The notes beneath the pieces were generated by a model. That model saw only the letters and a list, made by a program, of their open reading frames with translations, was not told the origin of the DNA and ran no database searches. Made by a program: the position numbers and the translations under genes. A stretch of DNA of 53,870 nucleotides from Pontibacillus marinus BH030004 = DSM 16465 (GTDB taxonomy: Bacteria; Bacillota; Bacilli; Bacillales; BH030062), in assembly GCF_000425225.1 (NCBI RefSeq), contig NZ_AULJ01000041.1, positions 1 through 53,870 on the forward strand, given 5' to 3'. Position 1 is the stretch's first letter; every line of letters begins with the position of its first letter. Below, in pieces: positions 1-53,870 of this stretch.

Positions 1-185
1 TTGCCGTGGTACTTTCACCTAGAAATTTTAACTACGTCGATTTTCTTCCTTGTTAAAATTTCATGTCACAAACGTGTAAAGGAAACACGATGAACCTTGG
101 TGAATCGATGTTGACTTATCGTACGGAGGCGAGGGAAGTCCATTTGTTGCTGGGCGCTGGAGCTGGATGTTGCCCCGCTCCCGTT
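1..185. repeat. R2 repeat family, copy 1 (cut by window edge)
   Basis: This non-coding stretch matches the block at about 13363-13706 almost base for base: both run from TTGCCGTGGTACTTT, through AGAAATTTTAACT and GTGTAAAGGAAACACGATG, to TTGCTGGGCGCTGGAGCT. Copy 1 lacks the three 52-bp hairpin units that copy 2 carries between CGTACGGAG and AAGTCCAT, so it is the short form. Its left part lies outside the window. It sits just downstream of gpsA and next to the gpsA terminator. No open reading frame with a ribosome binding site is visible. Confidence 0.85.
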
Positions 186-231
186 AAAAAAGTTATGCAC
201 AAGTCACAAATTTTATAATTTCCTAGACAAT

Positions 232-271
232 AAAAAATCCGATTTTCATCCACCTGGATGAAAACCGGATT
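232..271 (-). terminator. Intrinsic terminator of gpsA
   Basis: A 16-bp stem (236-251 with 256-271, one G-U pair) with a four-base loop is followed on the minus strand by a T run. It lies about 30 bases past the gpsA stop codon. Confidence 0.9.
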
Positions 272-302
272 CATAATTGGTCTTTCAAAAAACAAGTATT
301 AT

Positions 303-1325
303 TTATAAAATGTTTGAAAGATCTTCCATTTCATGACGACGTCCTCTTGTCATAAGCTGGTCAACGACATCTTTCGGATGCGCATGATTAAATAAAATTT
401 CCTCAATACCTGCTGTTATTGGCATTTCAACTTGTTGTTGTTTAGATAATTGGTAAGCGGCATTTGTCGTACGAACACCTTCTACCACCATTCCCATATG
501 CTCTAAAACCTCTTCTAAAGGCTGTCCCTTACCGAGCATATGTCCAGCACGGTAATTTCGACTATGAGGACTTGTACAAGTTACTATAAGGTCTCCTACG
601 CCTGTAAGACCAGCAAATGTGAGAGGTTTTGCTCCCATTGAAGATCCAAGTCTAGCAATTTCAGCCAAGCCTCTTGTGATCAGTGCAGATTTAGCATTAT
701 CTCCATAACCCAATCCGTCGGAAATACCAGCACCTAAAGCAATGATATTCTTGAGAGCACCGCCAAGTTCAACACCAATTACATCAGGGTTTGTGTACAC
801 ACGAAAGTGTTCATTGATAAAGAGGTCTTGAGCCTTTTCTGCTTCAGACATGGTAGCGGAAGATACCGTAACCGTAGTCGGTTGACGTAAGCCTACTTCT
901 TCAGCATGGCTTGGACCACTTAGCACGACTACATCTTCATATAATTTATCGGGCAACTCTTCATCAATCATTTCGGAGACACGCTTTAGAGAATCGGGAT
1001 CAATTCCTTTCGTAGCATGAATAAGAGTAACCTTATTGGAAAGTGCCTCTTTCAGCTGCTGACATACCTCTCGTATTGCTTTTGTTGGCACCACTAAAAC
1101 AACGGCCGTAACATCTTTTACTGCCTCAGTGAGGTCTGTATAAGCTGTTATTGAAGATGGAATCGTTGCATCTTTTAAATATCGCTCATTCTTGTTGTTT
1201 GTATTTATTTCATCTGCTTGTTCTTTACGATGAGTCCATAAACGAACATCGTGTTGATTATCTGCTAAAACAATGGATAAAGCTGTTCCCCAGCTTCCTG
1301 CTCCAAGAACTGCAACACTTGCCAT
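303..1325 (-). CDS. gpsA: Glycerol-3-phosphate dehydrogenase [NAD(P)+]
   Basis: The cytosolic enzyme reduces dihydroxyacetone phosphate to sn-glycerol 3-phosphate, the backbone for phospholipids. The N-terminus carries the Rossmann motif GAGSWG at residues 8-13, and the family signature around ALKNIIALGAG holds the catalytic lysine. At 340 residues it has the usual length. An upstream in-frame GTG at 1331 is only three bases from AGGAGG, whereas the ATG at 1325 is nine bases away, so the ATG is chosen. It follows der in the same direction, the conserved Bacillus order, and ends in a strong terminator. Confidence 0.96.
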   Translation of the reverse strand: MASVAVLGAGSWGTALSIVLADNQHDVRLWTHRKEQADEINTNNKNERYLKDATIPSSITAYTDLTEAVKDVTAVVLVVPTKAIREVCQQLKEALSNKVTLIHATKGIDPDSLKRVSEMIDEELPDKLYEDVVVLSGPSHAEEVGLRQPTTVTVSSATMSEAEKAQDLFINEHFRVYTNPDVIGVELGGALKNIIALGAGISDGLGYGDNAKSALITRGLAEIARLGSSMGAKPLTFAGLTGVGDLIVTCTSPHSRNYRAGHMLGKGQPLEEVLEHMGMVVEGVRTTNAAYQLSKQQQVEMPITAGIEEILFNHAHPKDVVDQLMTRGRRHEMEDLSNIL

Positions 1326-1340
1326 TTGCACATTCCTCCT

Positions 1341-2651
1341 CTATTTTCTTTGTCTTGCGTATATCTTAATCGGTGTTCCTTCGAATCCAAATGCTTCTCG
1401 TATACGGTTTTCAAGGAAACGTTCATAGGAGAAGTGTAGAAGATCTGGATCATTTACAAATACAACAAAGGTTGGTGGTTGTATGGAAACCTGTGTTGCG
1501 TAAAAGATTTTCAATTTCTGCCCCTTTAAGGATGGAACTGGTTTGTAAGCTAAAGCATCCATGATTACTTCGTTTAATATATTCGTTTGAACACGTTTTG
1601 TATGATTTTCACTTGCTAGAAGAATGCTCGGTAATAGAGTGTGCATACGTTTTTTCGTTTTCGCTGATAGATACACAATTGGAGCATAATCAAGGAACTG
1701 GAATTGTTGTCTAACTTTATCTTCGAATTTTTTCATCGTTTTATCGTCAGTTTCAATGGCATCCCATTTGTTCACAACGATTACGACACCTTTTCCTGCT
1801 TCATGGGCATAACCAGCAATCTTTTTATCTTGTTCAATAATACCTGTATCAGCATCAAGCACAACCAATACGACATCAGAACGTTCGATTGCTTTCAACG
1901 CACGGAGTACGCTATATTTTTCTGTGGTTTCATACACTTTCCCTTTTTTCCGCATACCAGCGGTATCAATAATGACATAATCTCGATCATCTTTTGAGAA
2001 TGATGTATCAATAGCATCTCGTGTTGTTCCTTCTATTTCACTTACAATGACACGCTCTTCACCTAAAATTGAGTTCACAAGAGAAGACTTTCCAACGTTC
2101 GGACGACCTATCAAGCTAAAATGAATGGTATCATCGTCTTCATCAGGCATAACTCGCTCAGGAAAATGCTTAACCACTTCATCAAGCATGTCTCCAAGAC
2201 CTAGCCCATGCGTACCCGAGATTGGGAACGGCTCACCGAAGCCAAGTGCATAAAACTCATAAATTTTTTCTTGCATTTCTGGATTATCAATTTTGTTTAC
2301 AGCTAAAACAACAGGCTTGTTTGATTTATACAACAGACGGGCAACTTCCTCATCTGCGCCTGTAATTCCATCACGTCCGTTTACCATAAAGAGGATGACG
2401 TCCGCTTCATCAATTGCTACCTCTGCTTGTCCACGCATTTGCACAAGAAGAGGTTCATCACCTAATTCAATTCCACCTGTATCGATTATATTAAAAGTGG
2501 TATTTAACCATTCTGCTTCAGAGTAAATACGGTCTCTTGTTACTCCTGGTGTGTCTTCCACAATGGAAATACGCTCACCTACAAGTCTGTTAAAGATTGT
2601 TGATTTCCCTACGTTTGGACGACCTACCACTGCAACTACAGATTTTCTCAT
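1341..2651 (-). CDS. der: Ribosome-associated GTPase Der (EngA)
   Basis: Der is an essential double-Era GTPase needed for maturation of the 50S ribosomal subunit. Two complete G domains are visible: GRPNVGKS occurs near residue 10 and again near residue 180, with NKID and NKWD specificity motifs, followed by the C-terminal KH-like domain. The protein is 436 residues, as in B. subtilis. A TTG codon at 2675 extends the frame, but the ATG at 2651 gives the family N-terminus and has AAAGGGTGA upstream. It precedes gpsA by 15 bases, so the two are probably co-transcribed. Confidence 0.96.
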
Positions 2652-2845
2652 GAAAGGTTCACCCTTTCTTTTCAATTTCGTTATTCATATTTTTGTTTCT
2701 TTTGTTCATTCTACATGAACACTTAACTTTTTTATTTTAGCAAAAGGTTTGATAAGTAACAATGTTTTTCTTATCATACCAAGTTCTGTGATATTTCATG
2801 AGCTTTCTTTATCCATACCCAATCAAAGGGAATGTTGAATCTCAT

Positions 2846-3448
2846 TTACGTCTTTATTCCAGCTTTTCGTTTCACAATTTCTGTTATAGTGTTTTCCATC
2901 CAAGTTGTAAACTTACCAACTAAACTTGTGATCACAATCAGTACAATGACAACGCTATAGATATCCAAAAAGCCTTTGTCACCTGCAGCATCTTGGAAAC
3001 CATAATCCATAAGAATGAATGAATAGATGATTTCTCCTACTGAAGCGCCAAGCCCCCAAATAGCCATTCTCAGCCACATAGAATGGCTTATAAACAGCAT
3101 TAGCAGAAAAGCTAACAATGAGTACACGAGAAGGCGTGGAGCAAATATCCAAACCGGGCTCACCATTTCCCACAATAAGGCTCCAACATACCCTATACAA
3201 ACCGATAACGCTAAACAAGTGGTTCTGATTTGTTTTGCATGCATGGCTATTACGACTATTGAAATGATCGTAATACATACATTAGCTACATTGATTAGAA
3301 TAAAACTAATTTTAATCTCAAAAGAGAAGGTAATGATAAGCAGTAACAAACTGATTGAAATCCCTGTACGCTTTTGGGATTTAGGCATAAAGAAATACAC
3401 TGTAACCCATAAAAGCCAATTGATATAAATAAAATATATGCCGTCCAT
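2846..3448 (-). CDS. yphA: YphA-like integral membrane protein
   Basis: This is a 200-residue, very hydrophobic protein with about six predicted membrane spans and a charged C-terminus (residues KRKAGIKT at the end). Its place between der and ypzI matches B. subtilis yphA, whose function is not known. The start at 3448 is chosen because GGAGG lies eight bases upstream; a longer reading from 3484 would place that ribosome binding site inside the gene. No catalytic motif is apparent. The identification rests on position, length and hydrophobic pattern. Confidence 0.75.
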   Translation of the reverse strand: MDGIYFIYINWLLWVTVYFFMPKSQKRTGISISLLLLIITFSFEIKISFILINVANVCITIISIVVIAMHAKQIRTTCLALSVCIGYVGALLWEMVSPVWIFAPRLLVYSLLAFLLMLFISHSMWLRMAIWGLGASVGEIIYSFILMDYGFQDAAGDKGFLDIYSVVIVLIVITSLVGKFTTWMENTITEIVKRKAGIKT

Positions 3449-3556
3449 AATTATTTCCTCCATCTCACTCCTCATTATGGACAAAAGCCGCCATTCTAAT
3501 CATGTATAAAGCTTCTCAATCTATACACAATAAGGGAAGGTAAGGGAGGTTTTCTA

Positions 3557-3691
3557 ATGGGAAAGGATAGACAAGAAAAACGCTTAAAACAAGAACGTCG
3601 TGTTGAAAGCGACCGCGATCCAAAATCACATCCAAAAGGAAGCACGTACATGGATACACCTGAACAAGCTCGTGAAGATCAAAAACGCTAG
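3557..3691 (+). CDS. ypzI: YpzI family small protein
   Basis: This 44-residue, highly charged protein begins MGKDRQEKRLKQ, the N-terminus typical of YpzI, and is rich in Arg, Lys, Asp and Glu with no hydrophobic segment. GGGAGG lies seven bases before the ATG. It is transcribed opposite to its neighbours, between yphA and fni, exactly where ypzI lies in B. subtilis. The function is unknown. Confidence 0.85.
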   Translation: MGKDRQEKRLKQERRVESDRDPKSHPKGSTYMDTPEQAREDQKR

Positions 3692-3720
3692 GACTTTTAT
3701 TGAATAGCCTTTAATTATTA

Positions 3721-3766
3721 GAAAAACACGGTTATCGTCAAAAATGGCGAAACCGATGTTTTTCCT
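3721..3766 (+). terminator. Probable terminator of ypzI
   Basis: Arms at 3722-3733 and 3751-3763 pair with one bulge and end in a T-rich 3' arm. It lies about 30 bases beyond the ypzI stop. Confidence 0.55.
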
Positions 3767-3810
3767 TAAACTTTAACCCTCTTCAACAGTTAAATTTTCT
3801 CAAAGCACAA

Positions 3811-3841
3811 AAACGAAGCTCAGAGTGAACACTCTGAGCTT
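3811..3841 (-). terminator. Intrinsic terminator of fni
   Basis: A perfect 11-bp stem (3816-3826 with 3831-3841, four-base loop) is followed on the minus strand by CGTTTTTG. It lies about 25 bases past the fni stop. Confidence 0.9.
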
Positions 3842-3864
3842 CTTATAATGTAAAGTATATAGAC

Positions 3865-4899
3865 TTACAAACCTGTTGAACGCTGCTCAAGCCATGCTTT
3901 TGTACGGCCTGTAAAAATGTGTGGTTTTCCGTCTAACATGTACGTATCTTTTGCACCTAAAACCATCATTGCAATTTTAAATTCATGATGAATGTGGTTG
4001 ATCTCTTCAACTAACGTTTCGAGATCATCTTTAATTAAGATGCGAAGTAGGTGGCCTGCCATTCCAAAAGCATTAGCACCTAAAACAAAAGCTTTTGCAC
4101 CGTCTAGGCCGTTACGCATACCTCCTGATGCAACCACATTACATTCAGGATAAACGCTTTTAACCTCTTTAACGGAAATCGCAGTTGGAATCCCCCATTG
4201 ATTAAAGGATTCAAATGGTTGCTTCCTACGCTTATTCTCCACTTTTGAAAAGTTTGTTCCACCTTTTCCACCCACATCAATATAAGATACACCTATATCC
4301 TTCAATTGCCTTGTAGATTCCATCGAAATTCCAAAGCCAACTTCCTTTATAATAACAGGAACATCGACACCCTTGACTATTTCTTCAATTTGTCGGAGTC
4401 GTTCAGAAAAATCACGATCTCCCTCAGGCATAATTAGTTCTTGCAAGACATTAAGGTGAATTTGTAAGGCATTAGCCTCTAACATATCTACTGCAATTTT
4501 AGCCTGTTCTAGAGTTGCTTCACTACCGATATTTGCAAAAACAATCCCATCCGGGTTCTCACGTCTAACGACTTGATAGGTTTGCCTTTCTTTCTCATCT
4601 TTTAATGCAGACATTTGAGAACCTACAGCAAGAGCAATCCCCGTCTCTCGAGCTGCTATTGCTAAGTCCCGATTAATGGCTTCAGTTTTTTCACCACCGC
4701 CACCAGTCATGGCATTGACAAAAAGAGGCGAACTTAGAGAAAGTTCGCCTAATTGAGTCTGAAGAGAAATATCATCCCAATGTATATCGGTTAAGCTTTG
4801 ATGAATGATTTCAACTTCATCAAAGCTATTAACACCCATGTCTTCGCGGTTTAGCGCATGTCTAATGTGCTCTAATTTTCTTCTTGATCGACTCAATAG
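3865..4899 (-). CDS. fni: Type II isopentenyl-diphosphate delta-isomerase
   Basis: This FMN-dependent enzyme interconverts isopentenyl and dimethylallyl diphosphate for isoprenoid synthesis. The family signatures MTGGGGEKTEAINR, GSQMSALKD, IHLNVLQE and GGKGGTNFSKVEN are all present in order, covering flavin, Mg2+ and substrate binding. A GTG at 4908 is in frame, but the TTG at 4899 has GGTGAT, the 3' half of the Shine-Dalgarno consensus, at the right distance, giving 344 residues. The gene starts 13 bases after the ypfD stop, so the two are translationally close and probably co-transcribed, as in B. subtilis. Confidence 0.95.
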   Translation of the reverse strand, partial: LLSRSRRKLEHIRHALNREDMGVNSFDEVEIIHQSLTDIHWDDISLQTQLGELSLSSPLFVNAMTGGGGEKTEAINRDLAIAARETGIALAVGSQMSALKDEKERQTYQVVRRENPDGIVFANIGSEATLEQAKIAVDMLEANALQIHLNVLQELIMPEGDRDFSERLRQIEEIVKGVDVPVIIKEVGFGISMESTRQLKDIGVSYIDVGGKGGTNFSKVENKRRKQPFESFNQWGIPTAISVKEVKSVYPECNVVASGGMRNGLDGAKAFVLGANAFGMAGHLLRILIKDDLETLVEEINHIHHEFKIAMMVLGAKDTYMLDGKPHIFTGRTKAWLEQRSTGL

Positions 4900-4911
4900 T
4901 ATCACCAAATA

Positions 4912-6048
4912 TTATTTTAATTTGTTTAGTTCGTCTCCAATGAAGTCTCCTAGTTGGAAACCAGAATCATCATCTTTTTGGTATTGCTCTACTTCAGCAC
5001 GAGATTGGTCTTCTTCAAGTTCCTTGATGCTTAGAGAAATACGTTTTTCGTCCTCATTTACATCTAGAACTTTCACTTTCACTTCTTGTCCTTCTTCAAG
5101 AACTTCTTGAGGTGTACCGATATGGCGGTTTGCAATTTGAGAAATGTGAACGAGACCTTCAACACCAGGTAGAAGTTCTACGAATGCACCAAAGTTCACT
5201 AAACGGCGTACAGTACCATCTAGTACATCACCTGGGCGCACTTTGTCTTCTACTTGATCCCATGGTCCTGGTAACGTATCTTTTAGTGACAGTGAAATAC
5301 GATCATTGTCACGGTCTACTGAAAGAACCTTCACACGGATTTTTTGGCCCTCTTCAACTACATCAGAAGCCTTATCAACATGCTCATGAGCTAGCTGAGA
5401 AATATGCACAAGGCCGTCCATGCCACCAATGTCTACAAACGCACCAAAGTCTGTAAGGCGCTGTACAGTACCTTCAAGAACTTTGCCCTCTTCTAAAGAT
5501 TGCATTAACGCTTGCTTTCTCGATTCATTCTCATCTTCTACAACAGCGCTGTGAGAAAGAATGACACGATTTTGCTCACGATCAAGTTCGATAACTTTTA
5601 GTTTTAGTGTTTGTCCTTTATATTCATTAAAGTCTTCAACATAGTAAGTTTCAACAAGTGAAGCTGGGATGAATCCTCGTAAACCTACATCTACAACTAG
5701 ACCACCTTTTACGATATCCTTCACTTCAGCTTCAAATACTTCGCCTGTTTCAAGCTTTGACTCAAGGTCTTCCCATGCTGCATCTGCATCAACAGCACGT
5801 TTAGATAATACAACTTCATCATCTTCAACCTTTTTCACTTTAAGCGTTAATTCATCGCCCTCAGAGACAACATCTGCTGCCTTTTCTACATGAAGGCTTG
5901 AGATCTCGCTGATTGGAATAATTCCATCTACCTTATAACCCACATCAACTAGAACCTGCTTGTCCTCAACTTTAACAACCTTTCCTGTCACAACATCTCC
6001 AACAGTTAGGTTTGGCATGTTTTCCATTCCTTGATTCATTTCGTCCAT
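4912..6048 (-). CDS. ypfD: S1 RNA-binding domain protein (YpfD, ribosomal S1 homolog)
   Basis: This 378-residue cytosolic protein consists of four consecutive S1 (OB-fold) repeats, each opening with a VGDVVTGKV-like or EGKVLEGTV-like strand and containing [21 protein letters not shown] or [11 protein letters not shown]. Low-GC Firmicutes have this shorter four-repeat protein in place of the six-repeat proteobacterial S1. The C-terminus is acidic. AGGAGG lies eight bases before the ATG. It is followed at 13 bases by fni. A role in RNA binding is established for the fold; the precise role in translation here is inference. Confidence 0.95.
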
Positions 6049-6143
6049 TTAAAATCCTCCTTAGTTCCGCCACCACCAGCCATAATTTTATTCTTTGTTC
6101 TAACTTCTAACATTTATGGCTTTTTGTCAAGCAAAAAATCCTA

Positions 6144-6725
6144 TTATCTATTATGATCTAAAAGCTTCTGAATGTCACCCATTATGACATCTGTAACCTC
6201 TTGTGAGGAAGCTTTACGCTCTCTTAATTCTGCCATCGGAACAGGCTTTCCATAAACGACTCTAAGAGGTTCTTTGCTTTTATAGGATCCGATAATAGCG
6301 CAAGGGATTACAGTCGCTTCAGAACGAAGCGCGAAGAACCCAGCTCCAGCCAACCCTTTCTTGAGTTCACCGGTTTTACTTCGAGTACCCTCAGGAAACA
6401 AACCTAAAACGTTCTGATCTTTCAAAACACCTAGTGCTTTTCGAAGCGCCTCTCGATCTTTCATTCCTCTTTTCACTGGAAAAGCATGAATTTTACGAAG
6501 CAACCAACCTAATGCTTTCTTCTCAAAAAGCTCTTCTTTCGCCATGAAATAAATGTCTCGAGGGGCTGTAATCCCTACAACAATAGGGTCATAATTCGAA
6601 ATATGATTCGAACATATTAAAACTGGACCTTGATCAGGAACGTTTTCTTTCCCTTCTACTTTTATTTTATATTTCGGATAAAAGATAGCAGCACAAACAT
6701 TTTTTGCAAATGTGTATAAACTCAT
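6144..6725 (-). CDS. plsC: 1-acyl-sn-glycerol-3-phosphate acyltransferase
   Basis: The membrane-associated enzyme acylates lysophosphatidic acid to phosphatidic acid. The catalytic HX4D motif is HISNYD at residues 41-46, and the glycerolphosphate-binding motif FPEGTRS follows near residue 115. At 193 residues it is the usual length for the Gram-positive family. It lies 12 bases after cmk in the same direction, so the two form an operon. Confidence 0.93.
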   Translation of the reverse strand: MSLYTFAKNVCAAIFYPKYKIKVEGKENVPDQGPVLICSNHISNYDPIVVGITAPRDIYFMAKEELFEKKALGWLLRKIHAFPVKRGMKDREALRKALGVLKDQNVLGLFPEGTRSKTGELKKGLAGAGFFALRSEATVIPCAIIGSYKSKEPLRVVYGKPVPMAELRERKASSQEVTDVIMGDIQKLLDHNR

Positions 6726-6737
6726 AACCCATTCCCC

Positions 6738-7412
6738 TTAGTCTTTTTTCGCATCGACCTTACTTAATATTTTACCAGCAACTTCATCTATACTTAAAGA
6801 AGTTGTATCAATTTCGATTGCATCATCAGCTTTCAATAAAGGCGATACTTCTCGCTCTGAATCTAATTGATCCCTTTTTCGAATCTCATCTTTAAGTTTT
6901 TCTAGATCAGAAGAAAATCCTTTTTCTTGATTTTCTTTATGTCTTCTTTCTGCACGTTCTTCTACGGAAGCTATTAAAAAGATTTTCAACTCGGCATCTG
7001 GAATAACGTGTGTGCCGATGTCTCTCCCATCCATTACAACGCCTCTTTTTTTAGCAAGTTGTCTTTGACGGTTTACCATTTCCTCACGCACAGAACCATG
7101 CTGAGCTACTATGGATACATTTGATGTGACTTCCTGGTTTCGAATTTCCAAGGATACATCGGCTCCATCTAACTTAACAAGCTGCCCAGCTTCCGTTTGG
7201 ACCAAGTCTATGATGGTATTTTGAAGTAATTGGTACATGGCTTTTTCATCTTCTAAAGATTGATCTTGTTGTAGGGCTTTATAAGTTAATGCTCGATACA
7301 TTGCCCCAGTGTCAATATAGACATAAGATAGTTTGCTTGCGACGATTTTGGCCACTGTACTTTTACCGGCAGCTGCTGGTCCATCAATGGCAATTGCAAT
7401 TGGTTTCTCCAT
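6738..7412 (-). CDS. cmk: Cytidylate kinase
   Basis: The enzyme phosphorylates CMP and dCMP using ATP. The P-loop [11 protein letters not shown] is at residues 9-19, [12 protein letters not shown] marks the NMP-binding region, and [12 protein letters not shown] is the conserved CMP-specific segment. Length (224 residues) fits the family. It heads a pair with plsC; a terminator at 7494 separates it from ypfB. Confidence 0.96.
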
Positions 7413-7493
7413 AAAAATCCCTCTTTCACATTGCTAATTATTCTCTTTTTATATATGTAACTCTACAAATTGAGTTTAAAACCCTAAGGATAA

Positions 7494-7526
7494 AACAAAC
7501 AAGCAGGATGGTCCTGCTTGTTTGTT
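7494..7526 (-). terminator. Intrinsic terminator of ypfB
   Basis: A perfect 15-bp stem (7494-7508 with 7512-7526, three-base loop) ends in TTTGTTTTAT on the minus strand, about 25 bases past the ypfB stop. Confidence 0.85.
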
Positions 7527-7550
7527 CATGTGTACGCACCCGAGTATTCC

Positions 7551-7751
7551 TCAAAATGATAACACATTTTGAAAGAACTGGTCTATTGTTTCAATGACTT
7601 TACCATCTTGAATTTTGTTTACTCCAAAATATTCATAGACAGGATTAATGTATAGTGCCATATCTGTTTTAAGAATCATCCATTGCACAATAATGAGTAA
7701 CACAGCATGAAAAAATACGAGAACAAGAACCCAGCGTTCAATTCGTTTCAT
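7551..7751 (-). CDS. ypfB: YpfB family small membrane protein
   Basis: This 66-residue protein has one membrane span near residues 7-27 after a basic N-terminus (MKRIERW), then a polar tail that should face outside. Position between motI and cmk and the length match YpfB of Bacillus, a family of unknown function. It lies 57 bases downstream of motI in the same direction. Confidence 0.8.
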   Translation of the reverse strand: MKRIERWVLVLVFFHAVLLIIVQWMILKTDMALYINPVYEYFGVNKIQDGKVIETIDQFFQNVLSF

Positions 7752-7808
7752 TCCCTAAAACAACCTTTTTAGGGATAGTGTTACCCCGATCTTTTATATC
7801 TATTCGAT

Positions 7809-8474
7809 TTACAGAACGCTTCGTCTACGATTAGCAAGCTGACGCTCAAAACAAAAACGGATAATGATTTGACGATCATTTTCGTCAATCTCATCAAATT
7901 CAAGCGATAGTTTATCTCTTTCCTTAGCATTCCCCTTCCAGACACGAACAACCCGAGATAAGGTTTGAATATACTGCGTTTCACCTGATGCTAACGGAAT
8001 CACAAACCATACTTCTATTCGATCTTCCTCTTCAACCTCTAAGTTCGGAGACGAAATGACAGCTGCCCCACCGCCACTTATATCTACTGTAGTACTTGTG
8101 AATGATGGTCCAGATCCTGTAGAAGGATGGACAGACACATCTACAGCTGTTTCAACCCTTACATATTGTCTACGCTGAATCCGAAGAATTTGCTCTTTGC
8201 CTGGAAAATGCAATGCTAAAACCGGAATGTTTAGTTTCTTTCTTCCTCTTACTTCTGTTTCAAATACATAAACCGATTCGTCTTTCCCCACAAATGTCGC
8301 TTTAAATTGGGTTCCTTCAAAGAAAAAACCTGTTTTACCTGTAGTCTGATTCACAGGATAATCTATGTACAAGACATCATCGTGGTACTCAACTAACTTA
8401 CACCGAAAGACTTCCGGCTCCTCCTGATCGGAATGTTTTAGTTCTAATGTTATAGGCATACCTATCTTTAACAA
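7809..8474 (-). CDS. motI: PilZ-domain c-di-GMP receptor, flagellar brake MotI (YpfA)
   Basis: MotI binds cyclic di-GMP and then acts on the flagellar stator MotA to slow the motor. The N-terminal YcgR-like domain covers roughly residues 1-95. The PilZ domain begins with the c-di-GMP motif RxxxR (R102-R106 in RRQYVR) and continues to DISGGG near residue 131, matching the second motif (D/N)xSxxG. The 221-residue length fits B. subtilis YpfA. The start is a TTG at 8474 preceded by GAGGGAG; no better ATG exists before the conserved region. Both ligand motifs are intact, so binding is expected. Confidence 0.9.
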   Translation of the reverse strand: MLKIGMPITLELKHSDQEEPEVFRCKLVEYHDDVLYIDYPVNQTTGKTGFFFEGTQFKATFVGKDESVYVFETEVRGRKKLNIPVLALHFPGKEQILRIQRRQYVRVETAVDVSVHPSTGSGPSFTSTTVDISGGGAAVISSPNLEVEEEDRIEVWFVIPLASGETQYIQTLSRVVRVWKGNAKERDKLSLEFDEIDENDRQIIIRFCFERQLANRRRSVL

Positions 8475-8572
8475 AATACTCCCTCTCCCCCTGATCAGAA
8501 TGACCTAACACTTTACACTATATTATGTCAAAGAAAGTAAGAAACACGCAAGCTACTTTATCTATTAATTAA

Positions 8573-8718
8573 AGTAGTTAAAGAAAACTTGGCGATTGAC
8601 AAGCCTTTCAAGGACCAGAAAGAGGCTTAGTTTCCCTTATACTCCATTCTTTCAAAATTTTTACTACATCGAATTACTTCTTTGTTAAAGTTTTATGCTT
8701 TTTTAACGTGAAAAAAGA
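8573..8718. repeat. Eroded relic of the R2 repeat
   Basis: The sequence aligns with the middle of the R2 copy at about 13303-13440: AAACTTG, GATTG-CAAGCC, the AG-GCTTAGTT block, TTTTACTAC-TCGA, and TTACTTCTTTG-TAAA occur in the same order and spacing, with many substitutions. It lies between the motI start and the ypeB terminator. No gene is visible in 8475-8740. Confidence 0.6.
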
Positions 8719-8740
8719 AAGGTGTAAAAACACCTTCCTT
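8711..8740 (-). terminator. Intrinsic terminator of sleB-ypeB
   Basis: Stem 8719-8725 with 8730-8736 is followed on the minus strand by a T run; it begins immediately after the ypeB stop codon. Confidence 0.8.
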
Positions 8741-10078
8741 TTAGGACGTAGCGAAATTCATTTCTGCTTCTTTTAACTTTTCTACCTTTTCTTCCATGCC
8801 ATCTTCAGCATTAATGAAAATTCTATAAGTACTTCCACCTAAGGTACCAAGGAACTCATAACAAAGTACTTCCTCATTTAAGTCATTTTCGATAATAGCT
8901 AAATGACTTTCTTGAATTTTCACACTCGGATTTACTTTTTCCTGAGCTTCTTCTTCACTAAGTGAAGGCTCTGGGATGTCGCGCTTTTGATGATTCTTTA
9001 AAAAGTTACGTGCAGAGAGACCTAAAATATCTCCGTTATCTAAGGCAACTTTCACCTGTAAGGAATCAGGATAAATCCTAACCTGATCTTGTACATACAA
9101 AAAGCCAAAGACTCCTATGTTTTCGTATTGACTGCTTTGATAAGGTTCCATGCTATCAAATTTATTCTTTTTCAAGAACGATTTAGCTTTCTCTAGGCTT
9201 TGATACAAACTGATCGAAGGTTCTTTTAGATTTCTCTCTACTAAAACGTTTATAGGGTGACCACCTTGAACAGATAAATCCATATACCCATTTTTGCCTT
9301 TACTTCGGTATGATACAGAATAAGTTGGTATATCTGCACCTTTTCCACTCTTTGTAATATTGACTTTTGCGTCTTTTGGTACTTCAAAGATATCTGTTGC
9401 CTTCTCTTTAGCTTGCTTTTCAGAAATGTCTTCTCCTGAAATATTTCTATACTTGTGATTATCTTTGGATGCCCCTGTAAAGGTTGGCCCTAAATCACCT
9501 TCTGTGTATCCCTCTACATTTTTCTCGACCGTTTTAAATCCATCAATAATTTTATTATCAGATTTTTCATTTGTCGCTAATGCTAATTGGACGTCCATCC
9601 AACGAAGGTTATCATTCAAGACCATATATTGAACCTTGCGGAGTTGTTTTTTTATACTTCCTGATTGTTCATATAATTTCTCTAACAATTTAACTTCATC
9701 ATCTTTTAAAGGGTTCTTATTTAAATCACGAATCGCCGTTCGATAGCTGAATTCTCCAATATTGGCCAAAAACTCTTCCGTTTTATTAAATGGCATTAAA
9801 GCTAATGGTAATTGCCCAACATCATTATGTGCTTCTGATGTAAGTCTCCATATTTCAGCAAGCTGAGGAGAAAGCTGCTTTTGAGAATTCATAGCTAATG
9901 TGGTTCCAATCTTATCGTGCAGTAAATTTAATTGGTATGTTAAATCATGAAAGGCACGTTGATAGGAGTTTTCTGCTTGAATTAAAATAGCATTTTTTTC
10001 TTGATGCTCTTGATAGCCCCATACAGCTGTTCCTGTTATCCCAACCGTTAACACGGCAATTAACAGCCAACGAATCAT
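8741..10078 (-). CDS. ypeB: Germination protein YpeB
   Basis: YpeB is a spore inner-membrane protein that stabilises and holds the cortex-lytic enzyme SleB. It has an N-terminal membrane anchor (about residues 3-21), a long helical domain, and two to three C-terminal PepSY-type repeats (for example the segment with DISEKQAKEKATDIF and that with EPSLSEEEAQEKV). A GTG at 10096 also fits the frame but lies within the ribosome binding site GAAAGGATG; the ATG at 10078 gives the usual MIRW start and 445 residues. It follows sleB by 18 bases, the conserved operon order. Confidence 0.95.
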   Translation of the reverse strand: MIRWLLIAVLTVGITGTAVWGYQEHQEKNAILIQAENSYQRAFHDLTYQLNLLHDKIGTTLAMNSQKQLSPQLAEIWRLTSEAHNDVGQLPLALMPFNKTEEFLANIGEFSYRTAIRDLNKNPLKDDEVKLLEKLYEQSGSIKKQLRKVQYMVLNDNLRWMDVQLALATNEKSDNKIIDGFKTVEKNVEGYTEGDLGPTFTGASKDNHKYRNISGEDISEKQAKEKATDIFEVPKDAKVNITKSGKGADIPTYSVSYRSKGKNGYMDLSVQGGHPINVLVERNLKEPSISLYQSLEKAKSFLKKNKFDSMEPYQSSQYENIGVFGFLYVQDQVRIYPDSLQVKVALDNGDILGLSARNFLKNHQKRDIPEPSLSEEEAQEKVNPSVKIQESHLAIIENDLNEEVLCYEFLGTLGGSTYRIFINAEDGMEEKVEKLKEAEMNFATS

Positions 10079-10096
10079 TTTGACACATCCTTTCAC

Positions 10097-10927
10097 TTAT
10101 TTACAGAAGATATGCTTTCCGATTTCTTTTATTTGAGGACGACTCCATATCCAATCAGAGGTCGCAGTGTTCGGGTTAAAATAATAAAGTGCATTTCCAG
10201 ATGGGTCCCACCCATTCATTGCGTCCATAACAGCTTTTTTAGCCGATTCATCTGGAGTTAACCAAATTTGACCGTCACTTACTGCGGTAAATGCACGCGG
10301 TTCAAAAATAACGCCAGATACGCTATTTGGGAATGTTGAGCTCACAACACGGTTAATAATAACCGCAGCAACTGCAACTTTACCGACATATGGCTCTCCA
10401 CGGGCCTCTCCATGGACAGCGTTTGCCATCAGTTTAATATCATTTTGGGAATAACCAGTAGGAACATTAACCGAGGTAGGTTGCGCTGCTTCTTTTCCTC
10501 CTCCACCTTGATTTCCTTGCTGAGTTCCTCCTTGATTGGTTTGTCCATCCCTTGGGGCTCCACCGTAATAGTTCACGTCTTCACCAGCTGCAATTTTCCG
10601 CTTCACATATTGCTTATCATAGTTCGTAACACTAATCAATTTTTGCTTGGTTGTGGGCCCTGCTAATCCATCTACAGTTAAACCGAAATCCTTTTGGAAG
10701 TTTCGTAACGCCCAATAGGTCCCCCATCCAAATACACCGTCAATATTCCCTTCATAAAATCCGATATATTGGAGTCTAGATTGGAGTTCAATAACATCAT
10801 CACCTGTTGCGCCTTTTTGTAAAATACGCTGACTAAATGCATGAGATTCATTGTCTCCGCTAGATGTAATCGAGATCGCTAGCAAAGCCACAATCATGAT
10901 CATAGATACACGTTTTATTAATATCAT
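10097..10927 (-). CDS. sleB: Spore cortex-lytic enzyme SleB
   Basis: SleB is a lytic transglycosylase that degrades cortex peptidoglycan containing muramic-delta-lactam during germination. A signal peptide (residues 1 to about 30) leads to a peptidoglycan-binding domain (about 38-95, with LQSRLQYIGFY and DGLAGPTTKQKL). A Gly/Gln-rich linker is followed by the hydrolase_2 domain, where HGEARGEPYVGKVAVAAV carries the catalytic glutamate. It is 276 residues, slightly shorter than in B. subtilis because the linker is short. AGGAGG precedes the ATG. Expression in the forespore is expected from the upstream sigma-G-like promoter. Confidence 0.95.
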   Translation of the reverse strand: MILIKRVSMIMIVALLAISITSSGDNESHAFSQRILQKGATGDDVIELQSRLQYIGFYEGNIDGVFGWGTYWALRNFQKDFGLTVDGLAGPTTKQKLISVTNYDKQYVKRKIAAGEDVNYYGGAPRDGQTNQGGTQQGNQGGGGKEAAQPTSVNVPTGYSQNDIKLMANAVHGEARGEPYVGKVAVAAVIINRVVSSTFPNSVSGVIFEPRAFTAVSDGQIWLTPDESAKKAVMDAMNGWDPSGNALYYFNPNTATSDWIWSRPQIKEIGKHIFCK

Positions 10928-10956
10928 CCTGCCGCTCCTCCTGCAATTTGAGAATC

Positions 10957-10986
10957 AGTATTGTCCACAATAGTTTCTGATACTCA
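10957..10986 (-). promoter_or_regulatory. Candidate sigma-G promoter of sleB-ypeB
   Basis: On the minus strand TGAGTA (10981-10986) and CAATACT (10957-10963) are 17 bases apart, close to the sigma-G pattern. sleB is known to be sigma-G dependent in B. subtilis. The match is partial. Confidence 0.45.
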
Positions 10987-11054
10987 CGTAGATTTATACA
11001 TAAAAAAGAAAGCTTAGCAGTTGAGATATAGATAGAAAGATTATTCAGTTAAAT

Positions 11055-11457
11055 GGCAGTTATGTTGAAGACTTGAAACTGAGAGGAGTCCGTTGCATTT
11101 ATGCAGTGCTGGGGGCTATGTTCTCGTGGGAAGGAATAGTATTCCCTTGGGTAGGCGATGGATTCGCTCGGGTAAGCGACGGAATCGCTCGGGTAAGCGA
11201 CGGATTCGCTCGGGTAAGCGACGGAATCCCTCGGGTAGGCGATGGATTCGCTCGGGTAAGCGACAGATTCTCTCGGGTAAGCGACGGATTCGCTCAGACG
11301 ACGGAATCGCTCGGGTAAGCGACGGAATCCCTCGGGTAGGCGACGGAATCCCTCGGGTAGGCGACAGAATCCCTCGGGTAGACGCCGAATTCCCTCGCCC
11401 CCCTGCACTACCGCCTCGCACTTTATCTCGAAACCAAGTCTTCAACAATAGGGGGCT
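11055..11457 (-). repeat. R1 repeat family, copy A (interior replaced by tandem repeats)
   Basis: Both ends match the other R1 copies in inverted orientation. At the upper end the minus strand reads AGCCCCCTATTGTTGAAG and continues GACTTGG and GAGATAAAGTGCG. At the lower end it reads GTTTCAAGTCTTCAACAT, preceded by CAACGGACT. The two large hairpin modules of copies B and C are missing, and the interior is a 21-bp tandem array. It lies between the sleB promoter and the prsW terminator; the region 10987-11480 holds no supportable gene. Confidence 0.85.
11139..11397. repeat. 21-bp tandem repeat array, 12 units plus a partial one
   Basis: Units of GGAWTCSCTCGGGTARGCGA plus one pyrimidine run head to tail from 11139 to 11386, with a partial unit to 11397. 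One unit (11286-11302) has lost four bases. In most units TCGCT and AGCGA are separated by six bases and could form a small hairpin. Four overlapping frames are open because 21 is a multiple of three, but none has a ribosome binding site, and the four-base deletion shifts them. Confidence 0.95.
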
Positions 11458-11480
11458 TTAATGTATAAAAATCCAAACAA

Positions 11481-11505
11481 AAAAGCCTACAATTAAGCAG
11501 GCTTT
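11481..11505 (-). terminator. Intrinsic terminator of prsW
   Basis: Stem 11482-11490 with 11497-11505 (one G-T pair) is followed on the minus strand by TTTTTTG. The 5' arm overlaps the prsW stop codon. Confidence 0.8.
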
Positions 11506-12193
11506 ACGCATTCCATTTTTTCTTTTCTATCGGAACTACTTTTATACGATACTCATTTGCTATTTTCACCTTACGAAGGGCAAGTAACCATAATAAAATC
11601 ATAAATGGAGTTAAAATATAAATCCAATACGTGCTCCACATTTCTAAAATCAAGTCATAAAATCCGTGCAAAATTATAGGAAGAAACAACGATACTACGA
11701 GTAGTTTAGACTTTTTCGACTGAATATTTGAAGTTTTGGCCTTACCCATATAATACCCCATAAGAACTCCAAATAACGCATGAGAAGAAACGGGGAATAA
11801 TGCTCTTCCCATGGCAACTTCAATACCATTTGCAAACAAATACAGAATATTCTCTACCGTTGCAAACCCTAAACTAATCGAAACACCATATAATATACCA
11901 TCATAATGACCATTAAACGATGTATGTTTATAAACGACATATAAAAATATAAACCATTTAAAGAATTCTTCCAAAGAGCCCGAGAGGAGGAAAGATTGAC
12001 TCCATGCTGCTTGAGCAACACCTTCAGTCTCAAATGCATATTGGATGAACATAATCGGAAACACCAGAAGGGCTCCCATTATAAATGTACGTATAATCAT
12101 TGAAATAGGATCATGGTCGAAACGGTCTTTTAAGTAAAAGAATGACATTAACGACAGACCTGGTGCAATAGCCGCTGATAACAATGTAAACAC
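11504..12193 (-). CDS. prsW: PrsW-type intramembrane protease
   Basis: PrsW makes the site-1 cut of the anti-sigma factor RsiW in B. subtilis in response to envelope and antimicrobial peptide stress. This 229-residue polytopic protein has the family motif EEFFK at residues 75-79, a conserved histidine in HALFGVLMGYYMG, and another in ILHGFYD. The start is a GTG with GGAGG seven bases upstream. The family and its membrane protease fold are clear; the target in this organism is not shown by the sequence, and RsiX encoded at 27585 need not be it. Confidence 0.9.
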   Translation of the reverse strand: MFTLLSAAIAPGLSLMSFFYLKDRFDHDPISMIIRTFIMGALLVFPIMFIQYAFETEGVAQAAWSQSFLLSGSLEEFFKWFIFLYVVYKHTSFNGHYDGILYGVSISLGFATVENILYLFANGIEVAMGRALFPVSSHALFGVLMGYYMGKAKTSNIQSKKSKLLVVSLFLPIILHGFYDLILEMWSTYWIYILTPFMILLWLLALRKVKIANEYRIKVVPIEKKKWNA

Positions 12194-12285
12194 AACCGTT
12201 CCTCCCCCCTTCCAATTCTATCCCATTCATCGTATCATGAACGTAGTAGAAAGAAAATATTGAAAGAAAACTGTAGGTGATGGTA

Positions 12286-13254
12286 ATGAAAAAAATTCTA
12301 ATTATACATACTGGCGGTACGATCTCCATGAAGGAAAACAAACAAACAGGAGAAGTTGCTCCAGAAGGAGAGCATCCACTTCTAGAAGTGTTACCTTCTT
12401 TATCTGGGATAGCAGATATACAAGATGAAGTTTTATTCCATATTCCGTCTCCACATATGACTCCTAACCATATGCTTACGCTAGGAAAAAGAATTCATGA
12501 ACGCCTTGCTAATGAAGATATTGACGGAATTGTGGTGACCCATGGAACAGATACACTTGAAGAGACTGCTTTTTTTCTCGACATTTACTTACAAACACGT
12601 AAACCCGTTATTGTAACGGGTGCAATGAGGTCAATTAATGAAGTTGGTTCTGATGGACTATATAACCTTATGACTTCAGTCAGAGTAGCATGCTCTGAAG
12701 AAGCCCAGGATAAAGGGGTTTTAGTTGTTATGAATGATGAGATTCACACAGCTAAAAACGTTACAAAAACTTCAACAAGTAACATTGCTACATTTCAAAG
12801 CCCACAATATGGTCCTATTGGAATTATTACAAAGCGAAATATCTTATTCCACCATTCATTAACGAGAAGAGAATCCTATCCAGTACAACATTTAAACAAA
12901 CATGTTGGCCTTGTTAAAACCTATGCTGGTATGGAAGGCTCTATTTTCGAAGCCTTTGAGAACGCTGGTATAGATGGCCTGGTAATAGAAGCACTTGGGC
13001 AAGGAAATGTTCCACCAACGATTGTAGAACCCTTAAAACAACTATTAGATCAAGGAGTACCTATAGTTCTTGTCTCCCGTTGCTACCAAGGCATCGTACA
13101 AGATGTTTATAGCTATGAAGGTGGGGGTAGCTCATTAAAAGACATGGGCGTTATTTTCTCAAACGGCTTAACTGGTCCGAAGGCGAGAATTAAACTACTG
13201 ATTGCGTTAGAAATGACAGATAATCATAATGAACTGATGGCGATGTTTGCTTAA
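12286..13254 (+). CDS. ansA: Type I L-asparaginase
   Basis: The cytosolic enzyme hydrolyses asparagine to aspartate and ammonia. Both catalytic threonine motifs are present: HTGGTISM near residue 10 and THGTDTLEETAFF near residue 87. Three in-frame starts occur (GTG 12277, ATG 12280, ATG 12286); AGGTGAT sits four bases before 12286, which gives the usual MKKILIIHTGGT start and 322 residues. It is transcribed divergently from prsW and convergently with bdr. No signal peptide is present, consistent with the cytosolic type. Confidence 0.94.
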   Translation: MKKILIIHTGGTISMKENKQTGEVAPEGEHPLLEVLPSLSGIADIQDEVLFHIPSPHMTPNHMLTLGKRIHERLANEDIDGIVVTHGTDTLEETAFFLDIYLQTRKPVIVTGAMRSINEVGSDGLYNLMTSVRVACSEEAQDKGVLVVMNDEIHTAKNVTKTSTSNIATFQSPQYGPIGIITKRNILFHHSLTRRESYPVQHLNKHVGLVKTYAGMEGSIFEAFENAGIDGLVIEALGQGNVPPTIVEPLKQLLDQGVPIVLVSRCYQGIVQDVYSYEGGGSSLKDMGVIFSNGLTGPKARIKLLIALEMTDNHNELMAMFA

Positions 13255-13255
13255 G

Positions 13256-13706
13256 AAAGGCGCAAGTGCCCGTTTAGCAACGAAGGGACTGGACTGAGCC
13301 CGTAGTACGATTAACCAAACTTGCTGATTGGCAAGCCGATAGGCGCAGACAGAAGCTTAGTTGCCGTGGTACTTTAACCTAGAAATTTTAACTCCGTCGA
13401 TTTACTTCTTTGCTAAAATTTCATGTCATCAAATGTGTAAAGGAAACACGATGAGCCTTAGCGAATCGATGTTGACTTATCGTACGGAGAAAGTAATAAG
13501 GAAGATCGGTTAAGTTCGTCACGTCATGTGACAACACCGATCTGACCTACATCCTGTAGGCCCAAGTTCGTCACGTCATGTGACAACACCGATCTGACCT
13601 ACATCCTGTAGGCCCAAGTTCGTCACGTCCTGTGACAACACCGATCTGACCCACGTCGTGTGGGCCCAAGTCCATTCGTTGCTGGGCGCTGGAGCTAGAC
13701 ATCGTA
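13256..13706. repeat. R2 repeat family, copy 2 (full length, with hairpin cassettes)
   Basis: The element starts right after the ansA stop with GGCGCAAGTGCCCG and ends with TTGCTGGGCGCTGGAGCT. The two ends contain a near-perfect inverted repeat: AGCAACGAAGGGACT on the left and the complement of AGCAACGAATGGACT on the right (14 of 15 bases). The middle matches copy 1 at the window start. It carries three tandem 52-bp hairpin units. It fills the space between convergent ansA and bdr together with a terminator, and shows no coding potential. Confidence 0.85.
13503..13667. repeat. Three tandem 52-bp folded units inside R2 copy 2
   Basis: Units run 13512-13563, 13564-13615 and 13616-13667. Each contains two hairpins, GTCAC/GTGAC and CCTAC/GTAGG, and the first is enclosed by AGATCGGT (13503-13510) and ACCGATCT. 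Unit 3 has CCCAC/GTGGG in place of CCTAC/GTAGG, a paired change that keeps the stem. A relative lies in R1 copy B at 27345. Confidence 0.95.
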
Positions 13707-13743
13707 GAGCTACCAACTTATACTTTCCTTACTCCTTAACAAT

Positions 13744-13789
13744 AAAAGTTCCGCTATCCTATCCTTCAAGGTTAGGTAGCGGAACTTTT
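13744..13789. terminator. Bidirectional terminator for ansA and bdr
   Basis: A stem of about 20 bp with minor mismatches (from AAAAGTTCCGCTA at 13744 to TAGCGGAACTTTT) is flanked by A and T runs on either side. It directly abuts the bdr stop codon and so can serve both convergent genes. Confidence 0.85.
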
Positions 13790-14767
13790 TTATTCTTTTC
13801 CTGTTATATCTTTCGCGATATGTTCACCATGGTGACGCCCATTTTCAATAAAAATCTCATTATTGTTATAACCAGCTGCAATAACACCTGAAATGTAAAT
13901 TCCAGGTACGTTGGTTTCCATCGTATCTTCATTAAAGGTTGGTCTTCCAGTTTCTTCATCAATGGTTACACCCATTTTTTGTAGAAATCCGTGATCAGGA
14001 CGGTAACCTGTCATAGCAAAAACGAAATCATTTTCGATGACTTTTTCTTTACCTCCAACTTGATAGTAAATGTGATCTGTATCGATTTTAGTAACATTCG
14101 CATTAAATTCCATAGACACGACATCTTTATCTACTAGTGCAGTAAACTCAGGTAAGATCCATGGCTTAACACTTTTCGAATAATCGGATCCTCTATACAA
14201 GACCGTTACATTTGCTTCTGCTTTCACTAGCTCTAGCGCTGCATCTACAGCAGAGTTTTTACCACCAATTATCGCTACATTTTTCCCAAAGTATGGGTGA
14301 GCTTCTTTGAAGTAGTGACTCACTTTATCTAGGTTTTCCCCTTCTATCCCCATGTAGTTCGGTTGGTCGTAATAGCCTGTAGCAATGACTACTTGATTGG
14401 CTTTGTAAAATGTCTGTTCACCAGATTGCTTTTCAGTACAAACTTCAAAGCCTTCCCCTGTATTATGAACCTTCATCACACGTTCATATGTGTTCACACG
14501 TAGTTCTTTTCTTCTAGAAACAGAACGATAATATGCTAAAGCTTGATTACGTACTGGTTTTTTATGTTCTGTAATGAAGGGTACCTTACCAATTTCAAGT
14601 TTCTCACTTGAACTAAAAAATGTTTGGTGTGTTGGATAATGATAAATAGAGTTTACAACATTCCCTTTTTCAATAAGGAGTGGGTTAATCCCTCTCTCCT
14701 GTAGTTCGATTGCTGTAGACATTCCACATGGCCCAGCTCCTATGATGATTACTTCTTCGGTTTGCAC
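13790..14767 (-). CDS. bdr: Bacilliredoxin reductase Bdr (YpdA)
   Basis: This flavoprotein NADPH-dependent oxidoreductase reduces bacillithiol disulfide and works with bacilliredoxins in thiol redox control. The N-terminal FAD motif IIGAGPCGMSTAI includes the family cysteine next to the glycine motif; the NADPH-binding motif IIGGKNSAVDAALEL lies mid-protein. The 325-residue length is typical. The start is a GTG with GAGGAG nine bases upstream. It lies 100 bases downstream of gudB with a terminator between, so it likely has its own promoter or receives readthrough. Confidence 0.92.
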   Translation of the reverse strand: MQTEEVIIIGAGPCGMSTAIELQERGINPLLIEKGNVVNSIYHYPTHQTFFSSSEKLEIGKVPFITEHKKPVRNQALAYYRSVSRRKELRVNTYERVMKVHNTGEGFEVCTEKQSGEQTFYKANQVVIATGYYDQPNYMGIEGENLDKVSHYFKEAHPYFGKNVAIIGGKNSAVDAALELVKAEANVTVLYRGSDYSKSVKPWILPEFTALVDKDVVSMEFNANVTKIDTDHIYYQVGGKEKVIENDFVFAMTGYRPDHGFLQKMGVTIDEETGRPTFNEDTMETNVPGIYISGVIAAGYNNNEIFIENGRHHGEHIAKDITGKE

Positions 14768-14810
14768 AAAAGTTCACTCCTCTATAGTTAACAAGCATTA
14801 AATTCCAATA

Positions 14811-14851
14811 AAATAAAAAAACATCTCCCACCAATATAATGATAGGAGATG
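14811..14851 (-). terminator. Intrinsic terminator of gudB
   Basis: CATCTCC and GGAGATG form the stem with a long loop; on the minus strand it is followed by TTTTTTTATTTT. It lies 20 bases beyond the gudB stop. Confidence 0.8.
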
Positions 14852-14868
14852 CTCTAAAAAGATTCAAC

Positions 14869-16149
14869 CTAAATCCATCCACGGAAACGTGCCGCTTCAG
14901 CCATTTTTCTTACACCGACCATATAAGCAGCCAAACGCATATCAATACGTCTCGTATCTGCTGTGTTATAAACCGTATTAAATCCTTTTACCATAACCTT
15001 ATGAAGCTTCTCTTCTACTTCTTCCTCGCTCCAGTAATAACCCTGGTTATTCTGAACCCATTCGAAATACGAAACGGTTACGCCACCAGCTGAAGCTAAA
15101 ACATCCGGAACAAGTAAGATATCACGTTCAGAGAGAATGCGTGTCCCTTCCATAGTAGTAGGGCCGTTTGCCGCTTCAACTACGATAGAAGCCTTTATAT
15201 TATGAGCATTGTCTTCTGTAATCTGGTTCTCAATTGCGGCCGGAACTAGAATATCACAATCTAATTCAAGCAATTCTTCATTTGTAATCGTGTTTTTAAA
15301 TAAGTTGGTCACAGTACCAAAACTATCTCTACGATCAAGTAAATATTCAACATCTAAACCTTCTGGATCATGTAATGCACCTTGCGCATCCGAAATACCA
15401 ATAACTTTCGCTCCTGCATCATACATAAACTTAGCTAAGAAACTTCCTGCATTACCAAACCCTTGAATGACAACGCGAGCTCCTTCAATGTTAATACCTT
15501 TTTTCTTTGCTGCTTCATCTATGCAAATGGTAACCCCTTTTGCTGTAGCAGATTCTCTACCGTGAGAACCTCCTAAAACAAGTGGTTTTCCTGTAATAAA
15601 TCCTGGATTATTAAATTCATCAATTCGGCTATACTCATCCATCATCCAAGCCATAATTTGAGAATTCGTGAACACGTCAGGAGCTGGTATGTCTTTGTTT
15701 GGTCCAACAATTTGGCTAATAGCACGAACATAGCCTCGGCTCAAACCTTCTAGCTCTCGGAATGACATCTCACGTGGATCACATAGGATACCACCTTTAC
15801 CCCCACCATAAGGTAAGTCGACAATTCCAGCTTTAAGACTCATCCAAATTGAGAGAGCTTTTACCTCTTTTTCAGTTACATTGGGGTGAAAGCGTACACC
15901 ACCCTTTGTTGGTCCAACTGCGTCATTATGTTGAGCACGGTAGCCCGTGAAAATCTTTATAGAGCCATCGTCCATTCGTACAGGAATTCTAACTGTCATC
16001 ATTCGAACAGGTTCTTTTAATAAATCAAATACCTCTTTCGGATACCCAAGCTTATCAAGGGCATTACTTACAACGGTTTGTGTAGACTTTAATACATCTA
16101 GTTTGTCATTATTTTCGTTTCCAGAGTCTGCTGCTTTATCGGCTACCAA
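14869..16149 (-). CDS. gudB: NAD-dependent glutamate dehydrogenase
   Basis: The enzyme deaminates glutamate to 2-oxoglutarate for catabolism. Signatures include PYGGGKGGI with the catalytic lysine, PAPDVFTNSQIMAW, and the Rossmann segment VVIQGFGNAGS. The 426 residues match the hexameric GudB/RocG group, and the inactivating nine-base duplication known from laboratory B. subtilis gudB is absent, so the enzyme should be active. The start is a TTG with GGGAGG eight bases upstream. A sigma-A promoter with a cre box about 135 bases upstream predicts catabolite repression, a trait of rocG rather than gudB, so the symbol is uncertain. Confidence 0.9.
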   Translation of the reverse strand: MVADKAADSGNENNDKLDVLKSTQTVVSNALDKLGYPKEVFDLLKEPVRMMTVRIPVRMDDGSIKIFTGYRAQHNDAVGPTKGGVRFHPNVTEKEVKALSIWMSLKAGIVDLPYGGGKGGILCDPREMSFRELEGLSRGYVRAISQIVGPNKDIPAPDVFTNSQIMAWMMDEYSRIDEFNNPGFITGKPLVLGGSHGRESATAKGVTICIDEAAKKKGINIEGARVVIQGFGNAGSFLAKFMYDAGAKVIGISDAQGALHDPEGLDVEYLLDRRDSFGTVTNLFKNTITNEELLELDCDILVPAAIENQITEDNAHNIKASIVVEAANGPTTMEGTRILSERDILLVPDVLASAGGVTVSYFEWVQNNQGYYWSEEEVEEKLHKVMVKGFNTVYNTADTRRIDMRLAAYMVGVRKMAEAARFRGWI

Positions 16150-16281
16150 TGAACTAACCTCCCATGAAAATTCAGTTCAATCTAAGTCCATTCCCTTTTC
16201 TTTCAGAGAATAGTATACATGTTCTAATTGATTATGCAAACAAGAAAAAGAAGATTTTCATGTAACTGTATCCAATAAACA

Positions 16282-16323
16282 TGTAAGCGATTTCATTATA
16301 AGTTCCTTTTCGTAAACTTTCAA
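16282..16323 (-). promoter_or_regulatory. Sigma-A promoter with CcpA cre box for gudB
   Basis: On the minus strand TTGAAA (16318-16323) and TATAAT (16295-16300) are exactly 17 bases apart. TGAAATCGCTTACA (16282-16295) fits every position of the cre consensus TGWAANCGNTNWCA and covers the transcription start region, the placement expected for repression. The rest of the 376-base gap 16150-16525 is AT-rich leader sequence plus the mecB terminator. Confidence 0.85.
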
Positions 16324-16489
16324 TAACCTTTTTCAACTATTAATATGTGCTATTACTATATTCTTCATTATCCTAACATGTTCAATTGAAATATTGTACT
16401 CAAAACATCCTTTATTGAAGAATTTTTTCGTGAAAATTTCGGCTGATATGTATAAGTTCCGCTATTTGAGACGACTTTAAACCCTTTTT

Positions 16490-16522
16490 CAAAAAAAGAT
16501 CGACCACTACTTCGATCGATCT
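16490..16522 (-). terminator. Intrinsic terminator of mecB
   Basis: Arms 16497-16503 and 16516-16522 pair perfectly and are followed on the minus strand by a run of seven T. It lies just past the mecB stop. Confidence 0.8.
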
Positions 16523-16525
16523 CAT

Positions 16526-17107
16526 TTAATAAAAATATTTAATTATTTGTTGAATGGCTAACTCTTTAAAAATTGGCTTTCCATATTCCAACAATCGATG
16601 TTTCGTTATTGTACTGGGTGATGCAAACTCGGACATAATCGCAATGATATGTTCACGATTTTGTTCTTTCAGGTCCTCCTCATCTAACCGCATGTAATAA
16701 TAGTCATCAAAATGGTGGACTTCTCCTCCATCTAAACCTAAATGATGTAAATGCTGACTTACTTGTATAATATCCTCAAAAGTACCAAAAGCAAAAATCA
16801 TTTCTTTACTTTCATCCAATGTTACTTTCATTTCAATGTAATCATCATCAAAGTCATCATCTAATTGATCATTTTGGGTAACGACTATTAACATGCCCTG
16901 AGCTTGTAGCAAATGAACCTGAACAGACAACATCCCAAAAAGCTCAATTCCTAATTCATCTGTAGCTTCGTACATCATATCGTGAAATAACTGGTGTACT
17001 CGAGGTAAGTCATACCATAAATCATCCCGAGTTATTCCACGCTCTACAAGATCATCAAACGTGAGAAAAATCTTGAATTTATTGTGAGAAAGCTTCTCAA
17101 GACGCAT
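16526..17107 (-). CDS. mecB: Adaptor protein MecB (YpbH), MecA family
   Basis: MecA-type adaptors bring substrates to the ClpC-ClpP protease. The N-terminal substrate-recognition part (MRLEKLSHNKFKIFLTFDDL) and the C-terminal ClpC-binding domain (AFGTFEDIIQVSQHL) are present, joined by an acidic linker with many Asp residues around position 90. Length is 193 residues, near that of B. subtilis YpbH. Its position before the ypb cluster favours MecB over MecA. A run of six G serves as the ribosome binding site. It follows the MerR regulator by 110 bases. Confidence 0.85.
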   Translation of the reverse strand: MRLEKLSHNKFKIFLTFDDLVERGITRDDLWYDLPRVHQLFHDMMYEATDELGIELFGMLSVQVHLLQAQGMLIVVTQNDQLDDDFDDDYIEMKVTLDESKEMIFAFGTFEDIIQVSQHLHHLGLDGGEVHHFDDYYYMRLDEEDLKEQNREHIIAIMSEFASPSTITKHRLLEYGKPIFKELAIQQIIKYFY

Positions 17108-17220
17108 TCATTCATCCCCCCTGAATGCATTTCAATTTCTTATCTTAGTATATGTTTATTTTGGCAAAATGGTGCTGTTTAATAAAGTATATGATGGAAA
17201 AGCCAGGGGGACAAGTTTTT

Positions 17221-18129
17221 TTACAAAACATTTGCAAGCCATTTCTCCCATTCTTCCTTACTTCCCCCAACGATAAATGGTTCGATACGTTGCTTTTCTT
17301 CTTCTGGTAACATGTCATAAGCATATCCACCAAGACCTATCTTGAGGTTTGGAAATGTATCCTGTAAAGCCTTTGCTAAATCAACGGTTACTGGAATATT
17401 TTTCTTCATCGTGCATGACATAAATAAAAACTTAGGCTCAACTTCTTCAATAATGACATCCACATCACTAGGTGCAATGCTTTGTCCCAAATAGATCACA
17501 TCATATCCCTTACGCTTCAGAAATAAGGTGAAGATAAGCAATCCTAACTCATGCTTTTCATTCGGTCCACAAACACAAATCGCTTTAGGGAGCAATTGAT
17601 CTGTAGGAAGAGAAATAAGCATCATTCCTATACGAGAACGCAAGAAATTGGTTGCAAAATGTTCATGAGCACTTGTTATTTGATTCTCTTCCCACAATTG
17701 GCCTATCTTTACTAAGGATGGGCCAATGATTTCGATCGCAACTTTTTCCGGTGAAAAAATACTAAATACATAATCCAACTTTTTATGAGCTTCCTGTTCA
17801 TTAAATGAAAGTAATGCTTCTAGAATTTCTTCTGAAAAAGATTCGATTTGATCTTGTTGAACAGATTCATTTTGCTCAGTGCTAGCCAAATGGTTCTGAT
17901 TATTTTCTAATATGGAAACAGCTTGAGATATTGTAAAACCACGATTCACTTTATCAATTAGCCACTTTAATATCTTTATGTGTTCATCAGTATACAACCG
18001 ATGCCCCGCTTCATTTCGGTTAGGCCGTATCATTTTATACCGTCTTTCCCAGGCACGTAATGTACCAGGTTGGATTCCTAGCATGTTTGATACAGCTTTG
18101 ATGTTATACTTCCCTTGCGTGCTACCCAT
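17221..18129 (-). CDS. MerR regulator with B12-binding, CarH/LitR-type photoreceptor
   Basis: The 302-residue protein has a MerR DNA-binding domain (about residues 8-75, with TLRAWERRY and GHRLYTDEHI), a helical middle, and a cobalamin-binding C-terminus. The photoreceptor signature Wx9EH is intact (W146, E156, H157). The B12 motif ExHxxG is E191-G196 with H193 as the presumed lower ligand, then exactly 41 residues to SCT (238-240), then 26 residues to GG (267-268). In the CarH/LitR family, adenosylcobalamin binds in the dark and light breaks the carbon-cobalt bond, releasing repression. The start at 18129 has GGAGG eight bases upstream. The targets here are not known; no carotenoid or photolyase gene is adjacent. 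Confidence 0.88.
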   Translation of the reverse strand: MGSTQGKYNIKAVSNMLGIQPGTLRAWERRYKMIRPNRNEAGHRLYTDEHIKILKWLIDKVNRGFTISQAVSILENNQNHLASTEQNESVQQDQIESFSEEILEALLSFNEQEAHKKLDYVFSIFSPEKVAIEIIGPSLVKIGQLWEENQITSAHEHFATNFLRSRIGMMLISLPTDQLLPKAICVCGPNEKHELGLLIFTLFLKRKGYDVIYLGQSIAPSDVDVIIEEVEPKFLFMSCTMKKNIPVTVDLAKALQDTFPNLKIGLGGYAYDMLPEEEKQRIEPFIVGGSKEEWEKWLANVL

Positions 18130-18222
18130 ACGTATGTCCTCCAAAGCGTTATTTCCTTTATTATACGCCAATTTCAGCCTTGTGTAAAATACGTACGACA
18201 TTTGAATAACCTTTGCAGAGCA

Positions 18223-18957
18223 TTAGGTAGATTGCATCGTTACTACATAACAGTTTCCACTTCCACTAAATAAAGATGACAAACGAGAAGCTTGATAACT
18301 CCGACTACTCAAGAACTGGGTTTGGGAACTCTCATGATCTATAGATCCATGAGAGGAGCTGCTTAAAACAACTTGGACCTGCTCCCTTTCTGAAGGATCT
18401 AATGTAAAGAAAGACTTAATATTGTGAGTAGCTAGTATTTTAAAGGATCCTTTAGCATCTTGGAAAGCATATTTTGCATTCACTTTCCTGTGATTTAAAT
18501 CATCTAATCCAATTAAACTAATCATTTCCCCTTTTGAAGATTCAAAGTTAACTCCAGAATTAGCCAAGATAGTGACATTACAATCCAATAGCATGGCATC
18601 TAACTCACGATAATCCCCTTCATAGTCACGGTCTCCCCACACAAAGAATAGAGGAACTTGAAGCATTTGAAGTGTTTGAATATTATCACGCACTTTTGAA
18701 TGAGGTACACGTTTATTGGAAAGGTCGCCTCCAATAATCACCATATCCACCTTTTCATTGATGCTCTCTATTGTTTCAGACAAAACTTTTCTTGAACCAA
18801 TATCCGTAATAAAGAATATACACACCTCTCCAAAGGTCTTCGGAAAGTCATGGCATACAAAATGGGTTCGAACAACTTGATCATGTTGAACAAAACAATA
18901 TCTATAAAGAACTAACAATATCACCACAAAAGCAATTATTCCACCAATAATGTACAA
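18223..18957 (-). CDS. ypbG: YpbG-like metallophosphoesterase with eroded active site
   Basis: A single N-terminal membrane anchor (about residues 4-20) precedes a calcineurin-like fold of 244 residues. The family order is recognisable but key metal ligands are changed. The first motif DxH reads DIG, GGDLS is kept, the GNHD/GNND position reads GDRD, the LxSHxP region reads LATHN, and the final GHTHGG reads SSHGSIDH. Activity is therefore doubtful or altered. The start is a TTG immediately after the stop of the preceding gene, with AAGGAG nine bases upstream. The assignment to YpbG rests on fold and on position in the ypb cluster. Confidence 0.75.
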   Translation of the reverse strand: MYIIGGIIAFVVILLVLYRYCFVQHDQVVRTHFVCHDFPKTFGEVCIFFITDIGSRKVLSETIESINEKVDMVIIGGDLSNKRVPHSKVRDNIQTLQMLQVPLFFVWGDRDYEGDYRELDAMLLDCNVTILANSGVNFESSKGEMISLIGLDDLNHRKVNAKYAFQDAKGSFKILATHNIKSFFTLDPSEREQVQVVLSSSSHGSIDHESSQTQFLSSRSYQASRLSSLFSGSGNCYVVTMQST

Positions 18958-19341
18958 TTAACCCCGCTCCTTAATTGTTTTCTTATGTTGTTTTCTATAA
19001 GACAATAACGTAAGAAGAGAATACATAAATGAAAATACGAAAAAAAACAAAACAATCTTAACAGAATATTGGATTAAGGTTATAGGAGTTACGTAAAGGA
19101 TTAGTCCTATGATTGATTTGACGGGAGAAGATTTTTCAATCAAAAAAATCTGCTGCAAAAGAAGAGCATGACTAATAAAACTAATAAAAAAAGCCACACT
19201 TCCTAAGAAGAAATCTACAGGATATAAAACACAAAGCATAATTGAATCCATAGTTAAAGGGACTTGTGCAAAAGGAATTACTAAAATGGAGAAAAAACAC
19301 CCTGTTAGAGCGATTCCTCCCCAAAATAGCATGATCATCAT
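18958..19341 (-). CDS. Small multi-spanning membrane protein in ypbF position
   Basis: This 127-residue protein has about four membrane spans and a basic C-terminus (KQHKKTIKERG). It occupies the place of ypbF in B. subtilis, but I cannot confirm homology by sequence, so no symbol is given. The ATG at 19341 has GGGAGG seven bases upstream, and that ribosome binding site is the arm of a strong hairpin. It is joined directly to ypbG, whose start codon follows its stop without a gap, so their translation is probably coupled. Confidence 0.7.
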   Translation of the reverse strand: MMIMLFWGGIALTGCFFSILVIPFAQVPLTMDSIMLCVLYPVDFFLGSVAFFISFISHALLLQQIFLIEKSSPVKSIIGLILYVTPITLIQYSVKIVLFFFVFSFMYSLLTLLSYRKQHKKTIKERG

Positions 19342-19345
19342 GAAA

Positions 19346-19384
19346 ACACCTCCCTAAAGACAAGATATGTCTATAGGGAGGTGT
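19346..19384 (-). promoter_or_regulatory. Hairpin sequestering the ribosome binding site of the 19341 gene
   Basis: Arms 19346-19356 and 19374-19384 pair perfectly over 11 bp. An inner stem AGACA/TGTCT with a five-base loop extends it after one mismatch. In the transcript the GGGAGGUGU that precedes the ATG at 19341 lies wholly in the 3' arm. It is followed by only UUUUC, so it is a weak terminator at best and more likely a translational or attenuation device. Confidence 0.75.
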
Positions 19385-19398
19385 ATAGTCAAACTGTC

Positions 19399-20031
19399 TT
19401 AACCTTCTTTGACATCTAATATACGAAAACCGGCTTTTTCAAGTCGATTAACAAAGCGATCAATATTATTTTTCTTTTCAATTTTAAGTACAATTCGACG
19501 AGCTAACTTATCCGTCTCATCAAAGGTAGCTAATGAAATAATATTTTCATGATATTGCTTTACAATTTCAGATAGTCGCAGAATTCTCCCCTCGGATTCC
19601 TCAGAAGTAAATGCAATTCGAACACCTGCTCGCTTCATTCCGAAAGCACTTTCAAATTGTTCAATGACATCATAGCGACTTACAATACCTAGAAACTTCT
19701 TATCTTTGTCGATGACAGCTATGATTGGAAACCCTTTAAATGCAGTTAATGTATGCTCGAAGACATCATCTTCTGTAATATATAGATCCGATTGACCATA
19801 AAACTCCTGCACTTTTTTCTCTTTTAAGAATGTATCTCTGTCTAAATCACTTTTAAAGAATGCTTGATAAATCATTTGTCTTGAAATTAAGCCTAGGAAT
19901 TTACCGTCTTCAATTACTGGCATCCCCTGGAAATCCTTCTCATTCAACCTATCCAAAACCTCTCCTAATGTTGCATCACCATTCGTAACTAATGTTTTGT
20001 GTGCTGGTTTCATCATACTTTTTACGAACAT
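19399..20031 (-). CDS. CBS-CBS-ACT domain protein (AcuB-like architecture)
   Basis: Two CBS domains occupy about residues 5-55 and 75-125 (GMPVIEDGKFLGLISR and PIIAVIDKDKKFLGIVSR are the adenosyl-binding strands). A C-terminal ACT-like segment runs from about 140 to 205. Such proteins sense adenine nucleotides or related ligands. AcuB of B. subtilis has the same layout, but the locus differs, so acuB is not assigned. The ATG at 20031 is preferred over a GTG at 20040 because GAGGTGA lies just upstream of the ATG. A 55-base hairpin-bearing spacer links it to the downstream membrane protein genes. Confidence 0.8.
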   Translation of the reverse strand: MFVKSMMKPAHKTLVTNGDATLGEVLDRLNEKDFQGMPVIEDGKFLGLISRQMIYQAFFKSDLDRDTFLKEKKVQEFYGQSDLYITEDDVFEHTLTAFKGFPIIAVIDKDKKFLGIVSRYDVIEQFESAFGMKRAGVRIAFTSEESEGRILRLSEIVKQYHENIISLATFDETDKLARRIVLKIEKKNNIDRFVNRLEKAGFRILDVKEG

Positions 20032-20197
20032 AGCCTTCACCTCTTATGACAAATAATCATTACATGTAACTTATATTTCGATAGAGATTAAAAAATCCCT
20101 CCCTTAATCAATTATTTCTTTTCGAATGAGACAAGTTATCAAGCCATAAACATGAGGTGAATGTACATTTGACTACGTATAGAAAGGAGCGACTAAT

Positions 20198-20413
20198 GTG
20201 TTTACACAAGTGAAGTATTGGAATCCATATATAGGTCCATTTGATCCTTGCCCTCCTATGCGCGTTAAAAGTTACCAAACTCCACCTAACCTTTATATAG
20301 GCTTCCAACCACCAAATATGGAACAGTATTCACCTCGCCAAGCATTACATTGCGGCACGCTATGGCCTGCATTTTATAGCCCGTATCCAAGTGATGGGAG
20401 GGAAGAAGAATGA
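20198..20413 (+). CDS. cotJA: Spore coat associated protein CotJA
   Basis: This 71-residue protein is rich in Pro, Tyr and aromatic residues (FDPCPPMRVKSYQTPPNLY), as in CotJA, and is deposited in the spore coat. The GTG start has AGGAG eight bases upstream. Its stop overlaps the cotJB start by four bases (ATGA). The operon is on the opposite strand to the surrounding ypb genes. The upstream 157 bases contain CATAAACAT, a possible sigma-E -10 element, but the -35 is weak. Confidence 0.92.
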   Translation: MFTQVKYWNPYIGPFDPCPPMRVKSYQTPPNLYIGFQPPNMEQYSPRQALHCGTLWPAFYSPYPSDGREEE

Positions 20414-20673
20414 GTAGAACATTACCTCCAGAATATTATGAATTGCTAGAAGAGCTTCAAGCAGTGGATTTTGTTTTAGTGGAACTAACATTGTATTTAG
20501 ATACACATCCTAACGATTACAACGCCATTCAGCAATTCAATCATTTTGCCAAACAGAGTAAACAATTAAGGAAACAATATGAGGAACTGTATGGACCGTT
20601 AATGCAATATGGTAAAAGTTACTCTGGCTATCCATGGAACTGGGATGATGCCCCATGGCCTTGGCAAGTTTAG
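20410..20673 (+). CDS. cotJB: Spore coat protein CotJB
   Basis: This 87-residue protein carries the CotJB pattern PPEYYELLEELQAVDFVLVE, a DTHPND segment and C-terminal Trp/Tyr residues. GGGAGG lies nine bases before the ATG within cotJA. It is translationally coupled to cotJA and followed by cotJC after 39 bases. CotJB acts in coat assembly in the mother cell. Confidence 0.93.
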   Translation: MSRTLPPEYYELLEELQAVDFVLVELTLYLDTHPNDYNAIQQFNHFAKQSKQLRKQYEELYGPLMQYGKSYSGYPWNWDDAPWPWQV

Positions 20674-20712
20674 AGGTTTAATGATGAGATATAGAAAAGG
20701 AGGTCATTTCTT

Positions 20713-21282
20713 TTGTGGAATTACGAAAAAAAGCTCCAGTACCCAGTGCGTGTAAGCACTTGTAATCCTCGTTTAGCAAAATTTTTAATTGAACAATACG
20801 GTGGTGCTGATGGAGAGTTAGCAGCAGCACTACGATACTTAAACCAGAGATATTCAATTCCTGATAAAGTAATTGGCTTGCTAACAGATATCGGTACTGA
20901 AGAATTTGCTCATTTGGAAATGATTGCAACAATGGTGTATAAATTGACTAAGGATGCAACTCCAGAGCAAATGAAAGAAGCAGGACTTGGTGCACATTAT
21001 GCAACTCATGATAAAGCATTGTTTTATCATAATGCTGCCGGAGTTCCTTGGACAGCATCATACATTCAGGCAAAAGGAGACCCGATCGCTGACCTCTACG
21101 AAGACATTGCTGCTGAAGAAAAAGCAAGAGCCACCTATCAATGGATCATCAATATGTCAGATGATCCTGACTTAAATGATGGACTAAAATTCCTAAGAGA
21201 AAGAGAAATTATACACTCTCAACGCTTCCGGGAGGCTGTTGAGATATTAAAAGAAGAAAGAGATAAGCAGATTTACTTCTAA
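20713..21282 (+). CDS. cotJC: Spore coat protein CotJC, manganese catalase family
   Basis: This 189-residue protein is a member of the dimanganese catalase family found in spore coats. Putative metal-binding helices contain EEFAHLEMI and EDIAAEEKARATY, and a further HSQRFREA segment lies near the end. The start is a TTG at 20713 with AGGAGG about eight bases upstream, giving MWNYEKKLQYPV, the usual CotJC N-terminus. It is the last gene of the cotJ operon. Confidence 0.93.
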   Translation: MWNYEKKLQYPVRVSTCNPRLAKFLIEQYGGADGELAAALRYLNQRYSIPDKVIGLLTDIGTEEFAHLEMIATMVYKLTKDATPEQMKEAGLGAHYATHDKALFYHNAAGVPWTASYIQAKGDPIADLYEDIAAEEKARATYQWIINMSDDPDLNDGLKFLREREIIHSQRFREAVEILKEERDKQIYF

Positions 21283-21285
21283 AAG

Positions 21286-21326
21286 AAAAAAGGACTGTTC
21301 TCCTAAATAAATGGAGGCAGTCCTTT
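21286..21326. terminator. Terminator between convergent cotJC and ypbE
   Basis: A 9-bp stem (21289-21297 with 21318-21326) encloses a second CTCC/GGAG pairing. On the minus strand it is followed by TTTTTTCTTTTAG, so it serves ypbE best; the plus-strand tail is not T-rich. Confidence 0.8.
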
Positions 21327-21336
21327 CATTATGTAA

Positions 21337-21999
21337 CTATTTAGGGATAAGAAGCGTCTGACCAACATAGATTTCTTCTGCTTCTAAATGGTTTGCTCTT
21401 ATAATACGTTTTTCTCCATCTTTACTATTATAAAATTTCATTGAGATGGAGAATAAGGTGTCCCCTTCCTTTACAACATATTCCTGATATGTAATGGTTG
21501 CACCATCTTTAGTGGAAGCAACGTCATCCTTATTTCCCTTTTCGCTATTTCTTTCAGAAGTATCTGATGTTTTTACACTTGTTCCTTTTTCCTCTTCATT
21601 TTTTAAGCCCAATCCAGTTTCTGGTGATTTTTTCTGTCGCGTTAACTCCATCATATAACTCGCATCTGAAGCTTTAGCAGATTGAACAGATCCAAGTGAT
21701 CCCCCTGATTCATCCTGCTTTCCCCATAAGTTGTATATCGGAATTAATAATACAAGTATAATAAATAACACAATTAAAAGGCGAATAAGCGGATAACGAA
21801 CTTTCCACTTATACCCTGTTTTTTTATCTTTATGTGTTTCACTTCTTGGTGGGAGATTTAAAACATTCAACTCCTCTTCATTTGCATCTGCGTACTTATG
21901 GTCACCTGCTTTTTCTTCCATACTTTCTTCATTCGTATGATGCATTCTTTGTCTAAGCACTTGAGCTTGATCTTCAAACTGTTCAGACGAATTCGACAT
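21337..21999 (-). CDS. ypbE: YpbE-like membrane-anchored LysM protein
   Basis: The 220-residue protein has a charged cytoplasmic N-terminus, one membrane span at about residues 71-91 (LIRLLIVLFIILVLLIPI), a low-complexity Ser/Lys/Glu linker, and a C-terminal LysM domain (VVKEGDTLFSISMKFY to YVGQTLLIPK) that should bind peptidoglycan outside the membrane. Layout and position next to ypbD match YpbE. Its stop is followed by the shared terminator. It begins five bases after ypbD. Confidence 0.85.
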   Translation of the reverse strand: MSNSSEQFEDQAQVLRQRMHHTNEESMEEKAGDHKYADANEEELNVLNLPPRSETHKDKKTGYKWKVRYPLIRLLIVLFIILVLLIPIYNLWGKQDESGGSLGSVQSAKASDASYMMELTRQKKSPETGLGLKNEEEKGTSVKTSDTSERNSEKGNKDDVASTKDGATITYQEYVVKEGDTLFSISMKFYNSKDGEKRIIRANHLEAEEIYVGQTLLIPK

Positions 22000-22003
22000 C
22001 CGA

Positions 22004-22585
22004 TCACCCCATTATTTTAAAACGAATCATAAGTCCTAAGATAAAATCAATTATAAAATGTGCTGTAATGGTGACAAGTAAATTGTTTGTAACTTCAAAC
22101 ATCCAGCCTAAATAGAAGCTAATTAAAAGAACAGAGATGAGTAAAACTGGTTTTGTTAAATAGCGAAGATGAATGAAAGCAAAAGCAATGCTTGCCGTAA
22201 TATAGCCAAATGTTGTATGCAGTATACCTCTAAACAAGAGTTCCTCTGCAAAAGCAACAAGGAAAGCAATCCATAATATTTCGAAAACCGGACGACTTCG
22301 GAATACTTTTTCATTAATTCCTCCATCATCATAAAATCGTTTAGGTAGACAAATCATTAATAATACATCAATAATAATAACTAAGAACCCTGCTGAAACA
22401 CCATAAATTAAGATTTCATTAACATCATACTTCCATAAATCAAGCCATTTCGTCAATGAAGGAAATAAAAATATACTTGCAATCATAGTAATCGCAAGGA
22501 TAATTCCTTGAGTTAAATATAGATGATTGACCACTTGCCGATCAGATAATTGTTTGATGATTTCAGCTTGATTTGTCCACTTCAT
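22004..22585 (-). CDS. ypbD: CPBP family intramembrane metalloprotease (YpbD)
   Basis: This polytopic protein has the three CAAX-protease-like (Abi) motifs: EELLFRG, FAFIHLRY and HFIIDFI, which supply the glutamates and histidines of the active site. The start at 22585 has AAGGGGAT upstream; a TTG at 22603 is possible but would include that site. The gene starts inside the last 23 bases of recQ, so it is translationally coupled. Substrates are not known. Confidence 0.88.
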   Translation of the reverse strand: MKWTNQAEIIKQLSDRQVVNHLYLTQGIILAITMIASIFLFPSLTKWLDLWKYDVNEILIYGVSAGFLVIIIDVLLMICLPKRFYDDGGINEKVFRSRPVFEILWIAFLVAFAEELLFRGILHTTFGYITASIAFAFIHLRYLTKPVLLISVLLISFYLGWMFEVTNNLLVTITAHFIIDFILGLMIRFKIMG

Positions 22586-24119
22586 TATAATCCCCTTGTA
22601 CAAAAATCCTTTTTAGCTCCATTTCCCAATCCGATGTTTTTGGGGCAGGTTGTTGATGTTCTACAACCCATTCATCAAAACGGAAATCGCAATGATCACA
22701 ACAGAACCCCGTTGGCTCTTTTAGAGAAGATTGAAAGGGCTCATACAAAAATGTTCGTCTACATTCATTTTGATGGATCCAATGAAGCAACCATGATAGT
22801 TTCTGCTGTTTCAGATTCATTCTTTCTACAATAAAAGCTTGAATATGTTGAAACGTTTTATTCCATTCATATTTATCATAAAGAATACTTCTTCCATCTA
22901 TCATATCATGTTTCTCAAATTGATATTTTAAAAACCTCCAATGAATTTCATTAATTTCTAAAAATGATTCTACTTCACTATCTTGAAGTGGGAGGAGCTT
23001 GTTTTCATTGGCAAGATTAGCTAAATAGTTCATGACTTTATGAATTGTGTATTCATCTGGTAGCTCACTTTCAAATAACTTTCGAGGAATTTCACTATCT
23101 CCCGGTGCATACAACGTTAAACTAACACTTTGCTTCCCATCTCGTCCCGCTCGTCCTATTTCTTGTAAAAATGATTCTACTTGAGAAGGAATATGTGCAT
23201 GAATAATCAATCGAATATCCGGCTTGTTCACCCCCATACCAAAGGCACTTGTACAGCATATTACATCCAATTGATTGTTCATAAATTGTTGTTGTATCAA
23301 TAAACGGTCTGTTTGTTCCATACCTCCATGATAAAAGGCAACCCTTAAATCACTTAAAGCATGGGATAACTCATAAGCAGCCTTTTCTGTCCATTGCCGA
23401 CTGGTAAAGTAAATCATAGCTGGTACACGGCCTTCAGATAACACCTGTTTCATTCGATCCAGTTTATCTTGCATGCCCTCTAAGTGCTCTATAACAAAAG
23501 CAATATTTTCACGATCCATTGGATAAATGTGCTTTTTCATATTTGGTCGGCCGATTTGCGCCATAATATCCTGTTGAACGACCATAGGAGCTGTTGCACT
23601 TAATGCAAGAACTCGAGGTTCCCCTAAACGTCGTAACACTCGATCTAGCTTTAAATAATCTGGTCGAAACTCATGCCCCCATTGTGAAATACAATGAGCT
23701 TCGTCAATGACAAAAAGAGAAACATTTACTTGGTCCTCAAGCTGTTGTAAGAAGTGATTATTCTGAAGCATCTCAGGTGAACAATAAATTAATTGATAAG
23801 CGTTCAGTCTTGTCATGATATCTTTTTTTTGTTGAAAATCAAGAAAACTGTTAATAGCTGTGACCCGTTTATAACCTTGCTGTTTGAGTTGCTTTACTTG
23901 GTCAACCATTAATGAAATAAGAGGTGATACGACCAGGACTGTCCCTTCCATAAGTATAGAAGGTAGTTGATAGCACATGGACTTACCAGTTCCTGTTGGT
24001 AGAATACCTAGTACGTCCTCTCCTTTCATTAAGTCTTCAATAATTTCTTTTTGCCCTTCACGAAAAGAAGTAAAGCCAAAAGCTCGTTGTAAATGATCTT
24101 CTAATCGTAATTTTTCCAT
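22563..24119 (-). CDS. recS: ATP-dependent DNA helicase, short RecQ (RecS)
   Basis: RecQ-type 3'-5' helicases act in recombinational repair and at stalled forks. Walker A (PTGTGKSMCYQLP, about residue 38), DEAH box (VIDEAHCISQWGHEFRPDY), ALSATA and the C-terminal helicase motifs (GMGVNKPDIRLIIH, QEIGRAGRDG) are present. A small zinc-binding region follows (CCDHCDF near the end). There is no HRDC domain and the length is 518 residues, which separates this RecS type from full-length RecQ. Cluster ypbB-recS-ypbD matches B. subtilis. Confidence 0.93.
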   Translation of the reverse strand: MEKLRLEDHLQRAFGFTSFREGQKEIIEDLMKGEDVLGILPTGTGKSMCYQLPSILMEGTVLVVSPLISLMVDQVKQLKQQGYKRVTAINSFLDFQQKKDIMTRLNAYQLIYCSPEMLQNNHFLQQLEDQVNVSLFVIDEAHCISQWGHEFRPDYLKLDRVLRRLGEPRVLALSATAPMVVQQDIMAQIGRPNMKKHIYPMDRENIAFVIEHLEGMQDKLDRMKQVLSEGRVPAMIYFTSRQWTEKAAYELSHALSDLRVAFYHGGMEQTDRLLIQQQFMNNQLDVICCTSAFGMGVNKPDIRLIIHAHIPSQVESFLQEIGRAGRDGKQSVSLTLYAPGDSEIPRKLFESELPDEYTIHKVMNYLANLANENKLLPLQDSEVESFLEINEIHWRFLKYQFEKHDMIDGRSILYDKYEWNKTFQHIQAFIVERMNLKQQKLSWLLHWIHQNECRRTFLYEPFQSSLKEPTGFCCDHCDFRFDEWVVEHQQPAPKTSDWEMELKRIFVQGDYNEVDKSS

Positions 24120-24132
24120 AAATCATCCACCT

Positions 24133-25161
24133 CTACTGTGATGCTAATACTAAACGGATCTGAAAATAACTATATTCTTCTTCTAAGTTTTCTTTAATAA
24201 CCTTTAATTTGTTGGTGTTTAAGTGATTTGCCACACGGGAAATGTTTTGTACCGCATCGGTTGAAACAAATTGTTCAACTGAGAAAGAAGGGTCCACCAA
24301 GGCAATTTCAACGATATGATCTTGTATTGTACTGGTTTTTAATCGTCTAATTCTCGTAATGGTTTCAAAAGTGTGACCTTTTCGTAGTAACTCTAACGTT
24401 TTTTTAGCCGATTGAGTTATAGGCAATTCTTGAACCAAGTCATTACAAAAGCCAAAAAGAAATGGATAAGATTGAGGAGCGTTCAAAACATTCTGAAGCA
24501 GAAAGTGTATGGCTGATGTTATATAAACATCTACATCTAGCTTTTTTAAATTAAAATGAAAAGCGAGCTGCTCTTTACTCAATCCATATCGATGTCCACC
24601 TGTCATTCGTTGAGTCAAAAGTTCTGCAAGCCATGAAGGGAACTGAGAAAACAAGTTGTACAGTTCATTGTATAGGTGATCGAGGAGATTTTGTAAATCA
24701 TGTTTTTCATGTTGATACTTTGCTTTCACCCATTGTAAAATCTCTTTTCGTTCATCGATTGGAATAAATTGATTTTGACCTTGTTCAATATTTGAGGCTG
24801 TCTGAACAAATAATAAAAATCGCGACCAAAACAGTTGGTCCATTTGATGGTATTGTAAACCATTTAGCCATTGAAGTTCCTCGACAGCGTCACGTTGTAT
24901 TTCAGATAACCCAAGCGATGTAACGAGGTATTGCCCCTGCTCCTCTTGAATAAACCCTTTAGCTTGAAGATCCATAAGTTCTTGGTGTAGCTCTTCTCTC
25001 TTGAGTGAGCGGCAAATTCCAAAAAAAGAAGTGAGGTTATAAGCGTGAATATCCTGGAACGTTTGGGAAGATCGTTTACCTACAAGCATATGATAGATGG
25101 CAGCTTCTGTCCGTTCACCTTTAAATGCGGAAATACTATGTATGATTAAATATTGAAACAA
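24133..25161 (-). CDS. ypbB: YpbB-like protein, helicase-associated helix-turn-helix
   Basis: This 342-residue mainly helical protein precedes recS by 13 bases, as YpbB does in Bacillus. The C-terminal segment (AKKTLELLRKGHTFETITRIRRLKTSTIQDHIVEI as a region, about residues 250-290) has the form of the helix-turn-helix found at the ends of some RecQ proteins. It may therefore supply DNA binding to the short RecS, which is inference. The start is a TTG with GAGG eight bases upstream. Confidence 0.85.
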   Translation of the reverse strand: MFQYLIIHSISAFKGERTEAAIYHMLVGKRSSQTFQDIHAYNLTSFFGICRSLKREELHQELMDLQAKGFIQEEQGQYLVTSLGLSEIQRDAVEELQWLNGLQYHQMDQLFWSRFLLFVQTASNIEQGQNQFIPIDERKEILQWVKAKYQHEKHDLQNLLDHLYNELYNLFSQFPSWLAELLTQRMTGGHRYGLSKEQLAFHFNLKKLDVDVYITSAIHFLLQNVLNAPQSYPFLFGFCNDLVQELPITQSAKKTLELLRKGHTFETITRIRRLKTSTIQDHIVEIALVDPSFSVEQFVSTDAVQNISRVANHLNTNKLKVIKENLEEEYSYFQIRLVLASQ

Positions 25162-25348
25162 TGTAGCGACCTCACTTTTTTTAAGCGAAATTTTATATCC
25201 TGATATGGTCCCGCCCTATAGACGATTTAATGTTGAAAAGTTTAAAAAGTAGCTTTACAATAAGATTGAGGCGAATGTTTCCAAATCAGGATACTTATAT
25301 ATGTATTAATAGATCCTTTTCGGATCATGATTTTATAGGAGGGTATGA

Positions 25349-25600
<252 letters not shown>

Positions 25601-25608
25601 ATGATTTG

Positions 25609-25639
25609 ATCCCTTCACTAGTAAGTGGAGGGATTTTTA
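25609..25639 (+). terminator. Intrinsic terminator of fer
   Basis: ATCCCTTCACT pairs with AGTGGAGGGAT (four-base loop, one G-T pair) and is followed by TTTTTAT. It can also face the convergent regulator at 25642. Confidence 0.9.
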
Positions 25640-25641
25640 TA

Positions 25642-26094
25642 TTATGAATTTGAAAGTTCTTTTAATTTTTCTTGCGCTTCTCCTTGATCGAAAGTACTAA
25701 AATATCGGTAGAATTGGTCATCGATTATTCGATAATGTTGGCTAATTACGTTTTGCTGAAGTGTAAAGCCACCTCGTTCTTCTACTTTTGCCCACCATAC
25801 TTTACCACCCATAGTTCGTTGTCTAGGACGATCAACATGCTCATGAGCTACTGTTTCCACAACCTCAATTGGGTCAGCTCCAAGTGTATTTTGTATGACT
25901 TCGCTATCTCGAAATAGTGCACACATTGCAACCATAGTCGTCCACCCTGCTTCAGTACGACCCTTTTCAATTTGGACAAGTGTTTTTTTAGAAATTCCTA
26001 ATATCACTGCCATTCGATCTTGTGTGTACCCTTTTTCAACACGTACAAGCTTTAGTTTTGACGATAGTTGTTCAACGATCATTTGTTGATCCAT
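25642..26094 (-). CDS. XRE family helix-turn-helix regulator
   Basis: The N-terminal half is a lambda-repressor-like DNA-binding domain (LKLVRVEKGYTQDRMAVILGISKKTLVQIEKG region, about residues 12-50). The C-terminal half, with KVWWAKVEERGGFTLQQN and QHYRIIDD, is of a type I do not recognise. The start is uncertain: in-frame ATGs lie at 26139, 26106 and 26094. The longest reading, from 26199, would run to within 29 bases of the divergent ppa gene and leave no room for a promoter. The choice of 26094 gives 150 residues and has GGTGA five bases upstream. Target genes are unknown. Confidence 0.75.
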   Translation of the reverse strand: MDQQMIVEQLSSKLKLVRVEKGYTQDRMAVILGISKKTLVQIEKGRTEAGWTTMVAMCALFRDSEVIQNTLGADPIEVVETVAHEHVDRPRQRTMGGKVWWAKVEERGGFTLQQNVISQHYRIIDDQFYRYFSTFDQGEAQEKLKELSNS

Positions 26095-26227
26095 TTGTGT
26101 CACCATTCCAATCTTATTTCGATAACAATATTTTAACATGTTCTCTACTTTCCTTCCTACTAAAATGTTGATATAATATGAAACCGTAGGCACATACATA
26201 AATTTTGTATCAATAGGAGGATGTCGT

Positions 26228-26719
26228 ATGGCTGAAAATAAAGTATTAGACGTATTTATTGAAATACCTACAGGAAGTCAAAACAAATATGAATATGATA
26301 AAGAACAAGGTGTCTTTAAGCTAGACCGTGTACTATTCTCTTCTCAATTCTATCCAGCTGAATATGGGTATATAGATGAAACACTTGCATTGGATGATGA
26401 CCCACTAGATGCATTAGTTCTAGTAACAAATCCAACATTCCCTGGCTGTGTTATTGAATCTCGAGTTATCGGATTCTTAAACATGATTGATGATGGTGAA
26501 GAAGACCAGAAGCTTCTAGCTGTACCAACAGAAGATCCTCGCTTCAAGGATGTACACACACTAGATGATGTACCTCAACACAAGCTTGAAGAGATTTCTC
26601 ATTTCTTCAAGACGTATAAAGATCTTCAAGGTAAGATCACAGAAATCGGTGAATGGGAAGGCGTTGAAGCAGCAAACAAGCTTATCGACGATTGCCTAGA
26701 TCGGTATAAAAGTGAATAA
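26228..26719 (+). CDS. ppa: Inorganic pyrophosphatase, family I
   Basis: This soluble Mg2+-dependent enzyme hydrolyses pyrophosphate. The family I signature DDDPLDALVL, with its metal-binding aspartates, and EIPTGSQNKYEYD at the N-terminus are clear; length is 163 residues. B. subtilis uses the unrelated family II enzyme PpaC, so this is a difference from the model species. AGGAGG precedes the ATG. TATAAT at 26172-26177 is a likely -10 element, though the -35 is poor. A terminator follows. Confidence 0.94.
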   Translation: MAENKVLDVFIEIPTGSQNKYEYDKEQGVFKLDRVLFSSQFYPAEYGYIDETLALDDDPLDALVLVTNPTFPGCVIESRVIGFLNMIDDGEEDQKLLAVPTEDPRFKDVHTLDDVPQHKLEEISHFFKTYKDLQGKITEIGEWEGVEAANKLIDDCLDRYKSE

Positions 26720-26729
26720 CTTTAATGGG

Positions 26730-26762
26730 AAAAGCAGTGCATGAGTGCACTGCTTTTTTTTA
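26730..26762 (+). terminator. Intrinsic terminator of ppa
   Basis: AAAAGCAGTGCA pairs perfectly with TGCACTGCTTTT around a four-base loop and is followed by a T run. Confidence 0.92.
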
Positions 26763-26780
26763 TTTTACTTATTCTATTAA

Positions 26781-27502
26781 AGCCCCCTATTGTTGAAGAC
26801 TTGGAATCGAGATAATGTGCGTATGGTTCCGTTGCTTTAGTAGAGTGCGGCGGTCTGGGAAACGGGCTGCTTTCCCCGGACGAACGATCGAGCCTCCTCA
26901 TACGCTACGCTTCTTGCGGGGTCTCGCTCGCCCGTTTTTCCGGAGGAGTCAGCCCGTTTCCCAGCCCACCTTAGCCGAATGGTGACTAACGGAACCGCAG
27001 CGATGTAGAGAGGTCGGTGCTTACGGACATTTGTTCCACTAATTTGCTTTTAAATGATCTTTTTTAAGAGCTTACGGACATTCATTCCGTTATTTGCTTC
27101 AAATCACCTTAAAAAAGACTGATTTTCACAAATAAGGTACCATATGTCCGTAATGACTCTTAAAACACCTTTAAAGTTCAAAATAAAGGAACAGATGTCC
27201 GTAAGGTTTAGAACACACCAACCAGGGTCCGTTAATTTCCACAAAAGCAAAGGGGGGAAGGAAAACGGCAAACTCCCGCAGTAGAAAGGGCAGATGAGAC
27301 TCCGCAAGGAGCCTGCGGATGAGGAGGCTGCAAGTAAACAATGAAGATCGACTAAGACCGCCACATCGTGTGGCAACGTCGACCTACCCCACGTCGTGTG
27401 GGGCAGCAGGAGTATTGCCGTTTCACTGACCCCCTTACTCTTATACAAGCAACGGACTTCTCCCAACCAAAGTCTCGAAATCAAGTCTTCAACAATCCTT
27501 CC
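26781..27502 (+). repeat. R1 repeat family, copy B (722 bp)
   Basis: The copy begins AGCCCCCTATTGTTGAAG and ends CAAGTCTTCAACAATCCTTC, its ends being an imperfect 26-base inverted repeat. Module 1 (about 26845-26970) is a long hairpin with arms GGTCTGGGAAACGGGCTG and CAGCCCGTTTCCCAGCCC, bracketed by GGTTCCGTT and AACGGAACC. Module 2 (about 27262-27430) is closed by AAACGGCAA and TTGCCGTTT. Between them lie three or four stretches with TTACGGACAT or ATGTCCGTAA. It occupies the gap between convergent ppa and rsiX. Open frames inside have no ribosome binding site. Confidence 0.9.
27345..27404. repeat. Hairpin cassette inside R1 copy B
   Basis: AGATCGAC, a hairpin GCCACA/TGTGGC (27360-27374), GTCGACCT and a second hairpin CCCCAC/GTGGGG (27387-27403) repeat the design of the 52-bp units at 13503-13667 with paired base changes in every stem. 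Confidence 0.85.
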
Positions 27503-27584
27503 ATATAACGGAATAAGAAAAAACAGTTCCATTAAGTAGCACAAAACTCATTTGTACTACAAAACAGAACTGTTTAGTTATTCA

Positions 27585-28985
27585 TCAAGGTGCTGTTCCT
27601 GGTGGAAAATTAAAAGGCTTTGGATTTAATAAATCAGGAACTTGAATGGCTTCATTTAGATTGTAAGCACCATATCCGTATTCTTGTTGTGGTGCATTAT
27701 TAAACTTTACTTCTTTATACCCATATGATTTAGCTGTCAATAGAATCGCTTCTATCATAGCAAGTGGTTTATCACCAAAGCTAGAATCATTCGTTAAGGT
27801 GATCTGTAATGTTTCCCCTTGACCCTTAATTGACTTGAACGTTGCATTTTGAGGAATAACGGGCTTAACATTCTTAGCTGGTAAACCTTTTTTCATATGG
27901 TTCAAAGCATTAGCAATGGTTTGATCTTTTATTGAAACAGGTGCTAAGAAGCCTGGTCTATTCTCACCATTTTGGTACAACATATAGGCTCTACCACTCA
28001 ATGCTTCAATTTGAATTTCTTTCTTAACCCCCATATTCGGGAAGTTCACGCCAGCGTTTCCATCCCGTTGTAATTGAATCTTTTGAATACCATGTGGTCG
28101 GAACATTTCCTTTAGTGCATAAAGAAGGTTTTGTTCCTTAATCTCCTCTTGTGGCAATGAATAACTTTTCGGGAAATTAGCTTCAACAAGATTCTGATCT
28201 TTTTTCAAATTAAATGTTACATCTTTAAAGGCATACTCTTGAATACCCCACTCGTCGGCTTTTACAGATCTCGCAATTGAATTATATACTTCATTTACAG
28301 AACCCCAATTAGGAGGTGCAATAATGGTAATTGGGATAACCACATCTGAATTAGTACCCATCAATGCTATTGTTGCGAACTTGTCATGAGGTCGTTTAGG
28401 AAATACATAGGATTGCTCAAGCTTAGAGTGTCCACCTATTTCCTGCTTTTTGTTCTCTTCACTAGTGATATTTCCTTCAGATGACTCTGTACTATTTGAC
28501 TCATCTCCTTCTGAAGGAGCTATAGAGTTGATATTTGCATCTTTATTATTTTGGTCACCATTCTGTTGAGCACCATCATCTGCCTTACTGTCAAATGTTT
28601 TTCCCTGATCTTGAGAGCCTGCGCTATCACCATTAGCGGAATTATCGCCACCTTCTGATGCAGAAGACTCACTTTCTTCTTGGAACCTTTCCATGTTCGC
28701 TTCACTTGAGGAATCCTTAGATTCCGCACCATCATTTGCTGTATTATATGTCCCATCAAACAACCAAGACATTGTCGTTATAAGAAACAGCAAGACTGCA
28801 GCCGCTGATATGGTAGTTACTACCCAAGGTTGTTTATAAAATGGTGTTTTATCCGGTTTTGCCGAATTCAAACGAGAGGATATTTTATTATACAGTTCAT
28901 CTGGTGTTTGACTATCTTCAACTTCTGGCATTTTTTGCAGGAGGTTTTGCAAGTCATCTTCGGTGTAGTTCTTATTTTGCTTCAC
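27585..28985 (-). CDS. rsiX: Anti-sigma factor RsiX
   Basis: RsiX holds SigX inactive at the membrane. The 466-residue protein has a cytoplasmic sigma-binding N-terminus (1 to about 50), one membrane span at about 54-76, a long low-complexity Ser/Asp/Asn/Gly/Glu region (about 80-185), and an extracellular C-terminal domain beginning at about residue 190. It is longer than B. subtilis RsiX because of the acidic linker, which would suit a high-salt exterior. The GTG start lies in the last 14 bases of sigX, with GAGGGGAT upstream, so translation is coupled. Confidence 0.88.
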   Translation of the reverse strand: MKQNKNYTEDDLQNLLQKMPEVEDSQTPDELYNKISSRLNSAKPDKTPFYKQPWVVTTISAAAVLLFLITTMSWLFDGTYNTANDGAESKDSSSEANMERFQEESESSASEGGDNSANGDSAGSQDQGKTFDSKADDGAQQNGDQNNKDANINSIAPSEGDESNSTESSEGNITSEENKKQEIGGHSKLEQSYVFPKRPHDKFATIALMGTNSDVVIPITIIAPPNWGSVNEVYNSIARSVKADEWGIQEYAFKDVTFNLKKDQNLVEANFPKSYSLPQEEIKEQNLLYALKEMFRPHGIQKIQLQRDGNAGVNFPNMGVKKEIQIEALSGRAYMLYQNGENRPGFLAPVSIKDQTIANALNHMKKGLPAKNVKPVIPQNATFKSIKGQGETLQITLTNDSSFGDKPLAMIEAILLTAKSYGYKEVKFNNAPQQEYGYGAYNLNEAIQVPDLLNPKPFNFPPGTAP

Positions 28986-29514
28986 TGTTTATCCCCTCCT
29001 TTTGATCCTCTTGCATGAGTTTTTGAAGTGTCTTCATTCCTCGATGTTGTGTTGTTTTCACCTTACTCACGCTCATACCTAATATATCAGCGGTTTCTTG
29101 AATTGACATGGATTGAATATATCGTAATATAATCACACTTTTTTGATCTACGGAACAATGGTCTAAGCACCTATATATCTTCTGGATTTCTTCATTTTGA
29201 AGAGCTACTTCTTCAGGTTCCGGTTGGTCATCCTGAATAAGATGTCCCTTCTCACCCCAGTCAAAGAATTCAAGCACACGATTACGCTTACGCTTTTGCT
29301 TCCTAAAGTGATCAATCGCTACATGACGTGCAATAGAAAAAAGCCATGTTTTTTCACTGCTGTCCCCTTTAAAGCGATCATAAGAATTCATCACTTTAAT
29401 ATATACTTCTTGAACGAGATCCTCAGCTTGTTCCCGGTTTTTTACCATATAAAATAAAAATTGAAAGACGTCTTTATGGTAATTCTCATAGAGCTCTTGA
29501 AAGACCGATTTCAT
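28972..29514 (-). CDS. sigX: ECF RNA polymerase sigma factor SigX
   Basis: This 180-residue ECF sigma factor resembles B. subtilis SigX, which controls cell-envelope modification (dlt, pssA) and responses to cationic peptides. Region 2 contains EDLVQEVYIKVMNSY and EKTWLFSIARHVAIDHFRKQKRK; region 4 contains YIQSMSIQETADILGMSVSKVKTTQHRG. GGGAGG lies upstream of the ATG. It overlaps rsiX by 14 bases, and a matching ECF promoter lies 28-53 bases upstream. Confidence 0.92.
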   Translation of the reverse strand: MKSVFQELYENYHKDVFQFLFYMVKNREQAEDLVQEVYIKVMNSYDRFKGDSSEKTWLFSIARHVAIDHFRKQKRKRNRVLEFFDWGEKGHLIQDDQPEPEEVALQNEEIQKIYRCLDHCSVDQKSVIILRYIQSMSIQETADILGMSVSKVKTTQHRGMKTLQKLMQEDQKEGINSEAK

Positions 29515-29541
29515 TCATGAACCTCCCGTTCATATGATATA

Positions 29542-29567
29542 GTCGTTTATGTATCCAAAAAGTTTCA
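29542..29567 (-). promoter_or_regulatory. Candidate autoregulatory SigX promoter
   Basis: On the minus strand TGAAAC (29562-29567) and CGAC (29542-29545) are 16 bases apart, close to the SigX consensus TGTAAC-N17-CGAC. It lies directly before sigX; autoregulation is known for B. subtilis sigX. Confidence 0.7.
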
Positions 29568-29665
29568 CACTTAATTACTATAAAATATTTTCCTTTATTT
29601 GAATAGGGAAAAATCACCATTTGGTAACTTTATACACCTAATTTCACCACTTTGGGAATAATATA

Positions 29666-29694
29666 GGCGTTGAATCGCTATGGGATTCAACGCC
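29666..29694 (-). terminator. Probable terminator of the B12 uptake operon
   Basis: A perfect 11-bp stem (29666-29676 with 29684-29694, seven-base loop) lies 23 bases past the S-component stop. The T tract on the minus strand is weak (TATATTATT). Confidence 0.65.
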
Positions 29695-29716
29695 TTATAG
29701 AAATCCTTATATTACA

Positions 29717-30262
29717 TTAAAAATGGTTTACTTCTTTTAACGATTTAAAAGATGTTAAATTGTCTTTCTCCAAAAAACGAACAAATAATTTCGAAAGTAC
29801 TGGATATAAAGTAACCATAAAGATGATATTTCCAACTGCATGATACGTATCATACATAAGACCACTTAAGTAATAAGCCCAGAAATGGTTTCCAATTGTC
29901 CCATAGGTTAGTGACATAACTAAACCGTAACCATACCCTGCAAAAGCACTGAACAATGCTAAAACCCAAATAGGAATTGATTTACGATACTTACCAATAA
30001 GACCACTAATCAATCCAATGATCCCCCAACATAGTATTTGAGGTAGTGTCCATATTCCCATTCCTAGTACTAGGTTAGATAATATTGTAGATAAAACAGC
30101 TAAAATAACCCCTTCAACTGGCCCTAACCATATTCCACAAATGATGACTAAGGTGCTTACTGGTTGAACATTTGGTAGATAGAATAGACTAGAAAATAAT
30201 ATCCTTCCTACTGTAGCCAGAGCGGCTAGCATAGCCAGTAAAGTTAGTTTTTGCGTTTTCAC
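29717..30262 (-). CDS. ECF transporter S component, predicted cobalamin or precursor uptake
   Basis: This 181-residue membrane protein has five to six spans and the usual S-component N-terminus (MKTQKLTLLAMLAALATVGR), where the Ala-rich first helix docks the energising EcfT subunit. A cobalamin riboswitch upstream of the operon and the transcobalamin-like lipoprotein four bases before it point to vitamin B12 or a precursor. It could correspond to CbrT (cobalamin) or CblT (alpha-ribazole); I cannot tell which. The EcfA/EcfT energising module is not in the window and is probably the shared housekeeping one. The start is a GTG preceded by GGGAG. Confidence 0.85.
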   Translation of the reverse strand: MKTQKLTLLAMLAALATVGRILFSSLFYLPNVQPVSTLVIICGIWLGPVEGVILAVLSTILSNLVLGMGIWTLPQILCWGIIGLISGLIGKYRKSIPIWVLALFSAFAGYGYGLVMSLTYGTIGNHFWAYYLSGLMYDTYHAVGNIIFMVTLYPVLSKLFVRFLEKDNLTSFKSLKEVNHF

Positions 30263-30266
30263 ACGA

Positions 30267-30692
30267 TCACTCCCAGCTGTGCATATCCCACACTACTTTA
30301 TCACCTGGCTCTAGTTCGTATTCCTTCGCTCCTACTTGTGCTTCTTTTCCATTTACAGTGTAAAACCAAGCCATTTTCTCGCTTTGTTCAGCTTTTACAC
30401 CTTCAATTGTGGTGATAAATCCTCCACCACTTGCTGCTTTAATGTCGAAGTTATTTTTCATAACCTCCATAACAGAAGTACCTTCTTTAATTTCGACTTC
30501 CTTTTCAGCAATAACTTTTTCTCCATTGTTTTGAGATACAGTTACTTGAACAACTTCCTGATTTTCTTCTTGTTTCGCTTCATTGTTGTTCTCATTACTT
30601 GTTGTCGGTGACTCTTCTCCACCACACGCTACTAGTGCTCCTAGCATAAATAAACTCACGATCAACACACGTAACATTTGTTTCATCTTCAT
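30267..30692 (-). CDS. DUF4430 (transcobalamin-like C-terminal domain) lipoprotein
   Basis: A signal peptide ends in the lipobox LVAC with the lipidated Cys23. After a Glu/Asn-rich linker, residues about 48-140 form a DUF4430 domain (GTSVMEVMKNNFDIK, TTIEGVKAEQSEKMAWFYTVNG, VGAKEYELEPGDKVVWD). This domain resembles the beta domain of transcobalamin and intrinsic factor. With the cobalamin riboswitch upstream and the S component downstream, a surface role in capturing cobalamin or passing it to the transporter is a reasonable inference. AGGAG lies seven bases before the ATG. Confidence 0.85.
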   Translation of the reverse strand: MKMKQMLRVLIVSLFMLGALVACGGEESPTTSNENNNEAKQEENQEVVQVTVSQNNGEKVIAEKEVEIKEGTSVMEVMKNNFDIKAASGGGFITTIEGVKAEQSEKMAWFYTVNGKEAQVGAKEYELEPGDKVVWDMHSWE

Positions 30693-30771
30693 CCAACCTC
30701 TCCTATAAAATTTAGTGGTTTCATTGCCTATTGGAGAGGATCAGACGTTGGACGTCCAGGAATCCTAAAAG

Positions 30772-30805
30772 AAAAAGCTTTTCCCGCTATGGAGAAAAGC
30801 TTTTT
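30772..30805 (-). terminator. Terminator in the riboswitch expression platform
   Basis: AAAAAGCTTTTC (30772-30783) and GAAAAGCTTTTT (30794-30805) form a perfect 12-bp stem followed on the minus strand by CTTTTAGG. It lies between the cobalamin aptamer and the lipoprotein gene, as expected for transcriptional control by B12. Confidence 0.85.
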
Positions 30806-30900
30806 GAGTACGACAGTTATTCCATGATCATTTATATTAAAATATTCATGTTATATCCCGGTCGTCTCAAACGCTCAATCCTCGAAGCTTTGAAACGCTA

Positions 30901-31060
30901 GATTCAGGCAGGTCTACTGACTTGTGTATCACCCTACTCCGGGCCCTTCCCATACGGCTTGCCGCACAGTGGAACTCCCTTTCGTACACACTTACAGTTG
31001 CGAGGACAGTTCTGGCTTTTAACCAGATTCCCTTTTAAGCTCAAATATCGTCTGAGCACC
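30901..31060 (-). ncRNA. Cobalamin riboswitch aptamer
   Basis: Read on the minus strand, the aptamer core is complete and in order: GGTGCTC, AAAAGGGAATCTGGT, GCCAGAACTGTCC, CGCAACTGTAAG, the B12 box variant TTCCACTGTG, TGGGAAGGGCCC, GAGTAGGGTGA, and GTCAGTAGACCTGCC. These are the signature blocks of the class I cobalamin riboswitch (RF00174 type). A pairing CGTTTCAAA/TTTGAGACG follows it, then the terminator. It should lower expression of the lipoprotein and S-component genes when adenosylcobalamin is abundant. Confidence 0.95.
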
Positions 31061-31090
31061 TTCATCCTACATATTGTGTTTTCATTAAAT

Positions 31091-31118
31091 ATATTAGCAT
31101 ACCTTACCATCGAAGCAA
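31091..31118 (-). promoter_or_regulatory. Promoter of the riboswitch operon
   Basis: On the minus strand TTGCTT (31113-31118) and TAATAT (31091-31096) are 16 bases apart, with an extended -10 TG one base before TAATAT. It separates this operon from resE. Confidence 0.65.
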
Positions 31119-31173
31119 AGGTACATTTGTGCAAATTTGTTTCATAGGGAACAAGATTGTTCGCCAAATCCGG

Positions 31174-32937
31174 CTATCTTTCGCTATATTTTGGGATTTT
31201 AAACATGAAAGTCGTCCCTTCATCCACTTTACTGTGAACGGAGATAATCCCTTTGTGTGCTTCTACAATATTTTTCGCAATAGCTAACCCAAGGCCTGTT
31301 CCCGATTTACCTTCTTCTCTTTTTCTAGATTTGTCACCTTTATAAAAACGCTCAAAAACAAAAGGAAGATCTTCTTCTGCAATTCCAGCTCCGAAGTCTG
31401 TAACAGCAAACTGAATATACTCTTCAAGACTCTCAATTGAAACGGATACATCTCCGTTTGATTCTGTATGTCGAATTCCATTATCAATTAAATTTGTAAG
31501 GACTTGTTCAATTCGATCTGGATCCATAAGCGTAGATTCGACATTATCTGCAATGTTTAGAGACAAATTTACATCATGTTGGTCAGCCATACCTTGAAAC
31601 TTCTTTGTGATCCTTTCGACAAAGTCTGGTATATAAACCGATTCTTGATTTAATTGAATATGTCCTGCTTCCATTCGAGCAAGGTCCAACAACTCATTAA
31701 CCAATCGTCCCATTCTTAGGGATTCATCATAAATGATCTGAGCAAGTTCATTTTTATCTTCTGGACTTTCTGCTACATCATCTACAATCGCTTCACTATA
31801 CCCTTGTAACATAGAAATGGGTGTACGTAATTCATGAGATACATTGGCTATGAAGTCTTTACGAAGCTTGTCCAATCTTCGCTCCTCTGTCATATCCCTA
31901 AGCACAGCAACTGCACCACGAACAAAAGAGCGGTCGTAAAGCGGGGTCATAATAACAACCCAACTACGCCCTTGAATATTTAGTTCAGTCATTACTTCTT
32001 TTTCTAAAGAAATGACCTCTTGCAACATTTTCTGCAGTTCCTCAGGTAATTCTTTTCCTTGAGAATAACCATAATTTTCGTAATGCCATGCCTCAATGAA
32101 TTGTTCAGCAGGCGGATTGGTAACAAGCATATTACCATTTCGGTTCAATGTAATAACGCCATCTGCCATAGATCGCAAAATACCCGATAACTGCTCTTTC
32201 TCTTGATTAAGTGCATTAATATGGAACTTTAATTGTCGACCCATACGATTAAATGCCATAGCTAATTCTCCGATTTCATCATGAGTTAAAATCGGAACTT
32301 TTGTATTAAATTCGCCCCTTGCTAACTCAAATGCCCCTTCTCTCATCTTACGAAGTGGCGCAGTAATCCTAGTTGATAAGAAGAAAGCAAATATAGTAGT
32401 TAAAATAATAGCTATGCCAGCACCTAATAATATAATCTTAGTCGTCTGTGAAGTGGTTTTTTCAACAAACTTCAATGATTGGTAAACATACACAGCTCCA
32501 CCGTCTCGCTGAAGAGGGTGACCCACAATCATGATGTTGGTATTCGTAGTAGGTACAACTTCTTCCTGTTTAATTGATTCACGTTGTGTTAACACTTGCG
32601 ATAATAATTCATGATGAAATATCCATTTCACTGGTACATTTGGAATCGAATCATTAAATCTGTCCGATTCCCAATAATCATCCTGATCAAAGGCAATGAC
32701 TACACGACTAGATGGATCAATAACTTGCTCCGCGATGGACTGAGCTAACTCACGGTCTTCATGTTCTTCTACAATAGTGGAAATCTTTTTAGCTGACTGC
32801 ATTAACTCTTGTTCAGCTTGAAAGACATGGTAATTTTCAAAGAACTCAAGTAACAGTACAGTTAATATAAATAAAACAAAGGATACTAGAAGTAAAATGG
32901 TAAACCATAGCTTACCAACGACACTCCGCCAAAACAT
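31174..32937 (-). CDS. resE: Sensor histidine kinase ResE
   Basis: ResE phosphorylates ResD under oxygen limitation and in response to nitric oxide. The 587-residue protein has a membrane span near the N-terminus, an extracytoplasmic domain (about 35-165), a second span, a HAMP domain (about 190-245), a PAS domain (about 250-350), HisKA with the phosphorylated histidine in VSHELRTP, and a HATPase domain ([19 protein letters not shown]). Its start codon shares one base with the resD stop (TAATG), so the pair is translationally coupled. Length equals that of B. subtilis ResE. Confidence 0.94.
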
Positions 32938-33653
32938 TAGTCACCCACAACCTCAAATTTATATCCAACACCCCATACAGTTACGATCATTTTCGCTGCA
33001 TCTTTTGATACCTTGCTTAACTTTTCCCGTAAACGTTTTACGTGTGTATCGACTGTACGTAGATCTCCGAAAAATTCATATTGCCATACTTCCTTAAGAA
33101 GTTCCTCACGGTCAAAGACTTTATCAGGAGATTGTGCCAAGAATAGTAATAATTCATATTCCTTTGGTGTCAAACTTACATTCTTACCATCTGCTAAAAC
33201 ACGATGGGCATCATTGTCTATTGTAAGATGTTCAAACTCAATAACATCTTTAGCTGCTGTTTCTGTTTGTAAGAATTTCGTTGAGGAAGAACGACGTAGG
33301 AGTGCTTTCACACGTAGTACGACTTCTCTTGGACTAAATGGCTTAACGATATAGTCATCTGTACCAACCTCAAACCCTTGGACACGGTTAGATTCTTCTC
33401 CTTTAGCCGTAAGCATAATAACTGGAGTAGCCTTCTTTTCACGTAACTCTTTACAAACCTCAATTCCATCTATACCAGGTAACATTAAATCTAATAAAAT
33501 TACATCAAAATCTTCTTCTAATGCGATTTTTAAAGCTTCTTCTCCATCTTCCGCCTCTGTTACTTCAAATGCTTCTCTTTCAAGATACATTTTAATTAAT
33601 CGGCGAATACGTTCCTCATCATCAACTACTAAAATTTTTGATCCCTGTTCCAT
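32937..33653 (-). CDS. resD: Response regulator ResD
   Basis: This OmpR/PhoB-type regulator activates genes for anaerobic and aerobic respiration, including resABC and nitrate respiration genes. The receiver domain (residues 1-120) has the phosphorylated Asp in [10 protein letters not shown] and the Lys in VKPFSPRE; the C-terminal winged helix (about 140-235) contains [13 protein letters not shown] and [22 protein letters not shown] precedes the ATG. It lies downstream of resC with a terminator between them. Confidence 0.95.
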
Positions 33654-33692
33654 GTCAGAGCTCCCCCTTTTGCTTATTCATTCTTAATGTGT

Positions 33693-33724
33693 AAAAAAGG
33701 CTACAAATCTAACGATTCGCAGCC
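33693..33724 (-). terminator. Terminator between resC and resD
   Basis: An 11-bp stem with two G-T pairs (33699-33709 with 33714-33724) is followed on the minus strand by six T. It separates resABC from resDE while allowing some readthrough, as reported for B. subtilis. Confidence 0.85.
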
Positions 33725-33738
33725 TCTTTATTGTAATT

Positions 33739-34941
33739 CTAGGCATAAGAGTGTAATCCTGCAATAATTAGATTTACTGCAATCAGGTTAAACATAATGA
33801 TTGCAAACCCAATCACGGCCAACCAGGCTGATCGCTCTCCATGCCAACCGTTGGAAAGTCGCAAGTGTAAAAACCAGGCATAAAACAACCAAGTAATTAA
33901 AGCCCAGACTTCTTTAGGATCCCAACCCCAAAACCGGTTCCAAGCTTGTTGAGCCCAGATCATCGCAAAGATTAGAGCACCAAGCGTAAATACTGGGAAA
34001 CCAATTGCAACTGCACGGTAAGATACTTCATCAACAAGGTCTGGATTAACACGATGTAGGGCAGGTTGAATCCAAGCCGCTACTCTCTTACGTAAAATAA
34101 GTAATGTGAGACCATACAGCGCTAAGCCTGTCACGATTGACCAAACAAGTGTGTTTAACTTTCTAGCTGCTTGCTCACCTTTCAACCAACTCGGAACCTC
34201 TACCAATGGTTTCATTGCCCCTTCGGTAAGTTGCTTATTGTCATGAGGTCCGAATAAAGGAGGTAAAGTGTATTCCGATTGTACTGTAATTTCCTTACCA
34301 TTATTATCAGTAGCTTGAAATTCAAACACATTTTCATATCCACCTGCACGAAAGGCCATCGTAATAAGAACAAATCCTATCGTCGCATAAAGTGTATAAA
34401 TAATGAATTCTAACCAAAACGTTTTCTTATTCAGTGAGGATTGATCAATTGTGCGTATTAAGTAAATAAGACCTGCAGCAAAGCTGACAGCTAAAATCGC
34501 TTCACCTATCGCTGCTGTTGTAACGTGAATGTATAGCCAATGTGTTTTAAGCGCTGGTATTAAAGGTGAAATTTCTCTTGGAAACATCGATGCATATGCA
34601 ATAATTAATAATGCCACAGGCAATGTGAATAGCCCTAGCAAGTTAAACCGGTAGATAAAGTAAATGACAATAAACGCAAATACAAACATCATACCGAAGA
34701 AGGTAGTAAACTCAAATAAGTTACTTACAGGTGCGTGTTGGCTTGCAATCCACCTTGTAATAAAATATCCTACCTGTGAGATAAAGCCTATAATGGTAAT
34801 CGCAATACCGATGTTACCGGCCTTTGATTGCTTAGTGGCTTTTTCTTGTTCTTTAATTGTTGCGGCAAAAAAGACCGTTGCAATTAAATAAAGGACAAAG
34901 GCAGTGTATAACAAATAACTGCTTATTGTACTTAGTTCCAT
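33739..34941 (-). CDS. resC: Cytochrome c biogenesis protein ResC (CcsA)
   Basis: ResC with ResB forms the System II heme handling and ligation complex that attaches heme to c-type cytochromes outside the membrane. The 400-residue protein has about eight membrane spans and the conserved heme-binding segment [16 protein letters not shown] near the C-terminus, with histidines in flanking loops. The loop around residues 200-245 is long and polar. It follows resB by 34 bases. Confidence 0.94.
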
Positions 34942-34975
34942 TCCTATTCCTCCTTAACCTCCTTTATCAAGTCGG

Positions 34976-36610
34976 TTATTCTTTACGTTCAAGCTGATCA
35001 TTAGGCTCAGGAATATTTGTCCCAGCAATAACTTGTTGGATATCTCGTTTTAATCCATACCAGTTTTTGTTCGTGTGTCCTGCTATCCATAAGCCATTTT
35101 CACGAGGTTGCACCCAAATACGTCGATGATTCCAATACATTCCTTGAATCACACCAATCATAAAGATGAACCCACCTATACCAAGTATCGGTAGAGTGAG
35201 GTCTTTAGTAATGGTTAAACCTGTAACATCTCGCATTTCAACATTTGTTATCCCAAGCTTATAGTCATTTGACTCAGATGGATCAATGTTAAACCCTACT
35301 CCTAACATGCTTACTTCAGGATCATTTGGATTTTCAGGTGTATAAATATTAAATACTAAAGCTGGATTTCTAGGATACTTCGACTCTGTAATCGGTTCAC
35401 CATTCTCCATTTTAAATTCAGGATAATATTTATCTAGAACAACTCGATAGCCATTATCAAGCTTATATTCTTGTTTAGGATCAATGAGATCCACTGTGAT
35501 CTCACCAAGTGACTCTTCGTTTGGATCGTCTTTTTCGTGTAACTTAAATGACATCGATTTAAATTCATTTAATTGATAAGTTGTTTGATAGAGAGCGAAT
35601 CCATCGATCTTTAATGGTCGGTTTACTTGAATAGATCCTTCTTTCACCTTTTCTAGCTCAGGTTGTGCACCTGGAAGCGAATCATCGGTACGTTGATAGA
35701 GAACGGCATTCGTTTGATAATTTTTCGGTACACTGCCACCTTCTTTTTGAATGGCTTCTTTATATCGTTCATCGTTTTCATCATACATTTCTACAAAGAA
35801 ATCCTCATTCTTTATGTAGTATTCTCCTTCTGTACCTGGAATCACTTCTGTTTCCCCTTCACGAACCCACAATTGTTCATCTACGTACATTGCAGGTACA
35901 AATCGAAGAAGGGCTCCGATTAAGAAGATGATAAGACCAATGTGATTTACATAAGGTCCCCACCTTGAAAACCGTCCTTTTTCTGCTAATAGGTGGCCGT
36001 CTTGTTCCATTACTTTAAACCGACGTTCCTTAAGCTGCTTTAAAAGAGTTTCTTTCTCTTCATCTGTAACATGTTCAGCTTCTCCAAAGACGCGTTGACG
36101 CTTTAGAAAGGACTCGTGTCTTACTGGTTTCTGTTTCTTCAAAGCTCTATATAAAGGGACTACTCGATCAATACTACAAATAACTAGAGAAATTCCAATT
36201 GAAGCAATTAGCAACATATACCACCAGGAACCATATAGATCATGGAATCCAAGTTGGTAATAGATTTTCCCAGCTAATCCATAGTTCACTTCGTAATACT
36301 CATCGGCAGGCAGAGAAGATTGGTTATTCATCTCTTGAGGGAAAATGGTTCCTAAAGACGAAGCCAATAATGTTATGGCAATCAACCATACGCCCACTTT
36401 AACGGATGAAAAGAAATTCCATATTTTATCTACGAACGATTTATTATAGGTTTGCGAACGGCGGGCACTTCCATCATAACGCATGTTTAGAAGCTTATTA
36501 TGTTTATTACCATCGATATGTTGGTTTTGTTCCACAGGCTTCCCGCATGATTCACACAGCACAGTACCCTCAGGATTTATGTGTCCGCATTCACACTTAA
36601 TTTTGTTCAT
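34976..36610 (-). CDS. resB: Cytochrome c biogenesis protein ResB
   Basis: ResB is the System II partner of ResC. The 544-residue protein starts with a small zinc-ribbon-like cysteine cluster (Cys6, Cys8, Cys19, Cys22). It then has membrane spans at about 70-90 and 125-145, a third near 215-235, a large extracytoplasmic domain, and a final span near 470-490. The N-terminal cysteine motif is also found in Bacillus ResB. It starts 30 bases after resA. Confidence 0.93.
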   Translation of the reverse strand: MNKIKCECGHINPEGTVLCESCGKPVEQNQHIDGNKHNKLLNMRYDGSARRSQTYNKSFVDKIWNFFSSVKVGVWLIAITLLASSLGTIFPQEMNNQSSLPADEYYEVNYGLAGKIYYQLGFHDLYGSWWYMLLIASIGISLVICSIDRVVPLYRALKKQKPVRHESFLKRQRVFGEAEHVTDEEKETLLKQLKERRFKVMEQDGHLLAEKGRFSRWGPYVNHIGLIIFLIGALLRFVPAMYVDEQLWVREGETEVIPGTEGEYYIKNEDFFVEMYDENDERYKEAIQKEGGSVPKNYQTNAVLYQRTDDSLPGAQPELEKVKEGSIQVNRPLKIDGFALYQTTYQLNEFKSMSFKLHEKDDPNEESLGEITVDLIDPKQEYKLDNGYRVVLDKYYPEFKMENGEPITESKYPRNPALVFNIYTPENPNDPEVSMLGVGFNIDPSESNDYKLGITNVEMRDVTGLTITKDLTLPILGIGGFIFMIGVIQGMYWNHRRIWVQPRENGLWIAGHTNKNWYGLKRDIQQVIAGTNIPEPNDQLERKE

Positions 36611-36640
36611 TGCGTTACCCTCTCAATCTTCTAGGTGCGC

Positions 36641-37192
36641 TTAAGATTCTGGTACGATCTCTTTTAAATGACCTTCTAATTTATCAAGTGTCAAGCCACC
36701 AACGACTTTTTTGACAACTTCGCCATCCTCATTAATGAAAAATGTAGCTGGTAAGTATCCCACTCCATAGGCGTCATTCACTTGATACGTTTTATCATGA
36801 AGAATTGGAAATGTCAGTCCATACTCGTTTAAGAAATCTTCTATAACTAGTCGACTATCATCTAAACTAACCGCAACGATCTCCACACCTTTTTCTTTAT
36901 ACTCAGGGTACAACTCTTGCATATATGGCATCTCTTTTTTACAAGGCGGACACCAAGTACCCCAGAAGTTTAACATAACACCTTTACCTTCTAATTCCCC
37001 CAGTGACATAGTCTCTTGTTCCATATTTACTGTTTTCAATTGAAAGTTAGGTGCTTGATCTCCTTCTTGAATGACTTCTTGATCATCCTTGGTTAATGTG
37101 GAGTACAATGCAAAGACCGTTGCAGCAGCAAGTACAATCAATACAATAACCCGGAAGATAAGCCTATTTTTCTTTTTGTTTTTATTAGCCAT
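36641..37192 (-). CDS. resA: Thiol-disulfide oxidoreductase ResA
   Basis: ResA is a membrane-anchored thioredoxin that reduces the heme-binding cysteines of apocytochrome c. One N-terminal span (about residues 10-30) is followed by the thioredoxin fold with active site WCPPCKKEM and the specificity region YLPATFFINEDGEVV. A GTG at 37201 is in frame, but the ATG at 37192 has GGGGGAG eight bases upstream. It begins the resABC set, 57 bases after rluB; no clear separate promoter is visible in that gap. Confidence 0.94.
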   Translation of the reverse strand: MANKNKKKNRLIFRVIVLIVLAAATVFALYSTLTKDDQEVIQEGDQAPNFQLKTVNMEQETMSLGELEGKGVMLNFWGTWCPPCKKEMPYMQELYPEYKEKGVEIVAVSLDDSRLVIEDFLNEYGLTFPILHDKTYQVNDAYGVGYLPATFFINEDGEVVKKVVGGLTLDKLEGHLKEIVPES

Positions 37193-37248
37193 GCTTGTCA
37201 CTCCCCCTGGTCATTATATCATTGAAAACGGTTTGAAAATTTGAAAGT

Positions 37249-37989
37249 TTAGTTAACATTTTCACTCGCAGCCTTTTTTAACATCTTAACTTCATATGGA
37301 GTTAGCTCTCGACTTTCTCCTGGCTGAAGCCCTTGAGTCGTTAAAAAGGCATATCGTTCACGTTTTAATTTAGAAACCGGATATCCCATTGCCTCAAACA
37401 TTCTGCGGATTTGACGGTTTTTTCCTTCATGTAGGATCATTTGAACGATCGCTGTTCCTTTTTTTCGATCGGTAGATAAAATTTTCGTGTGAACAGCTTT
37501 CAGAAATTCCCCATCAACTTCGATCCCTTTTTTCAATTCATGTAGTTCTTCTTTAGTTGGAATACCTTTTAACTTCGCCACATATACTTTATCAATACCA
37601 TGTTTCGGGTGCATAAGAGATTGTGCAAATTCACCATCATTGGTAAGAATAATGAGTCCTGATGTATCATAATCCAGTCGGCCAACAGGATAGATACGTT
37701 GTGTTACTTGTGGGAAAAAGTCTGTAACGGTTTTACGACCCTTGTCGTCTTCCACACTCGAAATAACTCCACGAGGTTTATAGAGCAAATGATAGACAGG
37801 CTCTTCTTTTTCAATTGGAATACCATTTACTACTACTTTTTCGTTAGGACCAACCTTGGTTCCAAGCTCCGTGACAACCTTTCCGTTCACCTTCACTTGA
37901 CCATCTTGTATGAGCTCTTCAGCTTTTCTCCTTGATGTAAAACCACTATTTGCAATTACTTTTTGTAAACGTTCTCGATTTTCAGACAT
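37249..37989 (-). CDS. rluB: 23S rRNA pseudouridine synthase RluB
   Basis: The enzyme modifies a uridine in helix 80-93 of 23S rRNA. An N-terminal S4 RNA-binding domain (SRRKAEELIQDGQVKVNG) precedes the RsuA/RluB catalytic domain with GRLDYDTSGLIILTNDGEF, where the aspartate after RL is catalytic. The frame extends to 38076, but the ATG at 37989 has AAGGAG eight bases upstream and matches the family N-terminus, giving 246 residues. It lies between spmB and resA as in B. subtilis. Confidence 0.94.
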   Translation of the reverse strand: MSENRERLQKVIANSGFTSRRKAEELIQDGQVKVNGKVVTELGTKVGPNEKVVVNGIPIEKEEPVYHLLYKPRGVISSVEDDKGRKTVTDFFPQVTQRIYPVGRLDYDTSGLIILTNDGEFAQSLMHPKHGIDKVYVAKLKGIPTKEELHELKKGIEVDGEFLKAVHTKILSTDRKKGTAIVQMILHEGKNRQIRRMFEAMGYPVSKLKRERYAFLTTQGLQPGESRELTPYEVKMLKKAASENVN

Positions 37990-38074
37990 AAATGAATCTC
38001 CTTTTTCGTTCGTATGAATTGGTTTCCCCATATTAACTGGGCGCGTACATTCTTTTTTATTTCCAATAGAAAAC

Positions 38075-38106
38075 ACTACTTCCGACCTTTATAGGTTAAA
38101 AGTAGT
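38075..38106 (-). terminator. Possible terminator of spmB
   Basis: ACTACTT and AAGTAGT form a 7-bp stem around a long loop, followed on the minus strand by GTTTTC. The signal is weak. Confidence 0.4.
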
Positions 38107-38185
38107 TGTTTCCTGTAACTTACCTCTTTATAACGCTTTGTTTAAAGGCTTATTAAAAAGCACCCTACCTATCTTAACGCTTTTA

Positions 38186-38716
38186 TTAACCAAAAACAAT
38201 TGAGACTACTATGATTGAAGCCATTATACCAATAAAATCAGCTAATAGTCCAACCTTCAAGGCATCTCCCATACGTTTAATTCCTACGGCTCCAAAATAA
38301 ACAGTTATGATATAAAGAGTAGTGTCTGTACTACCTTGCATCGTAGAAGCCAATCGACCAATAAACGAATCTGGACCATGTGTTGATATAAGTTCAGTTG
38401 TCATTCCCAAGGCTGCTGTACCAGAAATCGGACGAACCATAGCTAATGGTACAATATCACTTGGGATCCCTATCATACTCAGAATAGGATTTAGCATAGA
38501 AACAAAAGCTTCCATTGCACCAGATGCACGAAAAATGGCAATCGACACCATCATCCCTAATAAAAAAGGAAGAAGGGATATCGCCATTTGTACCCCTTCC
38601 TTACCACCTTCGACAAACGTCTCGTAAGTCGGAACTTTCTTCCAGGTCCCTACTAGTAACACAAGTAAAATAATGCAAGGAATTAGCCACGTACTTATGG
38701 TAGTAACAATACTCAT
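38186..38716 (-). CDS. spmB: Spore maturation protein SpmB
   Basis: SpmB with SpmA is needed for full dehydration of the spore core. The 176-residue polytopic protein has about five spans with nucleoside-recognition (Gate) domain features (SGAMEAFVSMLNPILSMIGIPSD, MVRPISGTAALGM as regions). Its start overlaps the spmA stop by four bases. Expressed in the mother cell with dacB in B. subtilis. Confidence 0.94.
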   Translation of the reverse strand: MSIVTTISTWLIPCIILLVLLVGTWKKVPTYETFVEGGKEGVQMAISLLPFLLGMMVSIAIFRASGAMEAFVSMLNPILSMIGIPSDIVPLAMVRPISGTAALGMTTELISTHGPDSFIGRLASTMQGSTDTTLYIITVYFGAVGIKRMGDALKVGLLADFIGIMASIIVVSIVFG

Positions 38717-39303
38717 GATTCATTCCTCCGTGTACGAATGATGTGAAAAATACGGTCAACGATTATGGCTCCCAAAGTTGATATAAGTGTAGCAATTATC
38801 GTAGTACCTACAATTTCAGTCGGTGAAATGGAATCGTATTTCATTCGAATAGCAATAACAGTCGTCGGAATTAACGTAACACTCGACGTATTTATAGCTA
38901 AAAATGTAATCATAGATCGACTAGCACGATCCGAACCACTTAATTTCTTCATCTGTTCCATTGCCTTTATGCCCATTGGTGTAGCTGCATTGCCAAGCCC
39001 AAAGAGGTTTGCAGATATGTTGGATAAAATATAACCCATAGCTGGATGATCAGGTGGGATGTCAGGGAAAAGACGTTTTATAAAAGGTCTAAATATTTTC
39101 GACATCCCCTCAAGTAAACCAGAGGCTTCTGCAATCTTCATTAGACCAAGCCAGAAAACTAATACACTAATCAGTCCAATGGATAACATAACGGCATCAT
39201 CAGCACTTTTAAAAAGTGCTTCGTTGACATCTTCCATGGTCCCATTGATCATGGCATAAAAAATACCGATTGCTGCCATCGCCACCCATATGAGGTTAAC
39301 CAT
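38713..39303 (-). CDS. spmA: Spore maturation protein SpmA
   Basis: This 196-residue membrane protein carries the Gate domain (KIAEASGLLEGMSKIFRP, NISANLFGLGNAATPMG). It works with SpmB in spore core dehydration and heat resistance. Its start immediately follows the dacB stop with no gap, so dacB-spmA-spmB is one tight operon. Confidence 0.94.
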   Translation of the reverse strand: MVNLIWVAMAAIGIFYAMINGTMEDVNEALFKSADDAVMLSIGLISVLVFWLGLMKIAEASGLLEGMSKIFRPFIKRLFPDIPPDHPAMGYILSNISANLFGLGNAATPMGIKAMEQMKKLSGSDRASRSMITFLAINTSSVTLIPTTVIAIRMKYDSISPTEIVGTTIIATLISTLGAIIVDRIFHIIRTRRNES

Positions 39304-40407
39304 TTAATAGGCTCCTGCCATTGATTTGATGACCTGAATAAGTTGATCAAAATAGGATCGATCCTTCTCTTCAGGAGATGCCATGATCGAAACGGCCTCA
39401 ATCTGTTCTCCATTGACAGTATATATGGCTTTTCCAACTATTGATGAAAGAGGTGATAATCCGCCTGTATTTGTTGTTATAACTCTTTCAGATAATTGAC
39501 CTACCTCTTCTTTTGTAAGAGGAACTCGAACATCTTCCCATAAATACCCCATTGTTTCCTCATCACCTGAGTCCAGGTCGTATTTGCCCTCTTTACGAAT
39601 TTCTTTCATATCATACTCTTTAAATCCCCATTCAAATGAATGACTATGGTCATTCCAATCATCCGGTCCATTCAGCGTTACCATTATAAGTTCCATATCA
39701 TCTTTTTTAGCCGTTGTAACTAATGTACGACCAGCGGTTTTCGTATATCCTGTCTTCCCACCTGTACAGTATTCATAGTATTTCGTTAGCAATTTATTTT
39801 TGTTGCCCCAAGCGTAAACCCTTGAGTCTGCTTTATAAGTAGTTGTTCCAGAGATTTTTCGAAATAAGTCATTTTGCATTGCATAACGCATTAGAAGTGC
39901 CATATCATAAGCTGTGGAATAATGTCCTTCCTGGTCTAATCCATGAGGGTTGGCAAAGTTCGTATTGGTCATACCGATCCAATCAGCTTTTTCATTCATT
40001 AAATGAACAAAGCCCTCGACACTTCCTCCCACCTTTTCAGCAATCGCGATTGCTGAATCATTTCCAGAACGTAGCATGAGCCCATACACTAAATCTTTTA
40101 GTAACATCTTCTCTCCTTGTTCGAGGTAGATGGATGAGCCCTCTGTATAAACAGCTTTTCGTGAAGCAGTAGCTTTTTTATCTAAATTACCAGATTCAAT
40201 TGCAACAATCGCAGTCATTATTTTAGTGATACTTGCTATATTTCGTTTTTCATGCGCTCTCTTTTCCATCAAAACTCGTCCCGTTTCTTGTTCCATGAGC
40301 ACAGCATTACGCGCTGAAACATTCGGCTTAGACGTTGCATAAGCCTGTAACGGGGAGATTAACATGGTTAAGCACAATGTTAGTATTATGATCGACTTTC
40401 GTTTCAA
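39304..40407 (-). CDS. dacB: D-alanyl-D-alanine carboxypeptidase DacB (PBP5*)
   Basis: This sporulation-specific low-molecular-weight penicillin-binding protein trims peptides and sets cortex cross-linking. A signal peptide (about 1-24) leads to the three serine peptidase motifs: SITK with the nucleophile, SGN in LRSGNDSAIA, and KTG in GGKTGYTK. The C-terminal domain of about 100 residues and an amphipathic end anchor it. The TTG at 40407 is chosen: GGGAGG lies seven bases upstream, inside a longer reading from an ATG at 40422. A sigma-E-like promoter lies upstream. Confidence 0.92.
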   Translation of the reverse strand: MKRKSIIILTLCLTMLISPLQAYATSKPNVSARNAVLMEQETGRVLMEKRAHEKRNIASITKIMTAIVAIESGNLDKKATASRKAVYTEGSSIYLEQGEKMLLKDLVYGLMLRSGNDSAIAIAEKVGGSVEGFVHLMNEKADWIGMTNTNFANPHGLDQEGHYSTAYDMALLMRYAMQNDLFRKISGTTTYKADSRVYAWGNKNKLLTKYYEYCTGGKTGYTKTAGRTLVTTAKKDDMELIMVTLNGPDDWNDHSHSFEWGFKEYDMKEIRKEGKYDLDSGDEETMGYLWEDVRVPLTKEEVGQLSERVITTNTGGLSPLSSIVGKAIYTVNGEQIEAVSIMASPEEKDRSYFDQLIQVIKSMAGAY

Positions 40408-40440
40408 GGGTAGTCCTCCCATTCAATATGCTTTGTACAT

Positions 40441-40467
40441 ATTTATGCTAGGAGGACAGGCATATGA
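40441..40467 (-). promoter_or_regulatory. Candidate sigma-E promoter of dacB-spmAB
   Basis: On the minus strand TCATATG (40461-40467) and CATAAAT (40441-40447) are 13 bases apart, near the sigma-E form KMATATT-N14-CATACANT. The operon is sigma-E dependent in B. subtilis. Confidence 0.5.
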
Positions 40468-40509
40468 ATGATTTTGATACAAAACGTGTAGATATCCTAT
40501 TCCACTATA

Positions 40510-41003
40510 GCCCCCTATTGTTGAAGACTTGGAATCGAGATAAAGTGCGTATGGTTCCGTTGCTTTTGTGCAGATAGGCGGGCTGTGGAACGGGTTGCTT
40601 TCCTGCGGACGAAGCGCCGAGCCTCCTCATTCGCAAGCTCTCTGCGGGGTCTCGTCACTCCGTTCTTCCGCTGGAGTCAACCCGCTCCACATCCCACCTT
40701 TGCCGAATGGTGACTAACGGAACCGCTCATGACAAGGGTCTGAGCAACTTCTCTGAATATGATTTCCAATCAATTTGAGATGGGAAAGTCCAAATTATGG
40801 TCCGTTAGTCTCTATAAACGCGTGGAGGGAAGGAAACGGCAAACTGTCGTGGTAACAAAGGGAAGACGAGACCCCGCAGGCACGAGGAGGCTCGGCTTTT
40901 CTTCCACAACAGGCTTGCCGTTTCACTGACCGGAACAAATTACTCAACAGCAACGGACTTCTCCCAACCAATATCTCGGAATCAAGTCTTCAACAATCCT
41001 GCC
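40510..41003 (+). repeat. R1 repeat family, copy C (494 bp)
   Basis: The copy begins AGCCCCCTATTGTTGAAG and ends CAAGTCTTCAACAATCCTGC. It has both hairpin modules of copy B: module 1 with arms GGGCTGTGGAACGGGTTG and CAACCCGCTCCACATCCC inside GGTTCCGTT/AACGGAACC, and module 2 closed by AAACGGCAA/TTGCCGTTT. The central part and the hairpin cassette of copy B are missing. It fills the gap between the sodF terminator and the dacB promoter. Confidence 0.9.
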
Positions 41004-41039
41004 AGATTGTTGAACAACATTTACCCCTTATAATATAAA

Positions 41040-41067
41040 AGGAAGAAATCAGTTATGATTTCTTCCT
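41040..41067 (-). terminator. Intrinsic terminator of sodF
   Basis: AGGAAGAAATCA pairs with TGATTTCTTCCT around a four-base loop and is followed on the minus strand by TTTTATATTAT. Confidence 0.85.
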
Positions 41068-41081
41068 CCAAAAAGCTTTTT

Positions 41082-41966
41082 CTAATATAAAGTCCAAGTC
41101 ACATTTTTAACCTCATTAAATCGTTTCGAAACATCGTCCCAATTCACAATATTCCACCAGTTGTTCACGTATTCACCGCGCTTGGTTTGATATTGCAAAT
41201 AGTAAGCATGCTCCCACACATCTAATACGAGTAATGGTACAACATCCCATAAGGAGAACATTTGATGTTTTTCAACCGTTTGGATAGCAAGCCTTCCAGA
41301 ACGCATTTCCCAAACAAGAATGGCCCAACCAACACCTTCTACAGATTTAGCCGCTTCAGTAAATTCTTTCTTAAAGGCTTGAAAACTTCCAAAATCGTTA
41401 TCAATTTGCTTGAGTAATGGTCCTTTTGGCTTTCCTCCACCATTCGGCTTCATATTAAACCAAAAGATCGTGTGCAGAAAATGACCAGAACCATTAAATG
41501 CTTGTTGCCTCATCCAATGTTTAATGAGGTCTGCATCTCCACTTTGACGAATTTCTTGAAGCTTCTTCTCAGCTTTATTCAACCCATCTACATAACTTTT
41601 GTGATGAATATCATGATGAAGACGCATGATTTCCTCTGAAATATATGGTTCTAAAGCATTGTACGGATAAGGGAGTGGTGGGAGTTTATGTTCACCCACT
41701 GCCACAGAACTTTTTTGTCTTTCTTGATCGTAATATTCTTCTAAATTGTAGATTAACTCTTTCCCTTGTTGTTGTAATTGAACAATTTCAGAATCAGTTA
41801 CATCATCTTGCTCCAGAACTTTCTTAATGTCTTTTTTCCAAGCATTCATTTTCTTGTTCCATTCTTTCTGGTTCTCCTCACTCATATGAGTATCATTCAC
41901 TTTTTGCTCAACTTCTTCGGCCCAATTAAGAAGAGATTTTAGATATTGTTGTTTGGATTTATGCAT
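41082..41966 (-). CDS. sodF: Fe/Mn superoxide dismutase with N-terminal extension (SodF type)
   Basis: The C-terminal 200 residues form a superoxide dismutase: ligands are in LHHDIHHKSYVDGLNKAE, HFLHTIFWFNM and LDVWEHAYYLQYQ. The first 90 or so residues are a charged helical extension (Lys/Glu/Gln-rich, likely coiled coil) seen also in B. subtilis SodF. The ATG at 41966 has AGGTGAT just upstream; the frame stays open to 42023 but would overlap the ypuI stop region. Whether the extension binds a partner is not known. Confidence 0.9.
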   Translation of the reverse strand: MHKSKQQYLKSLLNWAEEVEQKVNDTHMSEENQKEWNKKMNAWKKDIKKVLEQDDVTDSEIVQLQQQGKELIYNLEEYYDQERQKSSVAVGEHKLPPLPYPYNALEPYISEEIMRLHHDIHHKSYVDGLNKAEKKLQEIRQSGDADLIKHWMRQQAFNGSGHFLHTIFWFNMKPNGGGKPKGPLLKQIDNDFGSFQAFKKEFTEAAKSVEGVGWAILVWEMRSGRLAIQTVEKHQMFSLWDVVPLLVLDVWEHAYYLQYQTKRGEYVNNWWNIVNWDDVSKRFNEVKNVTWTLY

Positions 41967-42010
41967 ACAATCACCTCGACCTATCGTATGCCTAACGCCT
42001 AGAAAAAGTG

Positions 42011-42040
42011 AAAAGCTCTCCATTAGGATGGAGAGCTTTT
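42011..42040 (-). terminator. Intrinsic terminator of ypuI
   Basis: A perfect 13-bp stem (42011-42023 with 42028-42040, four-base loop) includes the ypuI stop codon, and TTTTT follows shortly on the minus strand. Confidence 0.85.
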
Positions 42041-42511
42041 TCTTTGGTAATTTGTTTCATAATAAGCCAAGTCCTCACGAAGTTGTTGAAACCCATTTTC
42101 CAAAGAATGGATTAGTGTTTCAAATGAGTCTGGTGGTGTATGATGATACGTAATTGTATCTTTTCCTGTATAAGCAGCACGACTATTTTCGTACCAAATA
42201 TCTCCCTTAGGTGAGAAAAATTCCATAATGCATTGATGATATATGCCATATAAGGTTTTTTCTGCTGCATGCTTTCGAAATACTTCTGACTTGAGGATTA
42301 CATGAACTGCATCATGTGCCTCATCACAAAAAACTTCTAATCGCCTAAGTGCCTTCAAAAGAGAAGAGTAGTAATCCTCATTCCCACTACCTTCTTCTTT
42401 TAGCATTTGATCTAGACAATGTTGGTCTAAGTAAGAACTAATTCGTTGTACCGAGTTGTTTAAAACCGTTCTTACGTCTTCTAACTGAGATTGAACCATT
42501 TGATTATTCAT
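42023..42511 (-). CDS. ypuI: YpuI family protein (DUF3907)
   Basis: This soluble 162-residue protein begins with MNNQMVQSQLEDVRTVLNN and is mostly helical with a conserved middle (FCDEAHDAVHVILKSEVFRKHAAEKTLYGIYHQC region). It lies between the scpBA and dacB regions as in B. subtilis. The ATG at 42511 has GGGAGG five bases upstream; a start at 42526 is also open. Function is unknown. Confidence 0.82.
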   Translation of the reverse strand: MNNQMVQSQLEDVRTVLNNSVQRISSYLDQHCLDQMLKEEGSGNEDYYSSLLKALRRLEVFCDEAHDAVHVILKSEVFRKHAAEKTLYGIYHQCIMEFFSPKGDIWYENSRAAYTGKDTITYHHTPPDSFETLIHSLENGFQQLREDLAYYETNYQRKSSPS

Positions 42512-42566
42512 GAGAGGGCCTCCCAAAATAATGAGCTTGCGCTGTTACCAAAATGAGTAGATACTC

Positions 42567-42980
42567 TTATGATGTCATAAACTCAAGTGTTGATTCTAAG
42601 TCATATGGTTTTCCATCAGCCAATTTCATGCAAACTTGTTGTAATTTATCCCATTTAAGATCTTTAAACATTTCATCGAATTCGTCTTGTTGATTGATAT
42701 ATACCCTCTTTCTATGTTTAAAACCAGGTTTTTTTATAAGTGCAACCAGCCCCACTATATCTTTTAAGTCAAATGTTTGATCACCAAAAGACATAATTGG
42801 ATTTGTATCAAAAGGAGTAAATGAAGAAAGATCTTCCTCAAAATACCTTACATAAAGTACACGTAACTCATGTTCATTTCCCTTATCTACGTATTTAATA
42901 GTAGATTCATTAAAAAAATCTTCAGGAGAATTCTTTTTCTCTTTTTCTAACTCTTTACCTTTACATTGTAGCAATTGCAT
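42567..42980 (-). CDS. Uncharacterised protein of 137 residues
   Basis: I do not recognise this protein. It is soluble, charged and without signal peptide or membrane span. It starts with a short Lys/Glu-rich stretch and contains LYVRYFEEDLSSF, a hydrophobic LKDIVGLVALIKKPG segment and a Lys/Arg-rich HRKRVYIN stretch. AAAGGGGGA lies upstream of the ATG, supporting translation. It stands between scpB and ypuI, in the same direction, where B. subtilis has no such gene. Confidence 0.75.
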   Translation of the reverse strand: MQLLQCKGKELEKEKKNSPEDFFNESTIKYVDKGNEHELRVLYVRYFEEDLSSFTPFDTNPIMSFGDQTFDLKDIVGLVALIKKPGFKHRKRVYINQQDEFDEMFKDLKWDKLQQVCMKLADGKPYDLESTLEFMTS

Positions 42981-43090
42981 GAGAATGTTCCCCCTTTCTA
43001 ATTACATCTTATATTATCATAATACTAATGTAATTTCTGATGATTCTGACAAAATGTAAGAATTCTTGAATTACATAAGGAAGGGTATAG

Positions 43091-43120
43091 AAAAACACTC
43101 GCCAAGTGACGAGTGTTTTT
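43091..43120 (-). terminator. Intrinsic terminator of scpAB
   Basis: AAAAACACTCG pairs with CGAGTGTTTTT and ends in a T run on the minus strand, a few bases past the scpB stop. Confidence 0.9.
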
Positions 43121-43127
43121 TGACTGA

Positions 43128-43721
43128 TCAATCTGATTGTTCTTCTTCCATTCCCTGAAACGTCTCAAAGAATAAGTCTGCTTCATCCTCTACATCGCCT
43201 TGCTCGACAGCTTCAGGTAAGGGAGGAAGTTCTTCAATAGACGTTAAGCCAAAATACGTTAAGAAGTCTGTAGTAGTCCCGTAAAGAATTGGTCTCCCAG
43301 CACCTTCTCTTCTTCCACGCTCTTCAATCAAATTACGTGTAACCAATGTTTGAATGGGACGCTCACTCTTCACACCACGTACTTCCTCTACTTCTGTACG
43401 AGTAATAGGTTGTTGATATGCAATAATCGCCAAGGTTTCAAGTGCTGCTTGAGACAGTCGAGATGCATGCGGTGATTCCACTAAGCGCTGGAAATACGGA
43501 GCATGTTCGGGTTTGGTAGTCAAATGAAAGTAAGCTTTTGACTGCATAATCGCAATACCACGACTCTCATGGTCATAATCATATTTTAATTCATCTAATA
43601 CCAGTTCAACTGTTTCATCATCTAAATCCATTACATCAGCGATTTGTTTTTTAGTCATGCCTTCATCGCCGGATGCAAAAAGTAATCCTTCCACTATAGC
43701 TTTATATTTCTGTACTTCCAT
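43128..43721 (-). CDS. scpB: Segregation and condensation protein ScpB
   Basis: ScpB forms the condensin complex with Smc and ScpA for chromosome compaction and segregation. The 197-residue protein has two winged-helix domains; LSQAALETLAIIAYQQPITRTEVEEVRG is the conserved core region (about residues 90-117) and GRPILYGTTTDFL lies in the second half. The acidic C-terminus is long. It starts two bases after the scpA stop. Confidence 0.95.
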   Translation of the reverse strand: MEVQKYKAIVEGLLFASGDEGMTKKQIADVMDLDDETVELVLDELKYDYDHESRGIAIMQSKAYFHLTTKPEHAPYFQRLVESPHASRLSQAALETLAIIAYQQPITRTEVEEVRGVKSERPIQTLVTRNLIEERGRREGAGRPILYGTTTDFLTYFGLTSIEELPPLPEAVEQGDVEDEADLFFETFQGMEEEQSD

Positions 43722-43722
43722 G

Positions 43723-44466
43723 TTACTCCTCCATCTTATACACCACTAGTTCTTCAAAATGACTAGATTGTTCACATAATATTTTTCTACTTTTCATAAG
43801 TTCTAAGATTGCTATAAAGGTTACTACAATATGCGGTCTCGTAGGTACTGGGAAAAGATTATAGAAACTAATTCCATTTTTATGGTTTTCAATTTCCGTC
43901 ATGATTTCGTCCATTCGATCTTGAATGGGGATTTCTTGTCTTTGCACTCTTGTCTCAAGGGGCTGTTCTAACTTTTTACGCTTAAAAAGTTTTTGCATAG
44001 CACCGATCATATCATATATTGTGACATCACCTTGTGTTGTTATAGGTTTTTCTTCCCCTTGATACTCATCTAAGCTTTTGGGTGGTCGTGTATAGATTTG
44101 ATTTGCTTCTAATTCACGTTCTTTTAAACCATCTGCCGCTTCCTTATATTTTCGATATTCAATAAGTCTTCTCATTAGCTCTTCACGAGGATCTTCTTCC
44201 TCGTACTCTTCATCTTCAAGATCGAGATCTTGATTCGGAAGAAGCATTTGACTTTTCATAGCCAGTAAAGTCGCTGCCATCACAAGATATTCGCTTGCGA
44301 CATCTAGCTCTAACTGTTGCATCGTATGTATATAAGATACATATTGCTCTGTGATCTCTGCAACAGGAATATCATAAATATCAATTTCATACCGATTGAT
44401 TAAGTGTAATAGCAAGTCTAACGGGCCTTCAAAGGCGTCTATTTTAACCGTATAACGATCGTTCAT
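43723..44466 (-). CDS. scpA: Segregation and condensation protein ScpA
   Basis: ScpA is the kleisin subunit of the Smc-ScpAB complex. The N-terminal Smc-binding domain has the signature FEGPLDLLLHLI and the EIDIYDIPVAEITEQY segment; an acidic central linker and a C-terminal winged helix (VVTFIAILELMKSRKI) follow. Length is 247 residues. AAAGGAA precedes the ATG. Divergent from the yjcZ-like gene. Confidence 0.95.
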   Translation of the reverse strand: MNDRYTVKIDAFEGPLDLLLHLINRYEIDIYDIPVAEITEQYVSYIHTMQQLELDVASEYLVMAATLLAMKSQMLLPNQDLDLEDEEYEEEDPREELMRRLIEYRKYKEAADGLKERELEANQIYTRPPKSLDEYQGEEKPITTQGDVTIYDMIGAMQKLFKRKKLEQPLETRVQRQEIPIQDRMDEIMTEIENHKNGISFYNLFPVPTRPHIVVTFIAILELMKSRKILCEQSSHFEELVVYKMEE

Positions 44467-44559
44467 AGGCTATTCCTTTCTAACATCTAATTAAATATTC
44501 AAATTACATTACAAACGCCCATACGTCAAATGCACCGCCGTCATAAAGTAATACTGTAA

Positions 44560-44587
44560 GATAAATGTTATCAAAAAAACATTTATC
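44560..44587. promoter_or_regulatory. Perfect inverted repeat, possible operator
   Basis: GATAAATGTT (44560-44569) and AACATTTATC (44578-44587) are perfect inverted repeats eight bases apart, between the divergent scpA and yjcZ-like genes and 29 bases before the latter's ATG. It may be a regulator site or a leader hairpin; no protein can be named. Confidence 0.5.
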
Positions 44588-44615
44588 CGTTAACAGAAAA
44601 AAGGAGGAATTCATA

Positions 44616-44705
44616 ATGAGTGGATACGGATACGGCGGAGGTTTCGCGTTAATCGTAGTGTTGTTCATTTTACTAATTATCGTAGGGGCTAGCTGGTTGT
44701 ACTAG
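44616..44705 (+). CDS. YjcZ family sporulation miniprotein
   Basis: This 29-residue protein starts MSGYGYGGGFALIVVLFILL and consists of a Gly/Tyr-rich N-terminus and one membrane span, the pattern of the YjcZ/YhfM-like sporulation peptides common in Bacillaceae. AAGGAGG lies nine bases before the ATG and a strong terminator follows, so it is a real transcription unit. The precise role is unknown. Confidence 0.88.
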   Translation: MSGYGYGGGFALIVVLFILLIIVGASWLY

Positions 44706-44716
44706 AACCTCATTTC

Positions 44717-44748
44717 ACGCGTTAAGCTGTCAAGCTTAACGCGTTTTC
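44717..44748 (+). terminator. Intrinsic terminator of the yjcZ-like gene
   Basis: ACGCGTTAAGCT pairs perfectly with AGCTTAACGCGT (four-base loop) followed by TTTTCC, starting 12 bases after the stop codon. Confidence 0.9.
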
Positions 44749-44848
44749 CATTTCATTTGTACATAGTATATGTAATAAGTTCTGGCTTTGACTTACAGCT
44801 TTTCATATATGATACACTGATATCAAAAAGAGTTAAGGAGCTAATCCC

Positions 44849-45373
44849 ATGTATGATCAAGCATATATCGACTATCTCGCTCATTTTCACGGAACAAGAG
44901 ATTACTTTGAGTGTCACGAACTACTAGAAGAGCGTTGGAAAGAAGAAACGCCTTTAGATAAACAATCCTTGTGGGTTGGACTCATTCAACTATCAGTTTC
45001 CCTTTATCATTATCGAAGAGGAAATACATCAGGAGCTCTTCGAACATTGGCAAAAGCGAATGATATCATTCAATCCAAACAAGATCACTTAGATTCTTAT
45101 GGTCTCGACCAAAAACGTACGCTTAGCTTATTAGAAACGTTAGAGAATAAGATTAACAAGGGTGAAGATTATCAAAGCATAGAGCTCCCTATCATTCACG
45201 ATCAACTCCTGTCCCTTGTTAAGAAACGCTGCGAAGAATTAGGCTCTTCATATGGAGTGCCTAGTGACATTGAAAATGAACATTTAATTCACCGTCACTC
45301 TATGCGTGATAGAACAGAGGTTATTGAAGAGCGAGAAGCAGAACTACGTAAACGAAAAGAAAAGAAGAATTAA
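44849..45373 (+). CDS. ypuF: DUF309 family protein (YpuF)
   Basis: The 174-residue protein bears the DUF309 signature RDYFECHELLEERWKEE near residue 17 and LIQLSVSLYHYRRGNTSGA, a helical fold with conserved His and Glu that may bind a metal. Located downstream of scpA as in B. subtilis. AAGGAGCT precedes the ATG. The C-terminus is Arg/Glu/Lys-rich. Function is unknown. Confidence 0.85.
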   Translation: MYDQAYIDYLAHFHGTRDYFECHELLEERWKEETPLDKQSLWVGLIQLSVSLYHYRRGNTSGALRTLAKANDIIQSKQDHLDSYGLDQKRTLSLLETLENKINKGEDYQSIELPIIHDQLLSLVKKRCEELGSSYGVPSDIENEHLIHRHSMRDRTEVIEEREAELRKRKEKKN

Positions 45374-45381
45374 GCAAACAA

Positions 45382-45420
45382 AAGCCAGTTCCTCGTTCTA
45401 GCAGGAACTGGCTTCCTTTT
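45382..45420. terminator. Terminator between convergent ypuF and ribT
   Basis: AAGCCAGTTCCT pairs with AGGAACTGGCTT; T-rich tails (CCTTTTTG on plus, TTTGTTTG on minus) lie on both sides. Confidence 0.88.
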
Positions 45421-45431
45421 TGTACAAAGAA

Positions 45432-45782
<351 letters not shown>

Positions 45783-45785
45783 TCA

Positions 45786-45881
45786 TTAAGAAAATAACTT
45801 TCCTAGCATCGATAATAGAAAGATCCCAGCTACAGTAATTATTAACCAGAATAGTTTTTTCTCTTGTTTATCGCTTTTCAT
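45786..45881 (-). CDS. 31-residue single-span membrane protein
   Basis: The reading MKSDKQEKKLFWLIITVAGI followed by FLLSMLGKLFS has a charged cytoplasmic start and one hydrophobic helix. GAAGGTG lies ten bases before the ATG. It is not a known family to me. It stands 12 bases upstream of ribT in the same direction and might be co-transcribed with it. Confidence 0.6.
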   Translation of the reverse strand: MKSDKQEKKLFWLIITVAGIFLLSMLGKLFS

Positions 45882-46015
45882 TCACCGACACCTTCTCAAG
45901 TTTAATATTCATGTGTCTCTCTATTTATGACGTAATACCTAGAAATTGTCAATGATTTAATACGTAAGCGTAAATGGCATGTTCTAAAAAGTCACAGCTA
46001 TTATATTGCATGATT

Positions 46016-46108
46016 TTATTTCAGGACAAATATCATCCAATAGATAATACCCCAGACCATACTTAGGCCTAATAATATGGCAAACAGAGTCCAATTTTTC
46101 TTCTTCAT
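46016..46108 (-). CDS. 30-residue single-span membrane protein
   Basis: The reading MKKKNWTLFAILLGLSMVWG followed by IIYWMIFVLK has a basic N-terminus and one hydrophobic helix with several Trp. GGGAGGAG lies eight bases before the ATG, a strong site, which supports translation. It resembles the 45786 product in layout but not clearly in sequence. Together the two account for most of the 415-base gap between ribT and the M50 protease. Confidence 0.65.
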   Translation of the reverse strand: MKKKNWTLFAILLGLSMVWGIIYWMIFVLK

Positions 46109-46188
46109 TGTAGTCACTCCTCCCTTATTATAACGACAATGCGTAAATATGCAAGTGGTATCCTAGTTGCTAGATAAGGGAAGGGATA

Positions 46189-46653
46189 CTAAGCAGGTTT
46201 ATTGAAAAAACGGGCTATTACAGCTTCTATGATCGTATAACCATCAGATTTTTTATCTTTCACTTTATAAGGGATTAAATTAATAAATGCTAACCAACCG
46301 TTGAAAAGCATTAGAGTAAAAAGAAAGTTTGTTTGAATTGTAAGAAACCCCCACCAGCTTAACCAAAAGGCAGCCATGCTAAATAAAGGACCACCTAACG
46401 ATATCATTATTTTATCCATATATGTAAATGCTTCCTCACTAGAATAACTAGCAAATGCTCCTATAAAAAAGAACAAAGATATATGTACATGAATCCTCCC
46501 CATTTGAAACGAGAAGATTTCTTTACCCCTCCCAATTCCAATATGAATGGAAGAAACGTTCCGAATAAAAGCAAAAAAGCCGTGTCCTAGCTCATGCAAA
46601 AACAAGCCTAGAGGTACAATTATAAAGAGTAAGAGGAGCCACCCAACAATCAT
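46189..46653 (-). CDS. M50-like intramembrane metallopeptidase
   Basis: This 154-residue membrane protein has HELGH near residue 21, the zinc motif of site-2 proteases, and a C-terminal FINLIPYKVKDKKSDGYT segment that supplies the third ligand as D before G. It is shorter than sporulation SpoIVFB and has about four spans, with no PDZ or CBS domain. Start ATG has AAAGGTGAT just upstream. Its substrate cannot be inferred. Confidence 0.85.
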   Translation of the reverse strand: MIVGWLLLLFIIVPLGLFLHELGHGFFAFIRNVSSIHIGIGRGKEIFSFQMGRIHVHISLFFFIGAFASYSSEEAFTYMDKIMISLGGPLFSMAAFWLSWWGFLTIQTNFLFTLMLFNGWLAFINLIPYKVKDKKSDGYTIIEAVIARFFNKPA

Positions 46654-46699
46654 CTGATCACCTTTCTAAGCAACAAAAAGGAAGAGTGAGTCATTAGAC

Positions 46700-47134
46700 T
46701 CACTCCTCTATTATCGTTACTTTTTGCATGACATCTCCAGGACGTACACGGTCCACAATTTCTACACCTTCTACAACCTGTCCAAAGACAGTGTGTCGGC
46801 CGTCAAGGTGTGGTTGAGGGGAATGACAAATAAAGAACTGACTTCCGCCTGTATCTTTACCAGCGTGTGCCATAGATAGTGTTCCTCTTTGGTGCTTATG
46901 AGGATTTCCTTCGGTTTCACATTTAATCGTATAGCCAGGACCACCTGCTCCTGTACCATCAGGGCAACCGCCTTGAATAACGAAATCTGGAATTACTCGG
47001 TGAAAAGTAAGTCCATTATAAAAGTCAGAGTTTGCTAGCTTTACAAAGTTTTCTACTGTACCTGGTGCAGCATCCTCATATAATTCAAATGTAATCTTTT
47101 CTCCATTTTCAAACTCGATGATACCTTTTTTCAT
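46700..47134 (-). CDS. ppiB: Peptidyl-prolyl cis-trans isomerase, cyclophilin type
   Basis: This 144-residue cytosolic cyclophilin has the signatures [19 protein letters not shown] (residue region about 37-55), [22 protein letters not shown] and [14 protein letters not shown], covering the catalytic Arg, Phe and His. GAGGAGGAG precedes the ATG. It lies 14 bases after lysA and is probably co-transcribed with it, the B. subtilis arrangement. Confidence 0.96.
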
Positions 47135-47148
47135 TCTTTTCTCCTCCT

Positions 47149-48453
47149 CTAATACGGCCTTTCGTACGGTAGGTCAAATCGTGTGATATCTTCATACGAT
47201 TCACGCTGAATCACTAACTGGTGTTCTCCATTCTCAACGAATACAACAGCTGCCTTAGGAAAACGGTTGTAGTGATTGCTCATGGCATATCCATAAGCAC
47301 CTGTACTAAATGTGGCCAGGATGTCACCACTTTCAACGTGTGGTAACTCCACATCCCATATTAACATATCTCCTGATTCACAGCACTTCCCTGCAATAGA
47401 AACTAATTGTTCTCTTGGTGCATTCATCTTATTTGCAACAGCGGCAGCATACCTAGCATGATAAAGAGCTGGACGAAGGTTATCTGTCATACCGCCATCA
47501 ACAGACACATAAGTCCGTACATTCGGGATATCCTTTATAGCCCCTATAGTATAAAGGGTTAATCCAGCATCCCCTACGATCGCTCTTCCGGGCTCAATCC
47601 AAACTTCTGGCATGTCAATTTGCATACTTTCAACTTGTCTTTTCACCTCTGTAACAAGTTCTTCAACATAGGTCGATCTTGGAAGAGGCTCATCTTCATC
47701 CGTGTATTGAATTCCGAATCCCCCACCGAGGTTTAAGACTTCAGGAATAAAACCATATTGACTCTTCCAGTTATTTAGAGCTTCAAATAATTTACGAACA
47801 GCCATCACAAATCCATGAGTTTCAAAAATTTGAGACCCTATATGACAATGAAGTCCTTTTATATGAATTCTCTCAAGATCCATTAATTGCGTTAGGGCTT
47901 GTTCAGCTTGACCATTCCATAAGTCAAACCCAAACTTGGAATCCTCTTGACCTGTCAAAATATAATCATGTGTATGAGCCTCAATTCCTGGTGTTACACG
48001 TAAAAGAACATCCATTTCTTTTCCATGTTCTTCGAGTAAACCATTGAGTAAATCAATCTCCCAAAAGTTATCAATGACGATACACCCAATATCCTGTTCA
48101 ATCGCCATTTCCAATTCTTCTATATTCTTATTATTTCCATGTAGATGAATACGATCTGTTGGAAACTCTGCTTGAATAGCTGTATATAGCTCTCCTCTTG
48201 ATACAACATCTAAGCTTAGACCTTCCTCCTTTGCAACTTGAAGCATGGCAATAGAGGAAAACGCTTTAGAAGCATAGGCAACTTGGGCTTGTACACCTAA
48301 CTTTTTAAATGTTTCCACAAAGCTTCGTGCATTTTGTCTGATTCTTTCGACATCATAGACATATAAAGGAGTTCCATATTCATTAGCTAATTGAACGGTA
48401 TCTACTCCCCCTACAAGTAGATGACCTTTACTGTTGAACTGTTCTCTATTCAT
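47149..48453 (-). CDS. lysA: Diaminopimelate decarboxylase
   Basis: This PLP enzyme converts meso-diaminopimelate to lysine, the last step of lysine synthesis. The PLP lysine is in [10 protein letters not shown], the barrel motif is HCHIGSQI, the phosphate loop is [11 protein letters not shown], and the C-terminal [10 protein letters not shown] and [15 protein letters not shown] are the active-site regions. Length is 434 residues. GGGGAG precedes the ATG. The 150-base leader is too short for a lysine riboswitch, and none is seen. Confidence 0.96.
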
Positions 48454-48573
48454 GTTAAATCACTCCCCGACCTCTAGAACATAAATGAATTTGACTAAAA
48501 GTACATAGAATATATAAATGCAATTTTTTCATTTTAATAAAAGATTATCCTTAAATGTACACTTAAAGAAAAC

Positions 48574-48607
48574 TTGTGCTAAAATTTTATACTTTCTTAA
48601 CGTGTAA
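48574..48607. repeat. Short R2-like relic before the spoVA terminator
   Basis: AAAATTTTATACTTTCTTAACGTG is similar to the same part of the R2 relic at about 8686-8710 and less so to copy 1 near 55-80. It directly abuts a terminator stem, as the 8573 relic does. Short length keeps confidence low. Confidence 0.35.
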
Positions 48608-48637
48608 AAAGAAGACAGATTATCTGTCTTCTTTTCC
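48607..48637 (-). terminator. Intrinsic terminator of the spoVA operon
   Basis: GAAGACAGA (48611-48619) pairs perfectly with TCTGTCTTC (48623-48631); five T follow on the minus strand. It lies about 65 bases beyond the spoVAF stop. Confidence 0.9.
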
Positions 48638-48699
48638 CTTTCACACACTGAAAGATTAAAATAAATTTATCACAACATGCATGGTTATTCAATATTCAA

Positions 48700-50196
48700 T
48701 TATGATTGGCGGTGGCGATTTTGCGGATTAACAATACTTGGACGTTTTTTAGATAATGGTACAGATACTCGGAATAGTAGCTGCATACTAGCTCCGAAGT
48801 TAAATGGTAGTAAAGGCCATAAATAAGGAGTGTTAAGAGAATTTGTACGAGTTAACAGTAAGATATAAACGGTGAACCCAATCATCAAACCTTTAACGCC
48901 AAACAAAGCTGTAATAACAAGCATGATCAATCTGCAAATTTTGTTCGCTACACTTAATTCATAACTAGGCGTAGAAAAAGCACCGATGGCACTGATCGCA
49001 ACATATAAAATAACTTCTGGTATAAACAAACCAACATCGATCGCGATTTGTCCAATCAGTACTGCAGCAATCAGACCCATAGCAGTTGATAACGGCGTAG
49101 GGGTGTGAATAGCGGCTATCCTTAGAAACTCAATCCCGAGGTCAGCTATGAGTAACTGGAACACAACAGGAATATTACTCTCTTCTTGCGGTCCAATAAA
49201 CTGTAAATTTTGCGGAAGTAAAGTAGGATCCATAACCATCAAGAGCCAAAGAGGTAATAAGAAAACCGACATAAATATACCTAAGTAACGGACCCATCTT
49301 ACAAAAGAACCAACAATAGGGGCTTGTCGAAACTCCTCAGCATGCTGTACATGATGAAAGTATGTTGTAGGTGTAATAATCATACTCGGTGATGTATCTA
49401 CCATAATTAGGACATGCCCTTCAAATAAATGGGCAGAGGCGACATCAGGACGCTCTGTATAGCGTACTAACGGAAAAGGGTTTTTACCTTGACTCACAAT
49501 ATATTCTTCAACCGTTTTATCTGCCATGGAGAGACCATCGATATCTATGTTTTGAAGTTCTTCTTTGATTAGCTTAATTAATCCAGGATCAGCTACATCC
49601 TTTATATAAGATATACAAATATCTGTTTTGGATCGCTCACCCACTTGAAAGATTTCATGACGAAGTCTTTCATCTCTAATTCTTCTTCTCGTTAAAGCTG
49701 TATTTTCGATAATGTTTTCAGTATAACCATCTCGAGAACCACGAACTACTTTCTCAGTATCAGGCTCTTTAGGACTACGACCAGGATAATGACGCGTATC
49801 TATTGTTATCGCTTGATCAAATCCATCAATAAAAACGACAATTAGGCCAGAAAGCATTTGTGTGATTGCTTTGTTCATATAGTCTATTTTTTCAACCTGC
49901 ATATGAACGAGACGATTCTGAATAATGTCATCAATCTTAGATGGATCAGGCTTCTCAACATCATTGATTTTTACAAGGTTCTCAATGATTTGTATGACAT
50001 AACTTGCATCAACCATACCAGTTAAATAATAAATATCAATGTCTGTACCTAGGATTTGTAGTTTGCGAAAACCTAAATCAAAGGAAACTCCTACCCCTGC
50101 ATTTTCCTTCATATAGGCTTCTACTGTTTTGATATCTGAAGAGATTGGTTGTTTTTCATTTTTTTCTTTTCGTTCTCTTAATTCACTATTTCCCAT
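48700..50196 (-). CDS. spoVAF: Stage V sporulation protein AF
   Basis: SpoVAF belongs to the GerA-type germinant receptor A-subunit family and assists germination, probably within the inner spore membrane. The 498-residue protein has a soluble N-terminal domain of about 290 residues, five or so membrane spans, and a short basic tail. Segments FIDGFDQAITIDTR and HLFEGHVLIMVDTSPS are typical of GerA proteins. It starts within the last 11 bases of spoVAEA, so the genes are coupled. Confidence 0.94.
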   Translation of the reverse strand: MGNSELRERKEKNEKQPISSDIKTVEAYMKENAGVGVSFDLGFRKLQILGTDIDIYYLTGMVDASYVIQIIENLVKINDVEKPDPSKIDDIIQNRLVHMQVEKIDYMNKAITQMLSGLIVVFIDGFDQAITIDTRHYPGRSPKEPDTEKVVRGSRDGYTENIIENTALTRRRIRDERLRHEIFQVGERSKTDICISYIKDVADPGLIKLIKEELQNIDIDGLSMADKTVEEYIVSQGKNPFPLVRYTERPDVASAHLFEGHVLIMVDTSPSMIITPTTYFHHVQHAEEFRQAPIVGSFVRWVRYLGIFMSVFLLPLWLLMVMDPTLLPQNLQFIGPQEESNIPVVFQLLIADLGIEFLRIAAIHTPTPLSTAMGLIAAVLIGQIAIDVGLFIPEVILYVAISAIGAFSTPSYELSVANKICRLIMLVITALFGVKGLMIGFTVYILLLTRTNSLNTPYLWPLLPFNFGASMQLLFRVSVPLSKKRPSIVNPQNRHRQS

Positions 50197-50755
50197 TTAC
50201 ATCAGCCCTTTCCAGGATCAGTTCGATCGCTTTTCTTGTAATAGGGGCTCCTTTATCTATATCATCATTTCCACGCATCTTCCCAATATCACCTATAGCT
50301 ACAATGGTAGGAATATCAAGTTGGTCTAAGCAGTAGACAGTGTCTCCACTTATGCGTCCAATTTCCATTTCAGGGACACCTTCTTTATCCACTCCATTAG
50401 GAACGAGTTGCCCTTCTCCATCAATAGCAAAGTCAAAACGTGACCACTCCAATGATCGTGTGTGAGAAGCTACTGCTATCGCACCAATAATTTCAATTTC
50501 TGGCTCTTTCGCCAAATCCACAAGAACTTCCTCACCCATCCCCACTCCAGGAACGCCAGCATCATCAAATAATACATAAATTGGCTCTTCATCAGCTCTT
50601 TGAATAGCTTTTAACATTTCATCTTTGGTTGCCGTTGTAGGATTTGCAGCTAAGTCGGTAAGACATGTTCCACCAATCCGCTTCGCTAAATAATCAAGTG
50701 CATTTCGAGCATATGCATCTCCGTCAGTTATGACGATCACTCTTTTTGATTCCAT
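50186..50755 (-). CDS. spoVAEA: Stage V sporulation protein AEA
   Basis: This soluble 189-residue protein (start MESKRVIVITDGDAYARNAL) matches the SpoVAEa family encoded between spoVAEb and spoVAF. The conserved DDAGVPGVGMGEEVL and GAIAVASHT segments are present. The sequence shows no membrane span. It is part of the forespore spoVA operon; its biochemical role is not established. Confidence 0.92.
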   Translation of the reverse strand: MESKRVIVITDGDAYARNALDYLAKRIGGTCLTDLAANPTTATKDEMLKAIQRADEEPIYVLFDDAGVPGVGMGEEVLVDLAKEPEIEIIGAIAVASHTRSLEWSRFDFAIDGEGQLVPNGVDKEGVPEMEIGRISGDTVYCLDQLDIPTIVAIGDIGKMRGNDDIDKGAPITRKAIELILERADVNGK

Positions 50756-50761
50756 ACAAAC

Positions 50762-51112
50762 CTACCCCTTAGGTTTAAAGATAATGGCTACGAGAAAACC
50801 AAATAAGATAGCTGATGCAACACCCACTGATGTAAGGTGAAAAATCCCCATAGCGATACCCATTAGGCCATTTTCATTGGCTTTTTCCATCGCACCGTGC
50901 AAGAGTGAATGTCCAAAACTTGTAATGGGTACAGTAGCACCTGCACCTGCAAATTCAATCAGGTTATCATAGATATCAAAACCATCTAATACAGCACCCG
51001 CTACAACAAATGAAGACATCACGTGAGCTGGTGTTAGCTTAAATACATCTAATAAGATTTGTCCAATTACGCAAATCCCTCCGCCTACAACGAAAGCCCA
51101 GAAATAATCCAT
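50762..51112 (-). CDS. spoVAEB: Stage V sporulation protein AEB (membrane channel subunit)
   Basis: This 116-residue membrane protein has about three spans and the motif [16 protein letters not shown], related to a similar AGAGSAVPVTGFANS stretch in SpoVAC. It is a small membrane subunit of the SpoVA dipicolinate channel. Its start codon shares one base with the spoVAD stop. Confidence 0.93.
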
Positions 51113-52128
51113 TAAACTCCGCCCTCCTCTCGCATTAATACAACCCCATGCGCAATAGTAGGGATAGTTTCTTTTTGTTGTACCATTGTTGGACTCATTA
51201 ATGCCCCAGTAGCCACAACAAAGATCTTATTGTATCTTCCACTTTCTAATGACTGAATAAGATGACCATATGTGACCACTGCTGAACAAGCACATCCACT
51301 ACCTCCAGCGAATACTTCCTGATCACTGTTATATACCATTAAGCCACAGTCATTGTGATTAGCATTAATATCGTAATTATCTTCTTTTAACATATCTTTG
51401 AGTATGGGACTCCCTACTCCAGAAAGGTCCCCTGTTACAATTAAGTCATAATGATCAGGATCACGCCCTGTGTCCTCAAAGTGTGTCTTTATGGTGTCAT
51501 AAGCCGCAGGTGCCATGGCTGAGCCCATATCAAAGGGATCTTTTGTACCGTAATCCATAACTTTTCCAATCGAAGCACTTTCAATTCGAATATTCGACTT
51601 TTTTCGAGAGACAAGCGCTGCCCCAGCCCCTGTAACGGTTGAGGTCGCAGTTTTTGGTTTTTGCCCCCCGTATTCAGTTGGATAACGAAACTGACGCTCT
51701 GCAGTGGCATTATGACTACTGACCGCTGCTACAACATTTTCAGCAAATCCACCGTCAACAAGTGCACTCCCTACAGCTAATGTTTCCATAGATGTAGAAC
51801 AAGCACCGAACATACATAAGAAAGGGATAGATAGTGACCTTGCTACATAATTGGAAGTTACATTTTGATTTAACAAGTCACCGGCTAAAAATAGGTCGAT
51901 CTGATCTTTAGATAGGCCCCCTTTTTCAAGACAGGTATGAATAGCTTCCTCCATTAACTTACGCTCTGCAAGTTCCCAGTTATCTTCATCACAATGGAGT
52001 TCATCGTGACTTATATCAAACGTGTCTCCTAATGGACCTTCTGCTTCTTTAGGCCCAACTGCTGTCCCAGATGAATTTAAATAGACTGGATTCTCATACA
52101 TCCATGTCTGCTTACCAACCTTTCTCAT
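51112..52128 (-). CDS. spoVAD: Stage V sporulation protein AD (DPA-binding)
   Basis: SpoVAD has a thiolase-like fold and binds dipicolinic acid for import into the forespore core. The 338-residue protein starts with [20 protein letters not shown] and shows the family core [16 protein letters not shown], where the thiolase nucleophile position is occupied within GACSTS, and the conserved [14 protein letters not shown]. Six bases past its stop the spoVAEb start is shared. Peripheral membrane association with the other SpoVA proteins is known. Confidence 0.95.
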
Positions 52129-52140
52129 AGCTATCCCTCC

Positions 52141-52599
52141 TTACATAAAAATGGATTGAAATACATATCGGATAATCCCTACTACATAAGCAGCTACAAC
52201 TCCAAATACAATGACAGACCCAGCCAGCTTAAACATGTTAGTAGCAACACCTAATACAATTCCTTCGCTTCGATGCTCCAATGCTGCACTTGTGATGGAA
52301 TTCGCAAAACCTGTTACAGGAACTGCTGAACCAGCTCCAGCAAATTGTCCTAGTTTATCGTAAACACCAAAGCCAGTTAGTAAAGCTGAAAGCAGTATTA
52401 ATGTTGTAACGGTGGGGTTCCCCGCTTCTTTTTCAGTCATATCAAATACATTCATATATATATCTGTAAGCATTTGTCCAAACAAACAAATTAGCCCACC
52501 CACTACAAAAGCTTTCAAACAATTTACGATCAAATTAGGTTTGGGCTGATAATTTTTCAATGTATTGTTGTATTGCTTTTGATTAAATTGATCACTCAT
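52141..52599 (-). CDS. spoVAC: Stage V sporulation protein AC (membrane channel)
   Basis: SpoVAC is a mechanosensitive-type channel that releases dipicolinate during germination. The 152-residue protein has about four spans with FVVGGLICLFGQML, GFGVYDKLGQFAGAGSAVPV and GVATNMFKLAGSVIVFGV. A start at 52617 overlapping the spoVAB stop (ATGA) is open, but GAGGTGG lies just before the ATG at 52599, which gives the usual N-terminus. Confidence 0.94.
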   Translation of the reverse strand: MSDQFNQKQYNNTLKNYQPKPNLIVNCLKAFVVGGLICLFGQMLTDIYMNVFDMTEKEAGNPTVTTLILLSALLTGFGVYDKLGQFAGAGSAVPVTGFANSITSAALEHRSEGIVLGVATNMFKLAGSVIVFGVVAAYVVGIIRYVFQSIFM

Positions 52600-52613
52600 G
52601 ATCTTCCACCTCG

Positions 52614-53030
52614 TCATTTAACAAAAATTATCCACTGGAATAGAGATCCTGAAATTTTCCCTAAAACAATGGCCATTAGAAACCACAATAAACTTTGTTC
52701 CATTCCGATCCTTCTTGTTAAAATCGGAAACACATTTAATACTTCTGTCAGTGCTGCAGCTAACATGCCAATAAATACACCATGAAAGGCTCCCCATATT
52801 GCTAAAAAGATCACAGGTATTGAAATGGTCATATCATCAAACGACAAAAACGTACCACTTAATACACCAATAACCACAGAAAACTCATATAACTTCGTTG
52901 CCTTTGAACTTTTACTCAATTGAACGAGCCTTGGTATAATCCCTAAAACCGTCAAAAAAGCTACAAAACCTGCACCAACTGCAAGCCCACCTGCAAGACC
53001 TATAAATGTTTCAAGAATTCGATGTGTCAT
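52614..53030 (-). CDS. spoVAB: Stage V sporulation protein AB
   Basis: This 138-residue membrane protein with four to five spans starts MTHRILETFIGLAGGLAVG, the family N-terminus, and contains SVVIGVLSGTFLSF-like packing (EFSVVIGVLSGTFLSFDD). It overlaps the end of spoVAA by 20 bases and the start region of spoVAC, showing tight coupling. Function within the SpoVA complex is not known in detail. Confidence 0.92.
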   Translation of the reverse strand: MTHRILETFIGLAGGLAVGAGFVAFLTVLGIIPRLVQLSKSSKATKLYEFSVVIGVLSGTFLSFDDMTISIPVIFLAIWGAFHGVFIGMLAAALTEVLNVFPILTRRIGMEQSLLWFLMAIVLGKISGSLFQWIIFVK

Positions 53031-53643
53031 CTTTGGATTGATCCTTTACCAATTTGTTTTCATGTAAAATGACATATTGATCTAAGTCTTGTTGGTATTT
53101 AAACATTTCTACTTCAAGTGGACTGGGCTCTTCATTAATCCGTTTCTTGAACAGGTGATTAAAAAATAAAATCATACCTACTCCTAAGCCAATCGAGTAA
53201 GGGACTTGAATCCACAATGGATGCTTAACCTCTTCACCGGTAAGGAGGTAATGGAGTCGCTGTTGCACCTCTTCCATGCTGACATCATAATGAAAATTCA
53301 TAATCGCCATAGCCGCACCGATATATAGAAGGAGCCAAATAAGGGTTACAAATACCATTGAAGAAGTTTTTTTAGGTTTCTGTATGTTAATGATGGTTTG
53401 ATTGGGTCCTACTTGTTGAAACTCAAGGTTGGTATATCGTTGGCTTAACTGATGAATGACTCTAAAAACATCAATAATAACAATATTACGATCTTCTTTT
53501 TTGATCTCATATAACTCTGTATTCATAAGCTTTTTTCTGATTTCATCTTCTGCTGAAACAAGTGCGATGTCTCCTAGTTTGATGGTTTGATGAAGCTTAG
53601 CTTCTACTTTATTTTTTAAACGCAAGTAAACAATTTTCCCCAT
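53011..53643 (-). CDS. spoVAA: Stage V sporulation protein AA
   Basis: The first gene of spoVA encodes a 210-residue protein with a soluble N-terminal domain (about 1-105, with MGKIVYLRLKNKV and IVIIDVFRVIHQL) and two membrane spans (about 115-135 and 163-183). GGAGGGG lies upstream of the ATG and a sigma-G-like promoter starts 34 bases before it. The operon is VAA-VAB-VAC-VAD-VAEb-VAEa-VAF. Confidence 0.94.
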   Translation of the reverse strand: MGKIVYLRLKNKVEAKLHQTIKLGDIALVSAEDEIRKKLMNTELYEIKKEDRNIVIIDVFRVIHQLSQRYTNLEFQQVGPNQTIINIQKPKKTSSMVFVTLIWLLLYIGAAMAIMNFHYDVSMEEVQQRLHYLLTGEEVKHPLWIQVPYSIGLGVGMILFFNHLFKKRINEEPSPLEVEMFKYQQDLDQYVILHENKLVKDQSKDDTSNS

Positions 53644-53676
53644 TTGACACCCCTCCTTGATAGAGAAGTTTAAAAT

Positions 53677-53706
53677 TAGTATGAGTCACCTTGGCTGGTA
53701 TCATTC
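53677..53706 (-). promoter_or_regulatory. Sigma-G promoter of spoVA
   Basis: On the minus strand GAATG (53702-53706) and CATACTA (53677-53683) are 18 bases apart, matching the sigma-G form GHATR-N18-CATNNTA. spoVA is transcribed by sigma-G in the forespore. Confidence 0.75.
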
Positions 53707-53796
53707 GTAATGTGGAGATGTAAAAATTTTGTATTATGAGGAGTGAGCAGGAGAATTCAGAAGAGGAGCTGTTTTGTAACCTTCTTATTCCATAAT

Positions 53797-53870
53797 AGCC
53801 CCCTTATCTTGAAGACTTGAAATCGAGATAAAGGGCGTATGGTTCCGTTGCTTTTGTGGAGAGCGGCGGG
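53797..53870 (+). repeat. R1 repeat family, copy D (left end, cut by window edge)
   Basis: AGCCCCCTTATCTTGAAG is followed by GACTTGAAATCGAGATAAAG, then GTATGGTTCCGTTGCTTTTG and GGCGGG. This is the same order as the left ends of copies B and C, with two changes in the first 18 bases. It lies upstream of the spoVA promoter. The rest is outside the window. Confidence 0.88.

What the first reader, a model, noticed from the sequence alone, without database searches (positions are those of the whole stretch)
26781..41003. R1: a dispersed element with large hairpins whose arms covary between copies
Copies B (26781-27502) and C (40510-41003) share ends and two long hairpin modules, not just sequence. 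In module 1 the aligned 18-base arms differ at positions 7, 9 and 16, and in each case the partner base in the opposite arm has changed to restore pairing. In module 2 two more positions are compensated (CTCC with GGAG in B, CTGT with ACAG in C). The structure, not the sequence, is therefore under selection or is maintained by the copying mechanism. There is no transposase and no coding frame. It may be a MITE-like passenger, a structured RNA, or a nucleoid or recombination site. I have seen similar blocks in other Bacillaceae but cannot name a described family.
Basis: seen in the sequence. Interest (0 to 1): 0.8.

Follow-up and report, generated by a model that had tools for sequence, protein, structure and literature searches.

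The report
Mobile repeat carrying paired RNA hairpins
These repeats are small gene-less mobile-looking elements that carry two copies of a folded hairpin found widely in Bacillus relatives, whose shape has been kept while its letters changed; what spreads them, and whether the hairpin works as RNA, is still open.

Summary
B and C are TIR-bounded, gene-less elements. Each carries an inverted pair (T1, T2) of one hairpin: conserved internal loops joined by stems of free sequence. A model built only from other genomes finds three of the four modules in B and C (E 6e-18 to 8e-9; T2 of B is interrupted) and at least 134 copies in this genome. The core motif occurs in 167 of 299 genomes of the order. 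Covariation beats shuffles, slid partners and a tree-based null (234 two-sided cells against a null maximum of 80). Stem changes shared by several copies keep pairing more often (46 of 55) than changes private to one copy (35 of 75); wobbles lean to one strand (41 G.T to 24 A.C by anchored counts). Best reading: a MITE-like non-autonomous element whose hairpin is selected as single-stranded nucleic acid, perhaps RNA, mainly in lineages that propagate. Rfam tsr24 is a sub-threshold relative on the same strand. The same ends also carry a 21-bp minisatellite (copy A); at that very site a sister species carries hairpins instead, and its B and C interiors are inverted. No transposase or target duplication was found and no RNA-seq was available; RAYT linkage was tested and not supported.

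The parts
26769..27516 (+). Copy B, whole element with outer ends (TTATTC...GCCCCC end at left, TGGCAG-type end at right)
   Evidence: end alignment, (29 rows, 27 elements); strict end detection
26825..26996 (-). B module 1 (T1 hairpin, GGTTCCGTT...AACGGAACC; sense strand is minus)
   Evidence: model match 26860-26959 minus, 68.2 bits, E 5.9e-18
27020..27205 (.). AT-rich palindrome nested between the modules of B (arms 77 nt, 70% complementary)
   Evidence: absent from C; a similar stretch is present at both orthologous sites of G236 (read)
27226..27457 (+). B module 2 (T2 hairpin), right arm interrupted by a Bacillaceae-1 unit
   Evidence: only a partial model match 27297-27329 (E 0.17)
27336..27402 (+). 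Rfam RF01690 Bacillaceae-1 RNA inside module 2 of B
   Evidence: 67.8 bits, E 2.2e-10
40497..41017 (+). Copy C, whole element with outer ends
40553..40724 (-). C module 1 (T1 hairpin; sense strand is minus)
   Evidence: model match 40588-40687 minus, 64.3 bits, E 8.4e-17
40799..40958 (+). C module 2 (T2 hairpin)
   Evidence: model match 40834-40923 plus, 37.7 bits, E 7.5e-9
11054..11457 (-). Copy A: same ends as B and C, interior is a 21-bp minisatellite (11141-11397, 12.4 units), no T1/T2 hairpin; the orthologous site of G236 carries both hairpins between such ends
   Evidence: G236 site:
53785..53870 (-). Start of another R1-type element at which the contig ends
   Evidence: similarity to G236 element DNA on the minus strand

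Best explanation
R1 copies B and C are non-autonomous, MITE-like mobile elements of about 500-750 bp, bounded by roughly 36-bp imperfect terminal inverted repeats (TTATTCNNTTAWANGNC...TTGTTGAAGACTTGR). Shown: the cargo is an inverted pair of one structured hairpin family found widely in the order, at over a hundred copies in some genomes. The hairpin is a rod: stems of free but covarying sequence, joined by conserved internal loops. Shown: pairing is conserved far beyond chance and beyond shared ancestry. Inferred: the pairing is selected on one single strand (the one reading GAGACTCC...GAGACCCC...GAGGAGGCTC...GGAAAGCG), perhaps as RNA. Inferred: selection acts chiefly on lineages that go on multiplying, so structure is needed for propagation, while resident copies decay. 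Inferred: a factor in trans recognises the outer ends, since the same ends also carry an unrelated minisatellite. Inferred: exchange or inversion through the inverted ends reshuffles interiors in place.
For: Homology: a model built from 64 other genomes finds T1 of B, T1 of C and T2 of C and at least 134 places in this genome. Spread: core motif in 167 of 299 order genomes, reversed-pattern control 0 in every listed row. Covariation; it reaches into the conserved loop (GAGATCCC goes with GAGGAAGCTC). Strand: anchored counts over all stem pairs 41 G.T to 24 A.C (p 0.046), O4-O10 alone 30 to 13 (p 0.014); in five within-genome sets, shared states 18 to 3 (p 0.0015), private 16 to 11 (p 0.44). 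Propagation: shared states paired in 46 of 55, private in 35 of 75 (Fisher p 2e-5). The annotated strand of tsr24 is the same. Ends as unit: 15 of 22 end-defined elements here carry T1 and T2, 6 lack both and carry the minisatellite. At site A, G000 has the minisatellite and G236 the hairpins between matching ends. Presence/absence in the genus: B site filled in 2 of 8 genomes, C region in 4 of 8.
Confidence: 0.5

Rival explanations
1. Host RNA function: each copy is a structured RNA or UTR element (an sRNA like tsr24, or a 3' UTR stabiliser), and selection acts at every locus.
For: Strong covariation; wobble lean to one strand; sub-threshold relative of a named S. aureus sRNA; many private compensations in G036; among 60 loci the upstream neighbour points into the hairpin in its own sense in 39 of 60, and neighbourhoods are convergent in 22, divergent in 9.
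Against: Private changes are often unpaired (40 of 75). Over both neighbours the hairpin strand is not oriented to genes (65 same strand, 55 opposite, p 0.41). Core-motif counts differ widely between genomes of one genus (0 in G161, 102 in G236), and the B site lacks the element in 6 of 8 congeners.
Confidence: 0.22
2. Single-stranded DNA hairpin recognised by a tyrosine (Y1/HUH, RAYT-like) transposase, as for REP elements: structure is kept because the enzyme reads the folded top strand.
For: A one-strand wobble lean also fits ssDNA. PF01797 proteins with weak scores occur in 22 of 24 genomes chosen, mostly for being hairpin-rich.
Against: No core motif within about 1.5 kb of any of 60 Y1 loci (30 of them from those chosen genomes); the model found 1 of 60 (L186), which I take as chance but did not compute. 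G234 and G169 have hairpins and no PF01797 match; G020, G026 and G028 have PF01797 matches and no core motif.
Confidence: 0.12
3. Mutational artefact: template switching or arm-to-arm gene conversion in palindromes makes arms match without selection.
For: Long inverted arms; in-place inversion of interiors.
Against: Conserved mismatches and asymmetric loops persist in the 64-genome alignment (anchors were required by the search). Copying would repair them. It predicts no G.T/A.C asymmetry. Most private changes stay uncompensated outside G036.
Confidence: 0.08
4. Short retroelement: the hairpin RNA is itself copied into DNA (SINE-like) by a reverse transcriptase in trans.
For: Selection looks single-stranded and tied to propagation; hairpins without R1 ends occur in other genera.
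Against: No reverse transcriptase link was tested; no tail or insertion polarity was looked for; R1 itself has DNA-transposon-like TIRs.
Confidence: 0.05

Closest known systems
Rfam RF02577 tsr24 (S. aureus small RNA)
   Same: Aligned framework: outer stem, GAGACUCC/GGAAAGCGAAG internal loop, inner stems, same strand.
   Different: Below the gathering score (38.5 of 50 bits at best); the GAGACCCC/GAGGAGGCTC region falls in a stretch not shown aligned; not reported for B or C themselves.
Rfam RF01690 Bacillaceae-1 RNA
   Same: Present as an inserted unit in 9 of 20 R1 loci examined, B included.
   Different: A separate structure; C lacks it; 1 of 20 hairpin loci of other genomes has one nearby (L133).
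Bacterial MITEs (bcr1, RUP, NEMIS, ERIC; a P. gingivalis MITE holding a minisatellite)
   Same: TIR-bounded, no genes, intergenic, structured; minisatellite cargo as in copy A (PMC3733652 passages; PMC4596501 search listing only).
   Different: bcr1 is confined by its paper's title to the B. cereus group (reference entry only; the paper is not held). The hairpin here spans many genera and sits in inverted pairs.
REP/BIME with RAYT
   Same: High-copy intergenic hairpins; inverted pairs resemble BIMEs (recalled).
   Different: Much longer rod with conserved internal loops; no link to Y1 genes.
Stem-loop families Bhal-1/Bhal-2 and Sta-1 to Sta-4 (PMC2267715)
   Same: Structured repeats in B. halodurans and S. 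aureus (passages with tables seen).
   Different: No sequences seen, so identity could not be tested.

Membership tests
MITE | Terminal inverted repeats | tested here: met
   About 36 bp imperfect; 29 rows from 27 elements; arms in B and C
MITE | Short, no coding capacity | tested here: met
   404, 723 and 496 bp for A, B, C; ORF over B has no Pfam hit; A and C were not searched
MITE | Multicopy, dispersed, absent at some orthologous sites | tested here: met
   130 matching stretches, 134 hairpins; B site without element in 6 of 8 congeners
MITE | Target site duplication | tested here: inconclusive
   None recognised by eye; no closely related empty site
MITE | Autonomous partner with same ends | tested here: inconclusive
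   TIR pairs in the 20 G000 regions lie 0.3-0.7 kb apart, too short for a usual transposase; 10 ORFs beside the TIRs of L109-L114 give no transposase in Pfam; viral contigs 0 exact hits. Not exhaustive
RF02577 tsr24 | Score at or above gathering (50 bits) | tested here: not met
   38.5, 29.2 and 23.9 bits in three of nine loci; no hit in B or C
RF01690 Bacillaceae-1 | Score at or above gathering (35 bits) | tested here: met
   Only for the insert 27336-27402 in B, not for the R1 hairpins
REP/RAYT | Hairpins flank the RAYT gene | tested here: not met
   0 of 60 loci by motif, 1 of 60 by model
Structured ncRNA family | Covariation above a phylogenetic null | tested here: met
Structured ncRNA family | Transcript detected | not testable with these tools
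   No RNA-seq available

The most novel reading that the evidence does not exclude
The hairpin is a Bacillales-wide selfish RNA that multiplies through its own folded transcript (a bacterial counterpart of SINEs, or an RNA-guided mobile hairpin). R1 is a composite in which two such RNAs were captured, in inverted pair, by DNA ends that now move as a MITE.
Probability: 0.07. Interest if true: 0.92.

Novelty: new variant of a known kind. Interest (0 to 1): 0.6.

Why it matters
A single structured hairpin family reaches 188 core-motif copies in a genome and occurs in over half of the order's genomes sampled, yet the only Rfam match I found is a distant, sub-threshold S. aureus RNA. Its many paralogous copies per genome allow a clean question: is repeat structure kept for the host at each site, or for the element's own spread? 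The private-versus-shared test used here can be run on any repeat. If the one-strand lean holds in larger data, the molecule under selection is single-stranded, which would point to an undiscovered RNA- or ssDNA-based mobiliser. The repeats also seem to break assemblies and reshuffle between sites.

Tried and rejected
RAYT/REP: Y1_Tnp genes were sought in 299 order genomes (221 with a match) and in 24 chosen genomes (22 with a match). Sixty loci were checked for the hairpin: 0 by motif, 1 by model (L186). Rejected as the main explanation.

Autonomous IS with the same ends: in 20 G000 regions, TIR pairs are too close together to hold a usual transposase (those ORFs were not searched in Pfam). 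Ten ORFs beside the TIRs of L109-L114, from four other genomes, give no transposase family; one has no Pfam family. Viral contigs: 0 exact TIR hits. Several contigs end inside TIR-bearing elements, presumably because the repeat breaks assembly.

Phage carriage: no match in 50,697 phage records; 3 viral contigs with the core motif were not followed up. Plasmids: 18 of 72,556 records match the hairpin, none match R1. Five of them (H12-H16) show the same partial match; in the two opened (H12, H16) it lies beside zwf/gnd genes, which looks like passive carriage.

Invertible cassette: interiors of B and (where alignable) C are inverted against G236, but orientation to the ends is mostly fixed (14 against 1 in G000, 14 against 1 in G236 by strict detection; C of G236 escapes that detection). 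A regular invertase switch is unlikely; exchange between subfamilies or rare inversion fits. One search (same question, looser motifs) gave noise and was replaced.

Literature: strings GAGACCCCGCAGG, GAGGAGGCTCG and reverse complements gave 15 papers, none relevant judged by title; REP with Geobacillus and hairpin gave 0; MITE/bcr1/Bacillaceae (20 of 283 listed), tsr24 (2 irrelevant papers), RF02577/tsr25/tsr33, intergenic-repeat terms, Bacillaceae-1. That I know of no paper naming this hairpin rests on these searches only.

Changed on re-check: the strand count now includes all anchored stem pairs, which is weaker than the subset first quoted, so confidence in the best explanation went from 0.55 to 0.5 and the host-function rival from 0.20 to 0.22.
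Full report
What is there. B (26769-27516) and C (40497-41017) are intergenic elements. B lies between an inorganic pyrophosphatase gene and a convergent gene with no Pfam family; C lies between a D-Ala-D-Ala carboxypeptidase gene and a superoxide dismutase gene. Their ends are imperfect inverted repeats. Over 29 rows (27 elements; L095 and L096 appear twice with an inner right end) the left flank reads TTaTTccA.tAaAGCCCCCT and the right flank tcCTGCCAtat.actgaAtAa, next to TTGTTGAAGACTTG (TTGTTGAAGACTTGR exact at 55 places in this genome; TTGTTGAAGACTTGG with up to 2 mismatches at 194, against 28 for the reversed pattern). The two ends can be told apart. No target duplication was recognised by eye.

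The cargo. Each full element holds two hairpins in opposite orientation, T1 and T2. In the loci fetched from this genome I found 63 distinct modules, 33 of type T1 and 30 of type T2. B differs from C by an AT-rich palindrome (27020-27205) and a Bacillaceae-1 unit (27336-27402). Bacillaceae-1 occurs in 9 of 20 R1 loci examined (11 hits), and in 1 of 20 hairpin loci of other genomes, about 200 bases from the hairpin (L133).

The hairpin family. The core GAGACCCCGC-N(4-30)-GAGGAGGCTC occurs in 167 of 299 genomes of the order, up to 188 per genome, with the reversed control at 0 in all listed rows. In a sample of the class, 57 of 398 genomes match: 18 of the same order (this genome included), 28 of family f49, 9 of f62 with one copy each, and 2 others (my count of the rows). 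Named hosts of one exact variant include Priestia, Cytobacillus, Mesobacillus, Rossellomorea, Neobacillus, Gottfriedia, Alkalihalobacillus, Pseudalkalibacillus and Domibacillus; one Spirochaetales MAG may be contamination (61 stretches). Flanks in other genera show hairpins without R1 ends. A model from 64 such sequences, one per genome, finds T1 of B (68.2 bits, E 5.9e-18), T1 of C (64.3, 8.4e-17) and T2 of C (37.7, 7.5e-9); T2 of B, interrupted by Bacillaceae-1, gives only a partial match (E 0.17). It finds 134 places in this genome, a lower bound because 150 of 394 candidates were scored. Over 60 Y1-transposase loci it gives 1 match.

Relative in Rfam. tsr24 (RF02577) aligns on the same strand with the same outer framework (38.5 bits, gathering 50; E 2.4e-7 for a 301-base search; hits in 3 of 9 loci). 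It is not called in B or C. The tsr RNAs were named as sRNAs in S. aureus USA300 (PMC7392542, passages seen); nothing on tsr24 itself was read.

Mobility and exchange. In G236, whose flanking blocks are 91-94% identical, the A, B and C positions are also filled. The interior of B (673 bp, 85.7%) and the alignable part of C (212 columns, 72%) match on the opposite strand to their flanks. At A, where this genome has a minisatellite, G236 has a T2...T1 hairpin pair between a TGGCAG end and a GCCCCC-type end (model 69.1 and 33.8 bits): same site, same ends, other cargo. At seven further sites compared, interiors are same-way with indels (L024, L088, L026), inverted or of another subtype (L002, L007), or replaced (L060, where ours is gapped by N); L092 stops at a contig end. 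B's position lacks the element in the other six congeners (no model hit; one stray weak TIR-like match in L209). C's region holds a same-ended element in G076, in reverse orientation, and one such end in G136, where the locus stops; it shows none in the other four, although L217 has a hairpin elsewhere in the locus. Interior orientation to the ends is mostly constant (14 to 1 in both genomes). Six of 22 strictly defined elements here, copy A among them, carry a 21-bp minisatellite instead of hairpins (four with assembly gaps). The ends are thus the likely mobile unit and the interior is cargo.

Placement. Among 60 hairpin loci of other genomes, neighbours are convergent 22, tandem 29, divergent 9. 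The left neighbour reads toward the hairpin in its sense in 39 of 60, the right one away from it in 26 of 60; over both, 65 genes agree with the hairpin strand and 55 disagree (ORF calls of my own). This looks like avoidance of promoters more than a fixed regulatory position.

Verdict. The element is MITE-like, and the hairpin is a widespread structured family with one distant, sub-threshold Rfam relative. Mechanism of spread is inferred, not shown.

Noticed in passing
window 13494-13671: Tandem array of about 3 Bacillaceae-1-type units (period 52); the unaligned G236 counterpart of 13254-13744 is 114 bp instead of 490 bp.
   Followed up: partly
window 30890-31078: Cobalamin riboswitch on the minus strand, ordinary.
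   Followed up: no
family f62 genomes (G313, G419, G449, G458, G485, G525, G548, G572, G588): Each has exactly one core-motif match; could be one conserved single-copy locus and the hairpin's origin. Places were not listed.
   Followed up: no
L107 1414-1479 and L108 1552-1619: In another family (f2) a Bacillaceae-1-like unit sits beside or inside the arm of the same hairpin (RF01690 38.9 bits in L107, 26.6 below threshold in L108), as in copy B: a repeated association between two structured repeats.
   Followed up: partly
L402, L403, L404: Three viral contigs hold the core motif.
   Followed up: no
L340, L341: The same zwf/gnd-linked segment with a hairpin lies on a B. subtilis and a Paenibacillus urinalis plasmid, in the latter near a Tn3-family transposase.
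   Followed up: partly
G095: 100 core hairpins but no Y1_Tnp candidate at all, against a Y1 mobiliser.
   Followed up: no
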